From Sulfurimonas denitrificans DSM 1251 (GTDB lineage: Bacteria > Campylobacterota > Campylobacteria > Campylobacterales > Sulfurimonadaceae), in contig NC_007575.1 in NCBI RefSeq assembly GCF_000012965.1, forward strand, positions 1,612,001-1,676,000: DNA of 64,000 bases. The letters are read 5' to 3'. The notes under the pieces were generated by a model. It did no database searches. It was not told the DNA's origin and saw nothing but the letters and a program-made list of their open reading frames with translations. The position numbers and the translations under genes are program-made. Below, piece after piece: positions 1 to 64,000 of this stretch; position 1 is the stretch's first letter, and each line of letters opens with the position of its first letter.

Positions 1-269
1 ATTATGGCAACCAGATAAGACTCTTAGAGCTTATTAGCGAGTTAAGTGCGCAGGGATATACATTTTTAAAAACCACGCACTACCCTGACCATGCACTTTT
101 GATTTCAAGCCGTGTTGTCGTTATGGATGGCGGAAAAATCATAGCAGATGGTGCGCCAGCAGAGGTAATCACAAAAGAGATGATTCAAGATGTTTACTCC
201 ATAAACACAGACATTATCACACACGATTCACACAAAAGATGTGTTCCGATTTTTCAAAAAACTATATAA
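1..269 (+). CDS. ABC transporter ATP-binding protein, C-terminal end (FecE/BtuD type)
   Basis: Only the last 88 codons lie in the window, read in the frame that begins at base 3. The fragment contains the H-loop segment (TTHYPDHALL) and then the strand-turn VVVMDGGKIIADGAP, which closes ATPase domains of metal-chelate and cobalamin importers (FecE, FepC, BtuD, MolC). It would power an inner-membrane importer. The permease gene is presumably to the left, outside the window. The stop lies 17 bases before the modD start, and a binding protein follows modD, so it is probably part of the same operon. A MolC-like role in molybdate or tungstate import is inferred from these neighbours, not from the fragment itself. 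Confidence 0.85.
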   Translation, partial: YGNQIRLLELISELSAQGYTFLKTTHYPDHALLISSRVVVMDGGKIIADGAPAEVITKEMIQDVYSINTDIITHDSHKRCVPIFQKTI

Positions 270-286
270 AAACAGAGGATTTAAAA

Positions 287-1105
287 ATGGATTTACTATT
301 TGAAGATGCAGGTTATTTTGACTTAACAACATACGGGCTTGGCATTGGCGAGAAAAAGGGTGTCATGAGCTTTGCACCAAAAGCAGAGATTGTGCTTTGT
401 GGAGTAGATGAAGTTAGAACTATCTTAAATAATCTTGAGATACAACACACTTTTTTCAAAAAAAACGGTGAAAAAGTTATGGCTCAAGAGGTTATCTTAG
501 AGTGCAAAGCAGAGGCTTCAAAACTTCATAAAGCGTGGAAAATCTCTCAAAATATTTTTGAGTACATGAGCGGTATCGCAACCTATACTCACAAAATGGT
601 TACTCTAGCTAAAGAGGTAAACCCAAATATAAGCGTCTCAACTACTAGAAAAAATTTCCCTACAGCCAAAGAGTTGATGCTAAAAGCTGTCATATGCGGT
701 GGTGGAGCGCCCCATAGAATTGGGCTTTTTGACTCTATTTTGATATTTGAACAGCATCTAAACTTCTTTAGCGATAAAGCGGAGTTAGAAAAAAGCTTCA
801 AAAAATTAAAGTATGCCTTTATTGAGAAAAAGGTCGCCGTTGAAGTTGAGAGTTTTGAACAAGCGCTTTACTTTGCATCTCTAGGTGCTGACATACTTCA
901 GTGCGAAAAAATGGAGTATGAAACTCTTAAAAAGTGTATAACTTTAAAAGAGCAATATCCACACCTTTTACTCTCGGCAACTGGCGGTATAAATGAGTCA
1001 AACATTGCCGAGTTTGCAAAATGCGGAGTTGATTTTATCGTTACTTCCTCACCTTACCATGCAAAACCTCTTGATATTAAAGTCACTATAAAAGAGGCAC
1101 TATGA
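287..1105 (+). CDS. modD: ModD, quinolinate phosphoribosyltransferase-like protein of molybdenum transport loci
   Basis: A 272-residue protein of the nicotinate-nucleotide pyrophosphorylase (NadC) superfamily. Recognisable parts are the N-terminal MDLLFEDAGYFDLTT, SGIATYTHKMV in the middle, STTRKNFPTAKELMLKA, and the barrel end SATGGINESNI followed by GVDFIVTSSPYHAKP. In other bacteria ModD lies in molybdate transport operons, but its reaction is not established. I chose the ATG at 287 because AGAGGA lies 7 bases upstream and the protein then starts as family members do; a longer frame opens at 239 inside the preceding gene. The stop overlaps the next start (ATGA). Of the transport genes, this one points most directly to molybdenum or tungsten. 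Confidence 0.85.
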   Translation: MDLLFEDAGYFDLTTYGLGIGEKKGVMSFAPKAEIVLCGVDEVRTILNNLEIQHTFFKKNGEKVMAQEVILECKAEASKLHKAWKISQNIFEYMSGIATYTHKMVTLAKEVNPNISVSTTRKNFPTAKELMLKAVICGGGAPHRIGLFDSILIFEQHLNFFSDKAELEKSFKKLKYAFIEKKVAVEVESFEQALYFASLGADILQCEKMEYETLKKCITLKEQYPHLLLSATGGINESNIAEFAKCGVDFIVTSSPYHAKPLDIKVTIKEAL

Positions 1106-2076
1106 GAGTTTTAATTTTAATCTTTTTTATAGTTTTTTCTCTACATGCAAGAACTATCACCGATGATAGCGGACGAGTTGTCGTGGTTCCTGATAACATA
1201 ACCAAAATTTACGCAGCTTCCCCACCTCTTAGCATGTCTCTTTTGGCATTTAATCCTGATTTGGTTGCAGGGCTTAACTCCCCGTTTAACGAGGTTCAAA
1301 AAAAGTATGTGGGAAGTGCTTATGACAAGCCTATTGTGGGCGGTTTTATGGGACAGGGAAACACTCCAAATTTTGAGATTTTAGCCAGCGTGAAGCCTGA
1401 CGTTGCACTCATATGGACTAGGATGAGAGGGTACGAAAAGATATTGGCAAAACTTGAAAAACTTGGCATCCCTGTTTTACTTGTAAACAACGAATCCATC
1501 TATGACCTTATCACTCAATTTGAACTATTTGCAACACTAACAGGAGAGCGCACAAGAGCAGATGAGCTTATAGCATACACCAAAAAGAGTCTCTCTCTCG
1601 TGGAGCAACTCCAAGAGAGGCTCAAAAAGCAAGAACAGATACGCTACTACTTTGCACAAGGCTTAGATGGGCTTAGCAGTGAATGCGAAGGTTCTTTTCA
1701 TCTTGAGCCGTTTAAATATGCAGGAGCTAAAAACGCACTTGATTGTAAAATGAGTTCAAACTATGGCATGGAGAAGATAGCTTTTGAGACTATTCTTTTA
1801 AGCGACCCTGATGTGATTGTTGCTATGGAGAGCGTTTTTGTAGAGGAGATTGGCAAAAATCAAAGATTTAAAAGCCTCAGAGCTATAAAAGATGCAAAAC
1901 TTTTTCTCGTGCCCTCACATCCATTCAACTACATCTCAAGACCTCCCTCTTTTATGCGACTTCTTGGCATCAGATGGCTTATAGACTCTTTTTATTCATC
2001 GCTTAGAACAAAATCCTTTGAAGAAGAGAAAAAAGAGTTTGAAAAGCTCTTTTTTCCCCAGCTAAAGGAGAGTTGA
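1102..2076 (+). CDS. Periplasmic substrate-binding protein, FecB/BtuF/MolA type
   Basis: A 324-residue protein with a short signal peptide (about residues 1-16, ending LHA) and the fold of class III binding proteins for metal chelates: an N-terminal strand ITDDSGRVVVVPDNITKIYA, the segment NFEILASVKPDVALIW, a long connecting helix, and a C-terminal lobe with LSDPDVIVAMES. It delivers a ligand to the ABC importer whose ATPase ends at base 269. The family covers ferric chelates, cobalamin and, in the MolABC system, molybdate or tungstate. ModD upstream favours the last. It overlaps modD by 4 bases and precedes exbB by one base, so it sits inside the operon. Ligand specificity cannot be read from the sequence. 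Confidence 0.85.
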   Translation: MRVLILIFFIVFSLHARTITDDSGRVVVVPDNITKIYAASPPLSMSLLAFNPDLVAGLNSPFNEVQKKYVGSAYDKPIVGGFMGQGNTPNFEILASVKPDVALIWTRMRGYEKILAKLEKLGIPVLLVNNESIYDLITQFELFATLTGERTRADELIAYTKKSLSLVEQLQERLKKQEQIRYYFAQGLDGLSSECEGSFHLEPFKYAGAKNALDCKMSSNYGMEKIAFETILLSDPDVIVAMESVFVEEIGKNQRFKSLRAIKDAKLFLVPSHPFNYISRPPSFMRLLGIRWLIDSFYSSLRTKSFEEEKKEFEKLFFPQLKES

Positions 2077-2077
2077 A

Positions 2078-2518
2078 ATGCTTGTTGAGAAACTTTTAGG
2101 AGTTGCCATTATCGGGGTTGACCCAGTCTTATGGATATTGCTTTTTATGAGCGTTATCTCCTTTGGAGTGATTATGGAGAGAGCACTTGTATTTGGATAT
2201 GTTAAAAAAAGAGTTCATGAACTCTCTATGATAGAGGTGAGAATCTTACTTGAAAAAAGGTTGGGAGTACTTGCAACATTTGGAAATAACGCTCCTTTTA
2301 TTGGACTTTTTGGAACTGTTCTTGGAATCATCAACGCTTTTCACACGCTCTCAAGGGGAAGTGAATTTGGTGTAAATGCAGTTATGGGTGGCATCTCAGA
2401 AGCGCTTGTTGCAACTGCTACTGGGCTTTTTGTGGCGATTCCAAGCGTCATAGCCTACAACTACTTTGTAAGAAAAATAAAGATGATACTTCTAGACATG
2501 GGGGCAAAAGCGTCATGA
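2078..2518 (+). CDS. exbB: ExbB, proton-channel subunit of the TonB energy-transducing complex
   Basis: A 146-residue MotA/TolQ/ExbB-family protein of the short type common in Campylobacterota. It has a first membrane helix at about 16-36 (VLWILLFMSVISFGVIMERA) and the conserved segment APFIGLFGTVLGIINAFHTL leading into ISEALVATATGLFVAIPSVIAYN, which forms the second and third helices. With ExbD it uses proton flow across the inner membrane to drive TonB. The stop overlaps the exbD start, and tonB follows, giving a complete exbB-exbD-tonB set. Its place between a binding protein and two TonB-dependent receptors suggests a set dedicated to this locus. Confidence 0.93.
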   Translation: MLVEKLLGVAIIGVDPVLWILLFMSVISFGVIMERALVFGYVKKRVHELSMIEVRILLEKRLGVLATFGNNAPFIGLFGTVLGIINAFHTLSRGSEFGVNAVMGGISEALVATATGLFVAIPSVIAYNYFVRKIKMILLDMGAKAS

Positions 2519-2922
2519 AGATGGATAATGCCTATGAAGATAGCGAAATATCGGAGATAAACATGACTCCATTTGTGGATATTGTTCTTGTTATTTTAGT
2601 TATTTTCATGGCAACGGCAACTTTTGTTGCAGAGGGCAAAATAGCTATCTCGCTTCCAAAAGCTACGCAAAATGAGCAATCACTTGAGCCGACAAAACCG
2701 ATAATTATAACCATAGACAAAGAGGGAAAATTTTATTTTGAGGAGAATCTTGTAGAGATACAATCTCTTAATAATGCACTCATAAAAAATTATGATAGAG
2801 CTTCAAAGGATGGCGTTATTCTTCGCAGTGACGCAAAGACATCATTTGAGTATGTTGTAAAAGCCATCGATATCTGCAAACAAAATAGCATCTCAAAGTT
2901 TTCTATCCAGACGCAGGAGTAG
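2515..2922 (+). CDS. exbD: ExbD, TonB complex subunit
   Basis: A 135-residue inner-membrane protein with one N-terminal helix preceded by the family signature EINMTPFVDIVLVILVIF. The aspartate in FVDIV matches the essential proton-pathway aspartate of ExbD and TolR. The remaining roughly 85 residues form the periplasmic domain (ITIDKEGKFYFEE and YVVKAIDICKQ). Two ATG codons, at 2515 and 2521, are both possible starts; the first overlaps the exbB stop, as expected for translational coupling. It works with ExbB and TonB to energise the outer-membrane receptors encoded downstream. Confidence 0.93.
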   Translation: MKMDNAYEDSEISEINMTPFVDIVLVILVIFMATATFVAEGKIAISLPKATQNEQSLEPTKPIIITIDKEGKFYFEENLVEIQSLNNALIKNYDRASKDGVILRSDAKTSFEYVVKAIDICKQNSISKFSIQTQE

Positions 2923-2924
2923 TT

Positions 2925-3671
2925 ATGATAAACAACTTTTACACTAGAGCCATAATATCAGTAGCATCCACTACTCTCTTACATGCTTCAATATTTTACA
3001 CCCTAAATGAGATAGAGCCAAATATCACTCCCTCACAAAGAGTGGTGGAGATTGCATCTATTGAGAGTCTCAAAAAAGAGAAAAAAATTGCAGTAGCAGA
3101 GCAAAAACCAGAGCCCTTACCAAAGACAGTACAAGAGCCAAAACCAGTTCGAAAATTAAAACTAGAACCAGTGGTAAAAGCAGAGCCAGTAGCAAAACCA
3201 AAACATATAGTAGAGCAAAGCCCTATTCCTCTTAAAGAACCTTTGTTAGTCGCTCAAAATGAGGTAAAAAATATGGAGGTAAAAGAAGATACGAAAAATA
3301 ACGCAGATATTGAGCCAACAACGCCTATAAAAACCACTCAAAAGAGCCAAGAGGCGCAAAAGGCTTCATCCATAAAAAAGGCTAATGAGATAGAGCAGTA
3401 CCTCTTTAAAATAAGAGCAAAAATTCAAGAAAACCTAAGATACCCGCCTCTTGCAAGACGACTTAAAATTGAGGGAGAGAGTGTTGTTAGCTTTGATATA
3501 GCAAACAACGGGAGTGTAAATATCTCATCCATTGGGATAAAAAAGTCAAGCGGACATGAGAGTTTAGACAGACAAGCGATGCAAACCATTGAGGATGTTT
3601 CGCCTTTTGATGCTCCGCCAAAAGAGGTAATGTCTATAATATTACCAATTTCGTTCAATTTAAATAGATAA
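2925..3671 (+). CDS. tonB: TonB, periplasm-spanning energy transducer
   Basis: A 248-residue protein with an N-terminal membrane anchor (about 8-28), a long Pro/Lys/Glu-rich spacer with many EPK/KPE repeats (about 55-150) that would span the periplasm, and the C-terminal TonB fold from about residue 165: YPPLARRLKIEGESVVSF, then SGHESLDRQAMQTI and the closing strand. Two bases separate it from exbD. TonB contacts the TonB box of outer-membrane receptors and passes on the force generated by ExbBD. A complete tonB-exbBD set here, rather than reliance on a set elsewhere, supports a self-contained uptake locus. Confidence 0.92.
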   Translation: MINNFYTRAIISVASTTLLHASIFYTLNEIEPNITPSQRVVEIASIESLKKEKKIAVAEQKPEPLPKTVQEPKPVRKLKLEPVVKAEPVAKPKHIVEQSPIPLKEPLLVAQNEVKNMEVKEDTKNNADIEPTTPIKTTQKSQEAQKASSIKKANEIEQYLFKIRAKIQENLRYPPLARRLKIEGESVVSFDIANNGSVNISSIGIKKSSGHESLDRQAMQTIEDVSPFDAPPKEVMSIILPISFNLNR

Positions 3672-3683
3672 AGGAGATAAAAA

Positions 3684-4859
3684 ATGAGTGAATTTTTAAC
3701 AAAAAATGAAGAGAAAATAGAGAAGATTGTGAAGTTTCATAGATCTTTTGATGAGATGAGTCAAACTCAAAGACAAGCATGGCTCGAGGAGATGGGAGAT
3801 ATAAATATTGAGCATTTTTTTAAAGCAAATCAGAGAGTTTTTGATGAAGATGGCCCTAGAGAGCGAAGCATCCCAAGAAGAGATTTCTTTTTGGATGTGA
3901 TTAAAAACAGGGTAAAATCAGACCCTCTTTTACAGCCAAAAGGACACCCTGTAACGAACTATCTGCAAGAAAATATCCACATAAGAAAACTTTGCGAGAA
4001 GATAACAGATACTTTTTGCGTAGAGGAGATAGCAAGTTATGATGCAGCGCTCAATCTTTTGTATGAACTCTCTAAAATTCATACACACTACTTAAGAAAA
4101 GAGGATCAACTATTTCCATACTTAGAAAAACACAACTTTACTTATCCAAGTACAGGAATGTGGAAATTCCAAGATGAGATAAGAGCAAACTTAAAAATGG
4201 TTATAAAAGCATTTGAGAAAAATGAGCTAAATAAAGAGATGCAGACTCTTATGCGTGACGTTGTAAAAGATATTTTTGACATGACAACCAGAGAAGAGAA
4301 GATGCTACTTCCAACATCTGTAAAACTGCTCTCAAATGAGGAGTGGATAAAGATGAGAAAAGAGGAGCAAGAGATAGGTTATGTCTTCATTCAAAGCCCT
4401 CCAATGTGGCCAGAAGATGAGAGCCATAAGCCAGATATGGCATCATCTCTTGGCTCAATATTTCTCCAAGAGGGTTCTCTCTCGCAAGAGCAGTTAAATC
4501 TCTTCTTTAGTCATCTGCCTTTTGATGTAACTTTTGTAGATGAGAATGATAGAGTGGCATTTTTCAACAAAGGAAGTGAGAGAACTTTTTTAAGAAGCGC
4601 TGGTGTAATAGGCAGAGAAGTAAAGTTTTGCCACCCTCCAAAGAGTGTTGATGCAGTTTTAAAAATATTAGAAGCTTTTAAGGCAGGAACTAAAGAGAGT
4701 GCTGAGTTTTGGATAACTTTTGGTGGAAGATTGATTCACATCAGATACTTTGCACTTAGAGATAGTGAGAAAAACTATAAAGGCGTAGTTGAGATAACGC
4801 AAGATATTACCGACATAAAAAATATTGAGGGCGAGAGACGCCTTCTGGATTGGGAATAG
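3684..4859 (+). CDS. DUF438/hemerythrin-like/PAS domain protein
   Basis: A 391-residue soluble protein. The first 70 or so residues resemble the DUF438 family. The middle (about 95-215) is a hemerythrin-like four-helix region with HTHYLRKEDQLFPYLEKH, whose H-x-x-x-E and later His residues suit a di-iron site. The C terminus (about 270-385) is a PAS domain (LPFDVTFVDENDRVAFFN) that ends in GVVEITQDITDIKNIEGER. Such proteins are thought to sense oxygen, NO or redox state, although no output domain is present. A strong ribosome site (AAAGGAGA) lies 12 bases after tonB, so it is probably co-transcribed. Its role in a metal-uptake locus is unclear; local sensing of redox state is a guess. Confidence 0.75.
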   Translation: MSEFLTKNEEKIEKIVKFHRSFDEMSQTQRQAWLEEMGDINIEHFFKANQRVFDEDGPRERSIPRRDFFLDVIKNRVKSDPLLQPKGHPVTNYLQENIHIRKLCEKITDTFCVEEIASYDAALNLLYELSKIHTHYLRKEDQLFPYLEKHNFTYPSTGMWKFQDEIRANLKMVIKAFEKNELNKEMQTLMRDVVKDIFDMTTREEKMLLPTSVKLLSNEEWIKMRKEEQEIGYVFIQSPPMWPEDESHKPDMASSLGSIFLQEGSLSQEQLNLFFSHLPFDVTFVDENDRVAFFNKGSERTFLRSAGVIGREVKFCHPPKSVDAVLKILEAFKAGTKESAEFWITFGGRLIHIRYFALRDSEKNYKGVVEITQDITDIKNIEGERRLLDWE

Positions 4860-4877
4860 AGATATATTTTTATATAT

Positions 4878-4901
4878 CGTTATGTGAAAAAAGATATAAC
4901 A
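4878..4901 (+). promoter_or_regulatory. Candidate ModE-type operator
   Basis: An imperfect inverted repeat, CGTTATGT, 8 bases, then ATATAACA, lies 20 bases before the start of the methyltransferase gene. It matches in sequence and spacing the ModE box I know from E. coli mod promoters (CGTTATAT-N8-ACATAACG). It sits in the only sizeable gap between the transport operon and the receptor genes, where a repressor would act. The regulator itself is not in the window. The assignment rests on similarity by eye. Confidence 0.5.
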
Positions 4902-4920
4902 TAAAAAAGGGGTTAATAGA

Positions 4921-5571
4921 ATGGTTAAAGATAAAAATATAGAAAACAAAGAGCATAAAGGCGGATCAAATCCTCAAAGTTTTGACCGCATCGTGCGTGA
5001 GGTGTTTGCTCCAATCTATCCTGTAATAGCGCAGCAGATAAAAGAAAAAACTGGAGTGACATATGGCAGATGTTTTGATGCAGGGTGCGGCACGGGAGCA
5101 CTTGGACGGGCCATGGCAAGTATTACGGATTTACATGTAACTTTTTTTGACCAGTCGCCTGAGATGCTCTTGCTCGCTAAAGATTATGCAAAGAGTGAAA
5201 ATATTTTAGAAAAAAGTGATTTTTTAAACGGCGACATCCATAACATAGGTATAAAAGATGAGAGCATGGACATAGTCATAAGCCGTGGCTCTTCGCCGTT
5301 TTGGGATGATTGGCAAAGAGCTTATAGCGAAATACTAAGAATCTTAAAAGTCGGCGGACACGCTTACATAGGCGGAGGATTTGGCACAAAAGAGCTAAGG
5401 GAGCAGATAACCGCTCACATGAGCAAAGAGAAACCCGACTGGAGAGACTCTTTTAAAGAGCGAGTAAAAATGGAGCGAGAAGCCCTGCCACAGATACTAA
5501 ACTCACTAAACCCAACACAACACACCATCATAGACGATGAGAGCGGTTGGTGGGTTTTTATAACGAAATAA
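4921..5571 (+). CDS. Class I SAM-dependent methyltransferase
   Basis: A 216-residue protein with a Rossmann methyltransferase core: motif I CFDAGCGTGALGRAM (about 52-66), the acidic strand end VTFFDQSPEM, DFLNGDIHNI, and motif IV-like MDIVISRGSSPFWDD followed by LKVGGHAYIGGGFG. The N-terminal 45 residues look like a helical lid. The substrate is unknown; small molecules are usual for this type. It is the first gene after the candidate ModE box and lies 14 bases before a TonB-dependent receptor. A second, different methyltransferase follows the second receptor, so each receptor has one beside it. A part in making or releasing a metal chelate is possible but not shown. Confidence 0.8.
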   Translation: MVKDKNIENKEHKGGSNPQSFDRIVREVFAPIYPVIAQQIKEKTGVTYGRCFDAGCGTGALGRAMASITDLHVTFFDQSPEMLLLAKDYAKSENILEKSDFLNGDIHNIGIKDESMDIVISRGSSPFWDDWQRAYSEILRILKVGGHAYIGGGFGTKELREQITAHMSKEKPDWRDSFKERVKMEREALPQILNSLNPTQHTIIDDESGWWVFITK

Positions 5572-5585
5572 AAGGAGATTAAAAA

Positions 5586-7586
5586 ATGAAAAGTAAAATA
5601 AAACTAAGTCTTTGCCTTGTTGCAATGTTATCTACATGTAGCGTTTACGCGCAGAGCAATTATAAGCTGGAAAAAGTTAGTGTGAGAGAGAGCCAAACTC
5701 CAAGAACACTCTCTCAAAACGAGGCATTTAGCGCACCTGAGACTTCAAAGCTAACAATTGATACGCTAAGTGAGGAGGAGATAAAGATAGCCAATCCTAA
5801 AAATATATTTGAAGCTATCAACCAAACAGCAGGGGCAAATGTTCAATTTCAAGGGCGAAAAAACTCTGCCATCATAACATTTAGAGGAAGCTCAAATATA
5901 TATAGTGCTGCCGCATTTGGAGTAATTTTAGACGGTGCCCTGCTCTCGCCCATGTCCTCTTTGAGAATCCTTGAATCCCTAAGCGTTGATATTGTAGAGT
6001 CAATTGAGGTCATAAGAGATGCCAGTGCATTAACGCTTGGACCAATTGCTGGTTTTGGAACTCCAAATGGTGCTCCTACTCTAGGTTTTATCGTGATAAA
6101 AACAAAACTCCCACAAGACAATGGCGGCGCTGCAAAATTTTCTTATGAGAGTTTTGATACTAAAAAAGCAGATTTAAGCTATGGAGGCATTCATGATAAA
6201 ATCTTTTATTTAGCAAGCATAAACGGCTTGTTCACTGATGGAAGAGATGATTATAACACCGCTGAAGATAGAGGTTCGCTGTTTTTAAGAAGCGGATATG
6301 TTGGTGATGATTTCACGGCTACGCTGAGTGCCTACTACTCAAACGCAGATAAAGAGACGCAAAGAGCAACAAACAGCAACAGCATGGTTAGCGATTCTCG
6401 TTGGAAATATGAGCCAACAGAGAATGAATTTGTCTCGGCTATCTTTGAAAAAGATTTCAGTGCCAACAACAGAACTACCCTACAACTCTCCCACTCTAAA
6501 ACTCTCTGGAGTCAAGATTTTGATAGAACAAACCCATCCAAGGTAGCTGGTTTATATTTTAAAGGGACGCAAACCACGGACTCTATCGACTTACGACATG
6601 CAACAAAATTAGACAACACTATAGTAAAAATCGGTGCGCAAGCGCTCTATTATGATGCGCCAAATGGAGAGCTCTTTTATGAGGGATTTCAAAGGAAAGA
6701 GCAGATTTACGGTGCTTTTATACATGCTTCTCATGCCTTTTTGGATAATAAACTAATAGTTGATGAGTCCATAAGAGTTGATAAAAAACATACCGATTCC
6801 TCTGTTGAGAGGTATGACCCTAACTCAGTACTAGCAAGAAGCGTTACAAAACTCAACAACCAAAAACTCTCCATAATTGAAGATAAATGGGCAAAAGCTT
6901 CTATGGCTTTTTCACTTGGCGCTCTTTATAAATTTAGCGACACTCTAGAAGCTAGTGCAAGGTTTGCATATCTAACAGCAGGGAGTACCGATGATGCCAT
7001 GAGTGCAGATGGCTCTGCTATGAAAGATGAAGAGAATTACAGATATGAGTTAGGGATAAAAAAAGTAGTAAATCAATACTTTAACCCTACGCTAAATCTC
7101 TTTATGTATGACAATAAAAACATAAAATCGCCCCTGTATTTTGGAACAAATGCAAATCCATACATAGTATTTAACCAGATAAATCAAAACAGATATGGAG
7201 GAGAGTTTGGCTTTGATGGTAGAGCAGACTCACTCTACTACTCATTTAGCTACGCTTATGCAACTGCTGATGCGAAAAAAAATGAGATACCAAAACACAA
7301 TATCTCTGCTCTGATGCAAAAGAAAATCGGAGATTATGCTCTTAATATCTCTGGTAAATACCTAAGTACTTATGAGTCTAACTTTTTTACGATTGATAAA
7401 AAGTACCATGATGTAGGCGATTTTATCTCCATCAATCTCTCTGTAGATTACAACCACAAACTATTTCAAAATGATGCAAAACTCTCACTCTATAGCAGAA
7501 ATCTACTTGATGAGAACTACATGACTATCTTTGGATTTGAAGACCAAGGAAGAGTAATAGGCGCATCTTATGAGTTTAAGTTTTAG
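5586..7586 (+). CDS. TonB-dependent outer-membrane receptor 1
   Basis: A 666-residue protein with a signal peptide (1-22, ending VYA), a possible TonB box near the mature N terminus (EKVSVRE), a plug domain at about 50-175 (IFEAINQTAGANVQFQG, then ITFRGSS and SIEVIRDASA) and a long beta-barrel that ends in ...GASYEFKF with the terminal Phe typical of outer-membrane barrels. It would bind and import a scarce ligand using TonB-ExbBD, encoded upstream. The start is fixed by AAGGAG 7 bases before the ATG. The ligand cannot be read from the sequence; flanking Mop and ModD genes suggest molybdate, tungstate or a chelate of either. A ferric siderophore remains the main alternative. Confidence 0.88.
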   Translation: MKSKIKLSLCLVAMLSTCSVYAQSNYKLEKVSVRESQTPRTLSQNEAFSAPETSKLTIDTLSEEEIKIANPKNIFEAINQTAGANVQFQGRKNSAIITFRGSSNIYSAAAFGVILDGALLSPMSSLRILESLSVDIVESIEVIRDASALTLGPIAGFGTPNGAPTLGFIVIKTKLPQDNGGAAKFSYESFDTKKADLSYGGIHDKIFYLASINGLFTDGRDDYNTAEDRGSLFLRSGYVGDDFTATLSAYYSNADKETQRATNSNSMVSDSRWKYEPTENEFVSAIFEKDFSANNRTTLQLSHSKTLWSQDFDRTNPSKVAGLYFKGTQTTDSIDLRHATKLDNTIVKIGAQALYYDAPNGELFYEGFQRKEQIYGAFIHASHAFLDNKLIVDESIRVDKKHTDSSVERYDPNSVLARSVTKLNNQKLSIIEDKWAKASMAFSLGALYKFSDTLEASARFAYLTAGSTDDAMSADGSAMKDEENYRYELGIKKVVNQYFNPTLNLFMYDNKNIKSPLYFGTNANPYIVFNQINQNRYGGEFGFDGRADSLYYSFSYAYATADAKKNEIPKHNISALMQKKIGDYALNISGKYLSTYESNFFTIDKKYHDVGDFISINLSVDYNHKLFQNDAKLSLYSRNLLDENYMTIFGFEDQGRVIGASYEFKF

Positions 7587-7625
7587 AGATTTTTAAGAGA
7601 AGGAGATAACTACATCCAAAGAGTC

Positions 7626-7639
7626 GCTAAATATTTAGC
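7626..7639. promoter_or_regulatory. Perfect palindrome before the Mop gene
   Basis: GCTAAATATTTAGC is a perfect 14-base palindrome in the 86-base gap between receptor 1 and the Mop gene, 33 bases before the Mop start. It could be an operator half-related to the ModE-like box, or a small hairpin for RNA processing. No U-tract follows, so it is not a typical terminator. Confidence 0.35.
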
Positions 7640-7672
7640 CAACAGATAAAACCAAAAATATAAGGAAAAAAG

Positions 7673-8086
7673 ATGAAAACAAGTGCAAGAAATGAGTTAA
7701 GTGGAACTGTAACGGAGTTAAAGAGTGGTGGGGTGATGAGTGAAGTTGCTGTAAAAATATCTGATGATATAACTATTTGTGCGACTATCACAAATGATGC
7801 AAGAGATGCGCTAGAGCTTAAAATAGGCACTAGAGCATCTGCGCTTATAAAATCTTCGCTAGTTATCCTAAGTAAAGAGAAACTTAGAGCGACGGCTAGA
7901 AATAATATCTTAACAAAAGTTACAGAAGTTATTAAAGGTGCTGTAAATAGCGAGATAAAACTATCAGTCGGTGAAAAATCACTTTGTGCAATAGTGACAA
8001 ACGATGCAGTTGCAGACTTGAAAATAGCCGTTGGTGATGAAGTTTATGCGATATTTAAAGCTTCAAGCGTAATTTTAGTAGCTTGA
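7673..8086 (+). CDS. Tandem Mop-domain molybdate/tungstate-binding protein (molbindin-like)
   Basis: A 137-residue protein made of two Mop domains of about 68 residues each. Both repeat the pattern SxRNxLxGxVxE...GxxxSEVxxKI...ICAxITNDA...LxLxxGxxAxAxIKASSVIL (first copy about 2-66, second about 72-136). Mop domains bind molybdate or tungstate oxyanions at subunit interfaces. Stand-alone double-Mop proteins such as ModG are thought to buffer or store the oxyanion in the cytoplasm. There is no signal peptide. It lies between two TonB-dependent receptors and is the best direct clue to the locus's substrate. AAGGAAAAA precedes the ATG. Confidence 0.88.
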   Translation: MKTSARNELSGTVTELKSGGVMSEVAVKISDDITICATITNDARDALELKIGTRASALIKSSLVILSKEKLRATARNNILTKVTEVIKGAVNSEIKLSVGEKSLCAIVTNDAVADLKIAVGDEVYAIFKASSVILVA

Positions 8087-8111
8087 AACAGATTTAAAAA
8101 AGGAATAAGAG

Positions 8112-10082
8112 ATGAAAAAAAGTGTAATTGGTATATCTATAGCGACATCTATGCTCCTAGCGGAGAGTTTTACGCTTGGGCAAGTGAGTGTGTTTGAAAA
8201 TATTAAAGATATAAATCTATTTGAGCAGAGTATCTCATCTGAAGTGATTTCACAAAACAGCTCAGATACGGTCTCAGAAGCACTAGATAATATTAGCGGT
8301 GTAACCCAAGATACTCAAGGTGCTCGCACTGAATCAACACTGCACATAAGAGGTTTTGATGCAAAAAGAGTTGGAGTTTTTATAGATGGTATTCCTGTTT
8401 ATGTTCCTTATGATGGAAACTTTGATTATGCACGATTTTTAACAACAGACATTGCCTCTATTGATGTATCAAAAGGGTACTCCTCTGTAGTTTATGGAGG
8501 AGCAAATATGGGAGGTGTTGTAAATATCGTCTCAAAAAAGCCTACAAAAGAGTTTGAGGGGAGTGTTAAAGGCAAGATTGTCTTAGATTCAGATGGCAAA
8601 ATGGCAAGACATGTAGAGAGCCTAAACGCTGGTTCAAGACAAAATAACTTTTACGTGCAGCTAGGTGCTAGCTATAGCAAACAAGACCATTTTAGGCTTA
8701 GTGATGATTATGAAGCATCCCCAACGCAACCAGAAGGAGACAGACTTCGCTCTGAGGCAGAGGATAAAAAAGTAAGCTTAAAAGCTGGATATGTAGCAGA
8801 TGATGGTAGCGAGATCGCTATCTCTTATGCTAATCAACAAGGAGAAAAACAGCAGCCACCAGTGACAGATACGACTTTTGCAAAAAACAAAGATTGGGAT
8901 TGGCCATATTGGGATAAAGAGACTATCTCCATTACAGGGCAAAAAAACTTCAATTCAAGTTATGTAAAAGCCTTGGCATATTTTGATAAAAGCAAAAATT
9001 CAATTTACTCTTACGATAACGCTACTTTTAGCGCTATAACAAAAAACTGGGCGTTTAAAAGCCGATATGATGATTATAGTTACGGAGCCCGTTTAGAATA
9101 TGGGGTTGAACTTGGAGATAACTTCCTAAAAGCAGCAGCAAGCTACAAAAAAGATGTACACCGCGCTTACGATAAAAACAAAACAACAGATGTTGAATCT
9201 TTAGTTGAGAGATATGAAGACAACACCATCTCTCTTGGCTTGGAGGATGTTTACTCAATCACATCAAAGCTTGAATTTCTAGCGGGTGTGAGTTATGACA
9301 GAAAAGAAGCAGATGAGATTTATGACACAAACACCGCTTATCTGAATATGTTAGCTCTTGAAGTAGAGGACTCTTTTGCACCTCAAGCTGCTCTAATCTA
9401 CTCACTTGATGAGAGTTCAAAAGTAAAGGTGAGCATCTCAAGAAAAACATATATGCCAACCATGAAAGATAGATACTCAAGAAAATTCAACTCTTATGTG
9501 CCAAATGTAGAGCTTAAAAATGAGGCAGCTACAAACTATGAGCTTAGTTATCTAAAAAAATATGACGCGCTAACATCAAGAGTAAATCTATTTTTTACAA
9601 GAGTTGAAGATGCAATTCAAAGTGTAGTTTTTGCTTCAAATCCTGCATACAATCAAAACAAAAATGTAGGAACATTCGAGCACAGAGGCGTTGAACTGGA
9701 GCTAAATTACAAAACTGATACTCTTGAAGTTGGAGGGAACTACACATATATAAGTGTTAAAAGCAGAGGCGACAACGGTGTAGAAATCATAGATGTACCA
9801 AAACATCAACTCTTTACTTTTGCACAAATAGAGGTGGCAAAATATGTATCGCTGTATGCCAACATGAAGTTTAGAGATGGCGCTTACGAAAACAAACTAA
9901 ATGGCACTTATGTAACAAATCCAAATTTTACAACATTTGATTTAAAAGTGATTTATGAGCCAACAAAAGCCATCACAGCAGAGATTGGTGTAAAAAATTT
10001 GACAGACGAACTTGTAAGATATGACATGGCATATCCAATGGCAGGGCGAGAATATTTTGCTACAATGAACTATAAATTTTAA
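8112..10082 (+). CDS. TonB-dependent outer-membrane receptor 2
   Basis: A 656-residue receptor with a signal peptide (about 1-18), a probable TonB box just after it (LGQVSVFE), a plug at about 40-150 (ALDNISGVTQDTQGAR, LHIRGFDAKRVGVFIDGIP, SIDVSKGYSSVVYGG, GGVVNIVSKKP) and a 22-strand-type barrel that ends YFATMNYKF. The plug is more canonical than in receptor 1 and looks like vitamin B12 or siderophore receptors, so the two are not recent duplicates. It lies 25 bases after the Mop gene and 9 bases before the second methyltransferase. It is energised by the TonB system upstream; the ligand is inferred only from the neighbours. Confidence 0.9.
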   Translation: MKKSVIGISIATSMLLAESFTLGQVSVFENIKDINLFEQSISSEVISQNSSDTVSEALDNISGVTQDTQGARTESTLHIRGFDAKRVGVFIDGIPVYVPYDGNFDYARFLTTDIASIDVSKGYSSVVYGGANMGGVVNIVSKKPTKEFEGSVKGKIVLDSDGKMARHVESLNAGSRQNNFYVQLGASYSKQDHFRLSDDYEASPTQPEGDRLRSEAEDKKVSLKAGYVADDGSEIAISYANQQGEKQQPPVTDTTFAKNKDWDWPYWDKETISITGQKNFNSSYVKALAYFDKSKNSIYSYDNATFSAITKNWAFKSRYDDYSYGARLEYGVELGDNFLKAAASYKKDVHRAYDKNKTTDVESLVERYEDNTISLGLEDVYSITSKLEFLAGVSYDRKEADEIYDTNTAYLNMLALEVEDSFAPQAALIYSLDESSKVKVSISRKTYMPTMKDRYSRKFNSYVPNVELKNEAATNYELSYLKKYDALTSRVNLFFTRVEDAIQSVVFASNPAYNQNKNVGTFEHRGVELELNYKTDTLEVGGNYTYISVKSRGDNGVEIIDVPKHQLFTFAQIEVAKYVSLYANMKFRDGAYENKLNGTYVTNPNFTTFDLKVIYEPTKAITAEIGVKNLTDELVRYDMAYPMAGREYFATMNYKF

Positions 10083-10091
10083 AGGATAAAA

Positions 10092-10919
10092 ATGTTTCTA
10101 GACCCTATAGATTTTGCTTCGATGTATAAAAAACATAAAAGCAGTACTATTTTTAAAGGTAAAAAGAGTGAAGATTGGGACAAAAAATCAAAAGAGATGG
10201 CTCCTAGAATGCAGAAGTCATCTTATGTTGAGGATTTTATATCAAGAATGGATATATCTGAAGATGATACTGTTTTAGACATTGGCTGTGGTCCAGGGAC
10301 TTTAGCCATTCCTCTTGCCAAAATGGTAAAAGAGGTTGTAGCTATTGATTTTTCAGCTCAGATGCTACAGGAGCTTCAGGCTTACGCAAAAAGAGAGGGG
10401 ATTACAAATATCAAGACCCATCTTATAGGCTGGGATGATGACTGGAGTCATTTGCCACAAGTTGATATCGCTGTTGCATCAAGAAGTATGGAAGTAATAG
10501 ATATTGAAAAAGCATTGCAAAAAATGAGTTCTCAAGCGAAAAAAGCCTCTTACTTGACATATAAAACTGGCGGAAGTTTTGTAGATATGGAAATTTTAGA
10601 TTTTATAGGTAAAAAAATTATCACTAAACCAGATTTTTGGTATATACCTCTGCTGCTCTACAAAGATGGTTATTTTCCTTATATCGACTATATTCCAACA
10701 AAAGATGGAAGTGTTAAATACTCAAGCGCTGAGGAGTTTGTAACATCTCTTATCTGGAGCATTGGCTCTTTGGATGAGATTCAACAGCAAAAGGCAAGAG
10801 AGTACTATAAGTTACATGTAAAAGAGAACAACGCACCAAAACCTTCTATGTGGGCATTTATAGCATGGAGCAGCCATAAACAAGAGATGATTGGGTGCAA
10901 ACTCAGTTCATATAACTAA
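10092..10919 (+). CDS. Class I SAM-dependent methyltransferase (second of the locus)
   Basis: A 275-residue methyltransferase with a clear motif I (VLDIGCGPGTLAIPLA, about 60-75), motif II EVVAIDFSAQML, and DIAVASRSMEVID in the motif IV position. The C-terminal 110 residues have no obvious catalytic motif and may form the substrate-binding part (FWYIPLLLYKDGYFPYIDYI). It differs from the methyltransferase at 4921 in length and sequence. It follows receptor 2 by 9 bases, so it is almost certainly co-transcribed. Some relatives in Campylobacterota and Deltaproteobacteria lie next to TonB receptor genes; their substrates are not known to me. Confidence 0.78.
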   Translation: MFLDPIDFASMYKKHKSSTIFKGKKSEDWDKKSKEMAPRMQKSSYVEDFISRMDISEDDTVLDIGCGPGTLAIPLAKMVKEVVAIDFSAQMLQELQAYAKREGITNIKTHLIGWDDDWSHLPQVDIAVASRSMEVIDIEKALQKMSSQAKKASYLTYKTGGSFVDMEILDFIGKKIITKPDFWYIPLLLYKDGYFPYIDYIPTKDGSVKYSSAEEFVTSLIWSIGSLDEIQQQKAREYYKLHVKENNAPKPSMWAFIAWSSHKQEMIGCKLSSYN

Positions 10920-10966
10920 AAATATTTTACTATTTGCCGATTTGTAAACAAATTTAGGAGTTTTAT

Positions 10967-11527
10967 ATGAACACTTCATACTCACTTAACGCTTACAAAT
11001 CTCATGATTTAAATATATCGATGAAAACATCTAGTGGCGATGTCATAAAGATGGATTTTGCAAATGAGAGTTCATTCTCCATGAACTCTCAAAAAAATTC
11101 GCAAGGCTCAAAAGATGAGCTTAGTTTCTCTTCAATGCAATCTTTTAACTACTCTATAAAATCTAACGGCATAGATGAGCAGGACAAAAAGGAGATTGAA
11201 GCTTTTATGAAAATAGCTCAACCTTACATAGATAGCTTTTTAGAGGAGTTAAGCGCTGAAGCGCCCTCTTCTCCTGTTACAAAGTTGGCACATGATATAG
11301 CCTCTATATTTGAGCCAAATAAAGCAAGAGATGAAAACAGTAAAAACTACATCAAAACAAATATAGTAGAGATGTTTGACAACTCCCTACAAAAATTAAA
11401 ACTACCACAAGATTCACAAACAGCAGATGCTAATGAGATGATGGAGAAGATTTTTGAAAATGCAAAAAATCTTTTAGAAAAAACGCTCCAAGAGTTTAAT
11501 GAGTTCAATAAAAAAATATACGCTTAA
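10967..11527 (+). CDS. Hypothetical protein, Ser/Lys-rich with helical C terminus
   Basis: A 186-residue protein I do not recognise with confidence. The first 75 residues are rich in Ser, Asn and Lys (MNTSYSLNAYKSHDLNISMK, then short repeats of SFS/SMN type). The rest is predicted to be helical and acidic (QDKKEIEAFMKIAQPYIDSF, then EMMEKIFENAKNLLEKTLQEF). It has no signal peptide or membrane segment. TAGGAG lies 7 bases before the ATG. It is separated by 47 bases from the uptake locus and by 163 bases from nosL, so it may be a single-gene unit. Proteins of this look are common in Sulfurimonas-type genomes. Confidence 0.6.
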   Translation: MNTSYSLNAYKSHDLNISMKTSSGDVIKMDFANESSFSMNSQKNSQGSKDELSFSSMQSFNYSIKSNGIDEQDKKEIEAFMKIAQPYIDSFLEELSAEAPSSPVTKLAHDIASIFEPNKARDENSKNYIKTNIVEMFDNSLQKLKLPQDSQTADANEMMEKIFENAKNLLEKTLQEFNEFNKKIYA

Positions 11528-11690
11528 GAGAGTAAAAATCCCTACACTTTATTCATTAAAATTTCTTTTATGCTCTTTAGTTTAAGTAACAATACTTTTT
11601 ATATAAGAGCACTACTCCTTTTAAAACTTAACACTTACTTAACAATTATTTTGTAAGATTATACATATCATAAGAATAGGAGATATAAAA

Positions 11691-12389
11691 ATGAGTAAGT
11701 TTATTATGAGTTTTTTAGTGCTTGGCACTATGTTGTTCGGAGCTACGAGTGAGGAAAAACCTCAAAATAAAGAGATGGAGATGTTTCAAAGTGTGCCGAT
11801 GCAAAAGGCTACAATTCTTCAAAATGGCGAAACCAAGATGTATTGCCCTACATGTGGTATGACACTTCCTATGTTTTACAAAACAAATCATGCGGCAACA
11901 CATGGTGATCATACAGAGCAGTATTGCTCACTTCACTGTTTAGTTGAGACAAACGCAGAAAATAACAACTCTCTAAAAGATATCAAAGTTGTAGATACTA
12001 AGAGTCTAAAATTTATAGATGCAAAAAGCGCTCACTATGTAGTTGGAAGTAGCAAAAAAGGTACTATGAGCATGGTGAGTAAATATGCGTTTGAAAAAGC
12101 AGAGGATGCAAAAGCGTTTATATCTGAGTTTGGCGGAGAGCTCATGAATTTTGAACAAACTTATAAAGTTGCATCTATGGCTCTTGAGGGTGAGATGAAA
12201 ATGATAGCTCAAAAACAAGCTGACATGGCTAAAAATGGCGAGATGTTATATAATAAAATGTGCAAAAAAACAGATAAAAAATTTAGCTCAACAGCAGAGG
12301 CTAAAGCTTTTATAATGTCGGAGAACCTTTGTGAAGAGATGAAGGGTGTACAACTCCAAGCAGTCGGAATTTACTTACACCAAAGATAG
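11691..12389 (+). CDS. nosL: NosL-like copper-binding protein
   Basis: A 232-residue exported protein (signal peptide about 1-18, ending LFGAT). It carries the NosL signature: YCPTCGMTLPMFYKTNHAA (about 51-69), QYCSLHCLVE, and YVVGSSKKGTMS...KYAFEKAEDAKAFISEFGG. NosL binds Cu(I) and helps to mature nitrous oxide reductase. No other nos gene is near, so it may serve another cuproprotein. Met is frequent, as expected for a copper chaperone. The C-terminal 50 residues add GEMLYNKMCKK...LCEEMKGVQLQAVGIYL, which resembles a class I cytochrome c core whose CxxCH motif is missing. AGGAGA precedes the ATG. Confidence 0.85.
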   Translation: MSKFIMSFLVLGTMLFGATSEEKPQNKEMEMFQSVPMQKATILQNGETKMYCPTCGMTLPMFYKTNHAATHGDHTEQYCSLHCLVETNAENNNSLKDIKVVDTKSLKFIDAKSAHYVVGSSKKGTMSMVSKYAFEKAEDAKAFISEFGGELMNFEQTYKVASMALEGEMKMIAQKQADMAKNGEMLYNKMCKKTDKKFSSTAEAKAFIMSENLCEEMKGVQLQAVGIYLHQR

Positions 12390-12580
12390 ATATTTACAAC
12401 CTGACTTTAGAAGTAAAACGCAAACAGTTTGCACCTATGAACTGCAAACTTTAACTAAAGAGTTCACTAATGGTGAGCTCTTTGAAAAGCTCTCTAAAAA
12501 TCTGAAAAATTCAATAAAAAACTATATGCTTCAATTTTTACTACAATTAAAGTATTTTTAAGAATTATTAGCTTATTATT

Positions 12581-12604
12581 CGTTATATCAATAAAGACAT
12601 AAAG
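12581..12604 (+). promoter_or_regulatory. Weak ModE-like site in the nosL-rho gap
   Basis: CGTTATAT, 8 bases, then ACATAAAG: the first half is a perfect ModE half-site, the spacing is the same as in the box at 4878, and the second half differs from ACATAACG at one of its last three bases only. No protein gene follows closely. In AT-rich DNA this could be chance; the reason for listing it is the shared geometry with the box in the uptake locus. Confidence 0.25.
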
Positions 12605-12629
12605 AATAAAAGATAGTTAAATAACTCTT

Positions 12630-12665
12630 CAAAAGATAGCAAATTATTAACTTTGCTATCTTTTG
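12630..12665. terminator. Strong 14-bp hairpin, probable bidirectional terminator
   Basis: CAAAAGATAGCAAA (12630-12643) and its exact complement (12652-12665) flank an 8-base loop. The long perfect stem, with A-rich and T-rich arms at its base, suits a terminator between nosL and rho that acts in either direction. A second hairpin begins directly at its right arm. Confidence 0.5.
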
Positions 12666-12684
12666 AGGCGTTTGCGCCTCAAAA
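12661..12684. repeat. Second hairpin overlapping the first
   Basis: TTTTGAGGCG and CGCCTCAAAA form a perfect 10-bp stem around the tetraloop TTTG. Its left arm shares five bases with the preceding hairpin, so the two structures are mutually exclusive at the junction. This resembles attenuator or terminator/antiterminator geometry, but no leader peptide or ligand-binding domain is evident. Confidence 0.45.
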
Positions 12685-12685
12685 A

Positions 12686-12803
12686 TCTAGTGAAATTTTT
12701 TAATGTTTTGTATGCAATGATAAAAAAAGCTCTCCTCTCTTTAATCTCTTGTTATTTGCCCAAAACAAGCCTAGATACAGAGCAGACGAAAGATTTCACT
12801 AGA
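12686..12803. repeat. 11-bp inverted repeat enclosing about 96 bases
   Basis: TCTAGTGAAAT (12686-12696) and its exact complement ATTTCACTAGA (12793-12803) bracket a stretch with no credible gene; the longest frame here has no ribosome site. Together with the two hairpins on its left it fills most of the 615-base gap between nosL and rho. It could be a structured small RNA or the remains of a small non-autonomous element. Confidence 0.35.
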
Positions 12804-12882
12804 ATAGAATCAACAAATAAACTACATGTAACTTGTAAATTCAAAATCAGCTACAAAAAAATTTAAATGAGACTATATGCAC

Positions 12883-12912
12883 TTGACAATAGAACTTTTA
12901 TTAGTGTAAAAT
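12883..12912 (+). promoter_or_regulatory. Sigma70-type promoter for rho
   Basis: TTGACA (12883-12888) and TAAAAT (12907-12912) are separated by 18 bases. Transcription would start about 85 bases before the rho ATG, leaving a leader that contains the short inverted repeat TGCAC/GTGCA. Rho leaders are often autoregulated in other bacteria, and this one could be. Confidence 0.55.
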
Positions 12913-13004
12913 TGCGTCATCAAAATATTTGAAACACACTTTCCCAATGCACTATAGAAAAATATCCCGCAGTGCAAAATCTAAAAAACTAAGGTAGCCA
13001 TTTT

Positions 13005-14348
13005 ATGAGCGAAATCGATTCACAGCAGCCTCGCAAAAGCATTAACAACAAAAGCAGCGCAAAGACAAGAACACACAAACCAGTAAAAGGTGTAAGTGTT
13101 GAAGATCTTCGCATCAAGAGTATTGAAGATTTAACAGCTATGGCTGTTGAACTAAACATAGAACAACCAAATGAGCTAAAACGCCAAGACCTCATCTTTG
13201 AGATATTAAAAGCACAAACAGAACAAGGCGGATTTATCCTCTTTAGCGGTATTTTAGAGATTATGCAAGATGGTTATGGTTTTATCCGCTCTATTGACAA
13301 GAGTTTTGATGAGAGTATAAACGATGCCTATGTATCAAATACGCAAATCAAACGCTTTGCTCTGCGTAACGGAGATGTTGTCACAGGGCAAGTTAGACCT
13401 CCTAAAGAGCAAGAGAGGTACTACGCACTTATTAAGATAGAAGCCGTTAATGGCCTTCCTCCTGAAGAGAGTAAAAAAAGACCTCTCTTTGAAAACCTCA
13501 CTCCACTTTATGCAACAGAACAAATCAAACTAGAATATAGAGAAAAAGGTCTAACTGGCCGTATGATGGACCTTTTTGCTCCTATTGGAAAGGGTCAGCG
13601 TGGACTTATCGTTGCACCTCCAAGAAGTGGTAAAACAGAGCTTTTAAAAGAGATTGCTCATGGTATCACGCATAATCATCCAGAGATAGATTTGATGGTT
13701 TTACTTGTTGATGAGAGACCTGAAGAGGTAACTGACATGGAGAGAAGTGTTAAGGGTGAAGTTTATAGCTCTACTTTTGATATGCCTGCAAAAAACCATG
13801 TAAAAGTGGCTGAAATGGTTATAGAAAAAGCAAAAAGACGCGTTGAGCTAGGTAAAAACGTTGTGATTTTACTTGACTCTATCACTCGTCTTGCACGTGC
13901 TTACAACACAGTTACTCCATCAAGCGGAAAAGTCTTAAGCGGTGGTGTTGATGCAAATGCTCTTCATAAACCAAAGAGATTTTTTGGAGCTGCTCGTAAT
14001 ATAGAAAATGGTGGAAGTTTAACTATCATCGCAACTGCACTTGTTGATACAGGAAGCAGAATGGATGAAGTTATCTTTGAAGAGTTCAAAGGTACTGGTA
14101 ACTCTGAGGTAATTCTTGACCGTAAAATTGCCGATAGAAGAATCTTCCCAGCTATTGATATATTAAAATCTGGAACGAGAAAAGATGAACTTCTAATAGG
14201 TCCTGAAGTTCTACAAAAAGTATTTATTCTACGTCAAATGATTCACAAACAAGACAATGAGATAGAAGCACTCAAATTTGTTTACACAACAATGGGTAAA
14301 AAACCTACAAATGAAGAATTTTTAGAAAGTATGAATACTAACCAATAG
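13005..14348 (+). CDS. rho: Transcription termination factor Rho
   Basis: A 447-residue hexameric RNA helicase that ends transcription. A basic, Asn/Ser-rich start (1-35) is followed by the Rho N-terminal helical domain ([14 protein letters not shown]), the cold-shock-like RNA-binding domain ([16 protein letters not shown], about 80-145) and the RecA-type ATPase with Walker [11 protein letters not shown] (about 203-212), [29 protein letters not shown] (Walker B) and the arginine-finger region. Length is slightly more than E. coli Rho (419) because of the N-terminal extension. It is followed by murI after 93 bases. This is a housekeeping gene with no oddities. Confidence 0.98.
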
Positions 14349-14350
14349 CT

Positions 14351-14426
14351 ATGAATTGTTTAAATTCATTCTCGCCATTAGGCATAGCTTTAAGAAGAGA
14401 AATTTGCCAAGGAATTTACTTCCTTG
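14351..14426. other. Two small inverted repeats between rho and murI
   Basis: ATGAATT/AATTCAT (14351-14357 and 14363-14369, loop 5) follows the rho stop, and CAAGGAA/TTCCTTG (14408-14414 and 14420-14426, loop 5) precedes the murI ribosome site. Neither has a T-tract. They may be weak mRNA structures; read-through from rho into murI is possible. Confidence 0.3.
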
Positions 14427-14441
14427 ACAAAGGAGAATAAT

Positions 14442-15185
14442 ATGCGAGTTGGCGTATTTGACAGCGGAATTGGCGGACTTACAGTTGTAAAATCTCTTCT
14501 TGAGAATAAGCTCTTTGAAGAGATTATCTACTTTGGTGATACAGCTCGTGTGCCTTATGGTATAAAAGATAAATCAACTATCATACGTTACGCTATAGAG
14601 GCTGTTGAGTTTTTTAAAAACTTTGAACTTGACCTCATTATAGTTGCATGTAATACTGTGAGTGCTCACGCACTAAGCGAGATGAGGGAAGCTTCATCTT
14701 GCCCTGTAATTGGCGTTGTTGAAGCTGGTATCTTAGCGACGGCTAATGCCCTAAAAGATAAAAACTCTAATATATTAATCCTTGGAACAAAAGCTACCAT
14801 TAACTCAAAAGCTTATGAAATAGGCTTAAATGCCGAGGGCTTTAAAAATTTACAAGCAAAAGCTACTGGTCTTTTTGTACCAATAGTAGAAGAGGAGATT
14901 TATAGTGGTGAAATCTTGGATGCAACTATGAAGCACTATTTTAAAGAGATTCAAAAACCTGATGCAATTATCCTTGGTTGTACTCACTTTCCTCTAATCT
15001 CAGATGCTCTTCAAAGCTACTTCTCTAAAGAGAGCATACTAATACACTCAGGTGATGCAATAGTGGAATACTTGGAAAAAAGGTTTGAATTTAGCAAAAA
15101 ATACAAAGAGACAAAACTAGAATTTTTTGCATCAGAAAGTCCAGAAGCTCTAAAAAACATATCAAAAAAGTGGCTAAATATTTAA
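14442..15185 (+). CDS. murI: Glutamate racemase
   Basis: A 247-residue enzyme that converts L-glutamate to D-glutamate for peptidoglycan. It shows RVGVFDSGIGGLTVVKSL at the start, YFGDTARVPYGIKD, and the two catalytic cysteines in VACNTVSAHAL and ILGCTHFPLI. I chose the ATG at 14442 because AAAGGAG lies 6 bases upstream; a TTG-initiated frame 18 bases earlier has no such site. The length is normal for the family. The stop is directly followed by the kinase gene. Confidence 0.96.
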   Translation: MRVGVFDSGIGGLTVVKSLLENKLFEEIIYFGDTARVPYGIKDKSTIIRYAIEAVEFFKNFELDLIIVACNTVSAHALSEMREASSCPVIGVVEAGILATANALKDKNSNILILGTKATINSKAYEIGLNAEGFKNLQAKATGLFVPIVEEEIYSGEILDATMKHYFKEIQKPDAIILGCTHFPLISDALQSYFSKESILIHSGDAIVEYLEKRFEFSKKYKETKLEFFASESPEALKNISKKWLNI

Positions 15186-17651
15186 ATGAAAAATTGCCTG
15201 ATTCATTACCCTTCAGAGCTAATAAGTAAATTTTCAAAAGGTAATGTATCTGGAGCGATAACTGGCAATATTCTTGTTCCTTTAATAATTGTATTCTCCT
15301 TTAACAACATTATTCCAGCTGCACAGCTCTATATTTGGTTTGCTTTACATGTATCTGTATTTCTAGCTAGGATAATTTTTAGAAAAAAAATATCCTCTCA
15401 TCTATATGTTTACTCATCTCTTATCTCTTTTTCTTCTGTTTTATATGCACTCTTTGCATGGATGAGTTTCACCTATGGAGATGATATCTACCTGCTCTTA
15501 GCTGGCATGATTGTAGCATCTGTTGCTGCGGCTTCTATGATATCTCTTGTGAGCATATTTCATATTTTTGTGCTATTTGTAACCATTCAAATGGTAGGTC
15601 TTATTGTCGTATTTTTGTTAAATGGTCAAAATATATTTTATTTAAGTGTACTCTTAGTGGTTGTATTTCTATTTTTTATCTTATTAAATGGATATAAACA
15701 GTTTAGTATTTTAAAAGAAGAGATTAAACTAAAAAAGCAAGTTCATGATTTACTAGACAATGCGGGGCAAGGCTTTTTGTCATTTGATGAAAATCTAAAG
15801 TGTCAAAGCAGTTATTCACAAGAGTGTAAAAGAATATTTGGCATAGAAGATATCGAGGGGCTAGATATATCTAATTTACTTTTTTCTGGAAATTCTCTAA
15901 ATGGAGAGATTTTTATTGATGGTATCTCAAGAGCGTGCGCTTCAGAGGATGAAGATATTAAAGAGATGTTTTTATCACTACTTCCAAAAGAGGAGATAAT
16001 TGGGGATAAATCAATAAAAATAGAGTATAAAAATCTTAAAAAAAATAGATACATGGTAATCCTTAGTGATATCACAAATACAAAAGGTTTAACATCCAAG
16101 CTTGAAAATCAGTACCAAATACAAAAAATGATAGTAGCTATTGCATCTGATAAAAATGATTTTATTGAGCTAAAAGATGACTTTGAACAATTTACAAACA
16201 ATATCTCAAATGTATCCAACACCAACTCACTTACTATAATAAGAGATATTTTACGAGAGTTACATACTTTTAAGGGCATTTTTGCACAAAAAGAGATGCT
16301 TCATATTACTGCTTATATTTTAGAAGTGGAGAAAAAAATACGCAATCTTTGCGCAGGTGAAGATATCATATCTACTCTAATCAAAGCAGATTTGCATAGT
16401 GTCTTTGAAGAAGATTTAACTATCATAAGATCTATCTTAGGAGATGGTTTCCTAACATCACCTAAGTCAATAAATGTGGATATAGACTCCATAGATGATA
16501 TAGAATCAAGTTTAATAGCACTAAAAAAAACTCTAAGCGCAAATGAGCAGAAAAACTTAAATAATACTCTTACTAAAGTTCAAAGATTGAAACATGAGTC
16601 TCTTAAACATATGCTAAATCCTTTTGTCTCGCATATAAAACAGCTATCTTCTGCACTCGAAAAAGAGATATACCCTTTAGAAATCAAAGGCGATGAGAAG
16701 ATAAAAATAGATTCAAAATTCAAGCCTTTTATAAAATCATTAGTGCATCTCTTTAATAACTGCGCTGATCATGGTATAGAAGATATTGAAACCAGAGCTA
16801 TGCTTAATAAAGATGAAGTTGGAACCATCAAGTGTAGTTTTGAGATAGTGTCTAACATGTTAATCATACAGATCAGTGATGATGGAGGTGGTATTGACAC
16901 CAAAGAGCTGTCATTAACCGCCATAAATAAAGCTTTAAAAACTAAAGAAGAGCTTGAACTTATGAGCCAAGAGGATAAGTGCAAACTTATTTTCACAGAT
17001 AAGTTAAGTACAAAAGAAGATATATCAATGGTTTCAGGCGTTGGCATTGGAATGGGTGTCATTAAAGAAAATCTTGAAAAATTAGATGCTAAATACACTA
17101 TTGAAAATATCCCTCAATCTGGTGTCACTTTCACTTTTTATATTCCTTTAAATATAAATAGAGATGAAGATATCTCAAATGAGAAAAAAATTGAAAATAT
17201 TTGTGATAATATTTTAACGCAAATAGAAGTTTTTTTAAAAAATTCCTTAAAACTAGAGATTAAGAGTATTAAGCAAATTACAGATGTGTCAATAGATAAG
17301 AGCTACGCTCAGATAGATCTTTATGATACTTTTGATGGAAATGTCATCATGTTGTTTTCAGATGAGATTATAGAGTTTATGAGCTCTGCTTTAATACCTA
17401 AAAATTTTGATAAAACAGACATAGCGTGGATGAGTAAAGAGCTTCCAAGCGAAGTTTTAAACACGATAGTAGGTCTCTCTTTGCAATATTTTGATAAAAG
17501 CTTGAAAGATGTGAAGATGACTCCTCCTCTATATCTTGATAATACTGATTTAACAAAAGCACTCAAAGATGCTAAAAATAAATTTATTCAAGAGATTGAG
17601 ACATCATCTGGCAAAATAGTATATATAGTATTTGAAAAGGAAAAACCATGA
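15186..17651 (+). CDS. CheA-like membrane histidine kinase with Hpt, ATPase and CheX-like domains
   Basis: An 821-residue hybrid signalling protein. Five or six membrane helices fill residues 25-170. A PAS-like region follows (about 185-300, LLDNAGQGFLSFDENLK). An Hpt domain comes next, with phospho-acceptor His360 in LRELHTFKG. A long helical linker leads to a CheA-type ATPase (about 515-655) with HLFNNCADHGIE, DDGGGID and GVGIGMGVIKENL. The C-terminal 160 residues resemble CheX/CheC-type chemotaxis domains (DTFDGNVIMLFSDEII...SELPSEVLNTIVGLS). The architecture is like CheA but in the membrane and with no CheW-like domain. The next gene is a CheY, overlapping by four bases, and is the likely partner. 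The signal and output are unknown. Confidence 0.8.
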   Translation: MKNCLIHYPSELISKFSKGNVSGAITGNILVPLIIVFSFNNIIPAAQLYIWFALHVSVFLARIIFRKKISSHLYVYSSLISFSSVLYALFAWMSFTYGDDIYLLLAGMIVASVAAASMISLVSIFHIFVLFVTIQMVGLIVVFLLNGQNIFYLSVLLVVVFLFFILLNGYKQFSILKEEIKLKKQVHDLLDNAGQGFLSFDENLKCQSSYSQECKRIFGIEDIEGLDISNLLFSGNSLNGEIFIDGISRACASEDEDIKEMFLSLLPKEEIIGDKSIKIEYKNLKKNRYMVILSDITNTKGLTSKLENQYQIQKMIVAIASDKNDFIELKDDFEQFTNNISNVSNTNSLTIIRDILRELHTFKGIFAQKEMLHITAYILEVEKKIRNLCAGEDIISTLIKADLHSVFEEDLTIIRSILGDGFLTSPKSINVDIDSIDDIESSLIALKKTLSANEQKNLNNTLTKVQRLKHESLKHMLNPFVSHIKQLSSALEKEIYPLEIKGDEKIKIDSKFKPFIKSLVHLFNNCADHGIEDIETRAMLNKDEVGTIKCSFEIVSNMLIIQISDDGGGIDTKELSLTAINKALKTKEELELMSQEDKCKLIFTDKLSTKEDISMVSGVGIGMGVIKENLEKLDAKYTIENIPQSGVTFTFYIPLNINRDEDISNEKKIENICDNILTQIEVFLKNSLKLEIKSIKQITDVSIDKSYAQIDLYDTFDGNVIMLFSDEIIEFMSSALIPKNFDKTDIAWMSKELPSEVLNTIVGLSLQYFDKSLKDVKMTPPLYLDNTDLTKALKDAKNKFIQEIETSSGKIVYIVFEKEKP

Positions 17652-18025
17652 TAGATATCTTGATAGTTGACGATTCATCAATAATAAGAAAGATATTCTC
17701 AGACCACATAGAAAAAATGGGGTATAAAGTAGTTGGTGTTGCAAAAGATGGTAGAGAAGCTATAAAGTTGTATGAAGAGCTAAGACCTGATTTAGTAACT
17801 ATGGATATTACCATGCCTATTATGAATGGAATAGACTCTCTAAAGGCTATTAAAAGTAAATTCAGTGACGCAAAAGTGATAATGATAACTTCTCACGGAG
17901 AAGAGAGATTAGTTATGGAGGCTATCTCAAGCGGAGCAAAAGGTTATGTGCTAAAACCAATTACGCTAGAGAATGTTCAACAAGCTATATATAAAGTTTT
18001 TCCAGAGTTAGCCACAAAACAGTAG
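17648..18025 (+). CDS. CheY-like single-domain response regulator
   Basis: A 125-residue receiver domain with no output domain. Acidic residues D8/D9, phospho-acceptor D53 (TMDITMPIMNG), the switch Ser/Thr in MITSHGEE and K103 (VLKPI) are all present. It overlaps the kinase gene by 4 bases (ATGA), so the two are translationally coupled. It would act by protein-protein contact, as CheY does at the flagellar motor, or on another partner. It resembles CheY-type regulators found beside CheX domains, and dephosphorylation by the kinase's own CheX-like domain is a reasonable inference. Confidence 0.9.
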   Translation: MIDILIVDDSSIIRKIFSDHIEKMGYKVVGVAKDGREAIKLYEELRPDLVTMDITMPIMNGIDSLKAIKSKFSDAKVIMITSHGEERLVMEAISSGAKGYVLKPITLENVQQAIYKVFPELATKQ

Positions 18026-18190
18026 CGTTAATTAACAAAGTTATTTTCTTACATATAAACAAATTTTAAACTTTATCTCAGTTACAATCCATAACATACT
18101 TCTCACTTGTAAATATTTATCTACCCTCTCTTATGAGTAAAGTTTAACCCTTAAAATGTTAAAATCTCTCATCTAAAATGGAGCGTTTAT

Positions 18191-19822
18191 ATGAGAGAGA
18201 GTTCAGAAGTGTTAGCTAGAAAATATAGACCGATTAATTTTGATGAACTTATCGGTCAAGAGAGTATCTCTCAAACTCTCTCACTAGCACTTGATGCGAA
18301 CAGACTCTCTCACGCTTATCTCTTCTCAGGACTCCGTGGAAGTGGAAAAACCTCTACTGCACGTATCTTTTCAAAAGCTCTTATTTGTGAAAAAGGTATC
18401 TCACATAAGCCATGTGGAGTTTGTCAAAACTGCATTTTAGCTCTTGAGAATCGCCATATAGACATTGTAGAGATGGATGGTGCATCTTCAAGAAAGATTG
18501 ATGATATCAGAGATTTGATAGAGCAGACAAAGTATAAACCAGCGACTGCAAGATTTAAAATTTTTATCATAGATGAAGTTCACATGTTAACAAAAGAGGC
18601 ATTTAATGCTCTGCTAAAAACACTTGAAGAACCACCATCTTATGTGAAGTTTATTTTAGCAACTACAGATCCACTCAAACTCCCTGCCACCATACTTAGC
18701 CGTACACAACACTTTAGATTTAAATCTATCGCAACAAACAAGATAGCAGATCACCTCTCTCACATCCTTAATTTAGAGGGGATAAAATATGAGAGTGAAG
18801 CTCTTGATATAATCGCAAGAAGCGGAAGCGGAAGCCTTAGAGATACACTGACACTTTTAGATCAAGCCATCATCTACTCCAAAAACTATGTCGATGTTCG
18901 CACTGTTACAGATATGCTAGGACTCGTTGATCCAAAATTTTTGCAAGAGCTATTTAATGCGGTTTTTGCAAAAGATTATGCAAAACTTATACAACATGTA
19001 AAGAGCCTTGAAGATTATGAAGCGCAGATGGTACTAGATGAGTTAATTGCATTTTTAAAAGAGCGTATGTACGCCTCTGATGCTCTTTACTCAACACTTG
19101 TACTTGATAGATTTTTTAGAATACTAAGCGATGCGAAATATCTCTTTAGCATAAACGCCGATGGCTCTTTTGTACTCTCTTTAATATTTTTTAAAATGGT
19201 TGAGGCTCTTCGCATAAAAGAGGTTGACCAGATGATAGAGTCGCTTCAAAAAGAGATATATAGACCTGCTATTTCATGCTCTCCTACAGAGAATTTACCG
19301 CTAAATACGACTGTTCAAAATATAGTAAAAAGCGTCCCTAACCTCTCTCAAAGTGTAGAGTTTGATGAGTTGCTCTTAAAAATAAAAGATAGAAATTTTG
19401 AACTCGGAGAGTGTTTTGCTAAAAGCATCTCATTTATCTCTTACGATGGTATAACGCTCACATGGGAGAGTTGCGCTGATGAAGAGTGCAAAAAAGTACT
19501 AACTCATGGTTATGGAGTTATCAAACAGCTGGTGCGAGAGATATTTGGGTTTGAGACAAAAATCAGACATGAAGCTTGTACAAAAGAAGAAAGTACTTTA
19601 CATGTAGAGCCAGAGACACCTCTCACAGAGGCTAAGATAGATGAACCCTCTTCTATGATTGAAGAAGCAGAGTTTGGTGGAAGTGCAAGCTGCGTAACAA
19701 ACTGCCAAAGTTCAGACTCTTCACGTGAAATAAACGGTGCAGATATAAAAGATGAGCCAATGGTTCAAAAAGCTATAGAGCTATTTGAGGCTAAAAAAAT
19801 AACAATCCAGTCTAAAGTCTAA
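18191..19822 (+). CDS. dnaX: DNA polymerase III subunit gamma/tau
   Basis: A 543-residue clamp-loader ATPase. It has LARKYRPINFDELIGQ at the N terminus, Walker A GLRGSGKTSTA, the zinc-binding cysteines CEKG...CGVCQNC, the DEVHMLTKEAFNALLKTLEEPP segment and the SRTQHFRFK sensor region. The region beyond 370 is weakly conserved, as usual, and would contact the polymerase. TGGAG lies 9 bases before the ATG. The stop overlaps, tail to tail, the stop of a histidine kinase gene on the other strand by three bases. I saw no slippery A-run at the domain border like the one E. coli uses to make gamma. Confidence 0.96.
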   Translation: MRESSEVLARKYRPINFDELIGQESISQTLSLALDANRLSHAYLFSGLRGSGKTSTARIFSKALICEKGISHKPCGVCQNCILALENRHIDIVEMDGASSRKIDDIRDLIEQTKYKPATARFKIFIIDEVHMLTKEAFNALLKTLEEPPSYVKFILATTDPLKLPATILSRTQHFRFKSIATNKIADHLSHILNLEGIKYESEALDIIARSGSGSLRDTLTLLDQAIIYSKNYVDVRTVTDMLGLVDPKFLQELFNAVFAKDYAKLIQHVKSLEDYEAQMVLDELIAFLKERMYASDALYSTLVLDRFFRILSDAKYLFSINADGSFVLSLIFFKMVEALRIKEVDQMIESLQKEIYRPAISCSPTENLPLNTTVQNIVKSVPNLSQSVEFDELLLKIKDRNFELGECFAKSISFISYDGITLTWESCADEECKKVLTHGYGVIKQLVREIFGFETKIRHEACTKEESTLHVEPETPLTEAKIDEPSSMIEEAEFGGSASCVTNCQSSDSSREINGADIKDEPMVQKAIELFEAKKITIQSKV

Positions 19823-21213
19823 CTCTTCAACATTTTCTCAACACTAAAACCAAATGTTGAGCCATGCCCAAACTTTGACTCTATCTCAAGAGATGAACCT
19901 AAAAATTTTAGAACATAATCAACCATTGTAAGCCCCAATCCCATCGAATTATTCCAACTATTTTTATCTACCCTATAAAACTTCTTTGTAACATTTTGAA
20001 GTTCGTCCTCTTTTATCCCGACACCACTATCTTTTACTAAAAGCTTGCCATCTTTAAACTCTATTAAAACATCAGAGCTTGAGTATTTTAGAGCATTATC
20101 AACAAGATTAACAACTACTAACTCCAACATAGTTTTATCACTAAAGAGAGTTAAACTATCTACATGCAATGAGATTTGTCTATCTTTATATTTTAATTCT
20201 AAGCTTGATGCTACCTCATCACATAAAATTTTTAGGTTAAACTCGCTCTTATGTATCTCAAGCTCTTCATTTTCAAGCTTTACTGATAGAGTAAGTCGAT
20301 CTAACATTTTTGAAATTTTTTCACCATTTGAGCTAATTTTGTCCAAAAATTTATCACGTACACTCTTTGACATGTTATTGTCATCTTGAATTGTTTGAGC
20401 GTACCCCATTATTGAAGCTATTGGATTTTTAAACTCATGTGAAATGGCTGATAAAATATCATTTTTCTGTCTATTAATAAGTCTCAATTTTGCCATGTAT
20501 TTTGATTTTTTCTTCTCATTTTTACTCAGTTTTTTAACGAGATTTTTAAGAAGCAGTGATATTTGCAAAAACTCATAAAAATATTTTGTCTTTATGATTG
20601 CTTTGTAGTTCTTATTTGAAATTTCATCAAGATAGTTTGTAATCTGCTCTATATCGTACACAACCTTTTTGCTCATTTTTCGAGACACAAAAAGTGCTAT
20701 GACTAAAATAGACAAAAACACAAAAAGAAGTTTTATCCATAAAGAGTAAAAATCTTCCATTATTTGAGCTAAGCTCATGGAGAGTCTTATGTAAACTTCT
20801 CTGTTTTTATATACAATTTTTTTTGCAACATATAAAAAATCCGCTCCAACTGTATTTGAGTATCTTATGGTGTAAGCATACTCTTTTGTACTTGATTGTA
20901 TAATTTCAAATCTCTGGGCATGATTGTCCATATCTGTTCTATTGGCATTTGACTCTGCTAAAACAGCTCCTTTGTCATCTATTATAGTTGCACGCAGAGA
21001 AGTTTTTTTATGAATATCTGATACATATTTATCAAGATTATCAATCTTACTCAGTTCTATATCTAAAATTTCTATGGCATGTTTTAGATGATTTTTATTA
21101 TGCTCAATTATACTGCTCTTAAGAGCTAAGTAACTGATAAGAGAAGTGATAAAAAGTGTACCTGCAAGAAGAAGTAAAAACTTAATTATAAAAATTTGAT
21201 GTATTTTTAGCAC
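19819..21213 (-). CDS. Membrane sensor histidine kinase
   Basis: A 464-residue sensor with two membrane helices (about 10-30 and 160-180) enclosing a roughly 130-residue periplasmic domain, then a linker, the dimerisation/phospho-acceptor helix with ILSAISHEFKNPIASIMGYAQT and an ATPase with VVNLVDNALKYSS, VKDSGVGIKEDEL and GLGLTMVDYVLKFLG. It overlaps the upstream response-regulator gene by 7 bases. It would autophosphorylate on the His of SHEFKNP and pass the phosphate to that regulator. The signal is unknown. The HEFKNP box and the OmpR partner place it in the PhoR/EnvZ-like group. Confidence 0.92.
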   Translation of the reverse strand: MLKIHQIFIIKFLLLLAGTLFITSLISYLALKSSIIEHNKNHLKHAIEILDIELSKIDNLDKYVSDIHKKTSLRATIIDDKGAVLAESNANRTDMDNHAQRFEIIQSSTKEYAYTIRYSNTVGADFLYVAKKIVYKNREVYIRLSMSLAQIMEDFYSLWIKLLFVFLSILVIALFVSRKMSKKVVYDIEQITNYLDEISNKNYKAIIKTKYFYEFLQISLLLKNLVKKLSKNEKKKSKYMAKLRLINRQKNDILSAISHEFKNPIASIMGYAQTIQDDNNMSKSVRDKFLDKISSNGEKISKMLDRLTLSVKLENEELEIHKSEFNLKILCDEVASSLELKYKDRQISLHVDSLTLFSDKTMLELVVVNLVDNALKYSSSDVLIEFKDGKLLVKDSGVGIKEDELQNVTKKFYRVDKNSWNNSMGLGLTMVDYVLKFLGSSLEIESKFGHGSTFGFSVEKMLKS

Positions 21214-21881
21214 AATTTATAACCCACACCACGTACTGCTTGTATGTACTCTTTTGTTTTATCTGGATCTATCTTCTCTTTTAGGCGATTTATTGCAACA
21301 TTTACAGTCTGATATTGATAATCCTCTGCGCCATCCCATACATGCTCTAGCAGATACTCACGATCTAAAACAATGTTTTTATTAAAAATAAATTCACTTA
21401 GGAGCTCAAACTCTAACTTTGTTATATCTACATTTTTACCATCAATTTTAAGAGTTCTTTCTCTATTCTCAAGCACTAAATCTCTATGAGAGAGGATTGT
21501 ATCTTCTACATTTCTTGTTGTTCTTCTAAGTAGAGCTTTTATGCGAAGAAGTAGTTCTCTCATGTTAAAAGGTTTAGTAATATAATCATCACCACCTCTT
21601 AAAAATCCCTCTTCTATCTCAGAATCAAGGCTCTTCGCGCTTAGATAAATAACAGGTGTAGTAAACCCTTTTTCTCTTAGTAAAGATATAAATTCACTCC
21701 CCTCGACATTTGGTAAGTTTCTATCCATCAAAAGAAGGTCAATCCTCTCTTCATAGAGAAGTTGTTGAAGATTTTTTGTATTTAAAAAACCGATAACCTC
21801 ATACCCCTCTTTTGCCAAGTTGTACTCTATAAGTTCTAAAATATCCTCTTCATCCTCTACAACCACAATCTTGGCACTCAT
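21207..21881 (-). CDS. OmpR/PhoB-family response regulator
   Basis: A 224-residue regulator with a receiver domain (1-118; acidic D10/E11, phospho-acceptor D53 in LLMDRNLPNVEG, K in ITKPFNMREL) and a winged-helix DNA-binding domain (about 128-224; LTKLEFELLSEF, then VNVAINRLKEKIDP and YIQAVRGVGYKL). It is the first gene of a two-gene unit with the kinase just downstream, and its start is close to the divergent hypothetical gene at 21981. PhoB-like control is possible, but no Pho box or target can be assigned. Confidence 0.93.
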   Translation of the reverse strand: MSAKIVVVEDEEDILELIEYNLAKEGYEVIGFLNTKNLQQLLYEERIDLLLMDRNLPNVEGSEFISLLREKGFTTPVIYLSAKSLDSEIEEGFLRGGDDYITKPFNMRELLLRIKALLRRTTRNVEDTILSHRDLVLENRERTLKIDGKNVDITKLEFELLSEFIFNKNIVLDREYLLEHVWDGAEDYQYQTVNVAINRLKEKIDPDKTKEYIQAVRGVGYKLC

Positions 21882-21980
21882 AAACTTCCCTTAGGTATAT
21901 TTTTAACTATTGTATCAAAAAAGAATTTCTTTTTTATTACATACAAGCTATAATGTAGTCAAATACTTTGGAGGCTCTTT

Positions 21981-22439
21981 ATGTTTGTGTCATCATTCAA
22001 TACTTATGTTCATACAACTAACATAAACAAAAATGGTGATTTTAAAAAAGGTGACGATAAAGAAAAATCAGAGAGTTTTAGCAAAAGCCTCTCAGACTTA
22101 AATATAGTAAAACCATATATTGATAAAAATCTTCCTATTAACTATGTGTCAAACTATAAATCATTTCACAACCATCAAAAACTTCAAGAACAATTAACCA
22201 GCCAAAGCGAATATAAATTAAAACAACTTAGTACACTAAATAACGCAAAAGTAGCTTACGATGAGAACTCTAAAATGTTCTCTTTAGCAAAAAAACCATC
22301 CATCTCTTTGAGCCAAACTCCAACAATAGATGAAAATCTACCTCCTAAAGAACAAAAAGCAAAAGAGAAGAGTTTAAGACACTCCATGATAAACACATAT
22401 ATCTCAAACGACAACTACTACCGCATAACTGCAGCTTAA
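21981..22439 (+). CDS. Hypothetical protein, Lys/Ser-rich
   Basis: A 152-residue protein I do not recognise. It is hydrophilic throughout, rich in Lys, Ser and Asn, with no signal peptide, membrane helix or cysteine. The start MFVSSFNTYVHTTNI resembles the beginnings of several small unknown proteins in Campylobacterota. GGAGG lies 8 bases before the ATG, which supports translation. It is divergent from the response regulator (99-base gap) and meets ymdB tail to tail with a four-base overlap. It could be a target of the two-component system because of its position. Confidence 0.55.
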   Translation: MFVSSFNTYVHTTNINKNGDFKKGDDKEKSESFSKSLSDLNIVKPYIDKNLPINYVSNYKSFHNHQKLQEQLTSQSEYKLKQLSTLNNAKVAYDENSKMFSLAKKPSISLSQTPTIDENLPPKEQKAKEKSLRHSMINTYISNDNYYRITAA

Positions 22440-23245
22440 ACCTCTATCCACGCATCTGTTCTTATAACTCGCCCATCATCAAATATCTTTAATTTAAAAG
22501 CACTCTCACACTTTCCATCACTAAAATCCATAATAGCAATTTGAAGAATTTTTTTACACTTTTTTGGAATATCAAAATGCCCTTTAACGCCAGTTAAAAA
22601 CTGCTTTAGAGGCGAAGCCTCATCCATTCCTATGACATTGTCTCTACACCCTGATAGTCCTATATCTGTTAGATAGGCGGTGTTATTTGCTATTTGAAAG
22701 TCATCCGTACTTACATGTGTATGAGTTCCTATGATAGCACTAACACTTCCTTGAAGCAACATCATCATAGCTCTTTTTTCACTAGTTGCCTCGGCATGAA
22801 AATCTACAAAGATATTTTTAACACCCTCTGAGCGCAGTGATTCAACTGTACTTGTTGCACATCGAAAAGCGTTGTCGGTATATGGCATAGAGTAGTGTCC
22901 CATAAGGTTTAGGACACCTAACTTCTCTTCTGCAACTTCATATACTTTGCACCCCGTTCCACCAACATCACTAGGATAGTTATGCGGTCTTAAAATCTCA
23001 TGAGTATCAAAAAGCGCTGTTATCTCTTTTTTATCCCAAGTATGATTTCCGCCGCTCATACAATCAACCCCATAACCAACTATCTCATTTGCGTTTTTTA
23101 CAGTTAGCCCAAATCCATGAGAAGCATTTTCATAGTTTGCAATTACAAAATCTATCTCATGCTCTTTTCTTAGATTTTTTAGATGTATCTTTAACATCTC
23201 TCTTCCATGGCTTCCAACTATATCGCCTATAAATGCTACTCTCAA
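22436..23245 (-). CDS. ymdB: YmdB-family metallophosphoesterase
   Basis: A 269-residue enzyme of the calcineurin-like phosphoesterase superfamily. Metal-binding motifs are visible: FIGDIVGSHGRE at the N terminus, ANYENASHGFGLT, CMSGGNHTWDKKEI, FVDFHAEATSEK and IIGTHTHVSTDD. In Bacillus, YmdB hydrolyses 2',3'-cyclic nucleotides and affects biofilm formation; the role here is not known. It follows ung on the same strand with a 28-base gap, so they may be co-transcribed. Length and motifs are normal for the family. Confidence 0.93.
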   Translation of the reverse strand: MRVAFIGDIVGSHGREMLKIHLKNLRKEHEIDFVIANYENASHGFGLTVKNANEIVGYGVDCMSGGNHTWDKKEITALFDTHEILRPHNYPSDVGGTGCKVYEVAEEKLGVLNLMGHYSMPYTDNAFRCATSTVESLRSEGVKNIFVDFHAEATSEKRAMMMLLQGSVSAIIGTHTHVSTDDFQIANNTAYLTDIGLSGCRDNVIGMDEASPLKQFLTGVKGHFDIPKKCKKILQIAIMDFSDGKCESAFKLKIFDDGRVIRTDAWIEV

Positions 23246-23273
23246 ATTTGCTTTCCTTTTTTTTTCTTTTATT

Positions 23274-23945
23274 TCAGATACACCACTCTACTGGTTTTAG
23301 TCCCTTAGATATAAGATACTCATCTGTTTTTGAAAATGGTTTTGAGCCAAAAAATCCTCTGTATGATGATAGAGGTGATGGGTGCGGAGCTTTTAAGATG
23401 AGATGTTTTTTCTCATCAATCAAAGATGCTTTTGCTCCTGCTGGTGCACCCCAAAGTATAAAAACCAGATTCTCTTTTTTCTCGCTAAGTAGTCTGATAA
23501 CAGTATCGGTAAATACCTCCCAGCCTCTGTTTTTGTGTGAATTTGCCTCACTTGCTCTGACGCTTAGCACTGTATTTAGTAAAAAAACACCCTCTTTTGC
23601 CCAGCTCATTAAATTTCCACTTTTAGGTATTTCGCACCCAATATCATCATGAAGCTCTTTAAAAATATTGCACAAAGATGGCGGAGGTGGCACTCCATCA
23701 TTTACCGAAAAGGCAAGTCCATGAGCTTGATTTACCCCATGGTATGGGTCTTGTCCTAAAATCACAACCTTTACGCTCTCAAATGGTGTGCTCTCAAATG
23801 CAGCAAAAATATTTGAGCTGTGAGGATATAGAGTGTATTTTTGTTTCTCCCCAACTAAAAACTCTTTTAACGAGTTAAAATATGGCTTTTGAAACTCATC
23901 TAAGAGAACCTCTCTCCAGCTACTCTCTATCTTAAGATCAATCAT
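23274..23945 (-). CDS. ung: Uracil-DNA glycosylase
   Basis: A 223-residue family 1 enzyme that removes uracil from DNA. The water-activating motif VVILGQDPYHG is at about 60-70, followed by HGLAFSV, the uracil-binding region LLNTVLSVR and the DNA-intercalating loop HPSPLSSYRGFFGS. All catalytic residues (the Asp of GQDPYH and the His of HPSPLS) are present. It is the first gene of a unit with ymdB. Upstream lies a broken small gene and the restriction-modification cassette. Confidence 0.97.
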   Translation of the reverse strand: MIDLKIESSWREVLLDEFQKPYFNSLKEFLVGEKQKYTLYPHSSNIFAAFESTPFESVKVVILGQDPYHGVNQAHGLAFSVNDGVPPPPSLCNIFKELHDDIGCEIPKSGNLMSWAKEGVFLLNTVLSVRASEANSHKNRGWEVFTDTVIRLLSEKKENLVFILWGAPAGAKASLIDEKKHLILKAPHPSPLSSYRGFFGSKPFSKTDEYLISKGLKPVEWCI

Positions 23946-23978
23946 CTTTACTCCGTTGTAAAATCTAAATATTTCTCA

Positions 23979-24182
23979 TTAGGCTTTAAACTCTTCATCT
24001 TTTGTTATCGCAAAAATCCTAATTCTATCTTCATACAAAATTTTTTCAAGTCTGGCATCCAATTCATTAATACTATAAGCTTTTGTACCATAAAGACTTA
24101 TCTAGGCTTTTTTGAGATACTCTTCTTTATTTAAGCTATTCCAAAATTTATACTCTTTAAGTCGCTTATCTTCATCTAACAT
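23979..24182 (-). pseudogene. Small gene broken by one stop codon
   Basis: On the minus strand an ATG at 24182 opens a 67-codon frame that is clean except for a single TAG at 24104-24102 (codon 27). The two halves read MLDEDKRLKEYKFWNSLN...LKKA, stop, ISLYGTKAYSINELDARLEK...FKA, and the same frame continues to a TAA. The composition is ordinary protein and quite unlike random AT-rich frames. I do not recognise the family; an antitoxin-like small protein is a guess. It lies in the 280-base gap between ung and the endonuclease gene, probably left from the arrival of that cassette. Confidence 0.5.
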
Positions 24183-24225
24183 GGGTAGTACTTTTAACTT
24201 GTTATTTTTTATTTTTGATATTTCT

Positions 24226-25248
24226 TTACAACAAAGTTTTTAATGTTTGAAGCGTTAAATCTTTTGAACTGTAAACACCACTTATATTTTGCAAATATTT
24301 ATTAGAACTATAAATCTCATCTGAGATAAACAAAAACACATTATGGTTTCGTATAGCTTTTACTTTTTCTTCCGTTAAATCAATCCCTAAAGTTATCTCA
24401 ATCATTATATCTATTTTTGTCATTTGAGCTGTTTTTATAAACTGCTTATATCGTTCTCTTAAAGTTCTTTTGGCTCCAATTCCATATGTTTTGCCATCAA
24501 GCTCAAAGAAAAAATCAAATTCTGTTGAGATATCATCTTTATCATGTATTTTTAATATTTTATCTTTATCTATTCCAATTACCATTAGCACAGATAAAAT
24601 TCTATCTTCATAATTTGAACCACTATCACTTATAATAGATTGATTTATACTTTCACTAAACATGAGCATAAAAATTTGGTTCGGTTCTACCCCAATCTTT
24701 TTTAGTGCAATAGCATCTTTTGATAACTCTTTTAAAAATTCCGTTGTATCACTTGATATAAAAACAGTATCTTGATTTTCTAATTTATCAAAAAATATTA
24801 AAGAGAGTAAAGCTCCACTAACTCTTGTAGAATAAGGGCTAAACAAGGTTATTTTGTCATACGCAAGAGATAAAGGATTTAGTGTTGGCAGTTTTGAAGT
24901 ATCTAGCAAATCCCTTGTTTTAGCTTCTTGTAGTAAAAGTGGCTTTATAGCAATTAGCTTAAGTCCAAATATAAAAAGTTCACTATCCAAATCTGTTTCA
25001 AATAGATCCAAGATATCTGTTAAAAAATCTTTCTTTTTTAAACCAGATTTGGATGTCCCATATAAATCATTCATACTACTCAGCAAAGCATTTTTAAAAA
25101 ACAACCCTTTATTTAAAGAATAAATTTCTATTATTTTTTTTATATCTTTTTCGTTTAAACCAGCTTTTAAAAGATATTTCAAAATAAAATAAAATTTTAA
25201 GTTTATATCAAATTGATTCTTTTGTATTTTTAATTTTTCAATTCCCAT
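24226..25248 (-). CDS. Probable type II restriction endonuclease
   Basis: A 340-residue protein whose C-terminal third carries a nuclease-like core: SNYEDRILSVLMVIGI (about 211-226), TEFDFFFELDGKTYGIGAKRT (242-262) and then LRERYKQF. The arrangement D245...G-A-K260 followed by TLRERYKQ resembles the K-x-T-x-RERW-x-Q signature of EcoRII-C-like and related PD-(D/E)xK endonucleases. The N-terminal 200 residues are helical and could recognise DNA. It is the last gene of a minus-strand unit that begins with a 5-methylcytosine methylase. The recognition site is unknown. An alternative is a nuclease with only an accessory role. Confidence 0.65.
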   Translation of the reverse strand: MGIEKLKIQKNQFDINLKFYFILKYLLKAGLNEKDIKKIIEIYSLNKGLFFKNALLSSMNDLYGTSKSGLKKKDFLTDILDLFETDLDSELFIFGLKLIAIKPLLLQEAKTRDLLDTSKLPTLNPLSLAYDKITLFSPYSTRVSGALLSLIFFDKLENQDTVFISSDTTEFLKELSKDAIALKKIGVEPNQIFMLMFSESINQSIISDSGSNYEDRILSVLMVIGIDKDKILKIHDKDDISTEFDFFFELDGKTYGIGAKRTLRERYKQFIKTAQMTKIDIMIEITLGIDLTEEKVKAIRNHNVFLFISDEIYSSNKYLQNISGVYSSKDLTLQTLKTLL

Positions 25249-25279
25249 TATTTTTTTTCCTTACTTAGCATTGAGTATT

Positions 25280-25396
25280 TTATAAATAGTTTTCTATTAT
25301 GTTTTCTAAGCCATCTTCGTGTTCATGTTTCATTGGATTATTTTCATCCCATAGAAAATTCTCAAGATAATTTATTTTATACTCTTTTGTTAGCAT
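25280..25396 (-). CDS. Possible 38-residue protein within the restriction-modification operon
   Basis: A short frame starts at 25396, overlaps the end of the DUF3883 gene by 7 bases and stops 31 bases before the endonuclease start. It reads MLTKEYKINYLENFLWDENN and ends in an acidic helix. GGTGAT upstream is a weak ribosome site. The overlap with the preceding stop is typical of coupled genes. It could be a true small protein or the remnant of a longer gene; it has no recognisable motif. Confidence 0.35.
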   Translation of the reverse strand: MLTKEYKINYLENFLWDENNPMKHEHEDGLENIIENYL

Positions 25397-26163
25397 ATAT
25401 CACCAACTAAGTGATATTCTTTCATTACTTTTGGGTTTATGATTCTTTCTTCAAATTTCAAATTTCTGATTGGATTTTCAATAGTTAAAAAAGTAGGTAA
25501 ATCATTCATATTTAACACGAGTGTTACAATGTAATCATTTTGATACTCAAGTGCTTTTATATATTCATTTTCTGTAAGCCTAAATTTTCCTTTTTTCTCT
25601 CGAATACCTTTTACTTCCGCTAAATAAGTAGAATTATTTACATTTACTTGAAAATCATACCCATCTCCAAACAATCGTGCATCTTCTAAACTTCCTGTAT
25701 TAAACATAGTAATTGCATTAAAATTATTTATGAAATAAATTTCTGCTTCCAAACCAGTCTCTTGAAGTTTTTTAAATCTTGATTTTACTATTGGTTTAAC
25801 ACTGATTGAAATATCTTCAACTGCATAATTTTCTTTCATATAAAGTTTTACAATATTGGCATATCCTTTGACATTTTCAAGCCCAAATAAATTATCTATT
25901 AAAAATTTTCGATGAATATATGCATCGCCTTTTTGCCACCAACCTTTTCTTCCATTATTTGGAAAAAAATGGTCAAATAAATCCATCCGATTTTTTACAG
26001 TTCCAACTGTTTGGGCAATATTATGAATTACACAATATTCATAAAAAGCTGTTTTTGTTGTAAATCCAAATTCTTTTATAAAATCATCATTAAATTTTGA
26101 AAGCCCATAACCTATTAAATTTAAGATTTCATAATTTATATGCTTATTTTTTTCTATTTTCAT
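25390..26163 (-). CDS. DUF3883-domain nuclease-like protein of the restriction-modification cassette
   Basis: A 257-residue protein. The C-terminal half matches DUF3883, a PD-(D/E)xK-like domain: GLEAEIYFI (E140), FGDGYDFQVNV (D170), YLAEVKGI (E183, K185), then RLTENEYIKALEYQNDYIVTL. The putative catalytic set is complete, so it may cut DNA. The N-terminal 120 residues have no motif that I know, apart from a WWQKGD segment. It overlaps the methylase stop by 4 bases. DUF3883 proteins commonly sit in restriction and other defence loci. Whether this protein or the 340-residue one is the main endonuclease cannot be told from the sequence. Confidence 0.7.
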   Translation of the reverse strand: MKIEKNKHINYEILNLIGYGLSKFNDDFIKEFGFTTKTAFYEYCVIHNIAQTVGTVKNRMDLFDHFFPNNGRKGWWQKGDAYIHRKFLIDNLFGLENVKGYANIVKLYMKENYAVEDISISVKPIVKSRFKKLQETGLEAEIYFINNFNAITMFNTGSLEDARLFGDGYDFQVNVNNSTYLAEVKGIREKKGKFRLTENEYIKALEYQNDYIVTLVLNMNDLPTFLTIENPIRNLKFEERIINPKVMKEYHLVGDIC

Positions 26164-27146
26164 AAATCTGTATTATTTATTATTTTAAAAATATTTTTTG
26201 AAATAGCTTCAATTACTGGAACTGACACACTGTTACCAAATTGTTTATAAGCTTGAACATCACTGACTTTTATATTAAAACTATTTGGAAAACCTTGAAG
26301 CCTTCCAGCTTCCCTTGGACTTAATTTTCTAGGATTTTGATTCTTTTGCTCAATCAAAATTTCTGAACCATCTTTATAATATCTTGCACTTATCGTACTT
26401 GTATATATTGAATTTTCATTAAACATGGAGTATCCAAAACCATTTCCTTTAGCTTTATGCTCAATTTTTCTTCTTTGATGTCCTGCCCAAAGTTTATCTG
26501 AAATTGTATATTTTTCATCAACTTTATCTTCCAAAATATCACCAACTTTTACATATTTTTCTATCGGTTTTGGAAATTCAAACTCTACTTCATTATCTAA
26601 AAATCCAACAATATAAATTCTCTCCCTATTTTGTGGCACACCATAATCTTTTGCATTTAGGATTTGATATTCTACATAATAGCCCAATTCTTTTAAAGTT
26701 TCCAAAATAACTTTAAAAGTTTTTCCTTTATCATGTCCAACTAAGCCTTTCACATTTTCTAAAAATATAACCTTTGGTTTATGATACGCAGCAATACGCA
26801 TAACATCAAAAAACAGTGTTCCCCTCGTATCTTCAAAACCCTTTCGATGCCCAGCCACACTAAAAGCTTGACAAGGAAATCCAGCCAATAAAATATCAAA
26901 AGGAGGGATGTTTTTTTCATCTATCTGTGTAATATCTCCATGTGGAGTTTCTCCAAAATTTGCATAATAAGTTTCTCGAGCATATTTATCTATCTCAGAA
27001 GCAAAAACAAATTCTATTTTTTCACCAAAAGCTTGTTCAAATCCAAGTCTAATGCCACCAATTCCAGCAAAAAGGTCAATGGCTCTAAAGCTCTCTTCTT
27101 TATTGATATCCATATTAAATAAACTTCTTCCCATAATATATGTCAT
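26160..27146 (-). CDS. DNA (cytosine-5) methyltransferase of a type II restriction-modification system
   Basis: A 328-residue m5C methylase with all the hallmark motifs: I (AIDLFAGIGGIRLGFEQAFG, about 22-41), IV (GFPCQAFSVAGHRKGFED; nucleophile C92), VI (FLENVKGL), VIII (QNRERIYIVGF), IX (LSPREAGRLQGFP) and X (QFGNSVSVPV). It would protect the host from the nuclease or nucleases encoded downstream in the same unit. The target-recognition region between VIII and IX is about 80 residues, and its sequence specificity is unknown. GGAGAT lies 7 bases before the ATG at 27146. The cassette lies between ung and mfd, both conserved genes, and has lower GC than they do. Confidence 0.93.
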   Translation of the reverse strand: MTYIMGRSLFNMDINKEESFRAIDLFAGIGGIRLGFEQAFGEKIEFVFASEIDKYARETYYANFGETPHGDITQIDEKNIPPFDILLAGFPCQAFSVAGHRKGFEDTRGTLFFDVMRIAAYHKPKVIFLENVKGLVGHDKGKTFKVILETLKELGYYVEYQILNAKDYGVPQNRERIYIVGFLDNEVEFEFPKPIEKYVKVGDILEDKVDEKYTISDKLWAGHQRRKIEHKAKGNGFGYSMFNENSIYTSTISARYYKDGSEILIEQKNQNPRKLSPREAGRLQGFPNSFNIKVSDVQAYKQFGNSVSVPVIEAISKNIFKIINNTDL

Positions 27147-27260
27147 TGTATATCTCCAGTTTAATTGAAGAAATATTATAAAAATAATAATTTTTCTATT
27201 AAAAATATTGCATTTTGCAATATTTTTAATACTTTAATCTCAAACTCTTATCCTCAACCC

Positions 27261-30245
27261 TTACGCTCTCAAATACTTCAGCACCGCTTTTATGATGTCA
27301 TCATCATCTTTTGAGTCTGATTTTATGCTCTCTTTTTTCTCATCCATGTAGGTAATCGTTATGTTTTGTCCATAGTTTGAAACACTTTTTATCCCTTTTG
27401 AGAGACTTAATACTTTTATAACCATTAACTCAAAGAACTGTTTTGTTGGAGCATCAAGTGCGCCAAATCTGTCAATTACCTCTTCTTGTATCTCATATAT
27501 CTCAACGCTATCTATGCAAGAGGAGAGTCTTCTATATATATCTATACGGAGTCTATCCTCTTTTACAACTTCATCTGAGACGAAAGCTGAGATGGTGAGC
27601 TTTATATCTACTTTTGCCTTTTCAACTTCCATTTGATTGCTTAGTAGTTTGATAGCATCTTCAAGAAGCCTTAGATAGAGCGAATATCCTATATTTTTTA
27701 TATGTCCGCTTTGTGCATCTCCGACGAGATTTCCACCGCCACGTATCTCTAAATCATGGTAAGCCAAAACAGAACCGCTTCCCAAAAATGAGTTTGATTC
27801 AAGTGCTAAAAGTCTTTTTTTTGCCTCATCCGTTAGCGTCTCTTTGTCATTAACTATAAAGTAGGCAAAGCCCTCAACATTTGAGCGTCCAACACGCCCT
27901 CTAAGCTGATGCAAATCTGCCATACCAAATCTATCTGCACCATCTACTATAATCGTATTTACTCGTGGCATGTGGATGCCTGACTCTATGATTGAAGTGG
28001 CAAGCATCAAGTCATACTCCCCTGCTTCAAACTTTAAGAGTTCTTTTTCTGTATCTGTTGCAGAGATTTTTGAGTGAAGCATAACAACTCTTAGTGATGG
28101 CAGAAGTGCTTTTAACTCGCCTAGTTTTATAGGCATATGATCTATGGAGTTATGCACATAAAATATCTGTCCACCTCTGCGTATCTCACGAAGTAGCACC
28201 TCTTTTATGAGCTTCTCTTCATACGCTTTTACAAATGTTCTAACTGGCTGTCTTTGGCTTGGCGGAGTTAGTAGTTGTGACATCGTCTTTATGGAGCTTA
28301 GTGCTTGATTTAGTGAACGCGGGATTGGAGTTGCGCTCATTGAGAGAAGATGAACATTATGATAAAGCTCTTTAATCTTCTCTTTTTGCTTTACCCCAAA
28401 CTTATGCTCTTCATCTATAATAACCACGCCGAGCTTTTTAAAATCAAGATCGAAGAGAGTGTGAGTTCCAACAACTACATCCAAATCTCCACTTGAGAGT
28501 GCTTTTATGATGTTCGTTTTATCTTTTGCACTTACAAATCTATCCAGTTTTGAGCACTTTATACCAAGTGCATCAAATCTCTCATGAAGCGAGCGGTAGT
28601 GTTGTGCTGAGAGAAGTGTTGTGGGAACTATAAGAGCCGATTGAAAGCCTGATTTATAGGCTGCAAAGATAGTATTCATCGCAACTTCTGTCTTACCAAA
28701 ACCAACATCTCCGCTAAGAAGTCTATCCATGATGTGCCCTGAGCTCATCTGGGTAATTATCTCGTTGATTGATTGGCTCTGATCATCTGTATAAAGAAAC
28801 CCTGAGAGCTTTTGAAACGCTCTTAGCTCATCTTCATCAACGTTTATTTTTGGCGCAGTGATAAGCTCTCTCGCAGCAGCTGTATTTACGATTTGCCCTG
28901 CTATCTCAAGGAGACGTTTTTTTACGCTCTCTTTGAGTTTGCCAAAACTTCCTTTACCAAGCTTGTCTAAAACAGGAACAGACCCACCAGAAGCGATATA
29001 GCGGTCAATGGCGTCGAGATTTTCCACTGGAAGCAAAATCTTATCATCACCGATATACTTTATAACTATAAAATCCTTTACCCCGCCAAGAATCTCTGTC
29101 TGCTCAATCCCCTCAAAAATACCAACCCCATAATCTTCATGGACAACATAATCGCCTACTTTAAGGTCATCAAGCAAGATAGAGCTTTTTCTTCTTCGCT
29201 TAATTTTAGTTTGTTTATTTAGTGAAATTACAAGTTCATCTTTGCCCATGATATTTAAGATATATGGAGCGTAAAGGATTTTCAATCCACTAACATCAAA
29301 AAGCCCAGCTTGTTTTATAACTGCCTCATTTGAGGCGATAATAGTAGTTTTTTTAGCTTTATGAACTTTTAAAAATGCGTGCAAATCTGAGACAGAAATC
29401 TCTTTAAAATCATCACTCTCTTCTAAAACCTCTACATTAAAACACTCTCTTGAAATTGTTGGTTTATTTAGTGCGTAAGCGTCTATAAGAGGTGCATTTA
29501 GCTCTCTTGATAGCTTTACATTTTTTGATTCTAAAAAGTTTACACCACTATCATCAAGGTGCCATAGACCAAGAGATGCTATATCTTTTACAAGAGAGTC
29601 AAATTCACTTTTTTGCACTCTCTCATTTAACATATCAAACTCGCTCTCATCCAAAGAGAAAAAAGCAGGAGTAAGTTCAAAACTCTCTAACTCCTCTTTT
29701 TGCGTTCTTTGAGACTCAAGCTCAAAATACTTTATCTGCTCTATCTCATTATCAAAGAGTGAAATTCTAAGTGGCATTTTGCTTGATGGCGGATATATGT
29801 CGATAATATCGCCTCTAAAAGAGATTTCGCCCTCAACTTGAACCATATCAACAAAGTTGTATCCCCAAAGGAGCATCTGTTGTTGAAAGGCTCTAAACTC
29901 TATTTTTTCTCCAAACTCTATAACTCTTGATTTAAGCAGAGACTCTTGGGGCATCTCAAAGAGTAGCGTTTTTAGCGGAGAGATAATTAATGGCTTAACT
30001 TTAGCGCTGTAATAATTTCTCAAAGAGCTAAAGAGCTGGTGCAACTCCTCTTTGTAAACTCTCAAATCATCGCCGTGCGTTGCTCTAAAATCTGGAAAAA
30101 CAATAACCTCTTTTCCAAAAAACAGAGCTACACTCTTTAGCTCTTGTGCCTCTTTTGCATCCTCACAAAGAAGAATCTCTAAATCTGATTTTTTTGTGGT
30201 TTTATAGTAGTTAAATAGTCTGCTTTGAGACATTAGTTTATACAA
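27261..30245 (-). CDS. mfd: Transcription-repair coupling factor Mfd
   Basis: A 994-residue DNA translocase that removes stalled RNA polymerase and recruits UvrA. It has a UvrB-like N-terminal part, the polymerase-interacting CarD-like domain (LKVGDYVVHEDYGVGIFEGIE), helicase motif I GDVGFGKTEVAMN (about 507-519), DEEHKFGVKQKEK (about 608), SATPIPRSL, the RGRVGRSNVEGFAYF motif and the C-terminal TRCF domain. It is shorter than E. coli Mfd (1148), as usual in Campylobacterota. It is the last gene of the block with ccmA, the M23 peptidase and folC, in the order seen in H. pylori (HP1541-HP1545). Confidence 0.97.
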   Translation of the reverse strand: MYKLMSQSRLFNYYKTTKKSDLEILLCEDAKEAQELKSVALFFGKEVIVFPDFRATHGDDLRVYKEELHQLFSSLRNYYSAKVKPLIISPLKTLLFEMPQESLLKSRVIEFGEKIEFRAFQQQMLLWGYNFVDMVQVEGEISFRGDIIDIYPPSSKMPLRISLFDNEIEQIKYFELESQRTQKEELESFELTPAFFSLDESEFDMLNERVQKSEFDSLVKDIASLGLWHLDDSGVNFLESKNVKLSRELNAPLIDAYALNKPTISRECFNVEVLEESDDFKEISVSDLHAFLKVHKAKKTTIIASNEAVIKQAGLFDVSGLKILYAPYILNIMGKDELVISLNKQTKIKRRRKSSILLDDLKVGDYVVHEDYGVGIFEGIEQTEILGGVKDFIVIKYIGDDKILLPVENLDAIDRYIASGGSVPVLDKLGKGSFGKLKESVKKRLLEIAGQIVNTAAARELITAPKINVDEDELRAFQKLSGFLYTDDQSQSINEIITQMSSGHIMDRLLSGDVGFGKTEVAMNTIFAAYKSGFQSALIVPTTLLSAQHYRSLHERFDALGIKCSKLDRFVSAKDKTNIIKALSSGDLDVVVGTHTLFDLDFKKLGVVIIDEEHKFGVKQKEKIKELYHNVHLLSMSATPIPRSLNQALSSIKTMSQLLTPPSQRQPVRTFVKAYEEKLIKEVLLREIRRGGQIFYVHNSIDHMPIKLGELKALLPSLRVVMLHSKISATDTEKELLKFEAGEYDLMLATSIIESGIHMPRVNTIIVDGADRFGMADLHQLRGRVGRSNVEGFAYFIVNDKETLTDEAKKRLLALESNSFLGSGSVLAYHDLEIRGGGNLVGDAQSGHIKNIGYSLYLRLLEDAIKLLSNQMEVEKAKVDIKLTISAFVSDEVVKEDRLRIDIYRRLSSCIDSVEIYEIQEEVIDRFGALDAPTKQFFELMVIKVLSLSKGIKSVSNYGQNITITYMDEKKESIKSDSKDDDDIIKAVLKYLRA

Positions 30246-30252
30246 GAAAGGA

Positions 30253-30705
30253 CTAAGATACTTTCACCTCTTCTCTATTTTCATCTTCAAAAACTTCTGA
30301 TAACTTGCTACTATCAAATGATGGTTTCTTTGGAAGTTCAGATACATTTTTTACACTACTCTTACCTTCAAAAATACCTTTTGCTTCAATAACTAGTTCT
30401 GCGGACTCAATAGAGCCATTTACTCTGCCCATCGCTTTAATCTCAACTTTTTGAGCATTAATTTTCCCTTCTATATAACCTTGTACTACCAATCTAGTTG
30501 TAAAAATATCACCTTTTATATGTCCATTTTTACCAATATTAACCTCTTTGCTAGAGTGTATTGTTCCCTCAAATTCTCCATCTACATAAAGGTTACATGT
30601 TAGATTCATCACTCCTGTGATTGTAGAGCCAATTGTGATAATTGTGGTGCTTGAGTCGGTTTGGGTACTTTGATGTGTGCTGTCGCGTTTATTAAAGATT
30701 GCCAT
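30253..30705 (-). CDS. ccmA: Bactofilin CcmA, cell-shape scaffold
   Basis: A 150-residue bactofilin. The central beta-helix core (about 20-115) shows repeated turns such as GVMNLTCNLYVDGEFEGTI, VNIGKNGHIKGDI and VVQGYIEGKI; both tails are disordered. In H. pylori, CcmA works with Csd peptidases to set helical cell shape. The first 97 bases overlap the end of the M23 peptidase gene in another frame. The start is secure because AAAGGAG precedes it by about 12 bases inside the peptidase coding sequence. The same overlap is known for csd1-ccmA in H. pylori. Confidence 0.92.
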   Translation of the reverse strand: MAIFNKRDSTHQSTQTDSSTTIITIGSTITGVMNLTCNLYVDGEFEGTIHSSKEVNIGKNGHIKGDIFTTRLVVQGYIEGKINAQKVEIKAMGRVNGSIESAELVIEAKGIFEGKSSVKNVSELPKKPSFDSSKLSEVFEDENREEVKVS

Positions 30706-31562
30706 GGTATCTGTTTCTCCTTTTTGAATATCTCTTTATAGTTTTTAACATTCCACTCTAAAAATCCAAGAGAGTCAACTGCTCTTTGAACAAATCTGAT
30801 TTCATAATGAAGGTGCGGTCCGCTACTCATACCTGTATTTCCACTATACGCAATCAAATCACCCTTTTTTACAAATTTGCCTGACTCTACAACAATTTTA
30901 TTGAGATGTCCAAAATAGGATCTAAAGCCGTAATTGTGTTGAAGAATTATTAGGTTGCCATATCCGCTTTTCTGATGGAAGCCTGACCACTCAACAATTC
31001 CATCAGCCGTTGCATGTACAGGAGTGTCTATATTTGCTCTTAAGTCAACTCCTCCATGAAACTCTCTAGTGTTTAGTGTTGGATGTACCCTATAGCCAAA
31101 ACCACTTGTAATGCCACTGTTTTCTATAGGGAAACCACTTGGAATAAACTGCATAAGAGTAGCCATATGTTCGGAATTTAATTTTGTTATATCTGCTCTT
31201 TGCTCTAACGTCATCTCTTCTTGTGGAGCTAAGCCTATTAGTGTCTCTATCTCCGAGAGCGTTTTAGAAACTTCATCTAGTTTTATTTTTTTTTCTTCAA
31301 GAGATAAGTTTGCTTGTTTTATACTATCGTCTAATTGTTGGGTTTTCTCTTTTTGTAACATGTATGCTCTTTGCATAGTTTGACGTTTTTTGTCTATTGC
31401 ATCAACTGCATGGTTTAAATATAAAATTGTTCCAACTGCTATAAGAGTAACAGCACCACCAAATAAGAGAATATATAAAATTGATTTTTTTATAATCTGA
31501 TGCAGCTTGAACTGTCTAACGCCGTTATCATCGTTTATTGTCAGTGTGAAATGATTATTCAT
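30609..31562 (-). CDS. M23 (LytM) peptidoglycan endopeptidase, Csd1-like
   Basis: A 317-residue inner-membrane protein: cytoplasmic start, one membrane helix (about 28-52), a coiled-coil periplasmic stretch (about 55-130) and a LytM domain (about 150-275) with zinc-binding FHGGVDLRANIDTPV (H-x(3)-D) and GPHLHYEIRF (HxH), and YGNLIILQHNYGFRSYFGHL. It would trim cross-links in the cell wall. Its place before ccmA and after folC equals csd1/csd2 of H. pylori, where two such peptidase genes are present; only one is here. The C-terminal 30 residues are rich in Pro and Gln and are encoded in the overlap with ccmA. Confidence 0.93.
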   Translation of the reverse strand: MNNHFTLTINDDNGVRQFKLHQIIKKSILYILLFGGAVTLIAVGTILYLNHAVDAIDKKRQTMQRAYMLQKEKTQQLDDSIKQANLSLEEKKIKLDEVSKTLSEIETLIGLAPQEEMTLEQRADITKLNSEHMATLMQFIPSGFPIENSGITSGFGYRVHPTLNTREFHGGVDLRANIDTPVHATADGIVEWSGFHQKSGYGNLIILQHNYGFRSYFGHLNKIVVESGKFVKKGDLIAYSGNTGMSSGPHLHYEIRFVQRAVDSLGFLEWNVKNYKEIFKKEKQIPWQSLINATAHIKVPKPTQAPQLSQLALQSQE

Positions 31563-32703
31563 GATACTCTCTTAAAAATCTCTCAACAACGCTAAAAGAG
31601 CCAAAAACAAGATATTTATACTCAGGTTTTGTCTCTTTAAATGTCTTATATTTTATCTTTAAGTTCTTTAAAGTGCTTTTAATGGTCTCTATCGATTCAA
31701 TTCTCTGCTCATCTATAGTTATTATCTCTACATGTAAGATTATTGGTTTTAAGATTGATAGAATCTCTTTATAGTTTTTATCTTTGTAACTGTTATAAAC
31801 AAGTATATATTTATCTCCATGTAACGCCTTGAGTATGCCTTGTGCCGCCAAAACATTGTGTCCGACATCAACTGTGATATTTTTACTGATTTTACTAACT
31901 CTTCCAAAGAGAGGAGGATTTTTAAAATCATAAGTTTCATACTCTATTTTTAAAAACTTTAACGCTGCTATACTTAAGGTTAAATTATCTCTTAGATATG
32001 GGATAAGTGATAGAGTATTTGCTATATGATTGATTTTTTCTCTATCTAACTCTTTTATAAAGTCATTAACCATATAGATATTTAAACCTTTTTGAGAGGC
32101 AATCTGCTCTGCGATACTATATACTTGAGGATAGGTTTGAGTAGCTATTATGGCACTGTTTTGAATTGCATTAAGCTTAGTAGTCGCAATCTGCTCAATG
32201 CTTGAGCCTAAAAGGGCTTCATGGTCGTATGCTATTGGAGTAACTAGAGTTAAAACTTTATCAAACACAGCAGTTGCATCGTGTTCTCCACCAAGCCCTG
32301 CTTCCATAACAACATACTCACACTCTTTAAAAATTATCATAGAGAGGAGCGTTGTATATTCAAAGTAGCTAAGAGAAGCAGCATCTTCAATTGTTAATAT
32401 TTTTTGAAGTTCTCTATGAGCCTCTTCTAGCTCCACGTCAGTTGCATTTGCGCCATCAACCCATACTCTTTCATTAAATTTTAAAATATGCGGTGAAGAG
32501 TAGTGCCCAACACTCAAACCCTTTGCATGTAGCGCATTTGCTAAAAACCGCCCTGTTGTTCCTTTCGCATTTGTTCCTATTACATGTATGATTTTTGGAG
32601 TTACTAAAGACTCTTTTATCTTCTTGTAAATACGTGGCATACGAGTATAGTCAATCTCATCATAATAGAGCGGCTTAGCATTTAAATACTCTAAAAAATT
32701 CAT
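31555..32703 (-). CDS. folC: Folylpolyglutamate synthase / dihydrofolate synthase
   Basis: A 382-residue Mur ligase-family enzyme that adds glutamate to folates. It shows the P-loop VIGTNAKGTTGRFLANAL, then YSSPHILKFNERV, YVVMEAGLGGEHDATAVF, and the DVGHNVLAAQGILKAL motif of the C-terminal domain. It is slightly short for the family (420-430) because of a compact C-terminal domain, as usual in Campylobacterota. It overlaps the peptidase gene by 8 bases and the diguanylate cyclase gene by 4 bases, all within one minus-strand operon. Confidence 0.95.
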   Translation of the reverse strand: MNFLEYLNAKPLYYDEIDYTRMPRIYKKIKESLVTPKIIHVIGTNAKGTTGRFLANALHAKGLSVGHYSSPHILKFNERVWVDGANATDVELEEAHRELQKILTIEDAASLSYFEYTTLLSMIIFKECEYVVMEAGLGGEHDATAVFDKVLTLVTPIAYDHEALLGSSIEQIATTKLNAIQNSAIIATQTYPQVYSIAEQIASQKGLNIYMVNDFIKELDREKINHIANTLSLIPYLRDNLTLSIAALKFLKIEYETYDFKNPPLFGRVSKISKNITVDVGHNVLAAQGILKALHGDKYILVYNSYKDKNYKEILSILKPIILHVEIITIDEQRIESIETIKSTLKNLKIKYKTFKETKPEYKYLVFGSFSVVERFLREYHE

Positions 32704-34250
32704 TTACTCTCAACCCTATCTCTACCGTTATCTTTTGCCTTGTAAAGAGCTTCATCAGCTGCTTTCATCGTGCTTTGAAGTGAAGCATGAATCTTCCTCT
32801 CGCTAACACCCGCACTCACACTAAGCTCTATGCGATTACTTTTATACATAAAACGAGCATTTTTTACTTTGTTTCTAATCTTTTGAGCGAAAACTATTCC
32901 TCCATCAGTATCTGTTTCGCTAAGAATTGCTACAAACTCTTCACCACCATATCTTCCTACAATATCTACATTTCTTGCATCTTTTTTAAGTATTTTTGAA
33001 AAGGCAACAAGAACTGCATCACCTGCATCATGTCCATAGGTGTCATTTACAGCTTTAAAGTGGTCAAGATCAAAAAATACAACGGTAAAGTTTTTTTCAT
33101 ATCTTTCAAACTCAGCCTCTTTGATATTCATAAACTCCTCTAATGCTCGTTTATTGAATAGCTTTGTTAAAAAGTCCTCTTTTGACTCCTCCCTAGCGCG
33201 TGCTAACTCTTGTTCTAAATGCTCTATCTTTTTACTAAGTATGCCAACTTCACTGCTATGTTTTTTAAGATCTTTTGTAAGTGCTTGTGTGTTCTCTTCT
33301 AGTGCAATGGCTATCGTATAGAGTTTTTTATGTGCATGTGCAAAATTTGTACTGCTACTGCTACTCTCGTTATAGCTCTCAAGCTCTTTTTTTATCTTTT
33401 GTATCTCTACAGTCGAGCTATCAGAACTCTCAATCATCTCTATTAATCTTAAAGAGAGTTTGTCTAAAACTCCATCTATTGACTCAATCATCTCTTTAAC
33501 ACTCTGCTTATCGAGTGCAATTCTTAAAAATATTGCAGATTTTATATCATTTTCAATAGTGCTGCTCTCTAAAAGAGATGGGTCTTTTTGAATTTTTTGA
33601 CTAATATCAGCTATCTTCTCATTAACATCTGAAGCAATTGATGGAACTAGCGATGCCACCAAAAGTGAAGCGACTTTTGATAGTTCAAACGTCTCAGATT
33701 TACCAATAGGTAGGTTTTGAATATTTAAATTCTCAATAGTTTTTTTTAAATCTTTACTATCTACATCGCCAAGTGGTTTTAAATTTTGCAAAAAAGTGTC
33801 ATCATAAGTTGTTAAAAAATTTACCCATAACTGTCTATACTGGTCTATCTCAGCTGGAGAAGGCTCACGGCTAAGCAAATCAAAACATTTTATTGAGAGT
33901 TCTGATGCTTCCTTGTTATGTAAAACTTCAATGGTTTGAAGAACTCTTTTTGTAAATTGTATTTGCGACTCTAGTAAATTTGAGCAGTGAGAGGGAATTG
34001 TTCTATTTAGCTTTGATATTAAAAAATGGCTAAATTCGGAGATTGTTTTTGTGTGATATTTTTTAAGCTCCTCTTGCAAATCCTTATTTAACATCAGCTT
34101 AAATTTATCTAATTTAGTACAATCCTCAACATTGTAACCCGCTTTAGCAGCTTCTTTACAAAAAGCTTCCGCATAAAAATCTGGGGTTAAGAGTTTGCCC
34201 TCTAGCTCTAATCTTTTAATACTCTGTTTTATAATTGTTTGGATATTCAT
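32700..34250 (-). CDS. GGDEF diguanylate cyclase with a long helical N-terminal part
   Basis: A 516-residue protein. The C-terminal 170 residues are a GGDEF domain: DFLTKLFNKRALEEF, VVFFDLDHFKAVNDTYGHDAGD, the active-site loop GRYGGEEFVAIL and the end ADEALYKAKDNGRDRVE. It should make cyclic di-GMP. The first 340 residues are mostly helical, with a coiled coil just before the catalytic domain (KKHSSEVGILSKKIEHLEQELARA) and no membrane segment, so any sensor would be cytoplasmic. An RxxD product-inhibition site is not obvious. It interrupts the otherwise conserved leuS-lptE-folC order, so it is a lineage-specific addition, translationally coupled to folC. Confidence 0.92.
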   Translation of the reverse strand: MNIQTIIKQSIKRLELEGKLLTPDFYAEAFCKEAAKAGYNVEDCTKLDKFKLMLNKDLQEELKKYHTKTISEFSHFLISKLNRTIPSHCSNLLESQIQFTKRVLQTIEVLHNKEASELSIKCFDLLSREPSPAEIDQYRQLWVNFLTTYDDTFLQNLKPLGDVDSKDLKKTIENLNIQNLPIGKSETFELSKVASLLVASLVPSIASDVNEKIADISQKIQKDPSLLESSTIENDIKSAIFLRIALDKQSVKEMIESIDGVLDKLSLRLIEMIESSDSSTVEIQKIKKELESYNESSSSSTNFAHAHKKLYTIAIALEENTQALTKDLKKHSSEVGILSKKIEHLEQELARAREESKEDFLTKLFNKRALEEFMNIKEAEFERYEKNFTVVFFDLDHFKAVNDTYGHDAGDAVLVAFSKILKKDARNVDIVGRYGGEEFVAILSETDTDGGIVFAQKIRNKVKNARFMYKSNRIELSVSAGVSERKIHASLQSTMKAADEALYKAKDNGRDRVESK

Positions 34251-34259
34251 AAAAACTCC

Positions 34260-34784
34260 TTATTTTTTAGCCCTTGCTCCCTCTGCGGAGACTTTTGCTA
34301 CAAATGCTTTAATAGCTCTTTGCGCAGCAAAATTAATAGCTTTAAATCTATCTTGATCTGTAACAATAGCATTTGGGGCTACCGAAAAATCATGAAATCC
34401 TTTTGTATTATAACTTTTTGAAGACTCTTTTGAGTGTTTTGTGATATTTAGAAAAACACTCATTCTATATCCAGTAACAAAGCCATTCTCATCATAAACT
34501 ATGGGGGTATATACAGGCGTTAGCATTTTTATTACAAGATGTGAGTCTGACCTATCTTGGGAAACTAAAGATGAATGGAACACTTCAATAATTGCTTTAT
34601 CCACCGCATCTTTCATCACAACTGTATTTTGTGGGTCTTGTGCGGATATTATTACACTCGTACTTATCTTCTCTCCAAGAACATCACGTGAAAATTTCGC
34701 ATTTGGAGTATAGCCGCAACCACTAAGGATAAGAAGAAGTATAAAAGCAAAAAAAATAGTTTTTACATTTGCTAGATTTATCAA
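34260..34784 (-). CDS. LptE-like LPS-assembly lipoprotein
   Basis: A 174-residue lipoprotein with a signal peptide and lipobox LSGC (cysteine at about 22) followed by GYTPNAKF, as in LptE proteins. The rest shows alternating strands (LVIKMLTPVYTPIVYD, MSVFLNITKHSK) and a C-terminal helix. LptE forms the outer-membrane translocon for lipopolysaccharide with LptD. The position between leuS and folC is that of HP1546 in H. pylori. It follows leuS after two bases. The LptE call rests more on context and the lipobox than on strong motifs. Confidence 0.7.
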   Translation of the reverse strand: MINLANVKTIFFAFILLLILSGCGYTPNAKFSRDVLGEKISTSVIISAQDPQNTVVMKDAVDKAIIEVFHSSLVSQDRSDSHLVIKMLTPVYTPIVYDENGFVTGYRMSVFLNITKHSKESSKSYNTKGFHDFSVAPNAIVTDQDRFKAINFAAQRAIKAFVAKVSAEGARAKK

Positions 34785-34786
34785 AA

Positions 34787-37255
34787 CTAATCCTTAATAA
34801 CTAAATTTACTAACTTCTTGGGAACAACTATCTCTTTGATTATAGTTTTCCCTTCAAGCCATTTTGAAGCACTTTCCCTTGCTATTTGTAAAATCTCATC
34901 TTGCGTTGCCTCAGTTGGTACTTCTATTTCACATCTTCTCTTACCATTGACTGTAACGCCAAGCATTAAAGAGTCTTCAACAAAAACCTCTTGCACAACA
35001 ATTTGTGAGCTTAAATTTTTAAGAGAGAATTTAACAGAACTAATCTCAGAGCAGACATGAGGAATCACAGGCTCCATAATAGAGGTTAAAATCCAATACG
35101 CTTCACTCCAAACATCACTGTTTGTTTGCAGATTAAGCGCATTCATAGCCTCCATAACACCAGCTATCATAGTGTTGAAAGTGTATTTTTCTCCATAAAC
35201 TTCACGAGAACGGACAAGTGCTTCATACACTTTTTTTCTAGCAAACTTCTCCTCTTTGCTTAGCGAAGCATGATTGATTTTAGGGATAGTGTTGGTTTTA
35301 ATGGCATTTACACTTCTCTCATAAAATCTTTTTATAAACTTAAATGCGCCCTCAACAGCGTTATCATTCCACTCAAGCTCTTGTGTTGGAGGTGCTGCAA
35401 AGAGTATAAAAAGTCTTGCTGTATCTGCACCATATTTTTCAATAATGGCATCAGGGTCAACAGTGTTACCTTTAGATTTGCTCATCTTCGCACCATCTTT
35501 TAGAACCATACCTTGAGTTAGAAGCTTGTTAAATGGCTCATCAAACTCTAAATATCCCAAATCACGAAATACTTTTGTAAAAAATCTAGCATACAAAAGA
35601 TGTAAAATTGCATGTTCAATTCCACCAATATAGTGATCAACACCCATCCAGTACTTGATTTGCTCTTTTGAGAAAGCCTCATTTAACCAGTTTTTTGGTG
35701 ACGCACAAAAGCGTAAAAAATACCAACTTGACTCTACAAATGTATCCATCGTATCTGTTTCACGTATTGCATCTTTATCGCATTTAGGGCATTTGCAATA
35801 TTTCCATGTTGGATGTTTTTCAAGAGGATTTCCCTCTCCTGTAATCTCAATATCCTCAGGAAGTGCTATTGGAAGGTTCTCTTTTTTCTCCATTACAATA
35901 CCGCATGAATCACAATGAACAAAAGGAATTGGCGCACCCCAATATCTCTGTCGGCTTACTCCCCAATCTTTTAGTTTATAGTTAGTAGTTTTTTTGCCAA
36001 TTTTTTTCTCTTCAAAATGCTCTATTATCTTTAATTGTGCATCTTTTGAGTTGAGTCCATTAAACATCTCAGAGTCAAAAAGTTCTCCAACCTCTGTAAA
36101 TGCACTCTCAATACTAGACTCTCCATCAAAAGGCTTTATAACAGCTTTTATAGGAAGATTATATTTTTTTGCAAAATCAAAGTCTCTCTCATCATGAGCA
36201 GGAACTGCCATAACTGCCCCGCTTCCATAATCCATCAAAACAAAGTTAGCAACCCAAATAGGGATTAATTTTTTAGTTAAAGGATGAACTACATGTAAAT
36301 TTAGAGCAATTCCGCTTTTCTCTTTTTGTCTCTCTATAGATGAAGCATTTTTCATCTCTTTTATTTTCTCAATAGTATCACTACCCACGAGAGCGTTTTC
36401 TATCATGTAGCTTACTATCTCATGCTCAGGGGCAAGAGCAGCATAGCTAACACCATAAATAGTATCTGGACGAGTTGTAAATACACTAAAGGTATCAAAT
36501 TTATTATCTAATTTTTCAAGTGATTTTTCATCAAAAGAGAGTTTAAACTCCAAACCGTTTGATTTACCTATCCAATTCTCCTGCATTGTAAGAACTTGTT
36601 TTGGCCAGCCACTCTCTAGCTTGCTCAAATCAGCTAAAAGTTCATCACCATATTGCGTGATTTTAAAGTAGTATTGATTCATATCTTTTTTAACTACACT
36701 GCTATCACATCTCCAGCATGAGCCATCAATTACCTGTTCATTTGCTAAAACTGTATGACAACTTGGGCACCAGTTTAAAAAACCTTTTTTACGATAAAGT
36801 AACCCTTTTTCGTACATGTCAATGATAAAACCTTGCTCAAACTTTGTATATAGTTCATCACTTGTTGCAAGTTCTCTATCTTTTGAAAAAGAGAATCCAA
36901 GAGATTTAAACTCGCCTTTCATATAGTCTATATTGTCGTATGTCCACTTTTTTGGATGAGAACCATTTTTTATAGCTGCGTTTTCTGCTGGCATTCCAAA
37001 GCTGTCAAAGCCTATTGGATGAAGAACATTAAATCCCTCTTGACGGTAGTATCTTGCAAATGCATCACTGATTGTGTAGTTTCTAACATGCCCCATATGG
37101 AGTCTTCCGCTTGGAAAAGGAAACATACTGAGGATATACTTTTTACCACGAGGGCACCCAGTCTCTTTTGTAAAATCTTCACTTGGCTCAAAACTTCTAT
37201 TTTTTGCCCAATACTCTTGCCACTTTTTTTCTAACTCTTTTGAATTGTAAATCAA
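34787..37255 (-). CDS. leuS: Leucyl-tRNA synthetase
   Basis: An 822-residue class I synthetase. It has the HIGH-type motif in [16 protein letters not shown] (about 48-63), the zinc-binding CPSCHTVL...CWRC, an editing domain with [25 protein letters not shown] and the KMSKS loop [15 protein letters not shown] (about 588). Length and domain order are normal. It belongs to the block yajC-secD-secF-small membrane protein-leuS that is conserved in Campylobacterota. Confidence 0.98.
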
Positions 37256-37264
37256 CCCTATCTC

Positions 37265-37603
37265 CTAATACTCATCACGATTTTTTGAGCTCTCGATATA
37301 AACAAGTCCAACTGAGAAGACATTTGCTATTAATGCTCCAATTGCCAAAGCTATCGCCCACTCCAAATTTCCAACTACTTCAAGATATATAAACGCTGGT
37401 ATAAGGTGTAAATCTGCAACTAAAGAAGAAGCTAAAAGTTCAGCTGAAAGAAGATTTCTAACACCTATTTTTAAAAAGGTTGAGACTAAATTCAAGCTAC
37501 CTGCAACAAAGAGAGCTACTGAGCTATGTTCATATAAAAAACCCGCTATCGATGTTAAACTCATTAATGAGAAAAACACATATATTACTTTGCCCCAATC
37601 CAT
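37265..37603 (-). CDS. Small membrane protein, DUF6394-like (HP1548 type)
   Basis: A 112-residue protein with three or four hydrophobic segments (about 5-22, 27-45, 70-100) and a short charged C terminus. It has no catalytic motif. Its position between secF and leuS corresponds to HP1548 in H. pylori, a conserved protein of unknown function that I associate with DUF6394. Conservation of place beside Sec genes hints at a role in the membrane, but nothing more can be said. Confidence 0.7.
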   Translation of the reverse strand: MDWGKVIYVFFSLMSLTSIAGFLYEHSSVALFVAGSLNLVSTFLKIGVRNLLSAELLASSLVADLHLIPAFIYLEVVGNLEWAIALAIGALIANVFSVGLVYIESSKNRDEY

Positions 37604-37707
37604 ATTAACGCCTTAGTTTAAAATTAAATTGTGTGGATTATACAAAAAGTATCTTAAGGAGCGACTGAAGCTCTTCTCTCAGTCGCTTTAGCATAGTTCA
37701 AAAAAAT

Positions 37708-38679
37708 TTACATAACCCCAGATTCAAACTGAGATCTCATTCTCTCTTTTTCAGCTTCTCTTGCAGCTTTTGCAGAGAGATTTACATGATATTTTTTAAC
37801 ATCAAATCCTAGTGTAAGCAGAGTTGGAGAAGCAACAAAAATAGATGAGTATGTTCCAACAACTATACCAACTAAAAGAGTAAATGCAAATGCATGAATA
37901 ATTTCACCACCCCAAATAAAGAGAGTAAATACAACAAATAGCGTAGTTAAAGAAGTAAGTGTAGTTCTTGAGAGAGTGCTAGTAATAGACTCATTAATAA
38001 TATCTCCAAACTCACCATCTCTTGTATTTGTTATACCCTCACGAATACGGTCAAATACAATGATTGTATCATTTAAAGAGTATCCCAAAATAGTAAGAAG
38101 TGCCGCCAGTACATCAAGATTCACCTCTAATCCTACAAGAGCGATTGCACCAAGAGCAATAGAGACGTCATGAACGAGAGCTAAAACTGAAGATAGTGCG
38201 AATCTCCACTCAAATCGAAATGCAACATAAATTAAAATCCCTGCAACAGCTAAGATTAAAGACATTAACCCCTTCTCTTTTAGCTCACTACCAACTTTTG
38301 GACCAACTATATCAACACGTCTTATCTCAAACTCTCCAGTTCCAACAAGTGCAGCTTTTGTAACGTCACCAACATCAACTACAACGTCACTGCTTGTTGT
38401 TCTCATACGAATTACAACTTCATCAGCAGAGCCAAATTCGGTAATAGAAGCACCCTCAAAAATCTGATTTGTACTTAATTTCTCTCGCATCATATCTATT
38501 GGTGCATCGCCTTTGTACTTAACCTGAACGATTGTTCCACCAGCAAAGTCAACGCCGTAATTAAGACCTTTGAGCGAGAGTATTGCAAGTGAACTTAAAA
38601 CCATTATTATGGATAAAATCATTGCAATTTTCGATTTGCCCATAAAATTCATAGCACTTGTTTGTCTAAAAAACTCCAT
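37708..38679 (-). CDS. secF: Protein translocase subunit SecF
   Basis: A 323-residue inner-membrane protein with six helices. It shows LKGLNYGVDFAGGTIVQV after the first helix, the periplasmic domain, and the conserved ILGYSLNDTIIVFDRIREG in the membrane core (the Asp and Arg pair of RND-type Sec subunits). With SecD it helps proteins through SecYEG using the proton gradient. It follows secD by two bases. The length is normal. The gap to the next gene is 104 bases without a clear terminator. Confidence 0.97.
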   Translation of the reverse strand: MEFFRQTSAMNFMGKSKIAMILSIIMVLSSLAILSLKGLNYGVDFAGGTIVQVKYKGDAPIDMMREKLSTNQIFEGASITEFGSADEVVIRMRTTSSDVVVDVGDVTKAALVGTGEFEIRRVDIVGPKVGSELKEKGLMSLILAVAGILIYVAFRFEWRFALSSVLALVHDVSIALGAIALVGLEVNLDVLAALLTILGYSLNDTIIVFDRIREGITNTRDGEFGDIINESITSTLSRTTLTSLTTLFVVFTLFIWGGEIIHAFAFTLLVGIVVGTYSSIFVASPTLLTLGFDVKKYHVNLSAKAAREAEKERMRSQFESGVM

Positions 38680-38681
38680 TC

Positions 38682-40247
38682 TTACCCCTTAATCCCAAAC
38701 CAAAAGAGGTTGTTTTTACTTTTTTGGATTCTGTTTTGAAGCATCTCATAGATTCCATGAGTTCCTAATATTGCCGTTAGCATTGAAGCCAAAATACCTA
38801 TACTTATGGTTACAGCAAATCCCTTGATAGCCCCTGTTCCATAAGCATATAAAACTACCGCTGCAATGAGTGTTGTAATATTTGCATCCAAAATCGCACG
38901 CATTGCATTTGCGTAGCCCTCTTCTATGGCTTTTTGTATAGAGTAGCCCTGATGAAGAAGCTCTCGAATACGCTCATTAATAATAACATTTGCATCAACT
39001 GCCATACCGACAGTTAAAACTATACCAGCCATTCCAGGCAGAGTAAGCGTTGCTCCAAAGAGACTCATGACGGAGAGTATTATCAAAATATTTACAATCA
39101 ATGCAATATTTGAGATTATTCCAGCCATTCTGTAATATACAACCATAAAACCTATAACAAGAGCAAACCCGCCAATAAGTGCAATCATACTTGCTTTAAT
39201 GCTATCAGCACCCAAACTAGGACCAACTGAACGCTTCTCCATCAGATAAATTGGAGCTAAAAGAGAGCCCGAACGAAGAGCTATTGATAAATCTTTTGCT
39301 TCCATAACTGTATAGTTTCCAGAGATTTGACCACTTCCGCCACCGATTCTCTCATTGATTACTGGTGCTGAATAAACTTTACCATCAAGAACAACAGCCA
39401 AACGTTTTCCAACACTCTTTGCAGTAAAATCTCCAAATATTTGAGCACCCTCTGCATTTAACTTAAAAGTTATAAGAGGACGATTATTTTGATCAAAACC
39501 AACGTTTGCATCTGTAAGCATTCCACCATCAAGAATTGGAATTTCACGAACAAGATATTTCATATGTGGATTTGTTACATCCTCTAAAATAACATCTCCA
39601 TAAGAGACAGCATCGCTATTGCTCATGCTATTTACTCTTGCATTTCTATCTTCATCAACTGCCATAAGCTCTAACTTTGCTGAACGAGAGATAAGCTCAC
39701 GAGCACGTTGTTCATCCTCTGCGGTTTTAATGCCTGCTAATTGAACAAGTATCTTCTCCTCACCTTGACGTGCAACGATTGGCTCTGTTAATCCAAACTG
39801 ATCTAGTCTGTTTCTTATTGTCTCTATTGCTTGAGAAATTGCTTGTTCTTCTGTTCTAGCAATCTCCTCAGGAGTTAGAGTCAAAGAGATGCTCTCTCCA
39901 GTAGCAACAACAACTGCACCTTTTATCTCATGCAAAAAAGATTTGATTTTCTTTAAGTCATCTTTATCAAGAAGTAAAAACGAAATACTACTCTCATCAA
40001 AAGAGAGAGAATCTATAAGAATCTCCTCTTTTTCGCTATAGTATTTAACACTAGCTGCAATTGATTTTATGCGAGATTTCACAGCTTCCTCGGTTTTTAC
40101 ACCAAGAAGCATATGCAGACCGCCTTGAAGGTCGAGTCCTAATGTTATTTTTTTACCATCTTGTGTTTGAAGGATTGATGGAAGAGAGAAAAAAAGACCA
40201 AAAACTATTGCAAAAGCAAATATTACTATGCGATAATTAAGCTTCAT
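38682..40247 (-). CDS. secD: Protein translocase subunit SecD
   Basis: A 521-residue protein with an N-terminal helix, the GLDLQGGLHMLLGV motif, a large periplasmic domain (about 40-330, with TIRNRLDQFGLTEPIVARQG) and six C-terminal helices with GMAVDANVIINERIRE. It pairs with SecF. It is slightly shorter than E. coli SecD (615), as in other Campylobacterota. It overlaps yajC by 11 bases. Confidence 0.98.
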   Translation of the reverse strand: MKLNYRIVIFAFAIVFGLFFSLPSILQTQDGKKITLGLDLQGGLHMLLGVKTEEAVKSRIKSIAASVKYYSEKEEILIDSLSFDESSISFLLLDKDDLKKIKSFLHEIKGAVVVATGESISLTLTPEEIARTEEQAISQAIETIRNRLDQFGLTEPIVARQGEEKILVQLAGIKTAEDEQRARELISRSAKLELMAVDEDRNARVNSMSNSDAVSYGDVILEDVTNPHMKYLVREIPILDGGMLTDANVGFDQNNRPLITFKLNAEGAQIFGDFTAKSVGKRLAVVLDGKVYSAPVINERIGGGSGQISGNYTVMEAKDLSIALRSGSLLAPIYLMEKRSVGPSLGADSIKASMIALIGGFALVIGFMVVYYRMAGIISNIALIVNILIILSVMSLFGATLTLPGMAGIVLTVGMAVDANVIINERIRELLHQGYSIQKAIEEGYANAMRAILDANITTLIAAVVLYAYGTGAIKGFAVTISIGILASMLTAILGTHGIYEMLQNRIQKSKNNLFWFGIKG

Positions 40248-40503
40248 CCTCGAACTTTCTAATCACAGAATCTTTTGTTATTTTTACAACGCTATCTTCA
40301 TTTATCTTTACACTTAAGAATAACTCTTCAACTTTATAAACAACAACTATAAGCCCTCCAGCGGTAATTACCTTATCGCCTTTTTTAAGCGCTACTATCA
40401 TCTCTTGACGTGCTTTTGACTCTTTTTGTTGCGGGCGGATAATCACAAAATACATGATTGCGATTAAAAATACAAACGGTAATAATTGACTTAATATTTC
40501 CAT
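40237..40503 (-). CDS. yajC: YajC, Sec translocon accessory subunit
   Basis: An 88-residue protein with one N-terminal membrane helix (about 7-24, LLPFVFLIAIMYFVIIRPQQ) followed by KESKARQEMIVALKKGDKVITAGGL, the family signature. It is part of the SecDF-YajC complex. It is the first gene of the minus-strand block and is divergent from lnt across a gap of about 100 bases, which must hold both promoters. Confidence 0.96.
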   Translation of the reverse strand: MEILSQLLPFVFLIAIMYFVIIRPQQKESKARQEMIVALKKGDKVITAGGLIVVVYKVEELFLSVKINEDSVVKITKDSVIRKFEDEA

Positions 40504-40607
40504 AAATGGGGTCTTCCTTTGAATAAATTGCGACGATTATACAAAAATTACATTAACAAAAGAGACAATACTGCTATAATTTGCGCCAAAAATATAATAG
40601 AGAAGAT

Positions 40608-41846
40608 ATGACACAAAAGATACAAACACTAAAAAATAGATACAATCATAAGTTATTTGATTTATATCTTGGAGTTATAACTGCCCTTTTATTTAGTGCA
40701 TTTCTATACTTAGAACACTTTGAAATTACTCTTAAATTTTTAAATACAATCTTTGGACTCTGTGCTATTGCACTTTTGTTATATATCCCAAAAAGAGCTG
40801 TTTTAGTTGCTGGTTTTTTTATAGGTCTTTTGTGGTTTTACTGGATTGGATACAGTTTCAAATACAACGGTGTTGGCTATTTAACACCACTTATTACATT
40901 TGCTTTTGCAATTATTTATATGCTTTTTTTTGGTATTTTAGCACTTACTAAGAGTGTAGCCATTAGAGCAATTTTACTATTTTCTCTTACTTTTTTTGAA
41001 CCGATGGGTTTTAACTGGCTGCAGTTAGAAGTTCTTTTTGTAGATAGCTATATTGGTATTTATAAGTACCAGTTTGCAACTATTCTCATATCTTTTACTT
41101 TAGTAGAGTATATTAAAAAACCTTACAAATATGCACCTCTTTTGCTTCTATTTTTTGCCATAAACTTTAGCCAAGAAGTGCAGCTAGATGCTCCATTGAA
41201 GATAAAAATGGTTGCAACTGATATAAAGCAGGGTGAAAAATGGAAGAGAGAAAATATAGGTTCAACAATTAGATTAATATACAGTGAGATAGAAAAAGCT
41301 AAAGATGAAGGGTATGAGTTAGTCGTTCTTCCTGAGTCTGTTTTTCCTTTTTACATGAACAAATCACCTTTAGTTTTAGAGAGGCTAAAAGAGCTCTCTT
41401 ATGATATCTCTATCGTTGCTGGGGCACTTCTTAAAGAAGATGAACATCACTACAACGTAACATATATGTTTGAAGATGGCAACTTTAGCATTGCTAAGAA
41501 GATGATACTTGTTCCATTTGGCGAGTATATACCGCTTCCAGAATTTATAAAAGGTTTTATAAATGAGTTCTTTTTTGCAGGAGCAAGCGATTTTAAAACA
41601 GCCCCAGCACCTACTGACTTTGTTATAAAAGGTGTAAAGTTTAGAAATGCCATCTGTTATGAAGCCACAAGATCAGAGATATTTGAGGGTGATGTAAAGT
41701 TTGTCTTAGCAACTAGCAACAACGCTTGGTTTTACCCATCAATTGAGCCTACTCTTCAAAAACTTTTGATGCGTTTTTATGCAAGAAAAAATGGTGCAAC
41801 CATCTACCACTCAGCAAACTACAAAGGTAGTGGAGTTATAAAATAA
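40608..41846 (+). CDS. lnt: Apolipoprotein N-acyltransferase, short type
   Basis: A 412-residue enzyme that adds the third acyl chain to lipoproteins. The N-terminal half holds about seven membrane helices. The nitrilase-like half contains the catalytic set: Glu in VLPESVFPFYMN, Lys in the KKMILVPFGEYIPLP region and Cys in AICYEATRSEIF. E. coli Lnt is about 510 residues; shorter forms are normal in Campylobacterota. I prefer the ATG at 40608 (AGAGAAG upstream) to the TTG nine codons earlier. It is transcribed away from yajC. Confidence 0.92.
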   Translation: MTQKIQTLKNRYNHKLFDLYLGVITALLFSAFLYLEHFEITLKFLNTIFGLCAIALLLYIPKRAVLVAGFFIGLLWFYWIGYSFKYNGVGYLTPLITFAFAIIYMLFFGILALTKSVAIRAILLFSLTFFEPMGFNWLQLEVLFVDSYIGIYKYQFATILISFTLVEYIKKPYKYAPLLLLFFAINFSQEVQLDAPLKIKMVATDIKQGEKWKRENIGSTIRLIYSEIEKAKDEGYELVVLPESVFPFYMNKSPLVLERLKELSYDISIVAGALLKEDEHHYNVTYMFEDGNFSIAKKMILVPFGEYIPLPEFIKGFINEFFFAGASDFKTAPAPTDFVIKGVKFRNAICYEATRSEIFEGDVKFVLATSNNAWFYPSIEPTLQKLLMRFYARKNGATIYHSANYKGSGVIK

Positions 41847-41940
41847 AATTTTAATAACTCCTTTAAAAATGCGTTGTAATAACAGAGTAACGATTATTTG
41901 ATATAATGAGAAAAAATAATTATATGGAGTTTTTCTCTCA

Positions 41941-44043
41941 ATGATAAATCTTAAAAATCCAGACCTTTATAACAACCGCGAAATTTCATGGCTTCAATTT
42001 AATACAAGAGTTTTAAAACAGGCTCAAGATGAGTCTCTTCCGCTTTTAGAGAGACTTAAATTTTTAGCAATTTATGGAACAAATTTAGATGAGTTCTATA
42101 TGATAAGAATTGCTGGATTAAAAAAGCTCTTTGCCGCTGGCATCATAGTTTCAAGTGCAGACAAACTAACCCCTCTGCAGCAGTTGCGAGAAATCAGAAA
42201 GTATCTTCATCAAGAGCAGCAGGTTGTTGAGCACTGCATGAACGGTATTTTAAAAAAACTTGAGCCTGAGGGGATAAGTATAAAAGAGTATCATGAGGTA
42301 AATCAGCATCAAAGAAACTACCTAAATAGGTACTTTAATGAAAATATTTATCCTGTTATAATTCCTATTGCTGTGGATGCAACGCACCCTTTTCCACACT
42401 TAAATAATCTTAGTTTCGGACTTATTGTAAAACTAAGAGATAGCGACAATGCAGCTATTGAGAGATTTGGGATTATCCGTGTTCCTCGTGTAATAGAGAG
42501 ATTTATAGAGCTTGAAAATCATATTTACGTTCCAATTGAGAGCATTGTTGCTCAACATGTAGAAGATCTTTTCCCAGGCTACTCTTTGATAAAATTTGCA
42601 TCATTTAGAGTTACTAGAAATGCTGATATTGAAATCGAAGAAGAGGAAGCTGACGACTTTTTAGAGATACTAGAAGAGGGTTTAAAACTCCGCAGAAAAG
42701 GGGCTATGGTTAGACTTGAAGTCGGAAGCGATGGCGATGATGAGATTATAAATTTCTTCAACCGCCACACAAATGTATATAAAGATGACATATATAAGTT
42801 TCATACATTTCTAAATCTCTCAAGTCTTTGGCAGATAGTTTCAAACAAACATTTTGCACATCTGCTCTCAGAGCCTTTTAAGACAAAAACTCTTCCACCA
42901 CTCGATAGCAGTGATAATATTTTTAATACTCTTGAGAAGCAAGATATTTTACTCTACCATCCGTATGAGAGTTTTGATCCTGTTGTTAAGCTCATTCAGA
43001 GTGCCTCAAAAGACCCAGATGTTGTATCTATAAAAATGACACTTTACCGTTCAGGCACAGATTCTCCTATAGTTAAAGCTCTTATGAGTGCGAGTGATTC
43101 TGGAAAGCAAGTAACTGTAATGGTTGAGTTAAAAGCTAGATTTGATGAGGAGAATAACCTTATTTGGGCAAAAGCATTAGAGAAAGCTGGAGCACATGTA
43201 ATCTATGGAATCAAAGGTTTTAAAGTTCATGCAAAAGCAACACTTATAACAAAAAAGAAGAATGGCAAACTAAAGCAATATGCTCATTTGGGTACTGGAA
43301 ACTACAACCCATCAACTTCAAAAATATATACAGATATGAGTTATCTTACAAGTAAAGATGAGATAACTAGCGATATGACTAGATTTTTTCATTTTCTTAC
43401 AGGTTTTAGCAAAAAAGGCAAGCTTAATGAACTCTACATGTCACCATCGCAAATCAAACCAAAGATTCTCTCTCTTATCCAAAACGAGACAAGAAAGAAG
43501 AGTGATGGAGAGATTATCGTAAAACTAAACTCTTTAGTTGATGATGATGTGATTCGTGCTCTTTATAAAGCGAGTCAAGCTGGAGTAAAGATTAACTTAA
43601 TTGTTCGTGGAATCTGCTGTTTAAAGCCAGGGGTTGAGGGTGTGAGTGAAAATATTAGAGTAATCTCTATTCTTGGCAAATACCTAGAGCATGCAAGAGC
43701 ATTTTATTTTAAAAATGATGAGGCTGGAGTCTATATCTCAAGTGCGGATTGGATGCCTAGAAACTTAACAAGACGCATAGAGCTTCTTACTGCGATTAAA
43801 GACCCAAAAGCAAAAGAGAAAATTATTCAAATATTAAAACTTCAATGTGCTGACAACTCTTTAGCTCATGAGTTGCAAAGTGATGGCTCATATATAAAAG
43901 TAAAACAGCAAGAAGATACTAAAGCGATAAATAACCACGTTATGCTTGAAGAGTATGTAAACAAGGTCTCAAAGGCTGTTGCAAAAGATAGCAGCTCCGC
44001 AATAGATCAGATAATTGTAAATATATTTAGCGAGGAGGCATAA
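41941..44043 (+). CDS. ppk1: Polyphosphate kinase 1
   Basis: A 700-residue enzyme that makes polyphosphate from ATP. It has the start NREISWLQFNTRVLKQA, LKFLAIYGTNLDEFYMIR, VDATHPFPHLNNLSFGL, YHPYESFDPVVKLI, and the phosphohistidine region KGFKVHAKATLITKK followed by YAHLGTGNYN and TSADW-like ISSADWMPRNL. All domains (N, H, C1, C2) are present. TATAAT occurs about 30 bases before the start. The next gene, a carbonic-anhydrase-like protein, follows after one base. Confidence 0.97.
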   Translation: MINLKNPDLYNNREISWLQFNTRVLKQAQDESLPLLERLKFLAIYGTNLDEFYMIRIAGLKKLFAAGIIVSSADKLTPLQQLREIRKYLHQEQQVVEHCMNGILKKLEPEGISIKEYHEVNQHQRNYLNRYFNENIYPVIIPIAVDATHPFPHLNNLSFGLIVKLRDSDNAAIERFGIIRVPRVIERFIELENHIYVPIESIVAQHVEDLFPGYSLIKFASFRVTRNADIEIEEEEADDFLEILEEGLKLRRKGAMVRLEVGSDGDDEIINFFNRHTNVYKDDIYKFHTFLNLSSLWQIVSNKHFAHLLSEPFKTKTLPPLDSSDNIFNTLEKQDILLYHPYESFDPVVKLIQSASKDPDVVSIKMTLYRSGTDSPIVKALMSASDSGKQVTVMVELKARFDEENNLIWAKALEKAGAHVIYGIKGFKVHAKATLITKKKNGKLKQYAHLGTGNYNPSTSKIYTDMSYLTSKDEITSDMTRFFHFLTGFSKKGKLNELYMSPSQIKPKILSLIQNETRKKSDGEIIVKLNSLVDDDVIRALYKASQAGVKINLIVRGICCLKPGVEGVSENIRVISILGKYLEHARAFYFKNDEAGVYISSADWMPRNLTRRIELLTAIKDPKAKEKIIQILKLQCADNSLAHELQSDGSYIKVKQQEDTKAINNHVMLEEYVNKVSKAVAKDSSSAIDQIIVNIFSEEA

Positions 44044-44044
44044 T

Positions 44045-44572
44045 ATGCTTTACCCTTTTAAAGATATGGAACCAAAGATTGGAAAAAACAGCTGGATAGC
44101 ACCATCAGCTGATGTTATTGGTGATGTTGAGTGCGGAGAAGATTGCTCTATCTGGTTTGGAACGGTTGTCAGAGGCGATGTTCACTACATAAAGATAGGC
44201 GATAGAGTAAGCATACAAGATTTAAGTATGGTGCATGTAACTCATCATAAAAAAGCTGATAGAAGCGATGGTCATCCAACAATAATCGGTAATGATGTAA
44301 CCATAGGACACCGAGTAATGCTTCACGGTTGTACAATAGAAGACGCTTGTCTTATCGGAATGAGCGCGACCATACTTGACGGCGCAGTTATCGGTAAGGA
44401 GTCAATAGTCGGAGCGGATGCACTTGTAACAAAAAACAAAGTTTTTCCTCCTCGCTCACTCATCATGGGAAGCCCTGCAAAAGTTGTAAGAGAGCTAAGT
44501 GATGATGAAGTAAAAGAGCTTTACGCTTCTGCTTCAAGATATGTAGAGTTTAAATCTCACTATCAAAAATAG
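44045..44572 (+). CDS. Gamma-carbonic-anhydrase-family hexapeptide protein
   Basis: A 175-residue left-handed beta-helix protein. Hexapeptide turns run through residues 15-130 (IAPSADVIGDVECGEDCSIW, VVRGDVHYIKIGDRVSIQD). Zinc-ligand histidines are in MVHVTHHK and IGHRVMLHGC. It ends SPAKVVRELSDDEV. Relatives (YrdA, PaaY, CaiE) are trimeric zinc proteins, some with carbonic anhydrase activity and others with thioesterase or unknown function. It is probably coupled with ppk1 upstream and the membrane protein downstream. Confidence 0.9.
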   Translation: MLYPFKDMEPKIGKNSWIAPSADVIGDVECGEDCSIWFGTVVRGDVHYIKIGDRVSIQDLSMVHVTHHKKADRSDGHPTIIGNDVTIGHRVMLHGCTIEDACLIGMSATILDGAVIGKESIVGADALVTKNKVFPPRSLIMGSPAKVVRELSDDEVKELYASASRYVEFKSHYQK

Positions 44573-45184
44573 ATGCCTGAATACTTTATATTTGCAGATA
44601 TTATTGGCATCATAGCTTTTACAATAAGCGGTTTTTTAATCGCTATCAAAAACAATCTTGATATCTTAGGCATTCTTATAGCCTCCACGCTCACAGCCCT
44701 TGGCGGTGGCATAATTAGAGATGCAATTCTAAGCGCACCACCTTACGCTTTTACATATATCCACCCTGCTCTTACTCTCATAATAACCATTTTTGTAGCT
44801 TACATCTTCAAGCTCTATAAAGAGAGTTCAATTGAGAGAAAATGGATGTTTGTCATAAGCGACACTATCGGACTTGTAGCCTTTAGTATCACGGGTGCAC
44901 TTCTAGCAATTAGTGCTGAGTATAACTTTTTTGGCATAGTAATTTTAAGTTTTATAACCGCAGTTGGAGGTGGAGTTACAAGAGACATTATGATAAATGA
45001 AGTCCCAACCGTACTAATTAGTGATTTTTATGGCTCGATAGCTGTAATAGTTGCTCTTCTGCTTGGCACTTTAAACTTTTTTAATGCTATAAATGAGTTC
45101 AGCATCATCACAACTGCCCTCTTTAGTGTTGCGTTAAGACTTATCGCATACAAAAAAGGGTGGCATCTGCCAAAACTAAACTAG
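44573..45184 (+). CDS. TRIC-type (UPF0126) membrane protein
   Basis: A 203-residue protein with seven hydrophobic helices in two repeats, each with a glycine-rich signature: LTALGGGIIRDAILS (about 42-56) and ITAVGGGVTRDIMINEVP (about 127-144). Bacterial TRIC homologues form trimeric cation channels; some UPF0126 members have been linked to glycine transport. It starts at the base after the preceding stop. It ends tail to tail with the flavodiiron gene, overlapping by 9 bases. Confidence 0.9.
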   Translation: MPEYFIFADIIGIIAFTISGFLIAIKNNLDILGILIASTLTALGGGIIRDAILSAPPYAFTYIHPALTLIITIFVAYIFKLYKESSIERKWMFVISDTIGLVAFSITGALLAISAEYNFFGIVILSFITAVGGGVTRDIMINEVPTVLISDFYGSIAVIVALLLGTLNFFNAINEFSIITTALFSVALRLIAYKKGWHLPKLN

Positions 45185-46381
45185 AGAGTTCTCCCTTAGG
45201 TTATTTGAAAACTCTTCTCCAAATGTTATACACTCTTTGATGGCATCTGCGTCTGGTTTCCACATCATTTGAAGTCCATCATTGAGTAAAGTAAACCCAC
45301 TATCAAGCAGTTTAGCATTTATAATTTTTGTGGATTCTCCACTCCAGCCATAAGAGCCAAAAGATGCTGCTTTTTTATTTTTAAATCCTAAAGATTTAAT
45401 CAATTCAAATATTGAAGCGATTGAAGTCAAAATTCCCCTGTTTACAGTAGGAGAGCCAATAAGTATAGCTTTTGATTTGAAGACTTCAGAGATTACATCA
45501 TTTTTATCTTTTTTTGATAGATGCATTAGTTTGACAACTGTTTTGCTATGAGATTTTTTAATTCCCTCTGCTATCGCCTCCGCCATATCAGTTGTGGATT
45601 CCCACATTGTGTCATATAAAATTGTTATCTGATTCTCTTGATAATCCTCTGCCCATTTTAAATACAACTCTATTATCTGAGCGGGATTGTCTCTCCAGAG
45701 AACTCCGTGTGAGGGGCAAATCATATCAAGAGGAAGATTCATAGCTAAAATCTCTTCTATTTTTTTAATAACTTTAGAGTTATAAGGCGTTAAAATATTT
45801 GAATAATACTTCAAACACTCTACATGTAATTCACACTGATCAACTAAATCATTATAAATAGCAGAGGTAGCATAATGTTGCCCAAACGCATCATTACTAA
45901 ACAAGATATTATCTTTTGTTAAATAGCAGAGCATACTATCTGGCCAATGAAGCAGTGGCATCTCAACAAAAACCAACTCTTTATCGCCTAAGTCAAGCTT
46001 GTCGCCTGTTTTTACAATATTGAAATTCCAATTTTGATGATATTGCCCTCTGAGTGATTTTTCGCAGTTTTTAGTACAATAAATTGGAGTATCTGGTATA
46101 AGTTTCATAAGTTCAGGGAGTGCGCCAGTATGGTCTTTTTCTCCATGATTTATAACTATATAATCTATCATCTTTAAATCAATCTCATTTTTGAGATTTC
46201 TAATAAATACATCAGTAAAAGGTGCATCAACAGTATCTATCAAAACATTTTTTTGCTCTTTTATTAGATACGCATTATAAGAAGTTCCTTTATGCGTAGA
46301 GTATTTATACCCTTGATAGTGCTCTATTTCCCAATCAACATTACCAACAAGATAGATGTTGTTTTTTATATTAAAACCCAT
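45176..46381 (-). CDS. Flavodiiron protein (FprA family)
   Basis: A 401-residue A-type flavoprotein. The metallo-beta-lactamase-like half (1-245) has the di-iron ligands in VINHGEKDHTGALPEL (H-x-E-x-D), LHWPDSMLCYL, FSNDAFGQHYA and CPSHGVLWRDN. The flavodoxin half (about 255-395) holds FMN (TILYDTMWESTTDMAEAIA, GSPTVNRGI). These enzymes reduce oxygen or nitric oxide in the cytoplasm and take electrons from rubredoxin, which is encoded 8 bases upstream. All iron ligands appear present. Confidence 0.95.
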   Translation of the reverse strand: MGFNIKNNIYLVGNVDWEIEHYQGYKYSTHKGTSYNAYLIKEQKNVLIDTVDAPFTDVFIRNLKNEIDLKMIDYIVINHGEKDHTGALPELMKLIPDTPIYCTKNCEKSLRGQYHQNWNFNIVKTGDKLDLGDKELVFVEMPLLHWPDSMLCYLTKDNILFSNDAFGQHYATSAIYNDLVDQCELHVECLKYYSNILTPYNSKVIKKIEEILAMNLPLDMICPSHGVLWRDNPAQIIELYLKWAEDYQENQITILYDTMWESTTDMAEAIAEGIKKSHSKTVVKLMHLSKKDKNDVISEVFKSKAILIGSPTVNRGILTSIASIFELIKSLGFKNKKAASFGSYGWSGESTKIINAKLLDSGFTLLNDGLQMMWKPDADAIKECITFGEEFSNNLRENSLV

Positions 46382-46389
46382 CTTGATAC

Positions 46390-46554
46390 TTAATCTTCCA
46401 ATACTTCAAAGTCCTCTTTTGCAACTCCGCAATCTGGACATACCCAATCATCAGGAATATCTTCAAACGCTGTTCCTGGCGCAACTCCCGAATCTGGATC
46501 ACCAATTTTTGGATCATACACATAATCACATACTGTACAAATATATTTTTTCAT
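46390..46554 (-). CDS. Rubredoxin
   Basis: A 54-residue protein ([19 protein letters not shown]...) with both iron-binding pairs, CTVC at 6-9 and CPDC at 39-42, the conserved Tyr and Trp, and [20 protein letters not shown] between them. Length is exactly that of typical rubredoxins. It passes electrons to the flavodiiron protein encoded just downstream. AGGAG precedes the ATG on the minus strand. Confidence 0.97.
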
Positions 46555-46599
46555 AATAAACTCCTCTGTTTGTTAAATACTATCTTAACTTTGTAAATG

Positions 46600-46653
46600 A
46601 GCTTCTTATCTATAAAAATTGAACATTAAAAAAAATTTTGAGAATAAGAAGCT
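46600..46653. promoter_or_regulatory. 10-bp inverted repeat upstream of rubredoxin
   Basis: AGCTTCTTAT (46600-46609) and its exact complement ATAAGAAGCT (46644-46653) are 34 bases apart, in the gap before the rubredoxin gene and just after the end of the thioredoxin-fold gene. It may be an operator for the oxygen/NO-protective pair. It is not a normal terminator, since the loop is long and no T-tract follows the stem. Confidence 0.35.
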
Positions 46654-46664
46654 ATCTTATAAAA

Positions 46665-47045
46665 CTAGAGACTATTTAAGAGGCTCTCTTTTGTGAAGGC
46701 TCCAAATAAGGGAGCATTTAAAAACAGCTCATCTTTTCTTGAGACAAAAAAGAGCGCTGGAAACTGCTGTGTGTAAAAAAGTTCTACAGGATAGCTATCT
46801 TTAGCTTCAAAAAAAACTACAATAGAGATATATTTATCATTTACTCTCTTTGTAACTTCTTTGTCCGTAAATATATCTCTAAAGATATTTTTACAATCTT
46901 TGCAATCCCTCTTTAATACCAAGAGCAAAATATCTTTTTGCTCTTTTTTTGCTTCTATCAAAGTTTTTTCAAAATCGCTCTGCCATCTTATATGTTCACC
47001 AAAGAGAAGCGATGCAAAAATCATTAAAATAAAACTAAGCCTCAT
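46665..47045 (-). CDS. Periplasmic thioredoxin-fold protein
   Basis: A 126-residue protein with a signal peptide (about 1-16, ending LLFG) and a thioredoxin-like fold: DILLLVLKRDCKDCKNIFRDIF, with a CKDC redox motif at about 48-51, and the cis-Pro strand QQFPALFFVSRKDE. Such proteins often keep cysteines reduced for haem attachment. It overlaps the cytochrome gene upstream by 4 bases and is the last gene of a four-gene unit, which fits a helper role in the maturation of the cytochromes. Confidence 0.82.
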   Translation of the reverse strand: MRLSFILMIFASLLFGEHIRWQSDFEKTLIEAKKEQKDILLLVLKRDCKDCKNIFRDIFTDKEVTKRVNDKYISIVVFFEAKDSYPVELFYTQQFPALFFVSRKDELFLNAPLFGAFTKESLLNSL

Positions 47046-48829
47046 TTAAACTCTTTTTTTATCTTCATAAGCTCTATCACAGGCGGGTTTGGAAGTGTGG
47101 GGAAAACTTTTTTAACAGCATCAGTAGTCCACTGAGGGTAAATTCTAAAGTTTAGTTTTACCTCAACACTAAGAGGATATTTAACATCTCTTTGCAGAGT
47201 GTAACTCTCAACTCTTCTCTCTTTAGCTGGTATTCTAGTGTCACTTAGAAGTGTTTTATATCTCCAAAAAAGAAGTCCGACTCTCTTGCCTTCTTCATCT
47301 CCAAAAACTTTTTGAAAGAGTCTGCTTCCATCTTCAATATTTCCATCCTCTTTTAGTTTTCCGCTTGAGAATACAACTTTGCCATCTCTATCTTTTACAT
47401 CAACATCAAGCCAGAGTTCTCTAAAATCTGCAACACCTGTTGGCAGATGATGCCCTGCGCCTACATTTGTAACTCCAACACTTAAGATATTATCTTTCAC
47501 ATCAACATCAAGTTTTGCAGAACTCTTAAGCAGTTCAATTGTCTGTTCCTCATTTTTCTTATCTTTTAGCCCCGCTAAAAAGTGGTTTGAGCCACTAAAG
47601 TAGTGAACTTTTACATCCTCTTTTATAACACCGCCATCAGTTGAAGTTCCCCTCAACGGTGAGAGTTTGGCATCTTTTAAATTTGTCATGTGACAATCTA
47701 TACAACTCTTATGTTTACTCTTATCTTTTGGGTTGTTAAACTCAGATTTTTCCCACTCTTTAAATGTTGACACAATTGCAATGCCATTTATTGGATGAGA
47801 CTCATCATGGCAAGAGGCACAATACTTACTCTCTTTATAGAGTGGATCCATATAACTTTTTTTATGCGCCTCTGGATTTGAGTTGATAAGTTTCTCGCTA
47901 AACCAGTGTCCAAGTGGTGCCTTGCTATCTTCAAATGCATATTTTTTTCGCTCAAGCGTAACTGTATAAGAGGCATTTCCCTTACTGCTTGCATCTGTAA
48001 TTCTATGACATGTAACACATGAAACACCCTCTTCAAGCCTAAAGTTGTCTTGCTCTTTAAAATCTTTACTCAGTTTTTCTGCATCTTTTTCAAAAATCTC
48101 ATCACGTAAGAAGTTTCCCTCCATGTCGTGAGTAGTTTTGTCATGCCCGTTTAAGAGAGCGCTGGGGTTATGACAACTCATACACCATTTACGAAAACCC
48201 TCACCCTCGACTTCTCCAGCTAAAGTCTCCATTAACATGTAGTATGGATTTGAGCCAACCATATGTTTATGGTTAGAGTTACTCCACTGCTTAAATATTT
48301 CACTATGGCATGATTTACATTTTGCAGAAGATGTCCAATCTTCACTATGGTAACTTCTCGTGCTATTTACTTCTATATTAGAGAGTATCTGCGCAGAATA
48401 GGAGAGTTGCGGATTTATAAGAAAGATAAGCCCAACAGAGGCGATGAGCTTTTTATCTATAAAAAAGGCATGTGATATAAACAGAACTATTAATAAAAAC
48501 GAGCCATAAAGGTGGATATTAAAAGAGAGCTCTCCAACCATGTCTCCACCTCTGTTTCCTATTAAAAACAGATAAAATCCGCTTGCAATTAAAAGTACAA
48601 AAAGAGCAAAAAGTGCCCAACCATTTATGCTGTTTACCTTTTTTATAAAATAGTATCTACGAATATGTCTATAAATAAATGGAACAAGCAGAGATAAAAT
48701 AGCTACTGAGCTTAAAATATGCAAAACTTGAATAACTCTAAAATTTTCCCATGACATATCAATAGCCTTCCATTGAAGCACTCCTGAGATAAACATCACA
48801 AAAACTAAAATTTTTATTACTATTCTCAT
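47042..48829 (-). CDS. Membrane-anchored five-haem cytochrome c
   Basis: A 595-residue protein. Four or five membrane helices fill residues 5-145 and include His37, His55, His106 and His120 at positions that could bind haem b. The periplasmic part (about 155-595) has five CxxCH haem sites at 171, 216, 271, 337 and 376 (CKSCH, CMSCH, CVTCH, CASCH, CIDCH), similar in style to cytochrome c554 and related multihaem families, and a C-terminal beta domain without haem (GHHLPTGVADFRELWLDV). It probably carries electrons between the quinone pool and a periplasmic partner such as the peroxidase encoded upstream. The exact partner is not certain. Confidence 0.82.
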   Translation of the reverse strand: MRIVIKILVFVMFISGVLQWKAIDMSWENFRVIQVLHILSSVAILSLLVPFIYRHIRRYYFIKKVNSINGWALFALFVLLIASGFYLFLIGNRGGDMVGELSFNIHLYGSFLLIVLFISHAFFIDKKLIASVGLIFLINPQLSYSAQILSNIEVNSTRSYHSEDWTSSAKCKSCHSEIFKQWSNSNHKHMVGSNPYYMLMETLAGEVEGEGFRKWCMSCHNPSALLNGHDKTTHDMEGNFLRDEIFEKDAEKLSKDFKEQDNFRLEEGVSCVTCHRITDASSKGNASYTVTLERKKYAFEDSKAPLGHWFSEKLINSNPEAHKKSYMDPLYKESKYCASCHDESHPINGIAIVSTFKEWEKSEFNNPKDKSKHKSCIDCHMTNLKDAKLSPLRGTSTDGGVIKEDVKVHYFSGSNHFLAGLKDKKNEEQTIELLKSSAKLDVDVKDNILSVGVTNVGAGHHLPTGVADFRELWLDVDVKDRDGKVVFSSGKLKEDGNIEDGSRLFQKVFGDEEGKRVGLLFWRYKTLLSDTRIPAKERRVESYTLQRDVKYPLSVEVKLNFRIYPQWTTDAVKKVFPTLPNPPVIELMKIKKEFK

Positions 48830-50019
48830 CTGTTCTCTCTTATCTCATACTCTATAATATCGCCCTCTAGCGTTCTTAAAAATGCAACTATCTCATCAAT
48901 CTGCTCAAGAGTTAAATGTCGTCCTAGCTGATGCTTTGCCATAACATTTACCGCCTCTCTTATCTTTGGTACTGCTCCGTTATGAAAATAAGGGGATGTT
49001 TTAGTAACATTTCTCAAAATTGGAACACGAAAGAGATGCTCTTTGTTTTTGCCTAAAAATCCACCACTATTCTCAAATGGAAACTCGCCATCAAACCTTT
49101 TAAACTCTGGAAAAAGTTCAAAGTTTGGTTTTAAGTCATAAACTTGTGCAAAATCTCTAAGCGGAAATCTCTGAATACTCTGTCCGCCAAGCGAAATATC
49201 ACTATGACACCCTTTGCAGCCAAAACCGATGAAGTTTGCCAAACCTCTTTTTGCGTCACTGCTTATAGCAGAGTTATCGCCATCCAAAAATCTGTCATAC
49301 GCACCTCTAGTTACTAGAGTTTTTACATAAACCTCAATGGCTTTGTTGATATTTTCAAATGTTATATCGTCTTGAAAAGCAGTGCTAAACATCGCTCTGT
49401 ATTTTTCACTTTTACCAACTCTTAACACCAGTTCATCCGCTGTTATATTCATCTTGTGATATGCTAAAAAAGAGTTTTCGCTCTGCTGCCTTAAACTACT
49501 TACCTCGCCACTCCATGTAAAATGTTTTGAAAAAGCCGTATTTAAAATACTCTGCGTATTTAAAAGATTTGGGTGTGGCTCTTGATTATCCCCTTGAGAG
49601 AAGGTAAATCTATCGACTCCGCTTTGATCTCTTAGATGACATGCAACGCAGTTATTCGTCTGCTCTTTAGGTGAATTTATCATCTTTGACATTGCACCTC
49701 TATTTTTTAGATCTCTATCAAAAGAGTGACATGTAGAACAGCTTGTTTGTCTATTTTTTGATAAATTAACATCAAAAAAGAGCTTCTCTCCAAGTACTAT
49801 TTTTGAAGCGCTCATAGGATTTGATGCGTCATCAACAAGTTCTAAAAGTTTTTCATAGGTATTTGGGGTAGATTTTAGACCTTTAAATAGCGCTAACTCT
49901 CTTAATTTATCATCACTATATTGTGGTATCACTTTTGGAGGTGTCAAATAAGCGATGGATAAAATCACACTTAGAACCATAATAGCAATTATAAGTGTAT
50001 AAAAGAGTAACCTTTTCAT
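48826..50019 (-). CDS. Cytochrome c peroxidase-like protein with three haem motifs
   Basis: A 397-residue protein anchored by an N-terminal helix (about 5-24). It belongs to the MauG/CcpA family: LGEKLFFDVNLSKNRQTSCSTC leads to the first haem site (CSTCH, 94-98) and the last is CKGCH (268-272), with GAYDRFLDGD between them. A third site, CVACH (124-128), lies in a segment between the two usual ones, which ordinary di-haem peroxidases lack. It would reduce hydrogen peroxide or oxidise a partner in the periplasm. It starts one base from the SDR gene and overlaps the cytochrome gene by 4 bases. Confidence 0.88.
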   Translation of the reverse strand: MKRLLFYTLIIAIMVLSVILSIAYLTPPKVIPQYSDDKLRELALFKGLKSTPNTYEKLLELVDDASNPMSASKIVLGEKLFFDVNLSKNRQTSCSTCHSFDRDLKNRGAMSKMINSPKEQTNNCVACHLRDQSGVDRFTFSQGDNQEPHPNLLNTQSILNTAFSKHFTWSGEVSSLRQQSENSFLAYHKMNITADELVLRVGKSEKYRAMFSTAFQDDITFENINKAIEVYVKTLVTRGAYDRFLDGDNSAISSDAKRGLANFIGFGCKGCHSDISLGGQSIQRFPLRDFAQVYDLKPNFELFPEFKRFDGEFPFENSGGFLGKNKEHLFRVPILRNVTKTSPYFHNGAVPKIREAVNVMAKHQLGRHLTLEQIDEIVAFLRTLEGDIIEYEIRENR

Positions 50020-50835
50020 CTAAATTCCAAAAGTAGTTTTTATCTTGCTCTCAAAAGCTTCATCACTTAACTCTTTTCTAAGTGGAACAAATGTCACAGC
50101 TTCAGCACCTACTGGCACAGCAATAGGAGCATTTTCATCTTCTATAATCATCTTTATGGCATCTGCAATTGGCTGCGCTGAGGGTCCTTCATTTATAGCC
50201 TTTGCAACTATTGGCACAAAATGGGATACTATCTCTTTATATGGAGAGTTCTCAGACGTTGTTTGTGCATTTGCAACTAAACCTTTTTTTACAAAGTTTG
50301 TACCAAAAAGCCCAGCTTCAACAGAGTGAACTCTGATTCCAAAAGGCAATGTCTCGAATCTAAGTGAATCTGTAATCCCTTCAACAGCGTACTTTGAAGC
50401 ATTATAGTGTGAAAGCAGAGGAAGCCCCATTTTGCCTAAAAATGAGCTAAGGTTGATAATAACTCCGCTCTTTGCTTCTCTCATGTAAGGAAGAACTTCT
50501 CTTGTGGTTTTAATAACTCCAAAAACGTTTACATCAAACTGATTAAAAATCTCCTCATCAGTTCCATCTTCAAGAGTTGCTAAGAGCCCATACCCAGCAT
50601 TATTGACAAGAACATCAATCTTTCCCTCATTTTTTATAATAGTTGCAACCGCATCTTTGATAGTTGACGTTTTTGTAACATCTATATAAATATTTTTTAT
50701 ATTACCCGCACTACTTCCTGTTGCACCTGTATCTCTTGAACCTGCATAAACTATATATCCGCTATCAGCTAAAAGCTTAGCGCTAAGCTCACCCATACCA
50801 GATGTAGCACCTGTTATTAAAACTACTTTTGACAT
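50020..50835 (-). CDS. Short-chain dehydrogenase/reductase
   Basis: A 271-residue classical SDR. It has TGATSGMGELSAKLL at the NAD(P)-binding turn, NNAGYG, the catalytic Ser in IINLSSFLGKMG and the YNASKYAVEG Tyr/Lys pair. The substrate is unknown. It is the first gene of a unit with the peroxidase and cytochrome genes, an uncommon combination. Position suggests co-transcription; a functional link is not clear. Confidence 0.92.
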   Translation of the reverse strand: MSKVVLITGATSGMGELSAKLLADSGYIVYAGSRDTGATGSSAGNIKNIYIDVTKTSTIKDAVATIIKNEGKIDVLVNNAGYGLLATLEDGTDEEIFNQFDVNVFGVIKTTREVLPYMREAKSGVIINLSSFLGKMGLPLLSHYNASKYAVEGITDSLRFETLPFGIRVHSVEAGLFGTNFVKKGLVANAQTTSENSPYKEIVSHFVPIVAKAINEGPSAQPIADAIKMIIEDENAPIAVPVGAEAVTFVPLRKELSDEAFESKIKTTFGI

Positions 50836-51087
50836 GTGAAACTCCTTTAATTTTAGAGCTTAGTATATGAAAAAAATGAATATCAATCAAGTGGTTTTAT
50901 CAATAAGTGGAATTTATTTTAATATAAGCTCCATAATGGAGCTTGAGAGAGGCAAAGATTCTATTGTTGTAGAATAATTTTTGTTCTTGTAAATGACATT
51001 TATTGTCATTTACAAAAACTAATGTTACTCGTAGACAATTAAGCATTTTCGGCTTAATTAAAAAAAAAGAATCATAGAAGCCAAAAT
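50836..51087. other. Gene-free gap with four inverted repeats
   Basis: No credible gene. From left to right it holds AAGCTCCAT-A-ATGGAGCTT (50926-50944, perfect palindrome), ATTCTA/TAGAAT (50958-50975), TTGTAAATGACA/TGTCATTTACAA (50987-50998 and 51004-51015, 5-base loop) and AATTAAGC/GCTTAATT (51037-51059, 7-base loop), then an A-tract. This lies between the SDR operon and the DUF262/AAA pair and marks the left edge of the accessory island. None is a classical terminator in either direction. Confidence 0.55.
51016..51028. repeat. 13-base direct repeat, copy 1
   Basis: AAACTAATGTTAC occurs here and again at 54317-54329, flanking the DUF262/AAA pair. A perfect 13-mer is unlikely by chance at these two edges, although the DNA is AT-rich. 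It may mark repeated insertion at one site or transposon ends (both copies contain TGTTAC). Confidence 0.4.
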
Positions 51088-52740
51088 TTATTCATATTTT
51101 GTACCTTTTAAATTAGTTATAATTTTGTTTAAGAACTGTAAAATATTGATGGCATTTTCACACTCTTTTTTATATATCTCAGCATTAGCATCATCATGTG
51201 ATGTTGGATTTAAGATGAAGTTTTTATAAAACTCACCTCGTTTAATTAGAGCTTTAATTGTTTCGTTAGAAATTGTCCCGTCAGCATTTTGAATTTTTTC
51301 AGTAAACTCAATTTCTGTTTTGTTTAATGGGTTAAATGAAGATTTAATACAATTAATTTTAACTTGTTCATTTTTTGTGGAATCATCCAAAATTTTTTGC
51401 ACACTCTGATAAAAACGATTTGTTACTTTGTGCGACCGAATATAATGCTTGTCTTCTGATTTTAAAGTATCTATAATGTTTTGTAACTCCTCCACTCTCC
51501 CCAACTCTAAAAGTTGTTCAAATTCTGTAATAATTCTCTCAAACTCTTTTCGTATAAAATTCCCAGCAGAGTATTCATCACCCGTTGAAAGGCTACCCTT
51601 TGCATCTGTTAAATAGCTAATATCTTTATCGTACAAAAAGGCTTGATGATCGTGTACAAAAAGTTTTTGTACTTTCCATTGATTAGCTTCTTCACTATCT
51701 AAATTGATCATTTTTCTTGCCATATTAAAAAACTGTAAATTATGGGTCAAAATAAGCTTTTGATAATCTTGGAACTCTTCTAAAATATACTTCATAATCA
51801 ATTTTCGATTCGCCATATCAAGGGACGTCAAAAAATCATCTAATACCAAAAGTTTAAATCCATCACGCTTTTCTTCATATTTTTTGGCAAGTGCAAAATA
51901 GATAGCCACGCTAATTAGTTTTAATTTGGCTTCATTGAAGTGTTGGGATGGCTTTCCATTGCATTCTATATCATCAATCTTAATTTTTATGACAGGTGGG
52001 TTAAATTCCAAAATATCGCTGTTTCCTGAGTGTGCTGGAGTAATTGAAAATGAAATCTTGAAGGACTCATCAAACTTTTCTATAACTTCATTAATTTCTT
52101 TAAGAGGAAAATAATTTTCAAAAACTAATTGTAATAGATCGTTTTCTAATTTGAGCATCTCTTCAAATTTTGCTCTAATCGCTGTGGCATCGTCATTGCC
52201 AATTTCATCAATTATCTTGTTCTTTAACGTATCAAGATTGCCAAATTGAGCAAAACGCTTAAAATGATAATTTTCATTCTTATCAGTAACAGGACTTTTC
52301 ATTTGGGGAAAATGCTCAAATAATGTATCATTTAATGCAATATAAAAATTTTCTTTTGTAAGTCTATTCAGGACTTTTTCATTCGCAAAATAGATGCTTG
52401 GATCAATTCCGATAATATTTTGGGGTTGTGTTTTACGAGTTAATACACTAAAATCTGATAGTTCATCTGCATTACAGTTTAAGACCTTGTCCTCATCTAG
52501 GATAATATTAACTTTTAAAGTCTCAGCTTCACATCCACGCGACCTATATGTTTCTTGAACTTTTGAAGCAATATCTTTATCTAACCTTTTTTGATGATAA
52601 AAATTTGAGTATAAAGCTTCATAAATAGAACTTTTACCTGTGCCATTTTCACCATAGATCAGCAAGCTTTTAGCATTAAAATCAACAGTTAAATCTTTAT
52701 GAAATTTAAAATATTTAAGCTCGGCTTTTTGAACTCTCAC
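51088..52740 (-). CDS. AAA/SMC-like ATPase of a putative defence pair
   Basis: A 550-residue P-loop ATPase of the RecF/SbcC/SMC type without a long coiled coil. It starts VQKAELKYFKFHKDLTVDF, has Walker A YGENGTGKSSIYEAL (about 29-43), a signature-like HFNEAKLKLISVAIYFA, Walker B plus D-loop LLVLDDFLTSLDMANR and an H-loop LILTHNLQFF. The C-terminal 180 residues have no known nuclease motif; NPTSHDDANAEIYKKEC near the end is notable. It overlaps the DUF262 gene by 4 bases. ATPases of this kind (RloA- or Abi-like) often work in abortive-infection or restriction-linked loci. An effector activity is not visible. Confidence 0.72.
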   Translation of the reverse strand: MRVQKAELKYFKFHKDLTVDFNAKSLLIYGENGTGKSSIYEALYSNFYHQKRLDKDIASKVQETYRSRGCEAETLKVNIILDEDKVLNCNADELSDFSVLTRKTQPQNIIGIDPSIYFANEKVLNRLTKENFYIALNDTLFEHFPQMKSPVTDKNENYHFKRFAQFGNLDTLKNKIIDEIGNDDATAIRAKFEEMLKLENDLLQLVFENYFPLKEINEVIEKFDESFKISFSITPAHSGNSDILEFNPPVIKIKIDDIECNGKPSQHFNEAKLKLISVAIYFALAKKYEEKRDGFKLLVLDDFLTSLDMANRKLIMKYILEEFQDYQKLILTHNLQFFNMARKMINLDSEEANQWKVQKLFVHDHQAFLYDKDISYLTDAKGSLSTGDEYSAGNFIRKEFERIITEFEQLLELGRVEELQNIIDTLKSEDKHYIRSHKVTNRFYQSVQKILDDSTKNEQVKINCIKSSFNPLNKTEIEFTEKIQNADGTISNETIKALIKRGEFYKNFILNPTSHDDANAEIYKKECENAINILQFLNKIITNLKGTKYE

Positions 52741-54134
52741 TGCTCACCTCTAAAAAACCGTTCATAAAGTTCACGGGTGGCTTTTCCTGGCATGTCATAC
52801 ATTCTGCGTTTTAATTTATAAGGATATACTGAAAGTTGATTTGAATCTAAATACTTTTCTAAAAGCTCAAACCCTCTATATAGCCTACCAAAACCATAAG
52901 GACAAGTATAGTTTTTATCGTAAAAAACTTCCCATTTTTCGTGCATTATTTTAATAACAAGGTCATACATGTCATGTTTGATATATGTTGTAGAGCCTTT
53001 TGCATACGATTGTCTCACAAGTGATTTGGCAAATTTTGTAGTATTGTCACTACCTACATTTAAATTATTTTTGACCAAATAAACTATGACTGTATCTTTT
53101 GGATAAGCGTTGGTGTACAAGTCTATAAGTTGAAACCATTTAGCAAGTTCATTATCAGATTGTTGTTTTGTTTCTTCAAAATATTCAACGGAATCTACAA
53201 TACGATTTAAATCATCTAAAATTTCTCTATATGTCTTTTTTTTAAATGGTGAGTATTCCGTTTTTTCAAAAAAATCTCTCAGGCCTATCTCAGAGCTCTT
53301 TATCCCTTGTTCTCCTCTAGTCATATAAGAATAAATCTTAAAAGCTCTAAGTTTTAGTTTATCATCTATTGCTTCACATCGCTCATCAAAGGATTTCCAG
53401 AGTTCAACAAAAGTATCCTGCTCATTATGCCTGTTAGCCATATAATAGAGGTTTGATTTAAAAATATCACTATCATCAAGTGGCATTCCCCTGTTATTCA
53501 TTGTCTCAAAAATCTTCAGCGCTTTTTCTCTGGCTTTAGCAGTATTTTCAGCTTCTGTGAAAATAGGGAGTAACGAAACATCATAAAGAATAAAATCTAT
53601 AAAATCTTTTATATCATTTCCATCTTGATCAATAAAATCTTTAATCTTTTCATAGAAAAAATAGATATTTGTTTTAAATTTATCTTTTTTATTTTGTGGT
53701 TTTTCATATTGATAATTTTCGTCTAAAACTTCATTGAATGATAGGGAATCCCGTTCAATAAAAATATTTGTTATGACTCTTTGTTCTATGATTGCATCTG
53801 TTCTATCATCTAATATCCAAATGGTATTTTTGAGCTTTCTATTTTTTGCATCAAATGCCCATAAAACTTTTAAAAGCATAATCAATGTGGTTAAACGTTG
53901 CTGCCCATCTATAACCTCAAATTCATCTCTGGCAGATGTTGCAAGTACAAGATTGCCAATAAAATAGCCTTCTGATTTATTTTTTTGAAAAGCGGTTTTT
54001 AAATCCTCAAAAAGTTCTTCACATTCACTTTCAGTCCAAGTATAGGCCCTTTGATATGGAGGAATTATATATTTGGTTTTATCTCCAAAAATTTTTAATA
54101 TATATTTTTGTTCTGCATTGAGTTGTAAAGCCAT
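52737..54134 (-). CDS. DUF262 (GmrS-like) protein
   Basis: A 465-residue protein with the DUF262 hallmarks: IPPYQRAYTW at 24-33, the GYFIGNLVLA strand and VIDGQQRLTTLIML at 74-87. This is the ParB/GmrS-like nucleotide-binding fold of type IV restriction enzymes such as GmrSD. The C-terminal half is helical and lacks an evident DUF1524 HNH motif, so the nuclease part may be missing or changed. It is the first gene of a two-gene unit with the AAA ATPase. Genes of this family (RloF) are known in restriction loci of Campylobacter. A defence role is inferred. Confidence 0.78.
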   Translation of the reverse strand: MALQLNAEQKYILKIFGDKTKYIIPPYQRAYTWTESECEELFEDLKTAFQKNKSEGYFIGNLVLATSARDEFEVIDGQQRLTTLIMLLKVLWAFDAKNRKLKNTIWILDDRTDAIIEQRVITNIFIERDSLSFNEVLDENYQYEKPQNKKDKFKTNIYFFYEKIKDFIDQDGNDIKDFIDFILYDVSLLPIFTEAENTAKAREKALKIFETMNNRGMPLDDSDIFKSNLYYMANRHNEQDTFVELWKSFDERCEAIDDKLKLRAFKIYSYMTRGEQGIKSSEIGLRDFFEKTEYSPFKKKTYREILDDLNRIVDSVEYFEETKQQSDNELAKWFQLIDLYTNAYPKDTVIVYLVKNNLNVGSDNTTKFAKSLVRQSYAKGSTTYIKHDMYDLVIKIMHEKWEVFYDKNYTCPYGFGRLYRGFELLEKYLDSNQLSVYPYKLKRRMYDMPGKATRELYERFFRGEQ

Positions 54135-54316
54135 TTTTATCCTTTGAACATAGGTGAAATAAGGTATGTTTTATAATTAATTTTACCTAAACTGATATAA
54201 AGACGGTATAAAAATTTTTAAACTATTTGAATTTGCCGTATTGATTTGTACCATAATGGTATTTAGCAACTACTTATATTATGCTTCAGGTAAAAATTAT
54301 TTCCAAAAAAATATAT

Positions 54317-54329
54317 AAACTAATGTTAC
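54317..54329. repeat. 13-base direct repeat, copy 2
   Basis: Second copy of AAACTAATGTTAC, about 100 bases before tnsA. Bases 54324-54329 (TGTTAC) would suit the TGT terminus expected at a Tn7-like end. See the copy at 51016. Confidence 0.4.
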
Positions 54330-54414
54330 AAAATATATTTATAATAATTAATATATTTATTTTTACAATAATTAATGTTATTAAATTTACATCTAAAATT
54401 ATTTTTAATTTTGA

Positions 54415-54420
54415 TATAAT
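54415..54420 (+). promoter_or_regulatory. -10 box directly before tnsA
   Basis: TATAAT is followed by six bases and then the tnsA ATG, and no ribosome-binding site is visible. Transcription would therefore begin at or next to the ATG, giving a leaderless mRNA. No good -35 box lies 16-18 bases upstream. Confidence 0.45.
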
Positions 54421-54426
54421 TATTTC

Positions 54427-55074
54427 ATGAGTGTCAGAAAAATAAAGAAGAGCTACATCTCTTGTGTCGGATATTTTAAAAGCTATAAGAACAACAAGCA
54501 ATTAGCTTTTGAATCTATTTTGGAAAGAGATTTTTTTATGCTGTTAGAATTTAATAAGGATGTTGTTTCGTTTGAAGAACAACCACTGAAAATCAATTAC
54601 AAGCTAAAAGCAAAAAACACAAGATATACCCCTGATGTACTAGTGATATATAAGGATGGCTCTAAAAAAATCTTTGAAGTTAAATACCAAAGTGATATAG
54701 ATTCCGATACAAAACTACAACATAAGATATCTGTTTTAAAAGAAGAAATAGCCCGACAAATGTCACTTCCTTTTGAAACATTCACAGACGCACAAATAGA
54801 CCAAATATATTTCAAAAACTGTGTTTTTCTCTATAAAAATGCTTTTATCTCTGAAAGTCAAACTATGACCAATAAAGTACTAGAGAATATCAATAAGCTT
54901 TCTGAGCCCATTTCTATCAAATCATTTTTAGAACTTTTATCAACCAATCAAACTGAACAATTGCAAACACTTCCCTATCTTTGGCATAAGATATTTAAGG
55001 AACCTTCTCTGATAAACATGCACACAAAGATTACTATGTCTTCTCTTATACTTAAAGGAAAAATTCATGAGTAA
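54427..55074 (+). CDS. tnsA: TnsA-like transposon endonuclease
   Basis: A 215-residue endonuclease that cuts the 5' strands at transposon ends together with TnsB. Residues 27-36 (AFESILERDF) followed by LEFNKDVVSFEEQPL are the family start. The catalytic core is TPD70 and FEV-K86 (D70, E84, K86), and the C-terminal part (about 100-215) is the region that contacts TnsC in Tn7. The N terminus (VRKIKKSY) matches other TnsA proteins, so the ATG at 54427 is right even though there is no ribosome site and the -10 box is only six bases away. It overlaps tnsB by 8 bases. A working TnsA implies cut-and-paste movement. Confidence 0.9.
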   Translation: MSVRKIKKSYISCVGYFKSYKNNKQLAFESILERDFFMLLEFNKDVVSFEEQPLKINYKLKAKNTRYTPDVLVIYKDGSKKIFEVKYQSDIDSDTKLQHKISVLKEEIARQMSLPFETFTDAQIDQIYFKNCVFLYKNAFISESQTMTNKVLENINKLSEPISIKSFLELLSTNQTEQLQTLPYLWHKIFKEPSLINMHTKITMSSLILKGKIHE

Positions 55075-56923
55075 ACTAGACCTTTCTATAGGTTCCAAAG
55101 TCTTCTACAATAACGTTGAGCATATCATATTGAAAGCCGTCAATTTTCACACCCTATCCATAGCTCCAACAAATAATCAAAATGAAATCATCAATGTAAA
55201 AATACAAGACTTATCTTCAAAGCCTCAAGAAGAAAAAACGCAACTAGACAGCTATACGGATGAGGAGTGGAGTGAAGCAAAAAAGAAATACAATGCTATT
55301 AAAGAGCTCGTCTTTAGAAAAAAGTCACGTGACGAAGTTGAAGAGGTAGCTGCTAAGTACAAAGTGACCGCTATGACCGTCTATCGTTGGATAAAGACCT
55401 ATGAAGAATCAGAAAAAATCAGTTCACTAATCTCAAGCAAACATAAACGCGGCAAAAAAGGAAGTCGCATAGAGCCTTTAACAAATAAGGTCATTGAAGA
55501 TGTTATAGAAGAACTCTATCTTACCAAACAAAGAATCGGTTTTCCGAAAATCTTCAACACCATTAAAGCAGAATGCAAGAAGCTCAACATAATCCCTCCA
55601 CATGAGAACACTGTCCGCAATAGAATAAAAACAATCGATCCAAAATTCGCTCTGAAAAAACGTTTTAGTGCAAAAAAAGCGAATGAAAAATATGGGAATT
55701 TTGAAGGAGAATATCCAGAGGGAAACTTTCCTTTGGAAGTGTATCAGATAGACCATACTCCACTTGACATCATACTTGTTGACTCTCACTCAAGAAAACC
55801 TCTAGGAAGACCTTATTTAACACTGGCGATTGATGTATATTCCAGAATGGTTGCAGGATTTTATCTCTCCTTGCAAGCGCCCGGATATTTCAGTGTGAGT
55901 CAGTGTCTCTACAATGCTTTTTTGCCAAAGGATGATTTTCTAAAAAAATACGATATTCAAGGCGAATGGGAAATATACGGGATTCCTTCAAAATATGCAG
56001 TCGATAACGGCAAAGATCTAATAGGGCTTGATATGCAAAGAGTATGCGATGAATTTGGCATGACTATGGTTCGAAGACCCGTTGGAAGACCACAATACGG
56101 AAGCCACGTAGAGAGGATTTTTTTGACTATAAATAAAGAAATTCATAATTTACCAGGTACTACATTTTCCAATATAGCCGAAAAAGCTGAGTATGATTCC
56201 ATCAAAAACGCAACTTTTACCCTTGATGAGATAACAAAGTGGCTCACGGAGTTTATCGTCAATGTTTATCATAACCGTGTACATCATGGAATAGGCATGA
56301 CACCGAGACAAAAATACAGTTTAGGCATCTTTGGCGATGATGAGAATCCGGGTACAGGCTTGCCGCCAATTGTAGAAGATAGGGAGTCGATTAAAATCGC
56401 TCTCTTACCTGCATTTTACCGAACCGTTCAAAAAGACGGCATCACACTTGATGGTATTACGTACTATTCGGATGTTCTGAGAACTTGGATAAACAGGGAT
56501 GATGAACAAGGCAATAAGCTAAAGTTTAAAGTCAAAAGAGACCCTCTGAGTATCCAAAAGCTTTACTTCTTTGACCCGGAACTCAAAGAGTATTTTGAGT
56601 TAAGCTACAGAAAGCTTCATGCTCCAGATATGACCGTATGGGATCTCTATACAGCAAAGAGATATCTAAAAGAGAATAGTATCAAAGATACAAATGAAGA
56701 TGACCTCTTTGATGCTTACGAACGGCTTACACACATAGAAAAACAGGCAAAAGAGAAAACAGCCAAACATAAAATAAGAAAAAGCAAAGCACCTAAAATG
56801 AGCGACATCAAGTCAAAAAGCAAAACAGAGAGTCAAGTTGTAAAAGAGAAAGAGACCAAACAAGCTGATGATGTTTTTCATGACCTCTTTGACAACATAG
56901 AAACTTTTCACATTAAAGAGTAG
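55067..56923 (+). CDS. tnsB: TnsB-like DDE transposase
   Basis: A 618-residue transposase of the Mu/Tn7 superfamily. An N-terminal helix-turn-helix region (about 80-130, VAAKYKVTAMTVYRWIKTYE) binds transposon ends. The catalytic core has D229 in YQIDHTPLDI, D313 in YAVDNGKDL and E349 in GSHVERIF; the 35-residue D-E spacing is canonical. A Mu-type C-terminal beta-barrel (about 430-520) and a Lys-rich tail follow. Nothing appears broken. It overlaps tnsA and lies three bases before tnsC. Confidence 0.94.
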   Translation: MSKLDLSIGSKVFYNNVEHIILKAVNFHTLSIAPTNNQNEIINVKIQDLSSKPQEEKTQLDSYTDEEWSEAKKKYNAIKELVFRKKSRDEVEEVAAKYKVTAMTVYRWIKTYEESEKISSLISSKHKRGKKGSRIEPLTNKVIEDVIEELYLTKQRIGFPKIFNTIKAECKKLNIIPPHENTVRNRIKTIDPKFALKKRFSAKKANEKYGNFEGEYPEGNFPLEVYQIDHTPLDIILVDSHSRKPLGRPYLTLAIDVYSRMVAGFYLSLQAPGYFSVSQCLYNAFLPKDDFLKKYDIQGEWEIYGIPSKYAVDNGKDLIGLDMQRVCDEFGMTMVRRPVGRPQYGSHVERIFLTINKEIHNLPGTTFSNIAEKAEYDSIKNATFTLDEITKWLTEFIVNVYHNRVHHGIGMTPRQKYSLGIFGDDENPGTGLPPIVEDRESIKIALLPAFYRTVQKDGITLDGITYYSDVLRTWINRDDEQGNKLKFKVKRDPLSIQKLYFFDPELKEYFELSYRKLHAPDMTVWDLYTAKRYLKENSIKDTNEDDLFDAYERLTHIEKQAKEKTAKHKIRKSKAPKMSDIKSKSKTESQVVKEKETKQADDVFHDLFDNIETFHIKE

Positions 56924-56926
56924 CGT

Positions 56927-57868
56927 ATGAATATTGAACTAACAGAAGAAACAAAAAAAATACTTGACAGCTCTGATGAAGAGAGAATCAAATATATCAA
57001 CGAAGAGTATTGGATTGACTATCCTATCGCTCAAAATATCTTAGAAAAGATGGAAGATATTTACAATTTCGGCTATGGCAAGACCAGATATATCAGCATC
57101 TTGCTTGTGGGTGGAAGCAACAACGGAAAGACATCTCTGCTCAAACAGTTTTTGGAGAAGCATCCGCCCTACGATTACAATATCGATGGCGAACAGCCTG
57201 ATTGGATCACAGATGACTTCTTTGATAAATACACCGGTATTGGCAGACCTGTTTTATATGTCATCTCACCAACAGAACCAAGCGAGAGCAGACTCTACAG
57301 TATTATCTTGGAGCAATTGAATATACCCTATAAAACACGTGACTCCTTGGATGTAAAAGCTAAACTCGTAGAGTATTACCTCAAAGCTCTTAATGTCAGA
57401 GTCCTTATCATCGATGAGATTCATAACATTCTTAACGGCTCCCCTGCAAGACAAAAGCAGATTATGAGTGCTATAAGAGATTTAAGCAGCAAACTGACAA
57501 TGCCCGTCATTTTAGCAGGAGTCAAAGAAGCTTTACGTGCCGTAAACACAGAAGATCAGATTAGCAGCAGATACAGACCGGAATATCTCACAAAATGGAA
57601 GATGGATAAAGATTACATCAGTCTCTTAGCCACCACAATAAGCAAACTGCCACTAAAAAAACAATCTACAATTATCAACAAGGATGATGCACAAGAGATT
57701 CTTGAACTATGTAACGGATATATTGGGGAGATTGTGAACTTGATTAAAGCAGCTGCCGTATATGCCATAAAAACAGGAAGCGAGAGAGTTACCATCAACG
57801 AGATAAAAGAGTGTGGATTTAATACTCTGCAAAATATTCATAAGACTATGAATCTCAAAGATATATGA
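56927..57868 (+). CDS. tnsC: TnsC/TniB-like AAA+ transposition regulator
   Basis: A 313-residue AAA+ ATPase. It has Walker A VGGSNNGKTSLL (about 61-72, K68), Walker B VLIIDEIHNIL (D163, E164) and the sensor-2 region SSRYRPEYL. It links target recognition by TniQ to the TnsAB transposase. Its length is nearer to TniB than to the 555-residue TnsC of Tn7, which is usual for elements of the TniQ type. It overlaps tniQ by 4 bases. Confidence 0.92.
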   Translation: MNIELTEETKKILDSSDEERIKYINEEYWIDYPIAQNILEKMEDIYNFGYGKTRYISILLVGGSNNGKTSLLKQFLEKHPPYDYNIDGEQPDWITDDFFDKYTGIGRPVLYVISPTEPSESRLYSIILEQLNIPYKTRDSLDVKAKLVEYYLKALNVRVLIIDEIHNILNGSPARQKQIMSAIRDLSSKLTMPVILAGVKEALRAVNTEDQISSRYRPEYLTKWKMDKDYISLLATTISKLPLKKQSTIINKDDAQEILELCNGYIGEIVNLIKAAAVYAIKTGSERVTINEIKECGFNTLQNIHKTMNLKDI

Positions 57869-59001
57869 TCAAAAAGATAAACTTTCCGGAACTAAAAAAT
57901 GAAAACTTTGTAATCATCCCTCTACCGCTTGAAGATGAACTGCTTTCCTCCTGGATAGTTCGCACGGCATATGCCCACAAGACGCATCCACATACTTTTA
58001 CAAATCAATATCTAAACTACAGACAGCACTCTTTTTTTCTTGCTCAAAGCGATCTTACTTTAGATCCAGAGATGATTAAAATCATCGAAGAAAAAAGTCA
58101 TCACAAAATAGATATTCGTTCCCTAATACTAACAACCTACTCAGGATATATTCAAGAAAATATCTATGAGAATAATCCAGCTACATTTTTTACCCATCAA
58201 AAATATTGTCCTATCTGTCTACGAGAAGACAAAGTGCCCTACTTTAGAAAAAAATGGCGGGTTGTTTTTTACAATATTTGTCATAAACACCAATGCCGCT
58301 TATACGAGCATTGTCCTTCTTGCAAAACAAAACTCGATACCTCGCAAATGTATGAAAACAGGCTACCTTACACACACTGCCACCATTGCGGATTTGAACT
58401 GAAAAAAGGAAGAAAACTACCGATTCATAAAAAGCATATTTCAAGTCTTGAGTATCAAAACAAGATTTTTAAAACTATAGAAAACGGCTATATCCAGCTT
58501 GGCAAAACTCCTGTCTACTCATTTTTATTTTTTGAAGTTTTTTCAAAACTATCCAAGCTTATACTCCTTAATTACAAGCATAAATTTATAGATAAACATC
58601 CATTATTTTTACTCATAAAAGATGCGAAACACCAAAATGTGAATCATCCTATATTTAAAAAAGTAGATGCAAAAGCACAATCAGCACTTTTTGGGTTGAT
58701 TATGTATATATTTGAAGATTTTCCACACAATTTAAAAGCCTATATCCAAGCAAACAGGCTTACTTATTACGATTTAACGACAAAGGTACATAATATACCG
58801 TTTTGGTATGAGAGCATTGTTAATGACATTTCACCGCGATATCTGCCGCATAGCATGACAGTCACAAAAGAAGAAGTAGAACATGCAGAGCAATATTTAA
58901 AGTCAATACGCAAAGAAATAAACAAAGCCAATCTTACTAAATTACTAGGGTGTAATTTTGGTAGTAATGATAATAATTTAAAAAACTTCATTCAACAATA
59001 A
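57865..59001 (+). CDS. tniQ: TniQ/TnsD-like target-site selector
   Basis: A 378-residue TniQ-family protein. It begins FVIIPLPLEDELLSSWIVRTAYAH, the family signature. Two zinc-binding clusters follow: CPIC (115-118) with C139 and H142, and CPSC (150-153) with CHHC (172-175). The C-terminal 180 residues are helical and basic (a likely DNA-binding part). TniQ proteins choose the insertion site and recruit TnsC. A single TniQ of this size is between TnsD (508) and short TniQ proteins, so it could recognise a fixed attachment site. The target cannot be named here. Confidence 0.9.
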   Translation: MIKKINFPELKNENFVIIPLPLEDELLSSWIVRTAYAHKTHPHTFTNQYLNYRQHSFFLAQSDLTLDPEMIKIIEEKSHHKIDIRSLILTTYSGYIQENIYENNPATFFTHQKYCPICLREDKVPYFRKKWRVVFYNICHKHQCRLYEHCPSCKTKLDTSQMYENRLPYTHCHHCGFELKKGRKLPIHKKHISSLEYQNKIFKTIENGYIQLGKTPVYSFLFFEVFSKLSKLILLNYKHKFIDKHPLFLLIKDAKHQNVNHPIFKKVDAKAQSALFGLIMYIFEDFPHNLKAYIQANRLTYYDLTTKVHNIPFWYESIVNDISPRYLPHSMTVTKEEVEHAEQYLKSIRKEINKANLTKLLGCNFGSNDNNLKNFIQQ

Positions 59002-59011
59002 TGCCACTACT

Positions 59012-59368
59012 TCAAGTGTAAATATAATATTCCATAGCCCAAAAATGACTCCCCATATCTTTTCTTTCAAGCAAAGATTTAAAGTCTTTCCTTATTAATC
59101 TACTAGACACAGTTTTTAGATTATTGACAAATGAAGATAGCTTTATATGAGGCGGGGCACTAAAATGAATTATTACTTTTGACTGTTCCTCTATTGTGAT
59201 GTCTACAAGCTTACATTTATGCTTATCGATATTTTGCAATATGATATTTTTTAGATTTTCTTCTAGTGTATCATATATAATTTTTTTGCCCTCAAATATA
59301 CTTACAACTAAATAATAGTTTAGGTTATAAAATGAGTGTCTATTCCTTTTAAATCCGCTATTTAACAA
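59012..59368 (-). CDS. IS200/IS605 TnpA-like protein lacking the HUH motif
   Basis: A 118-residue protein that aligns along its length with Y1 transposases (TnpA): HSFYNLNYYLVVSIF, IILQNIDKHKCKLVDI, FSAPPHIKLSSFVNNLKTVSSRLIRKDF and HFWAMEYYI. Where TnpA has DHIH/DHVH, this protein reads SKVI (K64, I66), so both metal-binding histidines are missing. It also ends just before the helix that carries the catalytic tyrosine. The reading frame is otherwise clean. The start is TTG at 59368 with GGAAAAA upstream. It faces away from hsdM, 10 bases after tniQ. It may be a decayed insertion or a reused DNA-binding protein. Confidence 0.7.
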   Translation of the reverse strand: MLNSGFKRNRHSFYNLNYYLVVSIFEGKKIIYDTLEENLKNIILQNIDKHKCKLVDITIEEQSKVIIHFSAPPHIKLSSFVNNLKTVSSRLIRKDFKSLLERKDMGSHFWAMEYYIYT

Positions 59369-59380
59369 TATAATTTTTCC

Positions 59381-59409
59381 TTGACAACTAATTATTTTTT
59401 TTGTATAAT
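59381..59409 (+). promoter_or_regulatory. Perfect consensus sigma70 promoter for the hsdM operon
   Basis: TTGACA (59381-59386), 17 bases, then TATAAT (59404-59409): every base matches the consensus, and the spacer is ideal. Transcription would start about 125 bases before hsdM. Such a strong promoter in an accessory region suggests high expression or tight repression. Confidence 0.7.
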
Positions 59410-59425
59410 ATTATATATTAGTGTG

Positions 59426-59456
59426 ATTTGTCAAGCGTTTTAAAAATATGACAAAT
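59426..59456. promoter_or_regulatory. Candidate operator repeats downstream of the promoter
   Basis: ATTTGTCA (59426-59433) and its complement TGACAAAT (59449-59456) form an inverted repeat with a 15-base spacer. The -35 region itself contains TTGACAA, a third copy of the same half-site. Three matching half-sites around a consensus promoter look like binding sites for a repressor. No regulator gene is visible nearby unless the TnpA-like protein serves as one. Confidence 0.4.
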
Positions 59457-59541
59457 TGCAATATATTTTTAAATTTTAAAATATTTTCTATACTCTTCTT
59501 TTATATAAAATATTTTTGGATAGAATACCAAAGGAGTTAAG

Positions 59542-61134
59542 ATGACGATGATACCAAACAGAGCTAAAATTCTTGAAAAAAGTCTATGCGATTACTACTG
59601 GGCTTATTCTGATATCCTTAGAGATATAGGGATTAATGAATCTACTTATGACCAAAGAATCATGGCTTTTATGGCTTTAAAACTTCTAATTGACAATGAC
59701 AAGCTTATGTTCACTTTTGAATATAATAATAATTTTGGCTTGGATCATGCAATATTTGCTAAATATGACTTGGGTGAAACAAAAAAAACTTTTCTAAATA
59801 TTATAAAAAATATAGAAAAGCTTGGGCAAAATCTAAATTATTTCACACAAGAGAGCAAATATAATCCAGATACCTCTAAAAATATTTTGACCTATTTAAA
59901 TCATTTTAAAACATTTGAACTTGAAAGATACATTCAAGAGCTACCTAATAATTATCTTGAAAATGTACTTGACATTTACACATATAAGGCAAATTTTAGA
60001 GACTATCCAAAAGAACAGTACAAAGACTTGTATGAAGCTACTATTTCAAGAATGAAAAAACTTAGTGGTGATTTAACAGGGCAACATTTCACTCAAAAAT
60101 CTATTGTACATCTTATGTGTGAGGTTTCTAAATTTGAAGCTGAGGGGTATGATAAGCTTGCTATTTATGATCCAACTTGTGGAACTGCCAGTATGCTCAT
60201 GGAATCTGCACACTACTTTTATAACAAAAATAAAATAGAAAATATTGAGGTTTATGGACAAGAGTTACACGGGCAAACTTGGCTTTTAGCAAAAATATTT
60301 CTTGAAATTAGTTCTCTTGATGGAAAATCACAAGGTATTAAAAATACGATAGCTTATGGAAACACTTTAACTAATCCTGCTTTTGCAAATGGAATCAATG
60401 GAGATACAAGCTTCGACTTTATCATAGCAAATCCACCATTTGGCGTGGATTGGAAGCATAACTATGATGAAATAGTACAAAATATGAGTAGCAAAAAAAG
60501 TGACTTTTTTGTAGTTAAAGATGAAAAAAATAAAGTAGTAACTCCTAAAAAATCTGATGGTCAATTTTTGTTTATGCAACACATAATAAATCTGATGAAA
60601 TCAGAAAAAAGAAGGAATAAACACGCTCATGCGGCTATAATTAGTTCATCTACGCTTATAAGTACTGGAAATGCTACAAGTAGTGAATCAAAGATAAGAA
60701 AAGAGATATTTAATACAGGTTTTGTAAGTGCTGTGCTCGAACAGCCAAGTGCAATGTTTACCAATACGGATATAAGTTCGCATATATGGTTTTTGGATAG
60801 TGACCCAAGCGAAAAAATCACAATAGTAAAAGCAGACACAAAAGAGGAAGAACTTTTTTCACCACATCTACAAGCCAAAGATAAGATGAAGAATTCTTAT
60901 AGTCAAAAAAATATTCGTAGACTTGCCACCCTTATCAACAGTAAAAAAGAGTTTAAATATAAATCAAAATTTATAGACTCAAAAGATAGATATGAGATAA
61001 ATATATCAAATGAGATAGGCTTCAAAGACGAGGTGGAAGATTTAAACTTCGATGAGCTTACAAATGAGCTTAATATGCTCATGAAAGAGATGTGTGAAGA
61101 GTTTCAGAACAGCTCACTCTTTGGGATAAAATAA
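59542..61134 (+). CDS. hsdM: Type I restriction-modification DNA methylase (HsdM)
   Basis: A 530-residue N6-adenine methylase. A helical N-terminal domain (about 1-180) is followed by LTGQHFTQKSIVHLMCEV and the catalytic domain with motif I YDPTCGTASMLMESA (from D210) and motif IV NPPFGVDW (N297-F300). The C terminus is helical and would contact HsdS. It ends at the base before hsdS. AAAGGAG lies 9 bases upstream of the ATG. The unit has no hsdR in view; the gene after hsdS is an McrB-like ATPase instead. Confidence 0.93.
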   Translation: MTMIPNRAKILEKSLCDYYWAYSDILRDIGINESTYDQRIMAFMALKLLIDNDKLMFTFEYNNNFGLDHAIFAKYDLGETKKTFLNIIKNIEKLGQNLNYFTQESKYNPDTSKNILTYLNHFKTFELERYIQELPNNYLENVLDIYTYKANFRDYPKEQYKDLYEATISRMKKLSGDLTGQHFTQKSIVHLMCEVSKFEAEGYDKLAIYDPTCGTASMLMESAHYFYNKNKIENIEVYGQELHGQTWLLAKIFLEISSLDGKSQGIKNTIAYGNTLTNPAFANGINGDTSFDFIIANPPFGVDWKHNYDEIVQNMSSKKSDFFVVKDEKNKVVTPKKSDGQFLFMQHIINLMKSEKRRNKHAHAAIISSSTLISTGNATSSESKIRKEIFNTGFVSAVLEQPSAMFTNTDISSHIWFLDSDPSEKITIVKADTKEEELFSPHLQAKDKMKNSYSQKNIRRLATLINSKKEFKYKSKFIDSKDRYEINISNEIGFKDEVEDLNFDELTNELNMLMKEMCEEFQNSSLFGIK

Positions 61135-62564
61135 ATGATAGGAACTTTAGATAGTCAAGTTATTGAAAAGTTTAAAGAGTTTCAGGAAAAAACTGGGAAA
61201 TATGCTGATTTAGATATTAATAAAGTACTTTTTGATAAAAAAACAATAGATGATATTGTTGATGACTTTATAAAAGGTTCAACTCCTAAATATTCGCATA
61301 ATCCCACGGATACAATGGTTATAAAATCTGGACAAGCTCGAGGGAATTATAATGAGTTTAACTTTACGAAAACAGCTTATTTGGATTTATCAAAAGTCAA
61401 GAACCCTAAATATTTACAAAAAGGTGATATCTTAATTAATACAACTGGTGTAGGTACTTGCGGGAGAGTAACACACTTTTCGATCTTGATGGAAATTACG
61501 TATCTGATAGTCATATAACTACTCTTAGATATGATAAAAATATAATTAATCAATTTTACTTGTTATATTTTTTCGTAAAATTTGGATTTAAAAAATTGGA
61601 GTCAATGGCAGAAGGTTCTGGTGGTCAAATAGAATTGAGTATGGATAATGTTAAGCCTTTGTCTATTTCTATTCCTAAAGATTATAATGAATATAAATCT
61701 ATTGATATACAAAATATAATAGTTGAATTTTTAGAATTTTGGAAAATAAATTATACAGATATCTTTAGAAAAACTGTTGACCATCAAAAACCAATTATAG
61801 AAAAAATCAAAAAAGCTTTAGTTCCTGCTACATTTAAATATGACAAAATATTAACAAAAAGTTTTAATAGTTTTGCAGATGACAATGGCTATGATCTTAC
61901 TCTAGAAAGTATAGTGTTTAAAGAAGTACCTTTTTTTGATTTAGTTAAGGTAACAAATGGTTCTGAATTTCCAGCTGGTTATGTTAAAAGAGGAACAGGC
62001 GAGATTCCATTGATAAGTGCTGGTGTGAAAAAAGACATAATGGGAACTATAAAAAGTTTATTGGGAAATAATAAATCTGAGCCTTTAAAACATTATGTAT
62101 TTAATGACACTAAACAAAAATGGAACGAAGTAAAGCATTATATTGGAAAAAATTATTATACGCTAACAGCAGATGGAGAAGGTGGAAATATTACAAAAAG
62201 AGCCAAAGAAAATTATCCAAAAGGGTTTTACACTACTAATATTTGTAAAACTTTAGAATTTAATGAGGCAGATATACAGGATGATTATTTCTATATGTCT
62301 TATAAATTCACAAAATACAAATATAATTTTGATTTTGGTAATAAAGCAAATAACGATAATTTATCTTTCATAAAAATTACCTTACCTGAGAATCATAATC
62401 TCTATTCATCTTTAGATTTACAAAAAATATTAATAGAATTTTGGAATAGTATTTTACAAAGTATAGATAATCAATTTGAAAAATTTGAAAATATTACTAT
62501 ACTAACTGATAAAATAGATGAAGCTTTTTTATATAGAACTTTTAGCAAAATAGAATGGAGATAA
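61135..62564 (+). pseudogene. hsdS: HsdS specificity subunit, frameshifted
   Basis: Two frames together encode one HsdS: 61135-61518 (first part of recognition domain 1) and the frame that continues to 62564 (rest of domain 1, the conserved central helix and domain 2). The break falls at ACACAC (61471-61476). Removing one AC unit joins VGTCGRVT to LFDLDGNYVSDSH, giving a 475-residue protein with no other fault. Domain 2 includes FDLVKVTNGSEFPAGYVKRG and YTLTADGEGGNI. As read, only a truncated subunit would form. The cause may be phase variation, decay or a sequencing error. Confidence 0.82.
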
Positions 62565-64000
62565 TGATGACAAAAGAAGGAATATATAGCCAAATAGAGA
62601 AATTCAATATTAATATAGCAAATTCAAAAGAAACTAAAAACAATAAATATTACTATATTAATTCAGATGAAGCATTACTAAAATCACAATTTATCAATGA
62701 AATACAAAAAGATATAGTTATTAAAAATAAATTAGATTCTATTGAAACAGTGATGGATTTATGTTTTGGTAGTGGGAATTTAGCTTCACATATATTATTA
62801 GAAAATCAAATACAATATAAAAATATTATTTTAAATGATTACTTTTTAGATGAATGTAATCAAGAATTAGAAAACTTATTAGAAAACTGTGAATTGAAAC
62901 AATGTGATTTTTTTAATTCAGATTGTTTTGAAGAAAATAGTGTTGATTTGCTTATATTTAATCCTACCCATGGTGGTAAACCAACAATAAAAGATTTTGT
63001 TAATAAAGAAAATAAAGATTTTGATGCTTTAAATAAAACATTATCTAAAATATTAAAGCCTAATTCACTTGTTATTTTTCGAGGTTTGAAAGAAGATTTT
63101 CAAGAATTGATATTTTCTAAATTTAAATATAAAAAAATCTATTTAGAGGGGAGTCAGTCTTTATATGTTTGTTACGATATAGAGGCTGAAAAGAAAGATT
63201 GCTACGAATATACAAATAATCAATTTATAGAAAATGAAAATTGTGAAATAGAAAAAAGTTCTGATGAAGAAGATTTAGATATTGGAGAACTTATGCAAGA
63301 ATTAGAAGAAAATAAGATTGAAAATAGTTTCAATGGTGTTCTTCAATCTGAATCATCAATTGTAACTAATGCACAAAATGATAATGAAGAAAAATTTACG
63401 GAGTGGTGGTTAAGTAGTAGTTATCACTCTGTTGATGGAAAACCTTATGCAGAAAGTACTAAGAAAGGATATTTACGTGCTTTAAAACAATTAAAGACGG
63501 AGTTGATTACTTTTGGATTTGATAATATTGATATATTTAAACTTCAAGATTTAAAAGAAGTAAATGAACTATTAGATAGATTAGAATCAGGCGATTTATA
63601 TGATTATAATAAACGACATGATAACTCTGATACAAGTAATGGATTAAAGCAATATATAAAATTTTTAAAAGGTGAAAGTAATATAAATACCTTTAATAAT
63701 AGTAAAGAAGAAGAAGACAATATGAAAGATACAGAAATTATAAAAATAAAATTTTCAGATGAAGGAAAAGGAAACTTAGATTTTTCATATAAAAATATTC
63801 TTTTTAAAGGTGTTCCAGGTACTGGGAAAAGTAGGGCTATAAATGAGATTATAAAAAATCATTTAGAATTAGCAAAAAATGATAAAAATGCACTGCGTAT
63901 AAATATACATTCTGCATCTTCAAATAGTGATCTTATGCAAGGAATAGGAATATCAACAAGTGATAAAGGAAATATCAAATATAGTGAAAAGCAGGGGCTT
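62564..64000 (+). CDS. McrB-like AAA+ protein with N-terminal methyltransferase-like domain (partial)
   Basis: An open frame of at least 479 codons runs off the right edge. It starts at ATGATG, overlapping the hsdS stop. Residues 60-190 look like a Rossmann methyltransferase: VMDLCFGSGNLASHIL (from D65), IILNDYFLD, CDFFNSD and LLIFNPTHGG (N133-H136, where N6-adenine methylases have NPPY/F). An acidic linker (about 225-265) leads to a helical segment (FTEWWLSSSYHSVDGKPYAE...GLKQYIKFLKG). The C-terminal part is an AAA+ domain with Walker A FKGVPGTGKSRA (G416-S423), then INIHSASSNSDLMQGI, as in McrB. It is a probable restriction effector; a McrC partner would be expected beyond the window. Confidence 0.75.
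   Translation, partial: MMTKEGIYSQIEKFNINIANSKETKNNKYYYINSDEALLKSQFINEIQKDIVIKNKLDSIETVMDLCFGSGNLASHILLENQIQYKNIILNDYFLDECNQELENLLENCELKQCDFFNSDCFEENSVDLLIFNPTHGGKPTIKDFVNKENKDFDALNKTLSKILKPNSLVIFRGLKEDFQELIFSKFKYKKIYLEGSQSLYVCYDIEAEKKDCYEYTNNQFIENENCEIEKSSDEEDLDIGELMQELEENKIENSFNGVLQSESSIVTNAQNDNEEKFTEWWLSSSYHSVDGKPYAESTKKGYLRALKQLKTELITFGFDNIDIFKLQDLKEVNELLDRLESGDLYDYNKRHDNSDTSNGLKQYIKFLKGESNINTFNNSKEEEDNMKDTEIIKIKFSDEGKGNLDFSYKNILFKGVPGTGKSRAINEIIKNHLELAKNDKNALRINIHSASSNSDLMQGIGISTSDKGNIKYSEKQGL

Follow-up and report, generated by a model that had tools for sequence, protein, structure and literature searches.

The palindrome at positions 4878-4901 of the DNA analysed from Sulfurimonas denitrificans DSM 1251 (the window, 64,000 nucleotides) is, judged by its letters and its surroundings, almost certainly a binding site for the bacterium's own ModE. 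Directly downstream lies a series of genes encoding two methyltransferases, two TonB-dependent receptors and a molybdate/tungstate-binding protein. The explanation that best accounts for all observations together, and one that we regard as very probable, is that the site is a ModE operator, that metal-loaded ModE represses the operon, and that the genes serve the TonB-powered uptake of molybdenum or tungsten (Mo/W) across both membranes. The operator is a standard ModE box, and the unusual part is the presence of receptor genes inside a ModE regulon. The features of the window are as follows; gene coordinates are those of open reading frames, not of transcripts.

239-1105, + strand: ModD (TIGR01334, 254.5 bits with a cut-off of 178.9; nadC below cut-off)
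1102-2076, + strand: MolA-like periplasmic binding protein (Peripla_BP_2)
2078-2518, + strand: ExbB (Pfam MotA_ExbB)
2515-2922, + strand: ExbD (Pfam ExbD)
2925-3671, + strand: TonB (Pfam TonB_C)
3684-4859, + strand: hemerythrin-PAS protein, final gene upstream of the box (Pfam PAS_10, Hemerythrin)
4878-4901, no strand: candidate ModE box (operator) of the receptor operon, CGTTATGT-N8-ATATAACA (pattern, matrix, conservation)
4921-5571, + strand: class I SAM methyltransferase MT1, first gene past the box (Pfam Methyltransf_11)
5586-7586, + strand: TonB-dependent receptor TBDR1 (Pfam Plug)
7673-8086, + strand: Mop, double TOBE molybdate/tungstate-binding protein (TIGR00638, 118 bits, two stretches)
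8112-10082, + strand: TonB-dependent receptor TBDR2 (NCBIfam TonB receptor models, below curated cut-offs)
10092-10919, + strand: second methyltransferase MT2 (Pfam Methyltransf_25)
12581-12604, no strand: further candidate ModE box (one mismatch; 26.9 bits by matrix)
12623-12807, + strand: conserved structured element beside the 12581 box (comparison with relatives; no Rfam match)

The box and its regulator

The sequence read from the window at 4878-4901 is CGTTATGTGAAAAAAGATATAACA. It sits between the end of the hemerythrin-PAS gene (4859) and the start of MT1 (4921), where two collinear gene blocks lie 61 bases apart, and 19 bases separate the end of the box from the ATG of MT1. The half-sites fit CGnTATAT and its inverted repeat in a 24-base frame, as in boxes of the E. 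coli type, and comparison with CGTTATRT-N8-AYATAACG showed one mismatch, an A in the final position where the consensus has G. The published ModE consensus ATCGNTATATA-N6-TATATANCGAT (PMC545781) occupies an identical 24-base frame. The E. coli modA box (CGTTATAT-TGTCGCCT-ACATAACG) has no mismatch to the pattern and ends 19 bases before the ATG. The site therefore shares with the E. coli modABC operator the core, the frame and the gap to the first ATG, but differs from it in the final base and in the genes that follow, which encode TonB receptors and methyltransferases and not an ABC transporter. Letters and coordinates had been given correctly in the original prediction, and half-site and spacing agree with both the E. 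coli box and the published consensus.

The genome also encodes the regulator that this prediction presupposed. A profile search found a TIGR00637 match above cut-off (104.8 bits) at genome positions 1609511-1609777, and the modE gene is a frame of 258 residues at 1609463-1610239, whose end is about 1.8 kb upstream of the window. Its full-length product has a helix-turn-helix (HTH) besides two TOBE domains, and its alignment with E. coli ModE (1o7l) covers residues 14-257 (E = 4e-31), so that the likeness to the E. coli system extends to the cognate regulator (1o7l/1b9m). Directly 3' of modE we found a perfect box, CGTTATGT-N8-ACATAACG, followed by genes for a FecCD-type permease and an ATPase that continue into the ModD gene where the window begins. 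Between this box and the permease gene there were also a 50-codon frame (locus L018, 10307-10459), with no clear relative among the loci compared, and a second, weaker ModE-like box (L018, 10388; 14.3 bits) 106 bases downstream.

Occurrence of the box in the genome and in relatives

We scanned the genome, one contig of 2,201,561 bases, with the pattern CGTTATRT-N8-AYATAACG and used the reversed pattern as a control. With at most one mismatch the pattern occurred in only four places in the 2.2 Mb, namely after modE, before modA, at 4878 and at window position 12581, and the reversed pattern had zero matches in the genome at this threshold. The second of these boxes lies 47 bases upstream of modA in a modA-mop-modB-modC operon, and the first leads into the permease, ATPase and ModD genes. 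All sites of this quality fell at modE, modA or the present cluster. The original prediction would have failed in a genome that lacks modE, or if similar sites were scattered at random with no link to Mo/W genes; both points were examined and the prediction withstood them. Two-mismatch matches at 203535, 976772 and 1154081 had no Mo gene nearby on inspection of the reading frames and were treated as background.

Taken by itself, a palindrome in AT-rich intergenic DNA might arise by chance. The window has 66% A+T, a match with up to three mismatches to this single string in 64 kb was not rare among shuffles, and with three mismatches allowed the genome held no more matches to the pattern than to its reversed control (33 vs 44), so that such weak matches are background. 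Against chance stands the weight-matrix scan that had been proposed with the original prediction. The matrix was trained on 26 boxes of other genomes, a set that excluded this genome and all methyltransferase operons. Its independence from the shape of the pattern is incomplete, because the training boxes had been chosen by the pattern. The site at 4878-4901 scored 17.7 bits, second in the window, where the best position besides this box and the one at 12581 reached 6.3 bits. The remaining three strong sites of the genome scored 24.0 to 29.8 bits, which makes 4878-4901 the weakest of the four, and no score of 17.7 bits or more appeared in four simulated genomes of equal size (8.8 Mb).

Comparison with other genomes also argues against chance. 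A box precedes the orthologous methyltransferase in four relatives (G075, G081, G069 and G159) with a gap of 18-20 bases to the ATG, and the boxes of G159 and G069 are identical to that of the window. A footprint comparison showed that the half-sites are kept across the five genomes and that the spacer is altered in G075 and G081; a TTTATATA stretch upstream of the box is also kept in the relatives. In G165, which has a rearranged cluster, the box is absent. MT1 orthologs in the relatives are 55-93% identical and TBDR1 orthologs 70-89% (G075, G081, G165, G069), TBDR2 is kept in nearly all related clusters, and MT2 is conserved together with the cluster. In 306 kb of related clusters there were 33 boxes with at most two mismatches; the reversed pattern had 0 matches, and permuted palindromes averaged 0.4.

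A further test covered 120 congeneric genomes. The 52 genomes with ModE had 58 boxes with at most one mismatch vs 4 control matches, and the 68 without ModE had 15 vs 11. Because congeneric genomes are related these counts are not fully independent; kinship inflates the number of boxes, but not the contrast between modE-positive and modE-negative genomes. Most boxes in the modE-positive genomes inspected were located before modA, mop, modD or tonB-molA-receptor genes or beside modE, while most of those in the modE-negative genomes inspected were located within reading frames, for example a ClpA-like one. Given one-mismatch sites that follow the presence of modE throughout the genus, a position kept in four other genomes and a matrix score unequalled in simulation, we consider a chance palindrome scarcely credible. 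In the same 120 genomes, those bearing TBDR1 were modE-positive in 8 of 9 cases vs 44 of the 111 others (p = 0.005). Receptor genes were found under ModE boxes in several lineages, including distant clusters and a Chlorobiaceae genome.

Several other genes were observed in these comparisons. Related Mo clusters (L048, L056, L057, L120) encoded a bacterial globin, a luciferase-like monooxygenase, a third large TonB receptor and a protein of 243 residues that matched no Pfam family (AIDDTDEIGYFTSTGEI), and related clusters also carried a TauE-like permease. In four further loci (L124, L129, L130, L135) boxes preceded genes, directly before mop or mod, whose products have 480-500 residues and a signal-like start and may be porins. 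ModE boxes in L128 and L131 had a mop gene on one side and, as judged by eye, a nifK-like gene on the other.

Proposed regulation and probable cargo of the receptor operon

We propose that a ModE dimer with molybdate (or tungstate) would occupy both half-sites just upstream of the MT1 start and would cover the expected region of transcription start. With sufficient metal the MT1-TBDR1-Mop-TBDR2-MT2 genes would be shut off, as at modA. When molybdate is scarce ModE would be released and the outer-membrane receptors made, along with the TonB-ExbBD engine and the MolABC-type importer, whose genes have in their own leader the ModE box directly behind modE. The cargo would be molybdenum (or tungsten), probably as a complex, passing through both membranes. 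We infer the overlap with a promoter from the position of the box, because a scan of the surrounding sequence found no sigma-70 consensus promoter.

This lack of a consensus promoter, together with the short distance of 61 bases between the collinear gene blocks that flank the box, is also what one would expect if ModE activated transcription from this site or formed a roadblock in the path of transcripts arriving from the upstream tonB genes, and E. coli ModE is known to activate moa (PMC2408646). The position of the box does, however, match that of the E. coli modA operator, 19 bases before the ATG, and metal-loaded ModE normally represses uptake genes, so that activation or a roadblock appears quite improbable and repression is the reading that we follow.

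According to the usual view molybdate enters via porins. The sequence suggests that the ModE box puts two receptor genes under molybdenum control, which points to a TonB-powered passage of molybdenum through the outer membrane. From the presumed shared ModE control of receptors, TonB-ExbBD and a MolABC-type importer we infer that the genes most likely form a TonB-powered Mo/W system. The Mo/W assignment stands because the cluster combines MolBC-like ABC subunits, a MolA-like protein, ModD, Mop, ExbBD-TonB and two receptors. Among PDB chains, H. influenzae HI1471 was closest to the MolB-like permease (206 bits vs 158 for FhuB). The best PDB match of the binding protein was 4pag (185.6 bits), an uncharacterised structure that is closer to this MolA-like protein than H. 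influenzae MolA is (3psa, second with 45.8 bits). The cluster resembles H. influenzae MolBC-A (HI1470-1472) in its FecCD-type permease nearest to HI1471, its ATPase and its MolA-like binding protein, the last being only remotely similar to MolA, and differs from it in the association with ModD, ExbBD-TonB, two receptors and ModE boxes. H. influenzae MolA binds molybdate and tungstate (PMC4031551).

A true ModE site could also control receptors with a different cargo, such as iron or an organosulfur compound that is useful when Mo is short. Family models, all below curated cut-offs, liken TBDR2 to haem and siderophore receptors, the family of the binding protein (Peripla_BP_2) also takes in iron and B12 ligands, and the luciferase-like monooxygenase, globin and TauE-like permease of related clusters would suit such a role. 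We nevertheless hold another cargo to be unlikely. Mop, ModD, the HI1471-like permease, the MolA-like protein and several ModE boxes occur in one cluster, no site resembling a Fur-like consensus box was found in the window or the modE region, and the pairing of box and receptor recurs in distant clusters including the Chlorobiaceae genome. The receptors would accordingly belong to Mo or W acquisition because of the HI1471-like permease, Mop, ModD, the association of TBDR1 with modE and the neighbourhoods of MT1 relatives described below. As an independent clue to the substrate, which is how the box had originally been presented, it holds in part: it does point to Mo/W via ModE, but to molybdate or tungstate and not to molybdate alone, and its independence from the gene annotation is partial, since Mo/W is already indicated by Mop, ModD and the MolBC-like ABC subunits.

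Control of Mo/W uptake by ModE would not be new among Campylobacterota, as Campylobacter jejuni reportedly takes up molybdate and tungstate by separate transporters that are subject to a ModE-like protein (Taveirne, 2009), with no TonB receptor as far as the title of that study shows. With TonB-dependent metallophore uptake of the siderophore or B12 type the cluster shares a receptor, ExbBD-TonB, a periplasmic binding protein and a BtuCD-type ABC transporter, and differs in that a molybdate sensor regulates it. Neither molybdenum nor tungsten is mentioned in a 2024 review of TonB substrates (PMC11658791). In the open literature, with most subscription papers outside our search, we found no TonB receptor for molybdate and no TonB-dependent Mo uptake; as far as we found, a ModE-controlled TonB route for molybdenum would be new to experiment.

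The second box, a structured element and the MT1 family

The 12581 box is accompanied by a conserved element (12623-12807) with three helices: one hairpin of 13 pairs, another of the form GAGGCG-N4-CGCCTC, and the long-range pairing TCTAGTGA/TCACTAGA. A search for Rfam families gave no match for window positions 1-16000 or for the element. Full-length relatives are located within the leader that follows the modE box in G075, G081, G069, G159 and G073 and lie beside a box in G188, and shorter ones are found inside tonB of Mo clusters or, in another genus, between mop-globin and mod genes. There is one per genome, at Mo loci wherever inspected. The hairpin arms, which had been picked for best pairing, pair at 11.3 of 13 positions within species vs 8.2 between species, which points to covariation. 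Alternatively, the element might be a decayed tonB start that retains palindromic codons. A short transcript with a terminator after the 12581 box was considered and dropped, since comparison with relatives revealed conservation of an element which, in some of them, falls inside tonB.

In sulfidic water molybdate turns into thiomolybdates. We tentatively consider for Campylobacterota a fuller reading, possible though less likely than not to hold in all its parts, in which a TonB-dependent Mo/W system imports a metal complex, either a molybdophore or, in sulfidic water, thiomolybdate, the MT1 family acts in ligand or metal handling, and the structured RNA provides a second control.

In methanogens, Clostridia, Chlorobi and Bacteroidales, distant MT1 relatives often adjoin MolABC or ModABC genes, and two such loci (L153, L159) have one-mismatch boxes nearby. 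On one Chlorobiaceae contig MolBC, mop, boxes and a receptor occur together, and on a Methanohalophilus contig the MT1 relative is preceded by a one-mismatch box; most MT1 relatives of Methanoculleus have no MolABC or ModABC neighbourhood. Several loci with MT1 relatives (among L142-L167) also encode a radical-SAM-like protein of about 580 residues with a cysteine-rich start, as judged by eye.

The MT1 methyltransferase family, hitherto unassigned, is now tied to molybdenum across bacteria and archaea. For the receptors, a ModE operator before conserved genes makes the guess at their substrate a precise question, and the set of boxes supplies a regulon for chemolithotrophs of sulfidic water.
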